A stretch of 37,371 nt of DNA from Campylobacteraceae bacterium (GTDB taxonomy: Bacteria; Campylobacterota; Campylobacteria; Campylobacterales; Sulfurospirillaceae). The DNA lies in NCBI GenBank assembly GCA_026988975.1, contig JALSKH010000186.1, positions 1 through 37,371 of the forward strand, given 5' to 3'. The notes under the pieces are model-generated. The model saw nothing but the letters and a program-made list of their open reading frames with translations. It had not been told where the DNA came from and ran no database searches. Positions 1-37,371 of the stretch are shown in pieces. Positions within the stretch are counted from its first letter, which is position 1. Every line of letters begins with the position of its first letter. Position numbers and translations under genes: made by a program.

Positions 1-2091
1 ATAGACGAAGTTGGGATGGCAAAAACGAAAGATGACAAAGTCAGAATTGCACAGAGGATTTATGAGTTAGCTACGCAAAAACATCATATTGATCCTAGGG
101 ATTTGGTTTTTGATTTGCTGACTTTTACTGTTGGAAGTGGCGATGAGGAGTATTTTACAGCGGCGATTGATGTTATAGAAGCTATAAAAGAGTTCCATCA
201 AATGCACCCTGAAGTGGGATTTGTGCTTGGCGTTTCAAACATCTCTTTTGGTTTAGCAAAAAATGCCAGAGAGTATCTAAACTCAGTATTTTTATATCAT
301 TGTGTGCAAGCAGGGCTTAGCATGGCTATCGTAAATGTCAAAAATACGATTCCAATGCACAAGATAAATGATGAACAGAGAAAAGTTTGTGAAGATTTGC
401 TCTTTAACAATAGAGAAAACGGTGATCCTCTTTTTAAATTTATAGAGTTTTTTGAAGATATAAAAGAGGTAAATCAAGATGAAGAAAATGAAGCATTTGA
501 AAAGCTTAGTGACGAAGAAAAGCTAGCAAAACTGCTCATAGATGGTGACAAAGAGAGGATGATGCCTTTGCTTGAGCGAGTAAAAGATGAGATTGCCCCA
601 GAAGTGATAGTAAATAAAATCTTGATAGATGCCATGAAAGTTGTAGGGGAACTTTTTGGAAGTGGACAGATGCAACTGCCATTTGTCTTGCAGTCCGCTG
701 AAGTGATGAAAGCAAGTGTGGACTATCTAAATCCATATCTTCCAAAGATAGATAAAGAGAGCGAGACGACTCTTGTCATAGGGACTGTTAAGGGAGATGT
801 TCATGATGTAGGTAAAAATCTAGTGGATATCATCCTTTCAAACAATGGTTTTAAAGTCATAAACCTTGGTATAAAGGTAGATATTGATAATTTTATAAAG
901 AGTTATGATGAGCATAAAGCCAATGCTATCGGCATGAGCGGATTGCTTGTAAAGTCCACAAATGTCATGAAAGAGAACTTGGAGAAACTAAAGGCTGCTG
1001 GATTGAAAGTGCCTGTTTTATTGGGTGGTGCAGCTTTGACAGATAACTTTATAGAGGAGTATTGCCGACCTATTTATGATGGACCTATCTACTACTGTAA
1101 AGATGCTTTTGAAGGCATAGAGGCGATGAGCAGAGTGGAGAAGGGCGATTTTAATACAGATTTTGGAAGAGTCAAAGTTGATAAGGAAGTAGTAAAAAAA
1201 GAGAAGAAAAAGGTAAAAATGCCACCATTTGAAGAGATCTCTATGCCAAGCCGTGATATAGAGATCCCAACTCCGCCTTTTTGGGGAAGAAGAGTTTTGG
1301 AAACTGATGTAAAAAAGATAGCATTTGAGTGGATAAATCACAAGATAATGTTCTCAAGAGCTTGGGGATATAGTGGAAAAGGGATGAGCAAAGAGGAGAA
1401 ACAGAAGCAAAGAGATGAGGTTTTGTGGCCACTTTACGAGAGACTAAAAAGAGAGATTTTAGAAAAAGGGTTGTTTGAGCCAACTGTTATCTATGGGTAT
1501 TACCCATGTAGGAGCGATAAAAACAAGCTATATATCTTAGATGAATCAAGAGGATTTTTTACTCAAAATGATGTGAACAAAGAGCCTTTGAAGCCTGAGG
1601 ATATAAAGCATACTTTGGATTTTCCGAGACAAGAAAGAAAGCCTTTTAGGTGTTTGAGTGATTTTTTTGCAAATGAGAGAGATGATATAGTCGCATTTAC
1701 ATGTGTAAGCGCGGGAAGTCGTTTTAGTGAGTATGAAAAAGAGCTTTATGATAAAGGAAATTTTAAAGAGTACCATTTGATTCACGGTATAAGTATCGAG
1801 ATTGCCGAAGCTTTAGCAGAAGTTGTACACAAACAGATAAGGCTAGATTTGGGAATTGCCCAAAATGAGGGACATACTCTAAGAGATGTGCAGATGAGAG
1901 CATATACAGGTTGCAGATACTCCTTTGGATACCCAGCATGTCCGGAACTAAGTGATTCAAAGGTCATATTTGATTTGCTTCGTCCAGAAGAGTTTGGTAT
2001 AGAGTTGAGCGAAAGTTTCCAAATCCACCCAGAACAAAGCACAACAGCGATGGTTTTGCACCATAGAGAGGCTTTGTATTTTAGTATATAA
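1..2091 (+). CDS. metH: Cobalamin-dependent methionine synthase MetH, C-terminal part (5' truncated by window edge)
   Basis: Frame open from base 1 (IDEVGMAKTKDDK...). B12-binding motif GDVHDVGKNLVDIIL...GLKVPVLLGGAAL and C-terminal AdoMet-activation domain (YTGCRYSFGYPACPEL...QIHPEQSTTAMVLHHREA). Confidence 0.96.
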   Translation: MDEVGMAKTKDDKVRIAQRIYELATQKHHIDPRDLVFDLLTFTVGSGDEEYFTAAIDVIEAIKEFHQMHPEVGFVLGVSNISFGLAKNAREYLNSVFLYHCVQAGLSMAIVNVKNTIPMHKINDEQRKVCEDLLFNNRENGDPLFKFIEFFEDIKEVNQDEENEAFEKLSDEEKLAKLLIDGDKERMMPLLERVKDEIAPEVIVNKILIDAMKVVGELFGSGQMQLPFVLQSAEVMKASVDYLNPYLPKIDKESETTLVIGTVKGDVHDVGKNLVDIILSNNGFKVINLGIKVDIDNFIKSYDEHKANAIGMSGLLVKSTNVMKENLEKLKAAGLKVPVLLGGAALTDNFIEEYCRPIYDGPIYYCKDAFEGIEAMSRVEKGDFNTDFGRVKVDKEVVKKEKKKVKMPPFEEISMPSRDIEIPTPPFWGRRVLETDVKKIAFEWINHKIMFSRAWGYSGKGMSKEEKQKQRDEVLWPLYERLKREILEKGLFEPTVIYGYYPCRSDKNKLYILDESRGFFTQNDVNKEPLKPEDIKHTLDFPRQERKPFRCLSDFFANERDDIVAFTCVSAGSRFSEYEKELYDKGNFKEYHLIHGISIEIAEALAEVVHKQIRLDLGIAQNEGHTLRDVQMRAYTGCRYSFGYPACPELSDSKVIFDLLRPEEFGIELSESFQIHPEQSTTAMVLHHREALYFSI

Positions 2092-2103
2092 AAATTTCTG
2101 ATG

Positions 2104-2131
2104 TGTTCCCAAGTTTTTAACCTTGGGAACA
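2104..2131. terminator. Probable bidirectional terminator between convergent metH and eno
   Basis: Perfect 10-bp stem TGTTCCCAAG / CTTGGGAACA with 8-nt loop between convergent genes. Confidence 0.7.
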
Positions 2132-2138
2132 TATGCTT

Positions 2139-3413
2139 CTATTTCCAATAGTATTTGGCGTTGTCTCCTAGTTTATCTTCTATCTCTAAAAGTCTATTGT
2201 ATTTTGCGAGTCTTTCGCTTCTTGAGGATGAACCAGTTTTTAGATGTCCTGTGCCCATGGCTACTGTAAAATCAGCCAAGAATGTGTCACAAGTTTCGCC
2301 TGAACGGTGCGATACAAAAGCTCTCCAGCAGTTTTGTGAGCATAGTTGGACTGCGTCTATTGTTTCACTTAATGAGCCTATCTGATTTAGTTTGATGAGT
2401 GCTGCATTTGCGGTTTGTTCTTTGATGCCTTGTTTTATAAATTTTGTATTTGTTACAAAGATATCATCACCGACTACCTCTATCTTGTTGCCTAACTCTT
2501 TGGTGAATTTTTTAAAACCATCCCAATCTTCCTCGGCAAGTGGGTCTTCCCATAAAATTATAGGGTACTTTTTAACCCACTCTTTTGCCATCTCTATGAG
2601 GTCGTCACTGCTTTTTATGCCAGCACCAGACCATTTTAAGTCATATTTGCCTTTTTTGCCTACGACAAAAGATGTAGCCGCGCTATCTAGCGCTATAGAT
2701 ATATCGACTCCTGGCTTGTAGCCACTTTTTTCTATCGCTTCGATGATGATTTCTATGGCATCTTCATTGCTTGCAAGATTTGGAGCAAATCCTCCCTCAT
2801 CTCCAACTGATGTTGCTAAACCTCTATCTTTTAAGAGTTTTTTCAAGGTGTGAAAAGTTTCAGATACATATCTTAGCCCCTCTTTAAATGTTGGTGCACC
2901 AAAAGGAACTGCCATAAACTCTTGTATATCGACACTATTATCTGCATGCTCACCACCATTTAGGATATTCATGCAAGGAACTGGTATCCTATTTGCTCCA
3001 GCTCCTCCTAGATATTCATATAGTTCAAGATGGTGACTACTTGCAGCTGCTTTTGCAGAAGCCATTGAGACTCCCAAAATGGCATTTGCTCCCAATTTGT
3101 CTTTGTTTGGTGTGCCATCTAGCGAGATTAGAATCTCATCTATCTTGGCTTGTTCTGTTGCATCTATGCCGATGAGCGCAGGAGCTATCAATTCGTTTAC
3201 ATTTTTGACAGCTTTCAAAACACCTTTGCCACCATATCTTTTTTTATCTCCATCTCTAAGTTCACAAGCTTCGTATTCACCTGTACTTGCTCCACTAGGT
3301 ACTGAAGATTTTACTTTTGTGCCATCTTCTAACCCCATAAATACTCTAATAGTAGGGTTTCCTCTAGAATCAAGTATCTCCATAGCTCTTATGCTTTTTA
3401 TCTTACTACTCAT
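2139..3413 (-). CDS. eno: Enolase
   Basis: MSSKIKSIRAMEILDSRGNPTIRV..., SVGDEGGFAPNL, ALIKLNQIGSLSET, SHRSGETCDTFLADF. The track ORF start is over-extended; ATG at 3411-3413 fits the family N-terminus. Confidence 0.97.
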   Translation of the reverse strand: MSSKIKSIRAMEILDSRGNPTIRVFMGLEDGTKVKSSVPSGASTGEYEACELRDGDKKRYGGKGVLKAVKNVNELIAPALIGIDATEQAKIDEILISLDGTPNKDKLGANAILGVSMASAKAAASSHHLELYEYLGGAGANRIPVPCMNILNGGEHADNSVDIQEFMAVPFGAPTFKEGLRYVSETFHTLKKLLKDRGLATSVGDEGGFAPNLASNEDAIEIIIEAIEKSGYKPGVDISIALDSAATSFVVGKKGKYDLKWSGAGIKSSDDLIEMAKEWVKKYPIILWEDPLAEEDWDGFKKFTKELGNKIEVVGDDIFVTNTKFIKQGIKEQTANAALIKLNQIGSLSETIDAVQLCSQNCWRAFVSHRSGETCDTFLADFTVAMGTGHLKTGSSSRSERLAKYNRLLEIEDKLGDNAKYYWK

Positions 3414-3505
3414 CTCGTCTTCCTTGTGATAATTTTTCATATTATAGCACTTGTAAGAAAAATTTAAATATAATTTCATTCCAAAAACAAAACTTAGGAG
3501 AAAAA

Positions 3506-5488
3506 ATGAAGAGTCCAAAAGGATTTCGTGGGAAATACTTTTCACTTGCAGCCATACTTGCCATAAGTACAACTGTAACTCTAGCTAGTTCAACTACTAG
3601 CATAGAAGATTCAGCTCTACATGTACAAAAGCAAGATGAGTATGCTGTAAGCGAAGAGGAGACGCCCACACTAGAGGAGGCACCAGTTGTCTTAATCTCA
3701 AAAAAGATTAAGACTAAAAAATCAAAAATATACTCTGCTTCAAAGAGTATAGTAAGCTCTACAAATGTGACTGACAATGTCAGTATCATCACTTCAGATG
3801 AGATAAAACTTCAAGGATATACCAGCGTTACAGAGGCTTTAAAATCACTGCCCGGAATCAGCATAACTTCATATGGAGGAGTTGGAAAATTAACTTCGAT
3901 TTTCTTACAAGGATACTCAAACAAATACCTTTTAGTATTAGTTGATGGCATAAGATACAACGATCCGACAAATACCTCAGGCGCAGACTTGAGCAATATA
4001 TTAGTTGACGATATAGACAAAATAGAAGTCATAAAAGGTGCTCAAAGTGGAGTCTGGGGAGCTGACGCGGCAGCTGGAGTTATAAACATCATAACCAAAA
4101 AAGCAAAACCAGGCACTCATGCTAAAATCAATACAGAAGTGGGAAGTTACGGATATAGAAGCTTGGCAACATCATTGTCAAAAAGGACGAGAAAATATAA
4201 TCTAATGCTTCAAGTACTTAGAACTACGCAAGATGGCTTTACGGCTCAAGCTCCAAAACATGCTGATTTGGGTAACTATGAGAGAGACCCATACAGAAAT
4301 ACAACAGTAAATCTAAATGGTGGGTACTGGTTAAATGCTCACAGCCATATAGAACTAGGCTATAACGATGTGAACTCTTTGACGCATTATGATCAAGGAT
4401 TTAATAATCCAAACTCAGCAGGAAGAGCTGATTATAGAGGGAAAAGCGGATATATAAAGTATAAATATTTTATCAAGAGACACCAGATAGAGGCTACAAT
4501 TTCGCAGAGCTATTTTCACAATAAACAACTAGATGCGACATATGGTATAAATGACTCTATCGGCAAGATACCATCTTTGGAGATAAAAGATACCCTGAGA
4601 TACGGTTCTAAAAATTCATTGGTTTATGGTATAAATTATGAAAAGAGAAAAGTTTATTATACTCAAGTAGGAAGCACAGAAAAAAGAGAAGATGATACAA
4701 ATAAAGCTCTGTTTTTAAACAATATCTATCATTTTAATAAATTAGTCTTTTTGCAAGCACTTAGATATGACTATTTTAGCGGTTTTGACAATAAGCTTAC
4801 AGGAAAATTGGGTCTAAAATATAACATAAACCAAAATTTTAATATATATGCAAATATAGGAACAGCCTATAAAACGCCAAATATGATGGATATGATAAAT
4901 ATCTGGGGATTGAGTAATTTTAATCTAAAACCCGAAAAAATCCTTAGTTACAATGTGGGTTTTAACTACCTTGGGTTGGGTATAAATCTCTTTAGAAATG
5001 AGATTAAAGATATGATAGTTTGGAACAATGCTCCATGGCCGACTCCTGGTCAAAATATAAATATAGATGGAACTTCGGTTTTAAAAGGCGTTGAGATATC
5101 TTATCAAAAGGTTTTCTTTGATAAGCTGCTGTTTGGCCTAAATTATACATATATCGATGCTAAAGATAAGGACAGCAAAAGACTCACAAGAAGACCTAGA
5201 TATCAGTTTGGTATAAATACAACTTATGCATTTACAAAAGATTTTACGATAAGTGCTGATGGAACATATATAGGCTCAAGATTGGATCAGGATTTTTCTA
5301 CATGGCCCGCTAGCTATGTCGATACAGGCAGGTATTTTGTGCTAAATTCTAAGGTAAATTACAAAATAAATAAAACTTGGGGTGTTTATGCAAAAGTGGA
5401 CAATCTGTTTGACAGAGAGTATCAGAGTGTTTATGGATATGCCACCAAGCGAAGAAGTTTTTATATAGGAGTTAATGCTAAGTTTTGA
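3506..5488 (+). CDS. TonB-dependent outer-membrane receptor, BtuB/siderophore-receptor type
   Basis: Signal-like N-terminus, plug domain (VTEALKSLPGISI...IEVIKGAQSGVWGADAAAGVINIITKK), C-terminal beta-barrel ending in F. Shine-Dalgarno aggag upstream. Confidence 0.9.
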   Translation: MKSPKGFRGKYFSLAAILAISTTVTLASSTTSIEDSALHVQKQDEYAVSEEETPTLEEAPVVLISKKIKTKKSKIYSASKSIVSSTNVTDNVSIITSDEIKLQGYTSVTEALKSLPGISITSYGGVGKLTSIFLQGYSNKYLLVLVDGIRYNDPTNTSGADLSNILVDDIDKIEVIKGAQSGVWGADAAAGVINIITKKAKPGTHAKINTEVGSYGYRSLATSLSKRTRKYNLMLQVLRTTQDGFTAQAPKHADLGNYERDPYRNTTVNLNGGYWLNAHSHIELGYNDVNSLTHYDQGFNNPNSAGRADYRGKSGYIKYKYFIKRHQIEATISQSYFHNKQLDATYGINDSIGKIPSLEIKDTLRYGSKNSLVYGINYEKRKVYYTQVGSTEKREDDTNKALFLNNIYHFNKLVFLQALRYDYFSGFDNKLTGKLGLKYNINQNFNIYANIGTAYKTPNMMDMINIWGLSNFNLKPEKILSYNVGFNYLGLGINLFRNEIKDMIVWNNAPWPTPGQNINIDGTSVLKGVEISYQKVFFDKLLFGLNYTYIDAKDKDSKRLTRRPRYQFGINTTYAFTKDFTISADGTYIGSRLDQDFSTWPASYVDTGRYFVLNSKVNYKINKTWGVYAKVDNLFDREYQSVYGYATKRRSFYIGVNAKF

Positions 5489-6054
5489 GAACTCTATATG
5501 TACGAAGTTATCTATACTATAAATTCTTAAATTCCCTATTTTTGGGGCTTAGCGTAGGGAGTATATTTGTTTTATATACTCCCTTGAAACCTTCTATGTT
5601 TTCTATAGGGGGCATTTTTTTGGCACTAGGGATGTTGGTCGTGGCTAAATTTTACGATAAGATCATGAACTTATCGTCTTTCTTTTATATCACTCTGTTT
5701 GTTGAATTCATAGTTTTAGGATTTGTTCTTGTTTTTTTAATTCTAAACTACTCTTATATGAGCGCCCTTTTAGTCTATCTTGGGTATCAGCTTACTTTTA
5801 TGTTTGGCAGCTACTTAGTAAGAATGGAAACCATAGCACTTGGCAGGACGCAACTCATCTCTTTTGCAGATATCATGAAGCAAAAGGGATATCTAGTAGG
5901 GTTAGTGCTATCTTATCTCTTTTATAAAACGCTGTCTTACCTTGGAGTAAGTGATAAGCAGACCCAAGTTTATGATCTTCATATTGGGCTTTTTGTGTTA
6001 GAGATAGTAATCATAATTTTTATTTTTAGATCTTTTTCTAAAAATGTGAGTTAA
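5485..6054 (+). CDS. Hypothetical multi-pass membrane protein, translationally coupled to the receptor
   Basis: 189-aa hydrophobic ORF with a TTG start overlapping the receptor stop codon by 4 nt. Confidence 0.65.
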   Translation: MRTLYVRSYLYYKFLNSLFLGLSVGSIFVLYTPLKPSMFSIGGIFLALGMLVVAKFYDKIMNLSSFFYITLFVEFIVLGFVLVFLILNYSYMSALLVYLGYQLTFMFGSYLVRMETIALGRTQLISFADIMKQKGYLVGLVLSYLFYKTLSYLGVSDKQTQVYDLHIGLFVLEIVIIIFIFRSFSKNVS

Positions 6055-6708
6055 GTACTTTTCTAGTATCAAAACTATCAGCCATGCTATCTCCATTGTG
6101 ACTATTGAGTGGCTTAGAAAATGGTCTCCTATGAACATTTTGTATAGTGACATACTCCAGCCAACAAACATGGCGAGTGCTAAAGCTCTTTTTCTGTTTT
6201 TTCTTGATTTAAATAGAAAAAATAGAGACAAGAGTGCAAATCCTCCACTTGCATGACCTGCTGGCCAGCATTTGATCTTTTTGTTTTGTTTGAAATCTTT
6301 TGGATATGAGTCTAAAACTTTTATATCGGGATAGACTCCTCCAAAATGCTCTATATTTTTTGGGCATGGAGTGTTTGTTGTTGCTTTTAAACTACCTACA
6401 ATCACAGGGATCAATATAGCGGACAATACAACTAAAATCAAACCTTTTTTATACTCTTGGATAACTCTCTTTTTTCTAAAAAACAGAAGACTAAAGAGAA
6501 TGCAAACAGCAAAAATGATCAGTAGTTTTTTAATTCCATTGTAAAATATAAATTTTAAAATCGGTTCATTTCTATCTATCAGCCATTTGTGTGTTTCAAA
6601 ATTGTAAAAATGATTTTGAAGAGATATATCTACATTTGTGTATTCGAAAAAGAGTATGGTTGCTATTAGCAGGATGATTGTTAAAAATATTTGTCTATTT
6701 AGTGACAT
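5998..6708 (-). CDS. PAP2-superfamily membrane phosphatase
   Basis: PAP2 motifs [29 protein letters not shown], plus TM segments. Confidence 0.88.
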
Positions 6709-7309
6709 TTTTCTTCTTCTGTTTTAGATAGTATATGATGGCAAGTAGGACTATTATTGCAAATAATACAAGAGTGATGATATGCAGATATTTTTTTATG
6801 GTATCAGGATTTTCTCCTATGAAGTACCCTAGTAGTACCAAGATGGTGACCCAAATGCCTGCACCTAAGGCAGTATAGAGTGTAAAAATTTTGATATTCA
6901 TTTTTCCTAATCCAGCCGGAAGTGAGATATACTGTCTGATACCTGGAATCAATCTTCCTATGAAAGTTGAGATGCTACCATATTTTTGAAAAAAATCCTC
7001 CACTTTTTGTAGTTTTTTTTCATTCATAAAAAAGTATTTCCCAAACCTTAGTATAAGAGTACGACCGAGTTTAAGTGCAAGATAGTAGTTAAATAGTGCG
7101 CCCAAAATACCGCCCGCTATACCCATAAAGATAGCGATATATAGATTCATATCCCCTTTTGATGCGAGATATCCAGCGGGAATCATCACTACTTCGCTAG
7201 GAAAAGGAAAAAACGAACTCTCCAAAAACATCATAATAACGATACCAATATATCCCAAATCTCCAACAGTACTTACGATAGAATTTATAACATCAGCTAG
7301 CATTTTCAA
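6695..7309 (-). CDS. DedA-family membrane protein (SNARE-associated/VTT domain)
   Basis: [23 protein letters not shown]...[20 protein letters not shown] is typical DedA. Confidence 0.92.
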
Positions 7310-7341
7310 CCTTTAAAAAGTGAAATTTTAGCATAAAAAAC

Positions 7342-8127
7342 TTAGTTTAAGGTCTCTGTTATGGCTTCTACCGATCTATCGCTCATGTCAAGTCCAAGAT
7401 GACCACTTCCTTTGACTTTTACTAACTCTACATTTAATCCTTTTGCTTTTGCAAGTTTGTAAAATCGTTTTGTCATGTATGGCTTAGAGATTTTATCTTT
7501 TGTTCCATATGTGAGTACTATTTTTGTAGTTTTAGGGATTTTATCGATATAGTCAATCGCAGATATCAATCCTTTGGATGGATTTTTTTTGTGTATATTA
7601 TAGACGCCCCCAGCACAAAATAGATTTGTGATGAGTCCAGGTTTTAATCCAGCCAGTGTGGCTCCCATCATAGCACCTGCTGAATGTCCTATATAATTCA
7701 ATTTTTTAGCATGATATTTTTTTTTGAATGCCTGGAGCACAGTTGATAAAAAAAGCAGATATTTTTCACTGGCAGCCTGCGGTTTTGTTTTGCCGAGATG
7801 ACTTAGTGCTTTAAAATGATTTGTAGATGAGCCGGAGTATCCGGGCAGGGCAATAGCCACAGTTGTTATATCTGTTTGAAGTGCCAAATCCTCAGCAAAA
7901 GGAGCGTATCTACCCAGAGTATTTGTGCCAGCTTTCCAAGTTCCGTGTATGATGATATTCAAAGAGTCCTTGTTTTCTGTTTTTGAAACATAAAATTGCA
8001 AACACTCTCCACCTGCAAATATATAGTTTTTGTCTTTTTTGGAACATTCTGATTTGGTTATATTTAATGCAAAAGATGCACTAAAAAAAACAGATATTAA
8101 AATAAAAACAGATAATAATCTTTTCAT
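7342..8127 (-). CDS. Secreted/periplasmic alpha/beta hydrolase
   Basis: Signal peptide (MKRLLSVFILISVFFSASFA), GHSAGAMMG nucleophile elbow, C-terminal GSGHLGLD His. Confidence 0.75.
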   Translation of the reverse strand: MKRLLSVFILISVFFSASFALNITKSECSKKDKNYIFAGGECLQFYVSKTENKDSLNIIIHGTWKAGTNTLGRYAPFAEDLALQTDITTVAIALPGYSGSSTNHFKALSHLGKTKPQAASEKYLLFLSTVLQAFKKKYHAKKLNYIGHSAGAMMGATLAGLKPGLITNLFCAGGVYNIHKKNPSKGLISAIDYIDKIPKTTKIVLTYGTKDKISKPYMTKRFYKLAKAKGLNVELVKVKGSGHLGLDMSDRSVEAITETLN

Positions 8128-8182
8128 ATTTGTTGTCCTTTTTCGATCATTGTACAGAACAAAATCAAATATGTCAATATCC

Positions 8183-8653
8183 CTATAGTGCTCCTAGCGT
8201 TCGTTCAAAATCTCCAGCTATCTCTTGGCTTGCTTCTTTTGTGTCTGATGTTGTTACATCTATCCAGTGTATGAAAAGAGTACCATCTTGCACATCCATG
8301 GTGATAGTTCCAGGTGTTAGAGTTATACTGTTTGCTAGCATAAGTTTTTTGTAATCCTCTTGTAAGTTAGTTTTTATCGCCACTATGCCAGGATTTATAG
8401 GTAGTTTTGGATCTATGACCCTTTTTGCAACATCCCAGTTTGATAAAACTAAATTTTTCATAAAAACAACAAGATAGATGATATAAGCAATCGGTCTAAA
8501 TCTAAAACTATCGCTACTCGGGTAACTTTTGACATATATCAAGGCTATGACAAATGAGACGGCAAATCCTGTTATCAGCTCTTGTGAGTTAAAACTCATA
8601 GTCAGACCAACCCAAATCAAAAATAAAAAAAGCGTCCAAAATATAAATCTCAT
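8183..8653 (-). CDS. MnhE/MrpE-like antiporter subunit (MbxA/MbhA-like)
   Basis: MRFIFWTLFLFLIWVGLTM... and NSITLTPGTITMDVQDGTLFIHWIDV are hallmarks of MnhE. 4-nt overlap with upstream gene. Confidence 0.88.
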   Translation of the reverse strand: MRFIFWTLFLFLIWVGLTMSFNSQELITGFAVSFVIALIYVKSYPSSDSFRFRPIAYIIYLVVFMKNLVLSNWDVAKRVIDPKLPINPGIVAIKTNLQEDYKKLMLANSITLTPGTITMDVQDGTLFIHWIDVTTSDTKEASQEIAGDFERTLGAL

Positions 8654-9048
8654 GATATATCCTTCCTGTTTTTTGGCATATACAGAAAATTATTTGAGTC
8701 TCTGTCGGCATGTATGCACTCATTGTTTAGCTTCAAAGAACTAGGCGGACATACATCGGTACATAGGGAACACCAGCAACATCTTCCATAATCTATTCTG
8801 GGTACACATCCGCTACCATTTTTTGGATTGTACTCTCTATCTGGGTGAACCATGTCTATCGCTTCATTCATGCACACCTCTTGGCAATTTGCACAACCTA
8901 TGCAGGATTCTAAATCATTTATGTGAAAGCCTCTATATCCTCTAGGAATCTCTTTTTTGACTTCAGGGTAAGTGATAGTTCTAGGGTGCTCAAAAAGAGT
9001 TCCTATCGCACTTAATGGTGATAAAACACCTTTTACATCTATTGCCAT
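8650..9048 (-). CDS. NuoI-like 2x[4Fe-4S] ferredoxin subunit (MbxN/MbhN-like)
   Basis: Two cluster motifs: CIGCANCQEVC and CCWCSLCTDVCP. Confidence 0.92.
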   Translation of the reverse strand: MAIDVKGVLSPLSAIGTLFEHPRTITYPEVKKEIPRGYRGFHINDLESCIGCANCQEVCMNEAIDMVHPDREYNPKNGSGCVPRIDYGRCCWCSLCTDVCPPSSLKLNNECIHADRDSNNFLYMPKNRKDIS

Positions 9049-9052
9049 TTTG

Positions 9053-10165
9053 TTACCTCTCTATCTCTGGTGGACATATGCCCAGTGAATTCATAGTCAT
9101 TGCGACATCTGCAAGTTGGGAATCAACAAGTAGTTTTTCAAGAAGTGTATACGCATGCACCAAAGACGGTCCTCGCACCTGCATTCTTCTTATCTTTTCG
9201 CTTCCATCGCCTGCCATATAGTAGCTCATAGCTCCTCTAGCACTCTCAGTTTGCACATAAGTATCGTCAGCAGGCAGCTTAAATTTTCTATGTTTTGGAA
9301 TTTTTTGTAGTATTTCACCATCTTTTGGCATCTGTTTTATTATCTGCCTCAAAATTCTTATGGATTGTAACATTTCATCTCTTCTAACCAAAGCCCTAGC
9401 ATAAACATCGCCCTCAGTTCTGGTTGGTATATCGAACTCTAACTGATCATATTTGAGATAAGGCATATCTCTTCTTACATCTCTTTTGATGCCACAAGCC
9501 CTTAGTGTTTGACCTACATATCCATTTTTAAGTGCTTCATCTGCATTTACAACTCCAACTCCTATGGCTCTGGATTTAAATATAGTATTATCAAAAAATG
9601 TGTTATTATATACAGTTATTCTCTTCTCATAATAATTCATCAAATCGGACAGCTTATCTAAAAATCCATCAGGAATGTCTCTTCTAACACCACCAGGAAA
9701 AGCGTACATGTGATAAACTCTGCCACCTGTTAGCTCCTCAAAAAGATCAAGCATATAGTCTCTGTCGCAAACAGACCATTGAGGAATCAATCCTAAACCA
9801 ATGGAGCCTGCTTGCCCACCCATCCATAAAAATTGAGTAGCCAATCTTTGCATCTCTAAAATCATCGTTCTTATGTATTTTGCTTTTTCACTTATCTCTA
9901 AGCCTGTTAGATTTTCAACTGCTCTGGCAAAATTTTCTTCATTTGGATCGGGCTCTGGTACGCAGATTCGGCAAACTATAGTAAAAGCCTGTACAACTGT
10001 TCTTCTCTCCACTAGCTTTTCAAATCCTCTGTGAAGATACCCTACATGAGTTTGCGCTCTTTTGATGGTTTCTCCAAGCAGATCAAGCTCTACACTCATA
10101 TTTCCTGTGATTCCAGGATGTTGAGGTCCATGAAATATTTTGATTGTATTTTTTAGATCACTCAT
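9053..10165 (-). CDS. NuoD/group 4 hydrogenase large-subunit-like protein with altered L1/L2 motifs (MbxL-like)
   Basis: HGPQHPG, HVGYLHRGFEKL, FPGGVRRDIP. L1 reads RICVPE and the C-terminus reads GICPPEIER. ATG at 10163-10165 (MSDLKN) overlaps the upstream stop; the longer track ORF start (10210) is less likely. Confidence 0.92.
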   Translation of the reverse strand: MSDLKNTIKIFHGPQHPGITGNMSVELDLLGETIKRAQTHVGYLHRGFEKLVERRTVVQAFTIVCRICVPEPDPNEENFARAVENLTGLEISEKAKYIRTMILEMQRLATQFLWMGGQAGSIGLGLIPQWSVCDRDYMLDLFEELTGGRVYHMYAFPGGVRRDIPDGFLDKLSDLMNYYEKRITVYNNTFFDNTIFKSRAIGVGVVNADEALKNGYVGQTLRACGIKRDVRRDMPYLKYDQLEFDIPTRTEGDVYARALVRRDEMLQSIRILRQIIKQMPKDGEILQKIPKHRKFKLPADDTYVQTESARGAMSYYMAGDGSEKIRRMQVRGPSLVHAYTLLEKLLVDSQLADVAMTMNSLGICPPEIER

Positions 10166-10769
10166 TATTTTGTGCCTCACTATCTGGATTTTGTTGCTCT
10201 TGTGCTGCAAGCTTAGCAGCTGCCTCTTGTTCAGCTTTTAGTTTTGCTGCCTTCTTCTCTTCTCTTCTTTTTTTCATCTCAACTTTTACATCAAGATTGT
10301 CCCCTCTTTGATCTCTAAAAGGATTCATACTGTTGACAAACTCCAAAGTATCAAAATCCCTTCTCATAGGAGGCATATGTTCCCAGTACTCCAATGCAAA
10401 ATCTATTAGACTTGGGTGAGTTGGAAAATCAACACCGAACATTTCATGCATCTCTCTCTCCATTATCTCTGCTTGGGGCCAGAGTGTATGCATGGATGGC
10501 AGCGTTGCATTTTCTCTATCTATGCTTGTCTGAACCATTACTACATGGTCCCTCTTTTCAGTTTGCAAACAGTATGTTATCGTAAATAACCCCTCTTCCA
10601 AGTCATCTCGGCAATTTATTGAGTCAAGCGTGATGTAGCCAAACTCATTTAAAAAACTAAGAAGTATGGATTCTAGATTTTCCAATTTTACAGTTACTTT
10701 ATATAAGTGTGCATTTTTCTCTACAAGCTCGAGTGAGAGTTTTTCTAGCTTAGATGATAAATCTATCAT
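10158..10769 (-). CDS. NuoC-like (30 kDa) subunit with charged Ala/Lys/Glu/Gln-rich C-terminal tail (MbxK-like)
   Basis: Complex I 30-kDa signature region (WPQAEIMEREMHEMFGVDFPTHP...). ATG at 10767-10769 forms an ATGA overlap with the upstream gene. Confidence 0.88.
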   Translation of the reverse strand: MIDLSSKLEKLSLELVEKNAHLYKVTVKLENLESILLSFLNEFGYITLDSINCRDDLEEGLFTITYCLQTEKRDHVVMVQTSIDRENATLPSMHTLWPQAEIMEREMHEMFGVDFPTHPSLIDFALEYWEHMPPMRRDFDTLEFVNSMNPFRDQRGDNLDVKVEMKKRREEKKAAKLKAEQEAAAKLAAQEQQNPDSEAQNNE

Positions 10770-11401
10770 GCAACACCTCCATTTTCTAAATTGTACCAAT
10801 CTGTCTCATATGATGGATCGATATGTCCGCCTAGTACTCTTTTTTGGTTATCTTTGTAAAATTTCAAATTTTCATCATATTTTTGCCAGCCAGCTTTTTC
10901 TCCGTTTTTGATTCTCTCTTGCAGAAGAACAAAGCCCTCTATAACTGACTCAGGGCGAGGCATACAGCCTGTAACATACACATCTACTGGTATATAGTCA
11001 TCAAGTTTTTTTATTGTATTATAAGAGTCCCAATACATTCCACCGTTTATGGGACAACTCCCCAAGGTTATGACATATTTTGGTCTTTGCATCTGTTCAT
11101 ATGTTCTTATAACCCGTCTTAGCGTCTTATAAGCCAAATAACCAGAGAGTATAATCAAGTCAGCCTGCCTAGGAGTTGCAACTCCAACAACACCCATTCT
11201 CTCAGCATCGTATCTACTAGTAAAAGTAGGAGGCATCTCTATAGCACCGCATCCTGTTCCGTATGCTACGACAAATATACTTCGACTTCTAAACCAATTT
11301 ACAGCTTTTTCCATGATGGCATGGGTGTTTGCCATACCACTCTCTTCTAATTTGCACTTTAAGCTACTATCTAGGTCACTACCATGAAAACCACTTTCCA
11401 T
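10766..11401 (-). CDS. NuoB/hydrogenase small-subunit-like protein (MbxJ-like)
   Basis: YGTGCGAIEMPP, ITLGSCPINGGMYWDSYN, DVYVTGCMPRPESVIEG. ATG at 11399-11401 has an aagggg Shine-Dalgarno; the track ORF start is a TTG at 11419. Confidence 0.92.
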   Translation of the reverse strand: MESGFHGSDLDSSLKCKLEESGMANTHAIMEKAVNWFRSRSIFVVAYGTGCGAIEMPPTFTSRYDAERMGVVGVATPRQADLIILSGYLAYKTLRRVIRTYEQMQRPKYVITLGSCPINGGMYWDSYNTIKKLDDYIPVDVYVTGCMPRPESVIEGFVLLQERIKNGEKAGWQKYDENLKFYKDNQKRVLGGHIDPSYETDWYNLENGGVA

Positions 11402-11411
11402 TTTATCCCCT

Positions 11412-12305
11412 TTATCCAAACCAAATAACTCTAGCTAATCCTAAGAGAGCTATGAGAGTAGGTATTTTCATTAAAAAATCAACCGCTTGTTCAACTTTAT
11501 ATCTTCCATATACTACACCTATGAAAATAATAGTCACAAAAATAGCCAAAGTTTTTAAAACAAGCATCCAAAGTGAATCAGCTCCACCTAAAAACAGGTC
11601 AATTATCAAAACAAGTTTTGCAAAGGCAAATAGTGAACCCTGAGACATAAGCAGAGCTAAAAATTTACCGCTAAACTCTGTCCTTGGTCCAGAATATACC
11701 TCTTGAGGAGCCCCTGGAATGTCAAATGGCGACTCACCAAAAAAACCTACCATAGAAATCATAGCTGCTATAAAAAGTAGAGGATGGTTTATGATATTTA
11801 AACCCCCTGTTTTTTGCATATCTATGATGTGTACTATATCACTGCTGTTTGCTGCTATTATCAAACCAACAACGGCTATATAAAAGGGCAATTCAAGACC
11901 TATGAGTCGGGTTAAACCTCTGACAACTCCCATAACACCAAAAGGATTGCCACCTGTTCCGACTGCTAAAGCATTGCCTAGTGGTCCTAAAACCATAAGG
12001 TACAACAAAACAAAAAGGTTTCCCTGACTAGTGGCGCTTCTTAAAAAATCACTATCACTAAAAACAGGCACAAGTATAAGAGTTAAAACAGCTCCCGTTG
12101 CCATGATTATTGGTCCTAGATAAAACATCCAACCATAATTAACGGTGTTTTTTTTGGAAAAAAGCTTTATGCTATCGTAAAATGATTGATATATAGTAGG
12201 ACCGTATCTACCTTGAATCCTTGCCAATATATTTCTATATAGACCAAAATAGATAAAACCAACGACATATGCTAACATGATGAGCAGTATAATTTGAAAT
12301 ATCAT
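11412..12305 (-). CDS. NuoH/HyfC-like membrane subunit (MbxM-like)
   Basis: RIQGRYGPTIYQSFYDSIKLFSKKN..., GESPFDIPGAPQEVYSGPRTEFSGK. Confidence 0.94.
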   Translation of the reverse strand: MIFQIILLIMLAYVVGFIYFGLYRNILARIQGRYGPTIYQSFYDSIKLFSKKNTVNYGWMFYLGPIIMATGAVLTLILVPVFSDSDFLRSATSQGNLFVLLYLMVLGPLGNALAVGTGGNPFGVMGVVRGLTRLIGLELPFYIAVVGLIIAANSSDIVHIIDMQKTGGLNIINHPLLFIAAMISMVGFFGESPFDIPGAPQEVYSGPRTEFSGKFLALLMSQGSLFAFAKLVLIIDLFLGGADSLWMLVLKTLAIFVTIIFIGVVYGRYKVEQAVDFLMKIPTLIALLGLARVIWFG

Positions 12306-14077
12306 GAGTTAACTCCTATAAAAAACAGTGCACTAAAGAAGAGCAAGATTATGATCATTGTATTGTGAATATTTCCATAATACATACGACTCAGCAGTTC
12401 AGAACTTCTTTTTGTCTGTAGTGCTAGAGCATCATAAAAAGTTGCTGTACTCCTTTTTAAGATGGCATTTACAAATTTGATTCTGTGCAGTTCCGTACCA
12501 AATCCAAATCCATAGTGCAAAGATGTATCTTTTGATGGTACTTCACCACAGTAGCTTATATCAAATCTGTTTATATTGTTTTTGGCTTTTGATTTTATCC
12601 TGCTGATGAGCAGTAAAATCAAAACAAAAAAGGCAACAAAAGCACTCATGATGAAAAGTCCGTTGAAATTACCAACAGCACTATCCATGATGCCTACTCC
12701 ATCATAAGGCAAAGCTTTCAAAGAGAATTGAGTTAAAATCGGATTTATAACTTTTACAAATGCTCCGGGAAATGCTCCTGTTAAAACCAAAAGAAGTGCA
12801 AGTATGATTTGTGGAATCAGATAACTAAGAGGTACCTCTTTTTGAGTCTCCAGCCCTTTTGAAGTCGGATGTCCAAGATAGATACCATATACCAGTTTAT
12901 AACAGTACAAAAATGATGCTGCGCCAGAAAATAACATACCTATGAGTATAAGAGCAAATTTTGTGTTTATCGCAGCATTATACATCATGAATTTTGATGC
13001 AAAACCACCAAGTGGAGGCATACCTGCCAGACCGATTATACCGATTAAAAGCATCACAAATGAGACAGGAGTCCTATATATGAGACCACCTAGCTCACTA
13101 AATCTGTTTTTGCCGGTTTGTGCTATGATAGCAGCTACATTTATAAATAATAATAGTTTTATGATAGTATGAATCAGCGTATGATAAAGTGCCCCAGCCA
13201 CTCCATAAGTGGTACCAAATCCAATGACAGCAATTATGTAGCCAAGCTGAGCAATGGATGAGTAGGCAAGAAGTCTTTTTACTTCATCTTGTGTTATGGC
13301 TTTAAAGGTTGCTATTATCGAAGTTGCAACACCAATCCAAGCTAGAGTGTAGCCAAAATCTGTACCATTTAAAATGGTCCCAAACATTATCTTTAACTCT
13401 TGATATCCTACTATATTTCCATATATCAAAAAGAGTCCATAGATGCCCATTTTTGACATCACAGCTGAAAGAATTGAGCTAAAAAGGTCAGGCGCTTTTG
13501 AGTATGTATCGACTACCCAATAGTGCAATCCAATCACACCAGCTTTTGTGAAAAAACTGAGTGAGAAGAGAATGATTAGTGTTAATTGTATATCAAATGG
13601 CATACTCTTAAACGAAGCCGAAATCGTAGCAAAATCAAAAGAGTTTGCAAAAGAGTAGGATATGACGATAGCGGCTATCAAAGAGAATGCTGATGCTAAA
13701 GAAAATAGTATATATTTTTGTAGCGACTTTATATCTATATTATTTGATTTTGAGATGATAAAGTAACTACTCCAAGTCATAATTTCCCAACCTATAAAGA
13801 AGGTGATAAAATCTCCTGCTAGAACGATTATCAACATCGCAAAAGAGAGTAGAAGCTGTAGTGCGTAGTAGTTGCAAGAGAGTTTCTTGCTCTTTTGAGA
13901 AACAGTTACGAGCAAAAAAGATATCAAACTCAAATAGGCAAAAAATGTTCCAAGTGGTGTCTGAATCAGACTAAGTGTGAAATCTTTTGTCAAAGAGAAG
14001 CTTACATGTAGGTCTCCCCCAAACTGATATAAAAATAGTATAGGTAAGATATTTAATAGTAAAAATATTGAATTCAT
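12302..14077 (-). CDS. NuoN/MrpD/HyfB-like proton-translocating subunit (MbxH'-like, second antiporter-like subunit)
   Basis: 591 aa; FFIGWEIMTWSSYF (Glu), TKAGVIGLHYWVVDTYSKAP (Lys), HTLIHTIIKLLLF, AGMPPLGGFASKF. Confidence 0.92.
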   Translation of the reverse strand: MNSIFLLLNILPILFLYQFGGDLHVSFSLTKDFTLSLIQTPLGTFFAYLSLISFLLVTVSQKSKKLSCNYYALQLLLSFAMLIIVLAGDFITFFIGWEIMTWSSYFIISKSNNIDIKSLQKYILFSLASAFSLIAAIVISYSFANSFDFATISASFKSMPFDIQLTLIILFSLSFFTKAGVIGLHYWVVDTYSKAPDLFSSILSAVMSKMGIYGLFLIYGNIVGYQELKIMFGTILNGTDFGYTLAWIGVATSIIATFKAITQDEVKRLLAYSSIAQLGYIIAVIGFGTTYGVAGALYHTLIHTIIKLLLFINVAAIIAQTGKNRFSELGGLIYRTPVSFVMLLIGIIGLAGMPPLGGFASKFMMYNAAINTKFALILIGMLFSGAASFLYCYKLVYGIYLGHPTSKGLETQKEVPLSYLIPQIILALLLVLTGAFPGAFVKVINPILTQFSLKALPYDGVGIMDSAVGNFNGLFIMSAFVAFFVLILLLISRIKSKAKNNINRFDISYCGEVPSKDTSLHYGFGFGTELHRIKFVNAILKRSTATFYDALALQTKRSSELLSRMYYGNIHNTMIIILLFFSALFFIGVNS

Positions 14078-15528
14078 AGTCCTACTCCTAATGCAAATTT
14101 TAGATAATCAGTCGGATTTATCAAGGCATTTGCCGCCAAATCCGTGTAGTGAATCAACAAGGAAGGAAATAGACCAAATATGACTATCAGTGCTGCCAAT
14201 ACACAGAGCAAGATATAGTTTATAAAGCCTACATGCACAACTCTTTTTGTCCCTTTTTTATCTAACATCATAGCTGTCAATCTAAAGAAATATACAGCTT
14301 CTACGATAGAAACCAAAAGTATAAAAGCTATGGCACTGTAGTTATGAGATAGAGCAAATCCCTTTAAGATTAGAATTTTTCCAACAAATCCACTAAAAGG
14401 AGGAATTCCTAAGATCGATAAAAAACCAATAGCAAATATGATGGTCAAAAATCTTGATTTAAAATCTCCAAATATAGAGATTTTTGTACTTTTGAGATGG
14501 TGAATCAATATGCCTAAAGCCAAAAATATCAACAACTTAGATATAGAGTGACTTGTAAGATGGAAAAGAGCACCAGAAACTGTTTCACTAGAGTTGGTTG
14601 ATAGAGCCATAAACAAGATGCCAAGTTGCCCTAGTGTTGAGTATGCGAAAAGTCTCTTGACATTTGTTTGGTTTAGTGCGGTAAATTCGGAAACTAAAAA
14701 TGTGATCGCACCTATAACCATGACAAAAAGCATATACTTTGAACTTAAGCCAAATAGATAAAATAGATGAAAAAATACAAACAGATAAGCTTTTGCAACA
14801 ACAGAGCTAAAGAGTCCATTGACTGATGAGATGCTTCCTTGATATATATCTGGCGCCCAAAAGTTCATCGGAAATAGTTCTGCTTTTGTTCCAAAACCTA
14901 TAAAAAGCATCAAAACTATAAGAACAGAAATCTTTGGATCTATTTCGTGAAATCTTTGAGCAATTAAGCCTAGATTTACTGTCCCTATCTGTAGATATAT
15001 CAGCATAATCGCAAAAACTATAAATATAGAAGCAATGGAGCCTATGATGAGGTATTTTATGCCTGATTCTAAACCTAGTTTGTCTTTATTGTATGCTGAT
15101 AGCGTATATGAGCATATACCAACGATTTCGAAAAAGATGTAGAGGTTAAATATATCGCAACTTAGTATCATACCGATACTGCCTGCTATTAGCATATTGA
15201 AAAATACATAAAATCTCGCTTCATCTCTTTTTGGATTAACTTTAAAATACCATAACATATAAAAAGAGACAATAACCGCAGAAAAAGTAAAAATCAACAA
15301 AAAGAGCAATGAGTAACCATCCAATACAAATGCGATACCCAAAGGTGGTTTGATAGAAAATTGCGAAATCTGAGGAAGTTTCATAGTTGTATAAGCGATG
15401 CTTTGCACAAAGAGTATGAAACTCAACAAAATTGAGCTGCCTCTTAGCGTAAAAGAGCCTAACTTTTTAAAGTAAGGAGTCAAAAATGAGAATATAACCG
15501 GCAATAAAAAATAGTAACCTAAACTCAT
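14074..15528 (-). CDS. MrpD/MnhD-like proton-translocating subunit (MbxH-like)
   Basis: 484 aa; FFEIVGICSYTL, GTKAELFPMNFWAPDIYQGS, HSISKLLIF, LGIPPFSGFVGKI. Confidence 0.93.
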   Translation of the reverse strand: MSLGYYFLLPVIFSFLTPYFKKLGSFTLRGSSILLSFILFVQSIAYTTMKLPQISQFSIKPPLGIAFVLDGYSLLFLLIFTFSAVIVSFYMLWYFKVNPKRDEARFYVFFNMLIAGSIGMILSCDIFNLYIFFEIVGICSYTLSAYNKDKLGLESGIKYLIIGSIASIFIVFAIMLIYLQIGTVNLGLIAQRFHEIDPKISVLIVLMLFIGFGTKAELFPMNFWAPDIYQGSISSVNGLFSSVVAKAYLFVFFHLFYLFGLSSKYMLFVMVIGAITFLVSEFTALNQTNVKRLFAYSTLGQLGILFMALSTNSSETVSGALFHLTSHSISKLLIFLALGILIHHLKSTKISIFGDFKSRFLTIIFAIGFLSILGIPPFSGFVGKILILKGFALSHNYSAIAFILLVSIVEAVYFFRLTAMMLDKKGTKRVVHVGFINYILLCVLAALIVIFGLFPSLLIHYTDLAANALINPTDYLKFALGVGL

Positions 15529-15529
15529 G

Positions 15530-15907
15530 TCAATCCCTCAACTCATTCATTTTTGATATATCATTTCTACCAGTAAGTTTATAATACTCGATACCAAATG
15601 ACAATCCAAGTGCCAAAATCGCTAACCCAATAACAATGGTTGTCAAAATCATCGCTTGAGGGACAGGATCTACCATGCCCGTAAAAGTTTTAGTTTTATC
15701 ATCAACTATCGGTGCAACTAAGCCAACTTTATAGTGTAAGCCTATAAAAAATAGAAAAAGAGCCGACTCCATTATGTCAAAGGAGACCAAAACTTTCACT
15801 AGATTTTTTTGTGTTGCAATTCCATAAAACCCTATAAAAAAGAGTGCCATGGAGCCCACTATAATGATAGCATGTATGCTCTGTGTTGAGTTGAAAAAAT
15901 CAAGCAT
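15530..15907 (-). CDS. MnhC/MrpC-like (NuoK-like) subunit (MbxG-like)
   Basis: NLVKVLVSFDIMESALFLFFIGL...DPVPQAMILTTIVIGLAILALGLSF. Confidence 0.92.
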   Translation of the reverse strand: MLDFFNSTQSIHAIIIVGSMALFFIGFYGIATQKNLVKVLVSFDIMESALFLFFIGLHYKVGLVAPIVDDKTKTFTGMVDPVPQAMILTTIVIGLAILALGLSFGIEYYKLTGRNDISKMNELRD

Positions 15908-16628
15908 TTTCTATCTCCTTTTCGTGTTCTTCTTTTACAAAATACTCTACTATGACAGCCATCTCGCTACCAACTTTTATACCTACTATCACATAAATGA
16001 CAGGGATGATACCACCACTTATAAGATTCCCAATTTCACTTACAGGATGGGGTAAAAAATTTCCTAGTAGCATATTTACTTTAAAAAGACCGATGATAGC
16101 GACCAATACATAAGCTGATCCGCTCAGGGACTCGCCAAGTGTTAAGATAGAGTGATTTAAGTCCATATTTGGGTTTGCCAAGAAGAGCAGTAAAAATGCA
16201 GTTGCGATAACAACACCACCTTGAAATCCACCACCAGGACTTAAGTGACCGTGAATGATGATATAGGCACCAAAAAGAATTATGACACTCAATAGTAAGC
16301 GACTGCCGACATTTAAGATGAAACTATCTTGTTTGATGATTTTTGCATAAGTTCTTTGCGATGTACTCAACATCAATGCTACACCAGAAGTTGCCAAAAA
16401 CAGAACCGTAACTTCTCCAACTGTATCGATTCCCCTGAAAAATGTAACAACAGATGTGACGGCATTTGCGGTAGCCGTTTGCATATTTAGATTTAAAAAT
16501 ATATCACCAACACTTTTATGAAGGTCTGTCTTCACTTGCATAAGTAATCCAAGCAGAGATAAAAGAAGAGCCGAAGACAAAATAGATAGAACAATATGTT
16601 TGATAGGTAGGGTTTTTTTAAGACTCAT
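15900..16628 (-). CDS. MrpA-C-terminal (MbhE-like) plus MnhB (MbhF-like) fused subunit (MbxF-like)
   Basis: N-terminal half NAVTSVVTFFRGIDTVGEVTVLFLATSGVALML resembles MbhE/MrpA C-terminus. C-terminal half HLSPGGGFQGGVVIATAFLLL resembles MnhB. Confidence 0.87.
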   Translation of the reverse strand: MSLKKTLPIKHIVLSILSSALLLSLLGLLMQVKTDLHKSVGDIFLNLNMQTATANAVTSVVTFFRGIDTVGEVTVLFLATSGVALMLSTSQRTYAKIIKQDSFILNVGSRLLLSVIILFGAYIIIHGHLSPGGGFQGGVVIATAFLLLFLANPNMDLNHSILTLGESLSGSAYVLVAIIGLFKVNMLLGNFLPHPVSEIGNLISGGIIPVIYVIVGIKVGSEMAVIVEYFVKEEHEKEIENA

Positions 16629-16873
16629 GACTCTACCTCCTCTTGAGATGTGTGTCTGATTCCAAGCAAAAATACTGCTGTACTAAGACCTGTTCCGATA
16701 ACTGCCTCTGTAAGTGCAACATCAGGTGCTTGAAATATAAAAAACAGCACAACACTACCAAGACCAACACCCATAAAAAGCATGACAGATTGAGTTATAT
16801 CTTTGCTTAATATCGCTCCAAGAGCAACTATTATGATAGACAAAAATGTAAATAGTATAAGTAATCCTATCAT
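16625..16873 (-). CDS. DUF4040/MbhD-like (MrpA-derived, NuoJ-like) subunit
   Basis: 82 aa: FIFQAPDVALTEAVIGTGLSTAVFLLGIRHT (typical APDVALTEA motif). Confidence 0.9.
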   Translation of the reverse strand: MIGLLILFTFLSIIIVALGAILSKDITQSVMLFMGVGLGSVVLFFIFQAPDVALTEAVIGTGLSTAVFLLGIRHTSQEEVES

Positions 16874-17196
16874 TTCTCATCTCCTTTTAATGCATCAACT
16901 CCGCTACTGTTGAAAACATGCTTGTAAAATCTCTTGTATGTTGTCATAGCAAGGAGTGAAGAGGATATGGGATTTGTTATGAGTATGAAAACTGCCAAAA
17001 CTATAAGTTTGAACGACCATTGTGGCTCAAAGCAGGCTATTCCTAAAATCACTAACAAAGAGCCTAGCGTTGAAGCTTTTGTAGCTGCTTGCATTCGCGT
17101 CAAGGTATCTGGCATACGCAACAGACCAATCCCGCTGATAAAAAATAGCAAAACTCCCAGTAAAGCAAGTATATATCCAAGAAAAACCAACATCAC
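16870..17196 (-). CDS. MnhG/MrpG-like subunit (MbxC-like)
   Basis: GIGLLRMPDTLTRMQAATKASTLGSLLVILG...NPISSSLLA. Confidence 0.94.
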   Translation of the reverse strand: MMLVFLGYILALLGVLLFFISGIGLLRMPDTLTRMQAATKASTLGSLLVILGIACFEPQWSFKLIVLAVFILITNPISSSLLAMTTYKRFYKHVFNSSGVDALKGDEK

Positions 17197-17441
17197 AGCT
17201 CCTTATCTAAGAATTTTGCAAATACTACCGTGCCTACAAATCCGATTAATCCAAAGACAAATGCAACATCAAGATACAAACTCTTTTGAAAATAAAAGGA
17301 GAGAACAACAAGCAAAGAGGTAGCAATGATGCTCATAGAATCAAAAGCAACAACCCTGTCAGCCAGAGTTGGACCCCTCAAAAACCTGATCAAGACCAAC
17401 AATAGCGATAACGCTATAAGTAAAATCAAAAAATTTAACAT
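17193..17441 (-). CDS. MnhF/MrpF-like subunit (MbxB-like), first gene of the 13-gene operon
   Basis: RFLRGPTLADRVVAFDSMSIIATSLLV...DVAFVFGLIGFVGTVVFAKFL. Confidence 0.94.
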   Translation of the reverse strand: MLNFLILLIALSLLLVLIRFLRGPTLADRVVAFDSMSIIATSLLVVLSFYFQKSLYLDVAFVFGLIGFVGTVVFAKFLDKEL

Positions 17442-17579
17442 ACCAGCCCCATTAATTCTTTTGTCGTAAGATTAACTAGAATGTGCTTGCTATAAGTTAA
17501 ACAAGTTGAATTATTTCGTTTACTTAATATTAATATTATGTTAATGATAAAAGAATGATATTTGTCTTGTCTTGTGGGT

Positions 17580-18749
17580 TTATTTTTTCTCTAAATATTC
17601 CAGTAGTTTAAAGAGTTCTTGGTTTTCTTCATTTAGTTTGGATTTGTCTAGAGTCTTTAAATAGTATCTTAGAAAAGTTAGTGAGCTATAAGGATACGGA
17701 ATGGCAGACTCCTCGAAGCGTTTTTGTATGGTTTTTGATAGGCTTGCTTTTTTCCACATAAATCTATCGAATAAAAATGCCATTGAGTTTAAGATATCTA
17801 TCAATATTTTTATGTTTTTTTCATATGAGGACTCAAATTTTTTATTAAACTCTTCAAAGAAAGATGCAAAGTATTCGTCTGTTATAGGCAAAAGCATCTC
17901 ATTTTCTTCTCTAAGAGTTCCTATATAATCTATAGCATCTACATATAAACTCCTTAAATGTTTGACATTTTGTTTTAAAGTTATCGCTTCTATGTCATCT
18001 TTATTCAGTTTGGACAACTCTGACATCTTTTCTTTTATCTCTATTTCCATAATACCTAAGCTGGCTTTTATGCTTTTCATTTTTGCACTATTGTTTTCCA
18101 GGCGCTTTTTTGCCTCTTTATATCTTGTATATCTAAGAAATATCGTAGAAAATGCTATTTTTGGATACATGTAGCTTTTTTTGTATATATTGTATATCTC
18201 ATTTACATTTTGTATGTTTTGATAAACTTCCGTTAGATTGCCATCAGCTAGGGAACTGTCTATCTCTAAGAGATTGTTGTAAGCAGTAAAAAGAAATCTT
18301 TTTATTTTAAAGTAATCTAAAGTTTCATCTTTTGATTGAAGTTCATAGTTTTTATATTTTCCAACAGTTTCTTGCAGTTTTGCAAAAAAATTGTTCATAG
18401 TGGTATCTATAAAATTTTTAGGAACAGTTTTGATAGAATAAAATTCAGGATCCAGTTTTTGGTCGAGCGCTGAGTCTTCATCTTTATCTGGCAGACTTGT
18501 TTGAAGTATCGCTTTTTTTGCATCTTGTATATCTAAAACAGGTTTACTCAGATCATCAGAAGAGGGTGTCTGCTTTTTTATATCTAAGATTACATCATCT
18601 TTAAGTTGAAAATCGACATTTAAGCCAATACTAGGCAGATTATCAAAATCAGACCATGCTTGTATGCCAAATTTGTACTTGTTGTTATCTCTAGTCAAAA
18701 CCAGACCAGAGCCATCATCATTGTTGTAAAAAATTATCGTTCCTATCAT
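17580..18749 (-). CDS. Hypothetical protein: cold-shock/OB-like N-terminus plus helical/coiled-coil C-terminus
   Basis: 389-aa ORF. N-terminus MIGTIIFYNNDDGSGLVLTRDNNKYKFGIQAWSDFDN...GLNVDFQL resembles a CSD-type beta pattern; remainder is Lys/Glu/Leu-rich. Confidence 0.75.
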   Translation of the reverse strand: MIGTIIFYNNDDGSGLVLTRDNNKYKFGIQAWSDFDNLPSIGLNVDFQLKDDVILDIKKQTPSSDDLSKPVLDIQDAKKAILQTSLPDKDEDSALDQKLDPEFYSIKTVPKNFIDTTMNNFFAKLQETVGKYKNYELQSKDETLDYFKIKRFLFTAYNNLLEIDSSLADGNLTEVYQNIQNVNEIYNIYKKSYMYPKIAFSTIFLRYTRYKEAKKRLENNSAKMKSIKASLGIMEIEIKEKMSELSKLNKDDIEAITLKQNVKHLRSLYVDAIDYIGTLREENEMLLPITDEYFASFFEEFNKKFESSYEKNIKILIDILNSMAFLFDRFMWKKASLSKTIQKRFEESAIPYPYSSLTFLRYYLKTLDKSKLNEENQELFKLLEYLEKK

Positions 18750-18802
18750 AAAATGAAGTATAGCATATACTATTTTAATATCCTATATGTTAAAATCTCA
18801 AA

Positions 18803-19438
18803 ATGATTAATGCAACTATTTTAAATATAGCAGATTTTATTGGTATTGCTTCTTTTGCTTTGAGTGGATTTTATGTGGCTACAAAGGATAGACTGGATCT
18901 TCTTGGTATCTTTATAGCCTCTTTTTTGACAGCTCTTGGAGGTGGTGTGGTTAGAGATATAATAGTTTCAAGAGATATAATAGTTTCAAAAGTGCCATTT
19001 ATATTTGTTGACTTGTACCCTATACTTATAGTTGTTATAGTTCTCTTTTTTGCTATATTTTTAAAACTGCATAAAAAAGATAGCATAAAAAATAGTAAAT
19101 ATCTGGTTTTGTGCGACTCTATAGGACTTATCTCTTTTTCTATCTCTGGAGCTTTAGTTGGTGTAAGTTCTGGATTTAATTTTTTTGGAGTTTCACTTTT
19201 GGCAGTCATCACAGCGGTTGGTGGGGGTGTGATGAGAGATATGTTGTTAAATAAAATTCCAATGCTTTTAGTAAGTGAGCTATATGGAACTATTGCTCTG
19301 TTTATTGGTGGCATAGTTTTTGTGCTAAATCATTATGAAAATATCAATCTATTTTCTATTTCCTCCGTTTTTGTATTTGGCTTGATATTTAGGCTTTTGG
19401 CATACAATAAAAAGTGGCATTTACCCCATCTTGACTAA
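18803..19438 (+). CDS. TRIC-family (UPF0126) cation channel-like membrane protein
   Basis: Two half-repeats with GGGVVRD and GGGVMRDMLLNKIPMLL motifs. Confidence 0.88.
   Translation: MINATILNIADFIGIASFALSGFYVATKDRLDLLGIFIASFLTALGGGVVRDIIVSRDIIVSKVPFIFVDLYPILIVVIVLFFAIFLKLHKKDSIKNSKYLVLCDSIGLISFSISGALVGVSSGFNFFGVSLLAVITAVGGGVMRDMLLNKIPMLLVSELYGTIALFIGGIVFVLNHYENINLFSISSVFVFGLIFRLLAYNKKWHLPHLD
18953..18988 (+). repeat. Exact 18-bp tandem duplication inside the TRIC CDS
   Basis: agagatataatagtttca x2 (18953-18970, 18971-18988), encoding RDIIVS-RDIIVS. Confidence 0.97.
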
Positions 19439-19478
19439 GATTGGGTATAATTAGTGATAAAATTTAAGGATTAAAATC

Positions 19479-20663
19479 ATGTATGAAAAACTAGATAAAG
19501 ATTTCGTATTAAATACCTATGCGAGAAATTATGTGAATTTTAAGCAGGGTATAAATGCAACCTTGTATGATGAAAAAGGTAGAGATTATATAGATTTTAC
19601 TAGCGGCATAGGAGTCAGCAGTGTAGGGCATGGCAATGCAAGATTGGCAAATGCTATATGTGAACAGGCGAGAAATCTTATACATACTTCAAATCTCTTT
19701 TTGATAGAACCTCAGGCAAAACTTGCAAAAAAATTAGCCCAGCTTAGTGGTTTTGATATGGCTACATTTTTTGCAAACTCTGGAGCTGAGGCAAATGAGG
19801 GAGCTATCAAGATAGCCAGAAAATATGGTGAGAAGAATTTTGATAATAAAAAATACAAAATTATTACTTTAGAAAACTCATTTCACGGCAGAACCATCAC
19901 AACGGTAAAAGCAACAGGGCAAGAGAGTTTTCATAAAGCCGAATTTAGCCCATATCCAGATGGTTTTTCGTTTGATAAAAATATAAAAACTATCTATGAG
20001 AGCATTGATGATGAAACTATAGCTGTGATGATAGAGCTTGTTCAAGGTGAGGGTGGTGTAGAGCCGTTTGATAAAAAAGAGATACAGGAGTTGGCAAAAT
20101 TTTTAAAAGAGAAGGGCTTACTGCTTATCGTTGATGAAGTTCAAACAGGCATCTACAGAAGCGGTGAATTTTTGGCAACAAATCTATATGAAATAGAGCC
20201 TGACATCATCACTTTAGCAAAAGGTTTGGCTGGTGGAGTTCCTATAGGAGCGGTGATGACGACTCATAAAGATATATTTGAGCCAGGAGACCATGGAAGC
20301 ACTTTTGGGGGAAATTTCTTAAGTACAAGAGCTGGTATAGAGGTGTTGGATATACTTGAGAGTTATAAAAATAGTGGTTCATTAGATGAAACATTTTTAT
20401 ACTTTGAGGAGCAGTTAAGTGAGATTTGCTCTAACTATCCGCAGTTTTTTACAAAACATGTCGGGCTTGGTATGATGAGAGGATTTAGATGTAAAGACAG
20501 CGATACTTTGGCTAAAATCATCAAAGCATGTTTTAACGAGGGTCTTTTGGTACTAAGAGCAGGGAAAGATACTCTAAGAATGTTGCCACCTTTGACTATA
20601 AGCAAAGATGAGATAACTGAAGGATTCAAAAGGATGACAAGTGCGCTTGATTGGATCTCTTAG
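19479..20663 (+). CDS. argD: Acetylornithine aminotransferase-type class III PLP aminotransferase
   Basis: NSGAEANEGAIKIARKYG, SFHGRT, VDEVQTGIYRSG, ITLAKGLAGGVPIGAV, HGSTFGGN. Confidence 0.94.
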   Translation: MYEKLDKDFVLNTYARNYVNFKQGINATLYDEKGRDYIDFTSGIGVSSVGHGNARLANAICEQARNLIHTSNLFLIEPQAKLAKKLAQLSGFDMATFFANSGAEANEGAIKIARKYGEKNFDNKKYKIITLENSFHGRTITTVKATGQESFHKAEFSPYPDGFSFDKNIKTIYESIDDETIAVMIELVQGEGGVEPFDKKEIQELAKFLKEKGLLLIVDEVQTGIYRSGEFLATNLYEIEPDIITLAKGLAGGVPIGAVMTTHKDIFEPGDHGSTFGGNFLSTRAGIEVLDILESYKNSGSLDETFLYFEEQLSEICSNYPQFFTKHVGLGMMRGFRCKDSDTLAKIIKACFNEGLLVLRAGKDTLRMLPPLTISKDEITEGFKRMTSALDWIS

Positions 20664-21819
20664 TCTGCTTGCTGCTCTTTTTGCCTCTTTTGCGTTTGCT
20701 GACAATGCTACTCTTTTATCGGGTTTAAAACAAAATATACTCAAAAATGAAAAAACAACAAATGAGTTAAACAGTGATAACTTGGAAAAGAGTTGGATAA
20801 ATAGTATAGTCGGCTCATTTAGCTACAACAACAGTGATGCGGGCATGAGAAGAGAAGAGACAAATACCCTCTCTATAACCATGAATCAGCCTATATTTAA
20901 GAGTGGGGGTATATATTATGCTATAAAGTATGCTGATGCAAACAGGGACTTTCTTAGGATTGCTACTCGCTTTACCAAACAGACAGAGATAAAAACTATA
21001 CTATCATCTCTATATAACCTAAAAAAACTAGATCTTCAAATCCAAAAAGAGAAGTATCTCATAAAAAATGCAAAGATAGATATACTTAGAAAAAAAGAGC
21101 AGTATAAAAGCGGTTTTTTAGATAGTAGTTTTTTAAATCAGGCTATACTAAGTGAGAGCTCACTTCAAAGAGCATTGCTAGATATGTATTCAAGCAGACT
21201 TGAGCTTCTAAAGGTTTTCAAAACTTTCAGTGATGCTGATATGGAGAATGTTAAATTGCCAAAATTTAGCCTGATAGACAAGTCGGCTTATCTAAAAAAG
21301 TCCTTGGTTTTACAGCAGAAAAAGAGTGAAATAGTAAAAAATAACTATCTGAAAAAGATGACAATTTCAAGCTATTTGCCAACACTGTCGTTTAATGCCG
21401 GATTTTTTGATAGTTATGATTTTGGAGCAAAAAGATACAGTTCGTTTGGACTTAAGATAAGTATGCCACTTATCGATCTGAACCGAGGCAGAACCATAGA
21501 GATAAAAAGATTGGAGTATCTAAAGTCCAAACTTGAGTATCAAGATAAAAAACGAGATGAGCAAAAGAGTTTTGAGCTAGCAGTTGAAAAGATAAAGATA
21601 CTTAAAAAGAAGATAGCTTTGACGCAAGAGGATTTAAAGTTGTATGATTCTTTACTTAATTCTACAAAAGATTCATATAAAGCCGGTGAAAAGACCATAT
21701 ACGATATCCAAACTTTAGAAAATTCTAAAAATACAATGGCACTTGATGTTAAGATTTTTAAAATTCAAATCCAGTTATCCTTATTGGATTTATATGCGAA
21801 GATGAATGGTAAAATTTAG
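20641..21819 (+). CDS. TolC-family outer-membrane efflux-like protein
   Basis: GTG start inside the 3' end of argD. Signal peptide (SLSLLAALFASFAFA) and two coiled-coil/OEP repeats ending KAGEKTIYDIQTLENSKN. Confidence 0.82.
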   Translation: MRLIGSLSLLAALFASFAFADNATLLSGLKQNILKNEKTTNELNSDNLEKSWINSIVGSFSYNNSDAGMRREETNTLSITMNQPIFKSGGIYYAIKYADANRDFLRIATRFTKQTEIKTILSSLYNLKKLDLQIQKEKYLIKNAKIDILRKKEQYKSGFLDSSFLNQAILSESSLQRALLDMYSSRLELLKVFKTFSDADMENVKLPKFSLIDKSAYLKKSLVLQQKKSEIVKNNYLKKMTISSYLPTLSFNAGFFDSYDFGAKRYSSFGLKISMPLIDLNRGRTIEIKRLEYLKSKLEYQDKKRDEQKSFELAVEKIKILKKKIALTQEDLKLYDSLLNSTKDSYKAGEKTIYDIQTLENSKNTMALDVKIFKIQIQLSLLDLYAKMNGKI

Positions 21820-22828
21820 CTCCTATATGCAAGATTGGCTTTATGGTCAAGATGGATACTATCATACTCACAAAGAGATAGGAAAAAAAGGAGATTTTTA
21901 CACCGCTGTGAGTAGTAGCATGTTCTTTGGTGGCTCCATTGCAAAAAGGCTGATATCTACTATCTCAAGCGGTTTTTTAAGCTCTACATGTAGCGTCGTA
22001 GAGATAGGCGCACACAGGGGATATCTTCTAGCAGATATGGTGCAGTTTATATATACTTTGGAACCAAAACTGCTTGAGAGTTTGAAGTTTGTCATAGTTG
22101 AGCCTTTTGAGCAAAATAGAAAGGCTCAGATAGAGTATTTTTATGACTCTTTTGGTGACGCTGTAAAGATATCTCATGTTGATTCACTTAAAGAGTTGAG
22201 ATGCGAAGAAGCTTTTTTTGTAGCAAATGAGATTTTTGATGCTTTTGCTTGTGAAGTGGTAAAAGATGGAAAAATGTTAGTTATTGAGAATGAAAATTTA
22301 AAATTTATAGAAATGGATGAAATAACTAACAATTTATCAAAAAGTTATGATATACACAAAGGTGAAATCCCAATAGGCTATGAAGAGTTTGCAAAAGATA
22401 TGTCTCAAAGTTCTCGAAGATTTGAATTTGTAACATTTGATTATGGGGATAGATATGCTAGGGGTGATTTTTCTCTAAGAGTTTATCATAAGCATAGCGT
22501 TTATCCATTTTTCTCTTTAACAAACTTTGCAAAAGATACAAAGACGGAAAAAAGTTTCAAAGATTTTTATAAAAAAAGTGATATTACTTATGATCTGAAT
22601 TTTGATTATCTTATCAAAGCATATGAGAAAAGTGGAGTAAAATTGGAGCTATTTTCAAGTCAATTCTCCGCACTTGTAAATTTTGGATTAACCGAACTGT
22701 TAGAGTTGTTAGAAAAAAACTCAACAAAAGAAGCATACGAAAGAGAGATAAACAAAGTAAAAATCCTAATAGACCCAACAATGATGGGAGAGAGATTTAA
22801 GATGGCATGTTTTAGAAAACAAGGTTAA
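21806..22828 (+). CDS. MidA/NDUFAF7-like SAM-dependent methyltransferase
   Basis: GDFYTAVSSSMFFGGSIA, VVEIGAHRGYLLADM, VIVEPFEQNRKAQ, FFVANEIFDAFACEVV. Confidence 0.83.
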   Translation: MVKFSSYMQDWLYGQDGYYHTHKEIGKKGDFYTAVSSSMFFGGSIAKRLISTISSGFLSSTCSVVEIGAHRGYLLADMVQFIYTLEPKLLESLKFVIVEPFEQNRKAQIEYFYDSFGDAVKISHVDSLKELRCEEAFFVANEIFDAFACEVVKDGKMLVIENENLKFIEMDEITNNLSKSYDIHKGEIPIGYEEFAKDMSQSSRRFEFVTFDYGDRYARGDFSLRVYHKHSVYPFFSLTNFAKDTKTEKSFKDFYKKSDITYDLNFDYLIKAYEKSGVKLELFSSQFSALVNFGLTELLELLEKNSTKEAYEREINKVKILIDPTMMGERFKMACFRKQG

Positions 22829-22854
22829 TTTAAAAGCTGAGTTTGCCTTGTTTT
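22816..22854 (+). terminator. Terminator-like hairpin whose arms lie in the 3' codons of both convergent CDSs
   Basis: AAAACAAGG / CCTTGTTTT (9-bp perfect stem, 21-nt loop containing both stops), followed on + by gattttt. Confidence 0.5.
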
Positions 22855-23207
22855 GATTTTTCACTTTTTATGTAAGCAACGGCTATTGCAAATCCATCTT
22901 CGTGTGTTATAGAAAGATCTAACTCTGTTATGTCAAACTCTTGTATCAAATGCTTGGAGAGTTTAAAATATGGTCTGTTTTTTTCATCTTTGAAGATTTT
23001 TATATCAAAAAAGCTACATTTTTTGCTGATGCCCAGACCCAGAGCCTTTGAGATTGCCTCTTTTGATGCCCAGAAGCCTGCTAATGTATTTATACTTTTT
23101 GCCAGAGCTATCTCATCTTGGCAGAGAAATTTTGTGAGCGCTTTGTCTCCAAAACGCTCCGTAAATCTCTTTATTCTGTCGATTTTTACTAAATCAACCC
23201 CTATCAT
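22830..23207 (-). CDS. acpS: Holo-[acyl-carrier-protein] synthase
   Basis: MIGVDLVKIDRIKRF..., FWASKEAISKALGLGI, LSITHEDGFAIAVA. Confidence 0.95.
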   Translation of the reverse strand: MIGVDLVKIDRIKRFTERFGDKALTKFLCQDEIALAKSINTLAGFWASKEAISKALGLGISKKCSFFDIKIFKDEKNRPYFKLSKHLIQEFDITELDLSITHEDGFAIAVAYIKSEKSKQGKLSF

Positions 23208-23740
23208 TGAACCACAAAATCGGTGAAGAAGATATTTTTTATCTGACCGTCTGTTAGGACATTGTTTATTTTGCTGACAATTTCATCTTTTAATCTGCTT
23301 TTACCTTTCATCGTACTCACCTCTTCAAAAGTCTTTGAAGATAAAACTCTTATGATTATATCTCTGATAAGAGGTTTTTTCTTGTCTAGTTCAGCTGAGA
23401 GTTCAGGTTTGTCCAGCTCTAGATTTATAGTTGTTTTGAGAAATCTGCTGCCATTTTCACTAAGAAGATTTACGATAAATTGACTCATAGGATACATCGG
23501 TCCCACAGTCAGATAGTCCGTATCTCTTTTAGTTATTCTTTTGGCTGGCATGCTTTTTGTCTGCTTTTGTGCAGTTGCATCAGTTGCAGCCGCTTCATCT
23601 GAACCACTTAGTAAAAAATATGCAACTAATCCACCACCAATCAACAATATAACAAGTAGAACTATCACGATGATGAGCACCATATTTCCACCGGATTTTT
23701 TCTCTACTACCTCTTCTTCATCACTCTTTTTATCTGCCAT
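23204..23740 (-). CDS. fliL: Flagellar basal body-associated protein FliL
   Basis: Single TM then MYPMSQFIVNLLSENGSRFLKTTINLELD...LIRDIIIRVLSSKTFEEV...VLTDGQIKNIFFTDFVVQ. Confidence 0.94.
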   Translation of the reverse strand: MADKKSDEEEVVEKKSGGNMVLIIVIVLLVILLIGGGLVAYFLLSGSDEAAATDATAQKQTKSMPAKRITKRDTDYLTVGPMYPMSQFIVNLLSENGSRFLKTTINLELDKPELSAELDKKKPLIRDIIIRVLSSKTFEEVSTMKGKSRLKDEIVSKINNVLTDGQIKNIFFTDFVVQ

Positions 23741-23822
23741 TTGTGGCTCCTTTTAAATTAGTCATCAACTATATATCGTTTATTTTGTCAAAAATTTTAC
23801 CAAAAGTTAGATAAAGGTCTCA

Positions 23823-25172
23823 TTACATCCACTCTATGAGCTTTGGTACTTCATCAATGTTATAGCATTTTATACCGTTTATCTCTTCAAGTGGCAAAGT
23901 TGGAACTATAGCTTTTTTAAAATTTTGTGATTTTGCCTCTTTTAATCTCAAGTCAAGATTGTAAACATCTCTTATATCGCCGATGAGGCTAACTTCTCCT
24001 AAAAACAGAGTATCTTTGCTCAGTGGTCTATCTCTATAACTGCTTATTATCGCTGCAATGATAGCTAAATCAGCAGCAGTTTCACTTATCTTGATGCCCC
24101 CAGCTATATTGATAAATACATCATATTGATTAAAAGGCAAGTCTAATTTTCGCTCCAGCAACGCCAAAAGCATTGTGAGTCTGTTAAGTTCATAACCTGT
24201 TGCACTTCTTTTAGGATTTGGGTAGCCACTTTCGCTGACAAGTGCTTGAACTTCTAGTATGATTGGGCGAGAGCCCTCCATCACAACTGTTGTGGCCGAA
24301 CCGGCTTGTGCTTTTCCTCTTGTGAAAAATTTTCTAGATATATCTTTTGCACTCACCAATCCTCTTTTTGTCATCTCAAAGATTCCAACTTCACTTGTAG
24401 AGCCAAAACGATTTTTAAATCCCCTTAAAAGTCTCATCTCTCTTGATGAATCTCCCTCAAAGTATAGCACAGTATCGACCATATGCTCTAGCACCCTAGG
24501 ACCGGCAATGGAGCCATCTTTTGTGATGTGTCCTATGATAAATATGGCAACAGAGTTCTCTTTTGCATATCTCATCAGCTCAAATGTAATCTCTCTTACT
24601 TGCGATACACTTCCCGGCGCTGCGGTTAGTTTGTCGCTATAAATCGTCTGTATGGAGTCGATTATAAGCATATCAAAATGATTTTTGCCTAATTCACCAA
24701 ATATAATGTCAAGTTTTATCTCTGAGAGTAAAAACAGATTGTCGCTGTTGCTTTGGAGTCTGTCGGAGCGAAGTTTGATCTGACTTGCCGACTCTTCTGC
24801 ACTTACATAGAGAACTTTTTTCTCTTGTTGGGCTAGATTTCCCGCGATTTTTAGCATCAAGGTCGATTTTCCAACCCCTGGGCTTCCTCCTACTAAAACT
24901 AAACTGCCATTTACTATGCCACCGCCCAAAACCAAGTCTAGTTCGCTGTCTCCGGTTGAAAATCTTTCAACCCTTTCATGCTCAACTTTGGTTATGGGAA
25001 TTGCACCGGTATAATCTTTTTTGATGCTATTTGTCTCTTTTAAGACTTCAATTTGTTTAGAATTTAACTCCAAAAATTGATCCCAGGCTCCACAGTTTGG
25101 ACATTTACCTAGCCATTTACTACTTTGGTGTCCGCAAGCTTGACACTCAAAAAGTGTTTTAACCTTCGCCAT
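23823..25172 (-). CDS. radA: DNA repair protein RadA
   Basis: Zinc finger CQACGHQSSKWLGKCPNCGAW, GGSPGVGKSTL, KNRFG motif, Lon-like C-terminal domain. Confidence 0.97.
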   Translation of the reverse strand: MAKVKTLFECQACGHQSSKWLGKCPNCGAWDQFLELNSKQIEVLKETNSIKKDYTGAIPITKVEHERVERFSTGDSELDLVLGGGIVNGSLVLVGGSPGVGKSTLMLKIAGNLAQQEKKVLYVSAEESASQIKLRSDRLQSNSDNLFLLSEIKLDIIFGELGKNHFDMLIIDSIQTIYSDKLTAAPGSVSQVREITFELMRYAKENSVAIFIIGHITKDGSIAGPRVLEHMVDTVLYFEGDSSREMRLLRGFKNRFGSTSEVGIFEMTKRGLVSAKDISRKFFTRGKAQAGSATTVVMEGSRPIILEVQALVSESGYPNPKRSATGYELNRLTMLLALLERKLDLPFNQYDVFINIAGGIKISETAADLAIIAAIISSYRDRPLSKDTLFLGEVSLIGDIRDVYNLDLRLKEAKSQNFKKAIVPTLPLEEINGIKCYNIDEVPKLIEWM

Positions 25173-26049
25173 GATTTTCTATAAATATTGAACTAAGAAT
25201 CGTGTCTATATACTCATCTGCATCAAAAGAGATAAGATCATCCTCTTTTTCACCAACACCGATATATAGTATAGGAAGTTGTAACTCTTTTGCTATAGCA
25301 AACAAAGAGCCACCTTTTGCTGTGCCATCTAGTTTTGTGATGATTATAGCATCTATACCTACTATCTCGTTAAATGCTTTTGCTTGATTTATGGCTGAAG
25401 TGCCTTGCGTTCCATCGAGTATAAGTATCTTTCGATTTGGTGCTCCCTCTTTTGCTTTGTCGCAAATCCTGACTATCTTTTTTAACTCATTTGAGAGGTT
25501 TGTTTGATTGTGTAGTCTTCCTGCAGTGTCTATGATGACATTGTCTATATTTTTAGCTTTTGCACTACTTATAGCATCGTATGCTACGGCTGATGGGTCA
25601 TGCCCTTGTTTTGTAGAGACTATCGGAACATCGATTTTGTTTGCCCACCTAGTCAATTGCTCTATCGCAGCAGCTCTAAAGGTATCTGACGCACCAAGAA
25701 GGACTTTTTTGCCTTCTTTTTTGTAGTTATTTGCAAGTTTTGCTATAGTGGTCGTCTTTCCAGCTCCGTTAACGCCTATAATTAACTCTACAAAAGGTTT
25801 TTCTGCCTCTAGGCTTTTTGGAATATCATATATAAAATATGATTTTAAAACCCTTTTTATATCCTTTTGTTCGACTAGATTCTGTGGAGGAAGGTAGTAT
25901 ATAATCTCTTCGACTAACTCATAGGGGATATCTGATTCTATCAAAATCTCCTCTAGCGTCTCTTTGTCAATTTTTTCTACTTTTTGAGGTAAGACCTCTT
26001 TTATAACGCCAAGCGTCTTGCTGAGACCTTTTTTGATAAATCCTATCAT
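25159..26049 (-). CDS. ftsY: Signal recognition particle receptor FtsY
   Basis: GVNGAGKTTTIAKLAN, DTFRAAAIEQL, DTAGRLHNQTNL, TKLDGTAKGG. Confidence 0.97.
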   Translation of the reverse strand: MIGFIKKGLSKTLGVIKEVLPQKVEKIDKETLEEILIESDIPYELVEEIIYYLPPQNLVEQKDIKRVLKSYFIYDIPKSLEAEKPFVELIIGVNGAGKTTTIAKLANNYKKEGKKVLLGASDTFRAAAIEQLTRWANKIDVPIVSTKQGHDPSAVAYDAISSAKAKNIDNVIIDTAGRLHNQTNLSNELKKIVRICDKAKEGAPNRKILILDGTQGTSAINQAKAFNEIVGIDAIIITKLDGTAKGGSLFAIAKELQLPILYIGVGEKEDDLISFDADEYIDTILSSIFIENHGEG

Positions 26050-26624
26050 TTTTTCAAAGCCTCTTGTATATCCGAATCTATCATCTCTTGAGGAATTGCT
26101 CCTAAATAGTGTGTTACATAATTTCCATTTTTATCGTACATTATCATAAATGGTATGCTCTCCACACCGCCAACAGCGGTTGCAAAATCCATATTTGCAG
26201 GTGAATTTGTGATAGTGTAATTGATAGTAAAAGAGTTGATAAAGTCTTTCAGTTCGTTGTTATCTTTGTTTGGTTCGATTAAAACTCCTATAATCTCTAG
26301 CTTATCTTTGTACTCTTCTTGAAGATTGTTTAAATGTGGTATCTCCGCCTTGCAAGGTGGGCACCATGTAGCAAAAAAATCAACAAGCACTATCTTCCCA
26401 TTTGCATTTGAAAATTTAAAACCTTTATCTGTTTTTGCTAGAGTGATTTTGTCTCCATTTACTGTTGTTAGGGTTATTTCATCAGATTTTTTATTTTGAA
26501 TATTTAGAGTTTTTTCTTGTTTTTGTGTAGTTTGGGTTTTCTCTCTCTTTTCATTATCCTTTTTTGAGCAAGCTACAAGTGTAAGAGCAAAGCTCAACAA
26601 TAAAACATATGAAATTTTTTTCAT
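26046..26624 (-). CDS. TlpA/ResA-like thioredoxin-fold lipoprotein
   Basis: Lipobox LTLVACSKK; VDFFATWCPPCKAEIPHL active site. Confidence 0.9.
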   Translation of the reverse strand: MKKISYVLLLSFALTLVACSKKDNEKREKTQTTQKQEKTLNIQNKKSDEITLTTVNGDKITLAKTDKGFKFSNANGKIVLVDFFATWCPPCKAEIPHLNNLQEEYKDKLEIIGVLIEPNKDNNELKDFINSFTINYTITNSPANMDFATAVGGVESIPFMIMYDKNGNYVTHYLGAIPQEMIDSDIQEALKK

Positions 26625-26680
26625 TATAAAGACCTTTTTGTAAAAAATAAGGTATCATTATATAAAAAATTTCCTTAAAA

Positions 26681-26946
26681 CTGACCTTACGCACTATAAA
26701 CACACCTAGGCAGAATGAGAAAGCATCATATGCGAGGCAGTTTACTTTTAGCGTAGCCGTAGCTACGGTAGAAGTGAACTAACGAAGCAGATGGTGCTTT
26801 ATCATTCTGTCCTTAGGATGATAAAATTTGCACCCTACTGCTGCGTCAGCATAGCTTCATAGTAGAATAACTACAATTTTGCTATACTTCCTTGCATTAG
26901 AGTGCAACTTTTATCACCTAGGTGTGCTTATAGTGTGTAAGGTCAG
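26681..26946. repeat. Structured inverted-repeat element A: 30-bp terminal inverted repeats enclosing two head-to-head hairpin units
   Basis: Arms 26681-26710 and 26917-26946 (28/30 complementary). Internal hairpin units 26711-26809 and 26811-26922 on opposite strands. Confidence 0.92.
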
Positions 26947-26961
26947 TTAAAAGCTAAAACA

Positions 26962-27552
26962 ATGAAACATATGAAATTTAAAAATAAAAATGAATTTAGA
27001 ACTTACTGTAAAAAAAGATTAAAAAGCGTGATGAATAAAAACAAGATAAAAAGAGATTTTTTGGCAAGAGAGAAAATCTTGGACTATATTGACGATGTAA
27101 AAGCTAAAAATATACTTTTATATATCTCTTTAGAGAGTGAAATAGATACAAAAAAGTTGCTTTTGCAACTCAGAAAAAGTAGAAAACAGACCATTTTTGT
27201 TCCATTTATGGAAGGTGTCAGTTTTAAAATGGTAAAATATAGGTTGCCTTTATATATAAAGAAATTTAATATAAAAGAGCCTAGAAATTCTTTTGCAATT
27301 AGCAAAAAGATAGATTTAGCTATCGTTCCAGTCCTAGGGGTGGATGGAGCATTTAGAAGAGTTGGTTTCGGAAAAGGGATGTATGATAGATTCTTTGAGT
27401 CCCTTGGATACAAACCAAAGATAGCATTTGTAGAGTTAACTGACTGTTTTACCTCTTTACATGTAGGAGAGTCACATGACATACAAGCAGATATATATAT
27501 AACCCCATATAAAACTAAAATCGTAAGGCGATTTACTAAGAGGGTCAGATGA
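26962..27552 (+). CDS. 5-formyltetrahydrofolate cyclo-ligase family protein
   Basis: AIVPVLGVDGAFRRVGFGKGMYDRFFE; N-terminal FRTYCKKRLKS. Confidence 0.9.
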   Translation: MKHMKFKNKNEFRTYCKKRLKSVMNKNKIKRDFLAREKILDYIDDVKAKNILLYISLESEIDTKKLLLQLRKSRKQTIFVPFMEGVSFKMVKYRLPLYIKKFNIKEPRNSFAISKKIDLAIVPVLGVDGAFRRVGFGKGMYDRFFESLGYKPKIAFVELTDCFTSLHVGESHDIQADIYITPYKTKIVRRFTKRVR

Positions 27553-29105
27553 TAGTAGAATCAACAGTTGTTGGGATAAGTGCCATAGTGGGTGCTGGTA
27601 TAGGGTTTTTTGTTGCCAAAAAAATGGATGCGGCTAATTATAATTTATATGTAGAGCAGGCAAAGGCTAAAGCTAAAGCCATAGAGCATGAAGCAGAGTT
27701 GATACTAAAAAACAGTGATCTTAAAGTAAAAGCTGCCGAATTAGAAGCTAGACAAAAGTACGAAGAAAAACTAATAGTTTGCAATAAAGACCACTCTGAA
27801 AAGATGTTTGAATTGGAGAAAAAAGAGGAGCATTACAAAGAGGAACTCAAGAAAATAAATAGAGAAAAAAGTGAACTTGGCAATATCCAAAAAGAGGCAA
27901 AAGAGTTATTTGAAGAGGGAACTAAGCTCAAAGAGGAGTATAGCTCAAAAGTACAAGAGGCTCTTAATGTGCTAGAAAAATCAGCTGGACTTACTCAAAG
28001 CGAAGCAAGAGATATAGTGCTTAAAAAGGTTGAAGAGCAGTCAAGATCTGAGATAGCACACATCGTTAGAAAGTACGAAGAAGAGGCAAAACAAGATGTA
28101 CGAAGAAGAGTAAACTATATCTTAGCGCAAGCAACAAGCAGATTTGCAGGCGAATTTGCAGCAGAGCGACTTATAAATGTTGTAAATATTAAAAATGATG
28201 AATTAAAAGGTAGGATAATAGGAAAAGAGGGTAGAAATATAAAAACCCTTGAGATGCTTTTAGGAGTCGATATCATCATAGACGACACCCCAAATGCTAT
28301 TATCCTTAGTAGCTTCAATCTTTACAGAAGAGCAGTGGCAACAAAAGTGATAGAGTTACTTGTCGAAGATGGAAGAATCCAACCAGCTAGGATAGAGGCT
28401 ATATACGAAAAGACAAAAGCAGAGTTTGACAAAGGCTTGATAGAAGAGGGTGAAAATATCCTGATGGATTTAGGATTGACTAAAGTACATCCTGAGATAG
28501 TAAAACTCATCGGAAGATTGAAATTTCGTGCAAGTTATGGGCAAAATGCACTTGGTCACTCTTTAGAAGTTGCTCATTTAGCCGGCATAATCGCAGCTGA
28601 GTGTGGTGGCGACGAGATGCTAGCAAGACGAGCGGGCATACTTCACGATATAGGAAAAGCATTGACTCATGATTTCCCTGGAAGCCATGTTGATTTGGGT
28701 GCAGATATCTGTAAAAGATACAAAGAGAAAGATGCCGTTATAAATGCCATATATGCTCACCATGGACATGAGGAACCAACTTCTGTCGAGTCAGCCGCAG
28801 TTTGTGCTGCCGACACTCTTTCAGCTGCAAGACCTGGAGCAAGAAGAGAAGTTTTAGAGGCATTTTTAAAGAGAGTAAAAAGCATAGAAGAGATAGCAAC
28901 AGATAAAGATGGCATAAAAAATGCCTATGCTATAAATGCAGGACGAGAAGTGCGAGTCATAGCAAATGCAAAGCTTGTAAATGATGATGAAGCAGTACTT
29001 TTGGCAAAAGAGATAGCAAAAGAGATAGAGGGAAAAGTCCAATATCCAGGCGAGATAAAAGTAAATGTTATAAGAGAAGTTCGCTCCATAGACTTCGCTA
29101 GATAA
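27549..29105 (+). CDS. rny: Ribonuclease Y
   Basis: N-terminal TM, long coiled coil, KH domain (IIGKEGRNIKTLEMLLGVDIIIDDTP), HD domain (AGILHDIGKALTHD), AYAINAGREVRV. Confidence 0.97.
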   Translation: MIVESTVVGISAIVGAGIGFFVAKKMDAANYNLYVEQAKAKAKAIEHEAELILKNSDLKVKAAELEARQKYEEKLIVCNKDHSEKMFELEKKEEHYKEELKKINREKSELGNIQKEAKELFEEGTKLKEEYSSKVQEALNVLEKSAGLTQSEARDIVLKKVEEQSRSEIAHIVRKYEEEAKQDVRRRVNYILAQATSRFAGEFAAERLINVVNIKNDELKGRIIGKEGRNIKTLEMLLGVDIIIDDTPNAIILSSFNLYRRAVATKVIELLVEDGRIQPARIEAIYEKTKAEFDKGLIEEGENILMDLGLTKVHPEIVKLIGRLKFRASYGQNALGHSLEVAHLAGIIAAECGGDEMLARRAGILHDIGKALTHDFPGSHVDLGADICKRYKEKDAVINAIYAHHGHEEPTSVESAAVCAADTLSAARPGARREVLEAFLKRVKSIEEIATDKDGIKNAYAINAGREVRVIANAKLVNDDEAVLLAKEIAKEIEGKVQYPGEIKVNVIREVRSIDFAR

Positions 29106-29134
29106 CTCTACATGTAGAGGGCTGTTTTAAGTAA

Positions 29135-30886
29135 ATGTATAGTTTTAAAACATTTTACAAAGAGGCTAAAAAGTATAAAAAAGAGCTGATATTTGCAAAT
29201 TTATTGGCTCTATTTGCTGTTATAGTCAGCACCCCCGCACCACTTGTGATGCCTGTTTTGGTGGATGAAGTTCTACTAAAAAAACCCGGCATCGTCACAA
29301 AAACCATAGACTCTTTTTTTGGACATACTTCACAAGCATATGTCTATGTTGGCATAATGCTCATCGTGGTTATACTGCTTAGAGCTCTCTATTTTGTCTT
29401 AAATTACTACCAAACAAAACTTTTCACCATCGTTTCCAAAAATATATCATTTAAGCTGAGAAAGGATTTGCTAGAGCATTTAAGCAGAGTTGCTATAAAT
29501 GAGCTTGAATTTTTTGGCTCAGGCAAGAGTGCTTCTTTGATGGTGGTTGATGTCGATACTGTTGAGAACTTTTTGGGCTCTTTTGTTAGTAGGTTGATTA
29601 TATCGATCTTGACTATCATAGGTGTCGGGATTGTTTTATTGCTGATTCATTGGCAACTGGCTCTTTTTATACTTATACTGAATCCATTCGTTGTTGTTTT
29701 GACTACAAAAATCGCAAAAAAAGTCTCTGTTTTAAAACGAAAACAGAACAAAGCATTTGAACTATTTCAAGAGTCATTAAGCGAAACTTTGGAGCTTTTT
29801 TCTCAAATAAGAGCAGCAAATCAGGATAAAAATTTCTTTGGTAGAGTGATTAGCACAGCAAGAGAGATAAAAGATAGATCAATCGAATTTACATACAAAA
29901 GTGATGGTGCAAGCAGACTCTCTTTTTTGGTTTTTTTATCAGGTTTCGAGGCTTTTAGGGCAGCTAGTATCCTAGTCGTTGCTTATAGTGACCTTAGTAT
30001 CGGTTTGATGTTTGGGATATTTGGTTATCTTTGGGTGATGATGACTCCGATACAAGATATCTTAAATATCCAATACGCTTATCATAATGCAAAGAAGTCT
30101 TTAGATAGGATTAACGCTATATTTGCCTTAAGGCAAGAGCCTAGTTATCCTCATCTGTGCAATCCTTTTGAAAAAAGCAGTACAAATAAGATAGAAGTGA
30201 AAAATTTAAGTTTTGCTTATGATGATGGTAAAAATATTTTAGACAAAATAAACCTAACTATAAAAAAAGGTACAAAAGTTGCTATAGTAGGTGCAAGTGG
30301 AAGTGGAAAGACTACTCTAGCCCATCTTTTGGTGGGATTATATACCTTTGATAGTGGGGATATCTTGTATGATGATTGTTCTATCAAAGAGATTGGACTA
30401 GACATAGTAAGAGATCATGTTTATCTTGTTTTGCAAAATCCACAAATATTTAATGATACTATAAGAGCAAATTTGACCTTTGGGAGAGAGATAGATGACG
30501 ATAAGCTGCTTGAGGCGTTAGATATAGCTCAAATAGGAAGTTTTGTGCAGGGTTTAAAAGATGGATTAGATACGCAAGTCGGAAAGAGTGGAGTTAAATT
30601 TTCGGGCGGTCAAAGACAAAGACTGTCAATCGCAAGAATGATAGTGCAAAATTCAAATGTTGTTATACTAGACGAGTCCACATCAGCACTTGATGTGCAT
30701 ACAGAGAGCAGGCTTTTTGAGTCGTTAAATGAGTATTTAAAAGATAAGACTACAATTATAATAGCACATAGATTAAGCACCATCAGAAAGGCTGATTATA
30801 TCTATGTGCTCGACCATGGAGTAGTAGAAGAAGAGGGCACACATGATGAACTTGAGTACCTAACCAGATATGAAGCCAACCAATAG
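29135..30886 (+). CDS. MsbA-like ABC exporter (fused TMD-NBD)
   Basis: Six-TM region; Walker A GASGSGKTT, SGGQRQRLSIARM, Walker B VVILDESTSALD, H-loop IIIAHRLSTI. Confidence 0.95.
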   Translation: MYSFKTFYKEAKKYKKELIFANLLALFAVIVSTPAPLVMPVLVDEVLLKKPGIVTKTIDSFFGHTSQAYVYVGIMLIVVILLRALYFVLNYYQTKLFTIVSKNISFKLRKDLLEHLSRVAINELEFFGSGKSASLMVVDVDTVENFLGSFVSRLIISILTIIGVGIVLLLIHWQLALFILILNPFVVVLTTKIAKKVSVLKRKQNKAFELFQESLSETLELFSQIRAANQDKNFFGRVISTAREIKDRSIEFTYKSDGASRLSFLVFLSGFEAFRAASILVVAYSDLSIGLMFGIFGYLWVMMTPIQDILNIQYAYHNAKKSLDRINAIFALRQEPSYPHLCNPFEKSSTNKIEVKNLSFAYDDGKNILDKINLTIKKGTKVAIVGASGSGKTTLAHLLVGLYTFDSGDILYDDCSIKEIGLDIVRDHVYLVLQNPQIFNDTIRANLTFGREIDDDKLLEALDIAQIGSFVQGLKDGLDTQVGKSGVKFSGGQRQRLSIARMIVQNSNVVILDESTSALDVHTESRLFESLNEYLKDKTTIIIAHRLSTIRKADYIYVLDHGVVEEEGTHDELEYLTRYEANQ

Positions 30887-31121
30887 AAGTTAGTAAAGCA
30901 CTTATATGCAAGGCAGAAACTCGCAGGTGTACTTATTGTACATCAAGAGTTTCTAACGCAGCAGATAAGTGCTTTATTAACTTTCCTTCGGACAAAAAGA
31001 TAATGGCACGATTACGGCGTTAGATTTTCTTGAATTAGCTATGGCTAGTCCTACGAAAATCTGCCTTGTACTCGCACCATTCTCTTTTTGCTATTGGTTG
31101 GTTTCATATCTGGTTAGGTAC
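30856..31121. repeat. Structured inverted-repeat element B: 31-bp arms enclosing two head-to-head hairpin units
   Basis: Arms 30856-30886 and 31091-31121 (30/31 complementary); left arm is the last 31 nt of the ABC-exporter CDS including the stop. Units 30889-30981 and 30993-31090. Confidence 0.94.
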
Positions 31122-31168
31122 TATAAGCTTAGAAGGTGCATTTTATAGTTATACACAAGGAGTTTAGG

Positions 31169-31825
31169 ATGAAAAGATTTATTTACATGTTAATGGGAGT
31201 TATGCTGTTTGCGACAGTTTCGTTTGCAGGTGCAGAAGAGGAGTTGCTAGATAGTGCAAATTCTCTTCATGAGATACTAAGAGTTCACAAGATACCGGCA
31301 AAGATACTCTCAAAATCAAAAGCTATAGTAGTGATACCGAGTGCTACAAAGATAGGCTTTTTTATAGGTGGAGAGTTTGGTGGTGGAGTTGCAAGCATAA
31401 GAAGAGGTGATGGCTCGTGGAGCAATCCTTTTTTTGTAAAACTTAAAAGTGGAAGTCTAGGTTGGCAGTTTGGATATGAACATAACTCTATATTGTTGAT
31501 TTTCAATAGCCAAAAGAGCGTAAATTCACTACTTTCAAGCAGTATAACCATAGGCGCAGATGCTACTGCTTCAGCAGGACCACTTGCTAAGACATACGAA
31601 AAAAACAGCAAGATAAATTTTAGTGCAGAGATATATGCATATAGAAAATCCGAAGGACTATTTCTAGGAGCTAGCCTAAAAGGTGGTGTGATAGATCAAG
31701 ATTTTGACAAAGATATAGAGTATTATGGCAATGGCATGAAGGCTGGAAACATAGTAAATATGCCTATAAAGCAAGACACTTATGCTATAAAAGAGTATTT
31801 TAATGCCATAAATGCGATAAGGTAA
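31169..31825 (+). CDS. SYLF (YSC84-like) lipid-binding domain protein
   Basis: ATG with aaggag Shine-Dalgarno, signal peptide, AIVVIPSATKIGFFIGGEFGGGVASIR..., SSITIGADATASAGPLAKT. Confidence 0.88.
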   Translation: MKRFIYMLMGVMLFATVSFAGAEEELLDSANSLHEILRVHKIPAKILSKSKAIVVIPSATKIGFFIGGEFGGGVASIRRGDGSWSNPFFVKLKSGSLGWQFGYEHNSILLIFNSQKSVNSLLSSSITIGADATASAGPLAKTYEKNSKINFSAEIYAYRKSEGLFLGASLKGGVIDQDFDKDIEYYGNGMKAGNIVNMPIKQDTYAIKEYFNAINAIR

Positions 31826-31831
31826 GAGGAG

Positions 31832-32404
31832 TTGCAAGATATACTAAACTCTTTATCAACCTATGGATATATCATTTTGTTTGTATATTCGCTAGGTGGT
31901 GGCATGGTAGCTCTCATAGCAGCTGGTGTGCTTTCGTACTCAGGTCAGATGGATTTAAGCCTCTCTATAGCTGTAGCATTCATAGCAAATGCCATCGGAG
32001 ATACAGCACTCTTTTATATAAGTAGATACAATAAAGCTCAGATGATGCCATACCTAAAAAAACATAGAAGAAAGTTGGCTTTAAGTCATCTTCTGATGAA
32101 AAAATATGGAGATAAAATCATATTTTTTCAAAAGTTTATTTACGGCATAAAAACTCTCATTCCAATAGCCATAGGTTTTACAAAATACAGTGCTATTAAA
32201 TTCAATGTTTTAAATGTCATCTCAGCAGCTCTATGGAGCCTGATAGTAGGATTTGCAAGTTACAAAGCAGGAGAAACGCTCATGAGTGCAAGCAAATACA
32301 TATCGTCAAATCCTTGGTTAGCGCCTCTTGTCCTAGTATCCTTGATAGGACTTTTATGGCTCTACATGCAACAAGCAACAAAAAAGAAAAAGAGAGTGGT
32401 TTAA
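31832..32404 (+). CDS. DedA/VTT-domain membrane protein
   Basis: ANAIGDTALFYISRY..., QKFIYGIKTLIPIAIGFTKYS; TTG start with gagga Shine-Dalgarno. Confidence 0.8.
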   Translation: MQDILNSLSTYGYIILFVYSLGGGMVALIAAGVLSYSGQMDLSLSIAVAFIANAIGDTALFYISRYNKAQMMPYLKKHRRKLALSHLLMKKYGDKIIFFQKFIYGIKTLIPIAIGFTKYSAIKFNVLNVISAALWSLIVGFASYKAGETLMSASKYISSNPWLAPLVLVSLIGLLWLYMQQATKKKKRVV

Positions 32405-32414
32405 CCCACTCTCT
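32391..32414 (-). terminator. Rho-independent-type terminator of the cyclophilin gene, overlapping the DedA 3' end
   Basis: AGAGAGTGG / CCACTCTCT 9-bp stem with 6-nt loop; reading minus it is followed by ttttctttttt. Confidence 0.7.
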
Positions 32415-32424
32415 TGTCGGTTGA

Positions 32425-32916
32425 TTATAAACTCTCTTTTATCTCTATACTCTCTATCTTGTCGCCTTGTTGTATGGCATCAAGAACTTTCATACTCTCA
32501 ACATCACTAGGTTCGATTCCGCCAAATACAGTATGAACACCATCAAGATGAGGCAAATCATCATAACAGATAAAAAATTGACTCCCACCAGTATCTCGTC
32601 CCGCATGAGCCATAGAAAGACTACCTTTGTGGTGTTTACTTGTTTGATTGTCACATTCACAAGCTATACTCCAGCCAGGGCCACCAGTGCCAGTACCCAA
32701 TGGACAGCCACCTTGAGCAACAAATCCAGGAATCACTCTATGAAAATTCAAACCATTATAAAATCCATCATTTACCAAAGTAGCAAAGTTAGCCACGGTA
32801 TTTGGAGTCTCTTGCGGATACAATTTAGCCCTCATCTCACCATTTTTAGTCTTGATAACAGCCCACTGAAATTTATCTAACTCCTCTGGAGTATAATCAT
32901 ATGTTTTTAAACTCAT
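32425..32916 (-). CDS. Cyclophilin-type peptidyl-prolyl cis-trans isomerase
   Basis: FHRVIPGFVAQGGCPLGTGTGGPGW, GSLSMAHAGRDTGGSQFFI, HTVFGGI. Confidence 0.96.
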   Translation of the reverse strand: MSLKTYDYTPEELDKFQWAVIKTKNGEMRAKLYPQETPNTVANFATLVNDGFYNGLNFHRVIPGFVAQGGCPLGTGTGGPGWSIACECDNQTSKHHKGSLSMAHAGRDTGGSQFFICYDDLPHLDGVHTVFGGIEPSDVESMKVLDAIQQGDKIESIEIKESL

Positions 32917-32939
32917 TTTTTCCCTTTTGTTTTTAGTAC

Positions 32940-33024
32940 ATCAGACTTCTTTTAAAACTATCTCTTAGAGACAAATCCTCCCGTTGGTCTGAGCCTCACA
33001 AGATAGTTTTAAAAGAAGTCTGAT
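32940..33024. repeat. Perfect 24-bp inverted repeat with 37-nt loop
   Basis: atcagacttcttttaaaactatct (32940-32963) / agatagttttaaaagaagtctgat (33001-33024). Confidence 0.95.
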
Positions 33025-33304
33025 ACAGATAAAATTATATCTAAAGTAGTGTTAATTTTCCATTGTTGCATTGGTCGATTTTTTACTAGAAAGAGAAAAT
33101 CAAAAGTAGCTATTTACAGCAACTCCCATTGTTCGCAGGACTAACGAGTTAATTCAAGAACAATTAACACAGTATATACGAAACCTCTTGATACCCAGAG
33201 AGAAGCTTATTTTTGGGCAATCTTCAAAAGATAAAAGTTTTCGAATTAACAAGTTAGTACTTCAAATTTTATATTTCAAATCTTACTCAAAAGTTCTATT
33301 ATGC

Positions 33305-33333
33305 TTGACAATATAAACAAGATATACTATAAT
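33305..33333 (+). promoter_or_regulatory. Consensus sigma70 promoter upstream of ATPase 1
   Basis: TTGACA (33305-33310), 17-nt spacer, TATAAT (33328-33333). Confidence 0.75.
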
Positions 33334-33364
33334 TGCTTATTAAAACAAGCAAAAAGGTGTATAG

Positions 33365-34588
33365 ATGAATGGTCAGTTTAAACAGTATTCACTCCAATCG
33401 ATAAAAAGTGTAGATACCACCTATAAAAGATACTTTTTTAATGAGGTTGATTTCAATCAAAAACTTATAGGGATAGTGGGCGATAGAGGGATAGGGAAGA
33501 CAACTTTTTTGCTGCAATACCTCAAAGAGCTTGATCTGCCATACAATAAAAAACTCTATGTAAGTGCCGAGTATTTACTTTTAAGTGCTATTTCACTTTT
33601 TGAATTGGCAGAAGATTTTTGCAAATTTGGAGGTGAGATATTAGTAATAGATGAGATCCACCAGATCCCGGAATTTGAAAAACATTTAAAAACGATATAT
33701 GACTTTTTGGATTTAAAAGTTATCTTTAGCGGTAGTAGTGCCATCAAACTCCAACATGCAAAAGCTGACTTAAGCAGAAGAGCGTTGTCGTATCACTTTG
33801 GAGGGTTAAGTTACAGAGAGTTTTTAGAGTTGAAGTTAGGAATAAAACTAAACTCTTTTGAGTTGGAAGATATTTTACAAAACCATACCGAAATAGCTTC
33901 AGATATTTTTGAAAAAATAAAACCCTTAGAGCACTTTAGGGAGTATTTACAATATGGCTACTATCCGTTTTACTTTGATGACAAAGAGCATTATCTGCAA
34001 AGAGTCAATGAAACGATCAATACTACGATAGAGCATGACTTGGCATATATCTTTAACATAGAGCCAAAATATCTTATGAAATTAAAACAACTTGTTGCTA
34101 TGATCTGCTCCTCTAAGCCTTATGCGTTAAATATCTCAAAATTAGCTCAAAAGATAGAGATAAACAGAAACACCCTCTATCAATACCTCTACTACCTAAA
34201 ACGGGGCAAAATATTTAATCTGCTCAATCATCAAGCAAAAGGGGATAATATCTTTACAAAACCTGCAAAAATATACCTTGGCAATACAAACTTAGCCTAT
34301 GCTTACTGCTCAAACCAAGAGGTAGGAACCATAAGGGAGATATTTTTTGCCAATCAGATGCAAAACTATCTCTCTTTACTTAAAAACAGAAGTTTTTTAG
34401 ATGATCAACTACTAGCTAGCAAGCAGGGTGATTTTTTAGTCAAAAACAGATACACTTTCGAGATAGGTGGGAAAAAGAAAAGCTTTAAGCAGATAAAAGA
34501 TCTACCTAGCTCTTTTGTAGTAGCTGATGATATTGAGGTGGGTTTTAACAACAAAATACCTCTTTGGTTGTTTGGGTTTTTGTATTGA
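33365..34588 (+). CDS. AAA_14/DUF4143-type ATPase (tandem copy 1)
   Basis: Walker A GDRGIGKTTFL, Walker B EILVIDEIHQIP, sensor VIFSGSSAIKL, C-terminal GDFLVKNRYTFEIGGKKKSFKQIKD. Confidence 0.88.
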   Translation: MNGQFKQYSLQSIKSVDTTYKRYFFNEVDFNQKLIGIVGDRGIGKTTFLLQYLKELDLPYNKKLYVSAEYLLLSAISLFELAEDFCKFGGEILVIDEIHQIPEFEKHLKTIYDFLDLKVIFSGSSAIKLQHAKADLSRRALSYHFGGLSYREFLELKLGIKLNSFELEDILQNHTEIASDIFEKIKPLEHFREYLQYGYYPFYFDDKEHYLQRVNETINTTIEHDLAYIFNIEPKYLMKLKQLVAMICSSKPYALNISKLAQKIEINRNTLYQYLYYLKRGKIFNLLNHQAKGDNIFTKPAKIYLGNTNLAYAYCSNQEVGTIREIFFANQMQNYLSLLKNRSFLDDQLLASKQGDFLVKNRYTFEIGGKKKSFKQIKDLPSSFVVADDIEVGFNNKIPLWLFGFLY

Positions 34589-34662
34589 AATGCAAATAAT
34601 ACTTGACAAAATAAAAATAATATGTTAATGTAAATTTACAATTAATTTCTTAAGGTGTAAAT

Positions 34663-35880
34663 ATGGATTTACAATATTTTTTTGAAGAACAAGATAAGCT
34701 TTTAGACAAAGTATCAATGTCAAAAAAAAGATATTTATTTGAAAGTATAGATTTAAATCTAAAATGTATAGCTATTTTAGGTCAAAGAGGGGTTGGTAAA
34801 ACGACACTTATGCTTCAAATGATTAAATCTAAATACAACAATAATAAAGCTCTATATATATCGATAGATAGTCCGTTTTTTCAATCTATATCTTTATATG
34901 AGTTTGCAAAAGAGTTTGAGCAGATGGGTGGAGAGGTGCTGTTTGTTGATGAAGTTCACAAATATCCAAATTGGTCATCTCATATAAAAGAGATATATGA
35001 TAAGCTTGACATAAAGGTTATATTTTCAGGTTCTTCAATCTTGAAAATCTCAAAGCAAAATGGTGATCTCTCAAGAAGAGCAGTTGTTTACACTCTTGAA
35101 AATCTCTCTTTTAGAGAGTATCTTTTGTTTAGCGATATTGAAAATTTTAAGCCACTATCTCTTGAAGATATTTTAACCAATCACCAAAGCTATGCAAAAG
35201 ATATAGTTAAACAAATTAAACCGTTAAAATATTTTAAAGAGTATTTGAAAGTCGGAGCATATCCATTTTTTTTGGAAGATAGAAGTGTTTATCATAAAAG
35301 AGTAGCGCAGATATTAAATATTATTTTAGAGAGCGATTTGCCATATATCAATCAAATAGAGATGGCTCAAATTTCAAAACTTAAAAAACTTCTTTATCTA
35401 CTTGCGGTGAGTGTTCCGTTTGTACCGAATATTACGGACTTATCACAATCAACCAATATATCTAGGCCAAAAATCTATGAGTATTTGCAATATTTAGAAG
35501 ATGCTAAAATCATAAATAGTTTACGAAGTAAAGATAAAGGATACTCTATAATGTCAAAACCTCAAAAACTATTTATGCAAAATAGCAATATATCTTATGC
35601 CGTAACTCAAAATCCAAATATAGGTGCATTAAGAGAGACTTTTTTTGTTAATCAGATTAAAAATTACTATGCAGATAGCAGTAGTTTTTTAGATGAATAT
35701 ATTTACAGTGCAAAACAGGGTGATTTTTTAGTTGACGGCAGATACACTTTTGAGATAGGTGGAAAAAATAAAAGCTTTAAACAGATAAAAGATATACCAA
35801 ACTCTTTTATAGCAGCTGATGATATTGAGGTGGGGTTTGGTGATAAAATCCCTCTTTGGCTGTTTGGGTTTTTGTATTAA
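34663..35880 (+). CDS. AAA_14/DUF4143-type ATPase (tandem copy 2)
   Basis: Walker A GQRGVGKTTLM, Walker B EVLFVDEVHKYP, VIFSGSSILKI, C-terminal GDFLVDGRYTFEIGGKNKSFKQIKD; paralogous to copy 1 along its whole length. Confidence 0.88.
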   Translation: MDLQYFFEEQDKLLDKVSMSKKRYLFESIDLNLKCIAILGQRGVGKTTLMLQMIKSKYNNNKALYISIDSPFFQSISLYEFAKEFEQMGGEVLFVDEVHKYPNWSSHIKEIYDKLDIKVIFSGSSILKISKQNGDLSRRAVVYTLENLSFREYLLFSDIENFKPLSLEDILTNHQSYAKDIVKQIKPLKYFKEYLKVGAYPFFLEDRSVYHKRVAQILNIILESDLPYINQIEMAQISKLKKLLYLLAVSVPFVPNITDLSQSTNISRPKIYEYLQYLEDAKIINSLRSKDKGYSIMSKPQKLFMQNSNISYAVTQNPNIGALRETFFVNQIKNYYADSSSFLDEYIYSAKQGDFLVDGRYTFEIGGKNKSFKQIKDIPNSFIAADDIEVGFGDKIPLWLFGFLY

Positions 35881-35917
35881 AGGCAAATGAGGCATCGGAA
35901 ACCAACCCTCTATAATT

Positions 35918-36559
35918 TTACTGGCGTGTTAATTTTCCATCTTTCACTTCATAAGTTTTATCTGATATTTGTTTGCAGTCGTTTGGTTCGTGTGTTACCA
36001 TTATAGTGGCTATATTTTTTGATTTTGTTATATTTTGTACTAGGGTTAGCATGTGTGCTCTTGTTTCGTAGTCTAATCCGCTAAATGGTTCATCTAGTAG
36101 TAAGATGGGTTTGTCTCTTAGGAGTGATCTTGCTAGTGCTACTCTTTGTTGCTGTCCTCCTGATAGTGATGCTGAGATTTTTGTCTCAAAACCGTTCAAT
36201 CCTACTTCATTTAGTATCTTGTGTACCTCTTTCATATTTGGTTTTTTGGAAGTGCCTGAGACTCCTAGGATTATATTTTTTTCTACACTTAAATGCTCAA
36301 AAAGGTTATATTTTTGAAACAGTATCGTGATAGGTCGCTTCTCGGGTGGAAGGGTTGTTATATCTTTGCTTTCAAAAGATATAGTGCCACTTATGGGCTT
36401 TAAAAAACCAGATATTAAATCAAGTAGGGTTGATTTGCCATTGCCGCTTGCTCCGACTATACCGACTATCTCGCCTCTTTTTGCTTCTAATGAAAAGTTG
36501 TATGTGATCTCTTGATTTTGACTTTTGTATCTGTATAAAATATCTTTTATGATTAGCAA
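35918..36559 (-). CDS. ABC transporter ATP-binding protein, ThiQ-like
   Basis: GASGNGKSTLLDLI, LSGGQQQRVALARSL, ILLLDEPFSGLD, VTHEPNDCKQI; overlaps ThiP-like permease. Confidence 0.85.
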   Translation of the reverse strand: MLIIKDILYRYKSQNQEITYNFSLEAKRGEIVGIVGASGNGKSTLLDLISGFLKPISGTISFESKDITTLPPEKRPITILFQKYNLFEHLSVEKNIILGVSGTSKKPNMKEVHKILNEVGLNGFETKISASLSGGQQQRVALARSLLRDKPILLLDEPFSGLDYETRAHMLTLVQNITKSKNIATIMVTHEPNDCKQISDKTYEVKDGKLTRQ

Positions 36560-37371
36560 TTTTGCTCCTTTGCGAAGATTTTAGGTACGAAAACAAAGAT
36601 ACTTAGGACTAAAACCAAAAGTATGAGTGCTACTCCTGATGCATCACTATTGTTGTATGAGCCCATGAGTCCGTATAGATACCAAGGTAGAGTTGAAAAA
36701 TCTTGCGAGCCAAAGAGCGATATGACACCCAAATCCCCAAGCGACAGACAAAACGATAGAGCTAGCGTATATCCGATGGCCTCTTTTAAAAACGGCCACT
36801 CACAATATATCCATCTTTGGACGCCTTTTATGTTTAAACTAAAACAGACTTTATCAAATCTTTTTGCCACTTTTAGTGTCAACGGATAGATAACTGAGAG
36901 CGTAAAAGGTAGCGACATCAAGACATTTGCACTTAGAAGGGCGAATGTTGCCCATAGATTTTGTGGGGCTAAAAACTTTTGTGAAAGTATGAAAAATCCC
37001 AATCCCAAAACAAGAGAAGGGATAGCAAGATACAGAGTTCCTGAAAAGGAGATAAGTATCTGCATCATTTTTGATATTTTTCTTGTTCCTAGTCTATAAT
37101 TCAGAGCAAAATCTCTTTTTGCATTTGCTAGAAGAAGTGTAAAAACTATAGTGATGATGCTCGAAATTGAAGCGATGGCGATACTTGTGCCAAATGATTT
37201 TATAAAGATGGCAGATTTGATGATTTTAGTAAAATCAGCCCCACTTCCATCTATAAATATTGCCATTAGTGGAAGTATAAAAAAGATAGAAAAAAGAGCT
37301 ATAAAAAATCTCTGCAAGAGTTTTACTCCAAGAGGCTCTCCCCATGGGATCTGAGTGGATCTTGTCTTGAT
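36553..37371 (-). CDS. ABC transporter permease, ThiP-like (N-terminal part beyond window edge)
   Basis: IPSLVLGLGFFILSQ...SLPFTLSVIYPLTLK...GVQRWIYCEWPFLKEAIGYTLALSFCLSLGDLGVISLFGSQDFSTLPWYLYGLMGSY. Frame stays open upstream to base 37371. Confidence 0.8.
   Translation of the reverse strand: MKTRSTQIPWGEPLGVKLLQRFFIALFSIFFILPLMAIFIDGSGADFTKIIKSAIFIKSFGTSIAIASISSIITIVFTLLLANAKRDFALNYRLGTRKISKMMQILISFSGTLYLAIPSLVLGLGFFILSQKFLAPQNLWATFALLSANVLMSLPFTLSVIYPLTLKVAKRFDKVCFSLNIKGVQRWIYCEWPFLKEAIGYTLALSFCLSLGDLGVISLFGSQDFSTLPWYLYGLMGSYNNSDASGVALILLVLVLSIFVFVPKIFAKEQNC

Follow-up and report, generated by a model that had tools for sequence, protein, structure and literature searches.

The 13-gene operon on the minus strand of the analyzed stretch of DNA (37,371 nucleotides in whole, called the window here) constitutes a complete bacterial MBX/MBS-type subunit set with MBS-type active-site residues. 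A preliminary description had listed thirteen contiguous minus-strand genes at 8183–17441, joined mostly by overlaps of 4–8 nt, and all of these ORFs were found in that order, each being named by Pfam or NCBIfam (Table 1). Nine of the 12 junctions are overlaps of 4 or 8 nt, and at the remaining three the genes lie 1, 7, and 4 nt apart, so the largest gap in the operon is 7 nt. The genes encode, in order, MrpF, MnhG, MbhD, an MbhE+MnhB fusion, an MnhC/NuoK-like protein, two Proton_antipo_M proteins, NuoH, NuoB, NuoC, NuoD, a NuoI-like protein with 2x[4Fe-4S], and MnhE; NuoE, NuoF, and NuoG are absent from the operon. The identical 13-gene order recurs in four related genomes (L001, L003, L006, and G061) with protein identities of 70–98%, which argues that the operon is neither a chance arrangement nor an assembly artefact. 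Promoter and terminator scans found the real sequence no richer than its shuffles. The host is a vent-associated Campylobacterota bacterium.

Table 1. Genes of the MBX operon in the window, listed from the first to the last gene, with the best supporting matches.
Gene	Product	Length (aa)	Position	Strand	Evidence
mbxB	MnhF/MrpF-like, Na+/H+ antiporter module	82	17193..17441	-	PF04066, 67.8 bits
mbxC	MnhG/MrpG-like	108	16870..17196	-	PF03334, 83.6 bits
mbxD	MbhD/DUF4040	82	16625..16873	-	PF13244, 73.3 bits
mbxE	MbhE+MnhB fusion like MbsE	242	15900..16628	-	6u8y_E 161 bits (best PDB) vs 6cfw_F 56; PF04039
mbxG	MnhC/NuoK-like	125	15530..15907	-	PF00420, 81 bits
mbxH	MnhD/NuoN-like proton pump	484	14074..15528	-	6u8y_H 244 bits (best PDB) vs 6cfw_H 162
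mbxH'	Second antiporter-like proton pump	591	12302..14077	-	6u8y_X 241 bits (best PDB) vs 6cfw_H 146
mbxM	NuoH-like membrane anchor	297	11412..12305	-	6u8y_M 140 bits (best PDB) vs 6cfw_M 77
mbxJ	NuoB-like, proximal [4Fe-4S] cluster		10766..11401	-	6u8y_J 221 bits (best PDB) vs 128 best NuoB type; alignment
mbxK	NuoC-like	203	10158..10769	-	PF00329, 78 bits
mbxL	NuoD-like	370	9053..10165	-	6u8y_L 305 bits (best PDB) vs 221 complex I, 138 MbhL
mbxN	2x[4Fe-4S] ferredoxin-like, predicted electron entry	132	8650..9048	-	6u8y_N 66 bits (best PDB); NF010590
mbxA	MnhE-like, last gene of the operon	156	8183..8653	-	PF01899, 138 bits

The active-site residues were compared by alignment with those of the Pyrococcus furiosus MBS. 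MbxL carries the motifs RICVPEPD and CPPEIER (CPPEIER or CPPEMER across all aligned relatives) and keeps MbsL C85 and C385, i.e., one Cys per NiFe-ligand motif, as do all of these relatives. The NiFe ligand pairs, the two CxxC motifs of group 4 [NiFe] hydrogenase, are absent from MbxL, and both CxxC motifs are present in the genome's own hydrogenase (C34). The quinone residues of Nqo4 are replaced in MbxL as in MBS, H38 by Thr and Y87 by Val. MbxJ has three Cys for its proximal cluster, corresponding to MbsJ C28, C93, and C123, with Gly at the C25 position, and it does not have the adjacent Cys pair of NuoB. The C25A variant of MbsJ is still active (PMC7684303), and a natural Gly at this position fits the mutant evidence that the residue is dispensable for catalysis. 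Among the pump residues, MbsH E138, K250, H330, and K393 are conserved in MbxH with E219 changed to Lys; MbsH' E128, K217, K248, H336, and K399 are conserved in MbxH'; and MbsM E193, D196, E203, and E211 are conserved in MbxM, but E104 is not.

The placement in the family agrees with these residues. When seven subunits (L, J, H', H, M, E/F, and N) were compared with solved structures, each scored highest with its counterpart chain in the P. furiosus MBS (6u8y), ahead of complex I and MBH. In the L-subunit tree, in which archaeal MBS is represented by one sequence and the bacterial phyla by Campylobacterota only, MBS and Campylobacterota MBX stand together with a support of 100/99, and hydrogenases lie farther from both than complex I does. 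The AU test rejected a forced grouping of complex I with MBX (p = 0.007) and with MBS (p = 0.002). The Ehr/Hyf-like L subunit of contig C159, which belongs to another locus and sits on a very long branch, was left out of the second tree. Nesting of the L and J subunits inside NiFe hydrogenases or canonical NuoBD, named in the preliminary description as the outcome that would speak against its assignment, is contradicted by the L tree; the J tree agrees with the L tree, at a weak support of 91/93 on extremely long branches. The assignment in that description to MBX/MBS rather than to complex I or MBH, as a bacterial homologue, was thus upheld by the PDB matches, the L phylogeny with its AU tests, the full subunit set, and the MBS-type residues. 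Filing of the operon as complex I, MBH/Ech, or Ehr was ruled out by subunit set, residues, and tree.

In archaeal MBX/MBS operons, mnhE (A) is the first gene, whereas it is the last one in the window. The MBS/MBX of P. furiosus is composed of 13 subunits, A, B, C, D, E(F), G, H, H', M, J, K, L, and N (PMC7684303); the window shares all of them, including the E/F fusion and the two H-type pumps, together with the L motifs, the three-Cys proximal cluster, and the conserved pump residues. It differs in its L subunit, which is 41% identical, in the residues at MbsJ C25, MbsH E219, and MbsM E104, and in its host, a Campylobacterota bacterium with rTCA genes. Thermotoga maritima possesses a 13-subunit MBX, a bacterial MBS homologue compared here by description, whose mbxA is up 4.4-fold with S0 (PMC9431562), but its host is a hyperthermophilic fermenter and not a CO2-fixing Campylobacterota. 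Similarly, a putative Mrp-Mbx complex was described from the Riftia symbiont (PMC11636981), by description also a vent bacterium with the rTCA cycle, although the Calvin cycle is present there as well. MBH, the group 4 [NiFe] hydrogenase (6cfw), shares the Mrp-derived membrane arm and the J, K, L, M, N module, whereas the window has two H pumps, the E/F fusion, and an L subunit without NiFe ligand pairs. Complex I (Nuo) has homologous B, C, D, H, I, and antiporter-like subunits; unlike it, the window lacks E, F, and G, has Mrp subunits and replaced quinone residues, and falls in a separate clade.

Bacterial MBX as such is already known from T. maritima and the Riftia symbiont; the new finding is that Campylobacterota have it too. 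MBX is patchy across CO2-fixing Campylobacterota, being found in 7 of 10 genomes of the window's genus, 21 of 176 in a second family, and one genome of a third. One scan of genome contigs gave matches in Campylobacterota only, and in a tblastn search of plasmids, every match was below 60% identity, the best being a rhizobial NuoD. The MBX of G346 (family f12) shares 85% (L) and 82% (J) identity with the window, compared with 83% and 74% for the same-genus G061, whereas two other proteins of G346 are farther away than those of G061 (NuoD, 83% vs. 90%; ATP-citrate lyase, 79–81% vs. 85–87%). This is suggestive of a recent MBX transfer involving G346. The window organism also possesses two loci for complex I, one resembling a [NiFe] formate hydrogenlyase, and one of Ehr/Hyf-like type, which makes MBX one of five related complexes in this organism.

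The homology and the gene neighborhood of the operon agree with a ferredoxin-linked reductase of sulfur or polysulfide, working either forward or in reverse. The probable direction, in our judgment, is the forward one, in which the complex would oxidize ferredoxin, reduce polysulfide or a disulfide, and pump ions, the electrons being supplied by carbohydrate breakdown. MbxN would take electrons from reduced ferredoxin, and these would travel via three [4Fe-4S] clusters to the proximal cluster of MbxJ, where the fourth iron, having no Cys ligand, would cleave polysulfide or another disulfide. The activity of MBS itself is abolished by ferricyanide and regained with Fe2+. The released energy would drive the two proton pumps (H and H'), and the Mrp-type module (A–E, G) would probably convert it into a Na+ gradient; ferredoxin as the donor and the Na+ step are what we infer from the subunit homology. 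The main use may be the breakdown of stored glycogen or acetate-linked carbon via pyruvate:ferredoxin oxidoreductase, with sulfane sulfur as the electron sink as in Pyrococcus, beside the separate Mo-type reductases of the genome. This direction is favored by the neighboring genes of glycolysis, zwf-pgl, acetate metabolism, and pyruvate:ferredoxin oxidoreductase, a pattern noticed after the fact, without a formal null, and absent at most MBX sites. The genes 3' of mbxA are pgi-pfk-pyk inside a glycogen cluster in G196 and G365, zwf-pgl in G439, porGDAB in G458, and a CoA-disulfide-reductase-like protein gene in G433; ackA-pta is convergent to the operon in G302/G303, and acs lies near it in G061. 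The rise of T. maritima mbxA with S0 points the same way.

Some observations stand against the forward direction. Three Mo reductases of the PhsA/PsrA type are encoded in G000, which means that sulfur can be reduced without MBX, and all 13 genomes checked have ATP-citrate lyase, so their CO2 fixation calls for reduced ferredoxin, which MBX may waste by oxidizing it. The same lyase would suit an MBX running in reverse, with the proton or sodium motive force driving electrons from sulfide/polysulfide to ferredoxin for the reverse TCA cycle, a role that would be new for any MBX/MBS, and this direction is also consistent with the porGDAB genes of G458. No RnfC was above the cut-off in these 13 genomes, all matches being far below it, and in G196 a single complex I accompanies MBX and no group 4 hydrogenase large subunit is present, leaving few other ferredoxin sources from this superfamily. 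However, ATP-citrate lyase is found equally in genus members that lack MBX (G299, G305, and G306), so the rTCA cycle does not require MBX; moreover, the informative neighbors are mostly genes of carbohydrate or acetate catabolism, and the characterized MBS runs reductively (PMC7684303). The reverse direction is considered rather unlikely.

An MBX-type pump working with another redox pair, its electrons either passed to an organic disulfide or drawn from NAD(P)H via a partner flavoprotein, is a still more doubtful reading. It draws on G438, where the MbxN homologue forms one protein with a GltD-like NAD(P)-linked flavoprotein (Fer4_20 + Pyr_redox_2; PRK13984, 643 bits), on the window MbxN, whose top NCBIfam match (NF010590, 133 bits) is to the N-terminal part only of that same model, and on the CoA-disulfide-reductase-like gene of G433. 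However, the G438 contig is just 3.3 kb long, no such fusion or flavoprotein gene lies in or beside the window operon, and wherever another MBX locus has an N gene, it is unfused. A complex I variant that has Mrp subunits and acts as a ferredoxin:menaquinone oxidoreductase might be proposed from the position of MBX L and MBS in the L tree and from MbxL passing the NCBI NuoD cut-off (NF004739; 390 vs. 360 bits), but the replacement of both quinone-headgroup residues, the missing NuoB Cys pair, and the AU test make it highly improbable. Mrp subunits alone are able to work as a Na+/H+ antiporter, and a degenerate or non-redox antiporter merely carrying hydrogenase-like genes might be imagined on that basis. 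No result here favors it, and with all 13 genes intact and conserved between species, along with the cluster Cys, the charged-axis residues, and the L motif, it can be given almost no credence.

MBX/MBS is regarded as connecting Mrp antiporters, hydrogenases, and complex I in evolution. The published MBX/MBS biochemistry that was found comes from a hyperthermophilic archaeon, and the Campylobacterota operons offer other systems in which this chemistry can be tested. The operon also makes testable how sulfur-oxidizing rTCA autotrophs obtain reduced ferredoxin, and what becomes of ferredoxin when they degrade their reserves without oxygen or nitrate.

Thirteen ORFs (mbxB, C, D, E(F), G, H, H', M, J, K, L, N, and A, in that order) constitute the MBX operon of the window, all assigned to subunit families by Pfam and NCBIfam. 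Neighbouring genes share 4 or 8 nt at nine of the 12 junctions and are separated by 1, 7, and 4 nt at the remaining three; close relatives show the same order. The operon is a further member of the MBX/MBS kind already known from bacteria, as a 13-subunit, S0-induced MBX was reported in Thermotoga maritima (PMC9431562). Text searches of an open-access library turned up no paper that names a Campylobacterota MBX, which does not prove absence.

Positions of the MBX operon, its variants, and other loci discussed
Feature	Genome	Stretch	Position	Strand
MBX operon	G000 (source)	window	8183-17441	minus
AAA/DUF4143-like ATPase pair	G000	window	33365-35880	plus
Formate-hydrogenlyase-like locus	G000	C34 (L018)	9662-17942	
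Ehr/Hyf-like complex	G000	C159 (L019)	262-5966	
MbxN-GltD-like fusion	G438	L136	1462-3255	plus
Interrupted MBX	G505	L122	3815-12421	
Interrupted MBX	G486	L126	8721-9851	
CitMHS-family transporter	G398	L129	3-1148	minus

The best solved-structure match of L, J, H', H, M, E/F, and N is the corresponding chain of the Pyrococcus furiosus sulfane sulfur reductase MBS (PDB 6u8y), 13 to 105 bits ahead of the next complex kind. MbxL scores 305 bits, with complex I at 221 and MbhL at 138; the values against the next kind are 221 and 128 for MbxJ, 241 and 146 for MbxH', 244 and 162 for MbxH, 140 and 77 for MbxM, 161 and 56 for MbxE/F, and 66 and 53 for MbxN. In the L-subunit tree (29 rows, LG+C20), in which a single archaeal sequence represents MBS and Campylobacterota alone represent bacterial MBX, one branch (support 100/99) puts MBS and all Campylobacterota MBX together on one side; constraining either MBX (p-AU 0.007) or MBS (p-AU 0.002) to complex I was rejected. 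The J-subunit tree agrees weakly (91/93).

Residues marked in the MBS structure paper (PMC7684303) were compared. MbxL retains MbsL C85 and C385, in RICVPEPD and CPPEIER, and its alignment has no hydrogenase CxxC pairs; where complex I Nqo4 has its quinone residues H38 and Y87, MbxL has Thr and Val. MbxJ retains the three cluster ligands (MbsJ C28, C93, and C123); the C25 position, a non-ligand whose C25A mutant is active (PMC7684303), is Gly in each aligned Campylobacterota copy. Alignments to the MBS chains show the pump residues of H and H' kept, except that MbsH E219 is Lys in the window MbxH. Of the five acidic residues of MbsM, all but E104 are conserved.

Five loci of the superfamily occur in the source genome (2.26 Mb, 97% complete). 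Two encode complex I (contigs C22 and C6, the latter with NuoEF); the others are the window MBX, the formate-hydrogenlyase-like C34, and the Ehr/Hyf-like C159. C34 comprises a formate dehydrogenase in two pieces, a HyfB-like protein, and a [NiFe] large subunit in which the two CxxC motifs are present; a GltD-like flavoprotein adjoins the locus. The C159 large subunit lacks any NiFe ligands and forms a very long branch in the tree. Three PhsA/PsrA-type catalytic subunits are also encoded, and NrfD/PsrC-type proteins occur in 13 of 13 genomes checked; RnfC had no match above its cut-off in the genomes searched. Elsewhere in the window, two neighbouring ATPase paralogues (407 and 405 aa) are apparently a tandem duplication.

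MBX was found in seven of 10 genomes of the host genus, one genome of family f12, and 21 of 176 genomes (six of 11 genera) of family f4; the relatives carrying names are Campylobacterota MAGs. A Nitratifractor-labelled contig (L005) has an L sequence identical to that of f4 genome G394. In G299 (L138) and G305 (L139), the genes that flank MBX (abhydrolase, glycine-transporter-like, and argD) lie side by side at the same chromosomal site free of MBX, with approximately 60 nt between the flanks in G299. This patchy occurrence reflects gain and/or loss. In genus g80, defence-type genes (a fusion of a C5 methylase with an Eco47II-type endonuclease, a NOV_C protein of 1448 aa, and a YhcG/DUF1016 nuclease) interrupt MBX between M, J, and K with subunit ORFs still open, the G505 operon being split by restriction-modification and nuclease genes. 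On a 3.3-kb contig of G438, whose MbxL is 56% identical to that of the window, an MbxN homologue is fused to a GltD-like, PRK13984-type NAD(P)-linked flavoprotein; this MBX is probably linked to NAD(P)H.

Downstream (3') of mbxA lie pgi-pfk-pyk within a glycogen cluster in G196, these three genes being conserved in G365; zwf-pgl in G439; porGDAB, behind a HAD phosphatase gene, in G458; genes for a CoA-disulfide-reductase-like protein and a glutamate dehydrogenase in G433; and convergent ackA-pta in G302 and G303 (L006, L007). In G061, acs is two genes from MBX; the remaining sites have unrelated neighbours. A central-carbon or ferredoxin gene is at most two genes away at five of approximately 14 separate sites against approximately 0.6 expected, a rough, post hoc estimate assuming that such genes make up 2% of the genome. 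In G398, a CitMHS-family (possibly NhaD-like) ion transporter begins 17 nt past mbxA and is possibly linked to a Na+ circuit.

That MBX runs in reverse to feed the reductive TCA (rTCA) cycle is a less likely reading; it is supported by the co-expression of a putative Mrp-Mbx with this cycle in the Riftia symbiont (PMC11636981), but host-genus members without MBX likewise have ATP-citrate lyase, which was present in 13 of 13 genomes checked, with or without MBX. The residues and subunit set are observed, and substrate, donor, direction, and ion are inferred: MBX is most likely a ferredoxin-oxidising, sulfane-sulfur-reducing ion pump. Pyruvate:ferredoxin oxidoreductase would supply reduced ferredoxin during glycogen or acetate-linked metabolism, to be oxidised at MbxN; the three-Cys proximal cluster of MbxJ would be the site of sulfane sulfur reduction, with H+/Na+ translocated through H, H', and the Mrp module.
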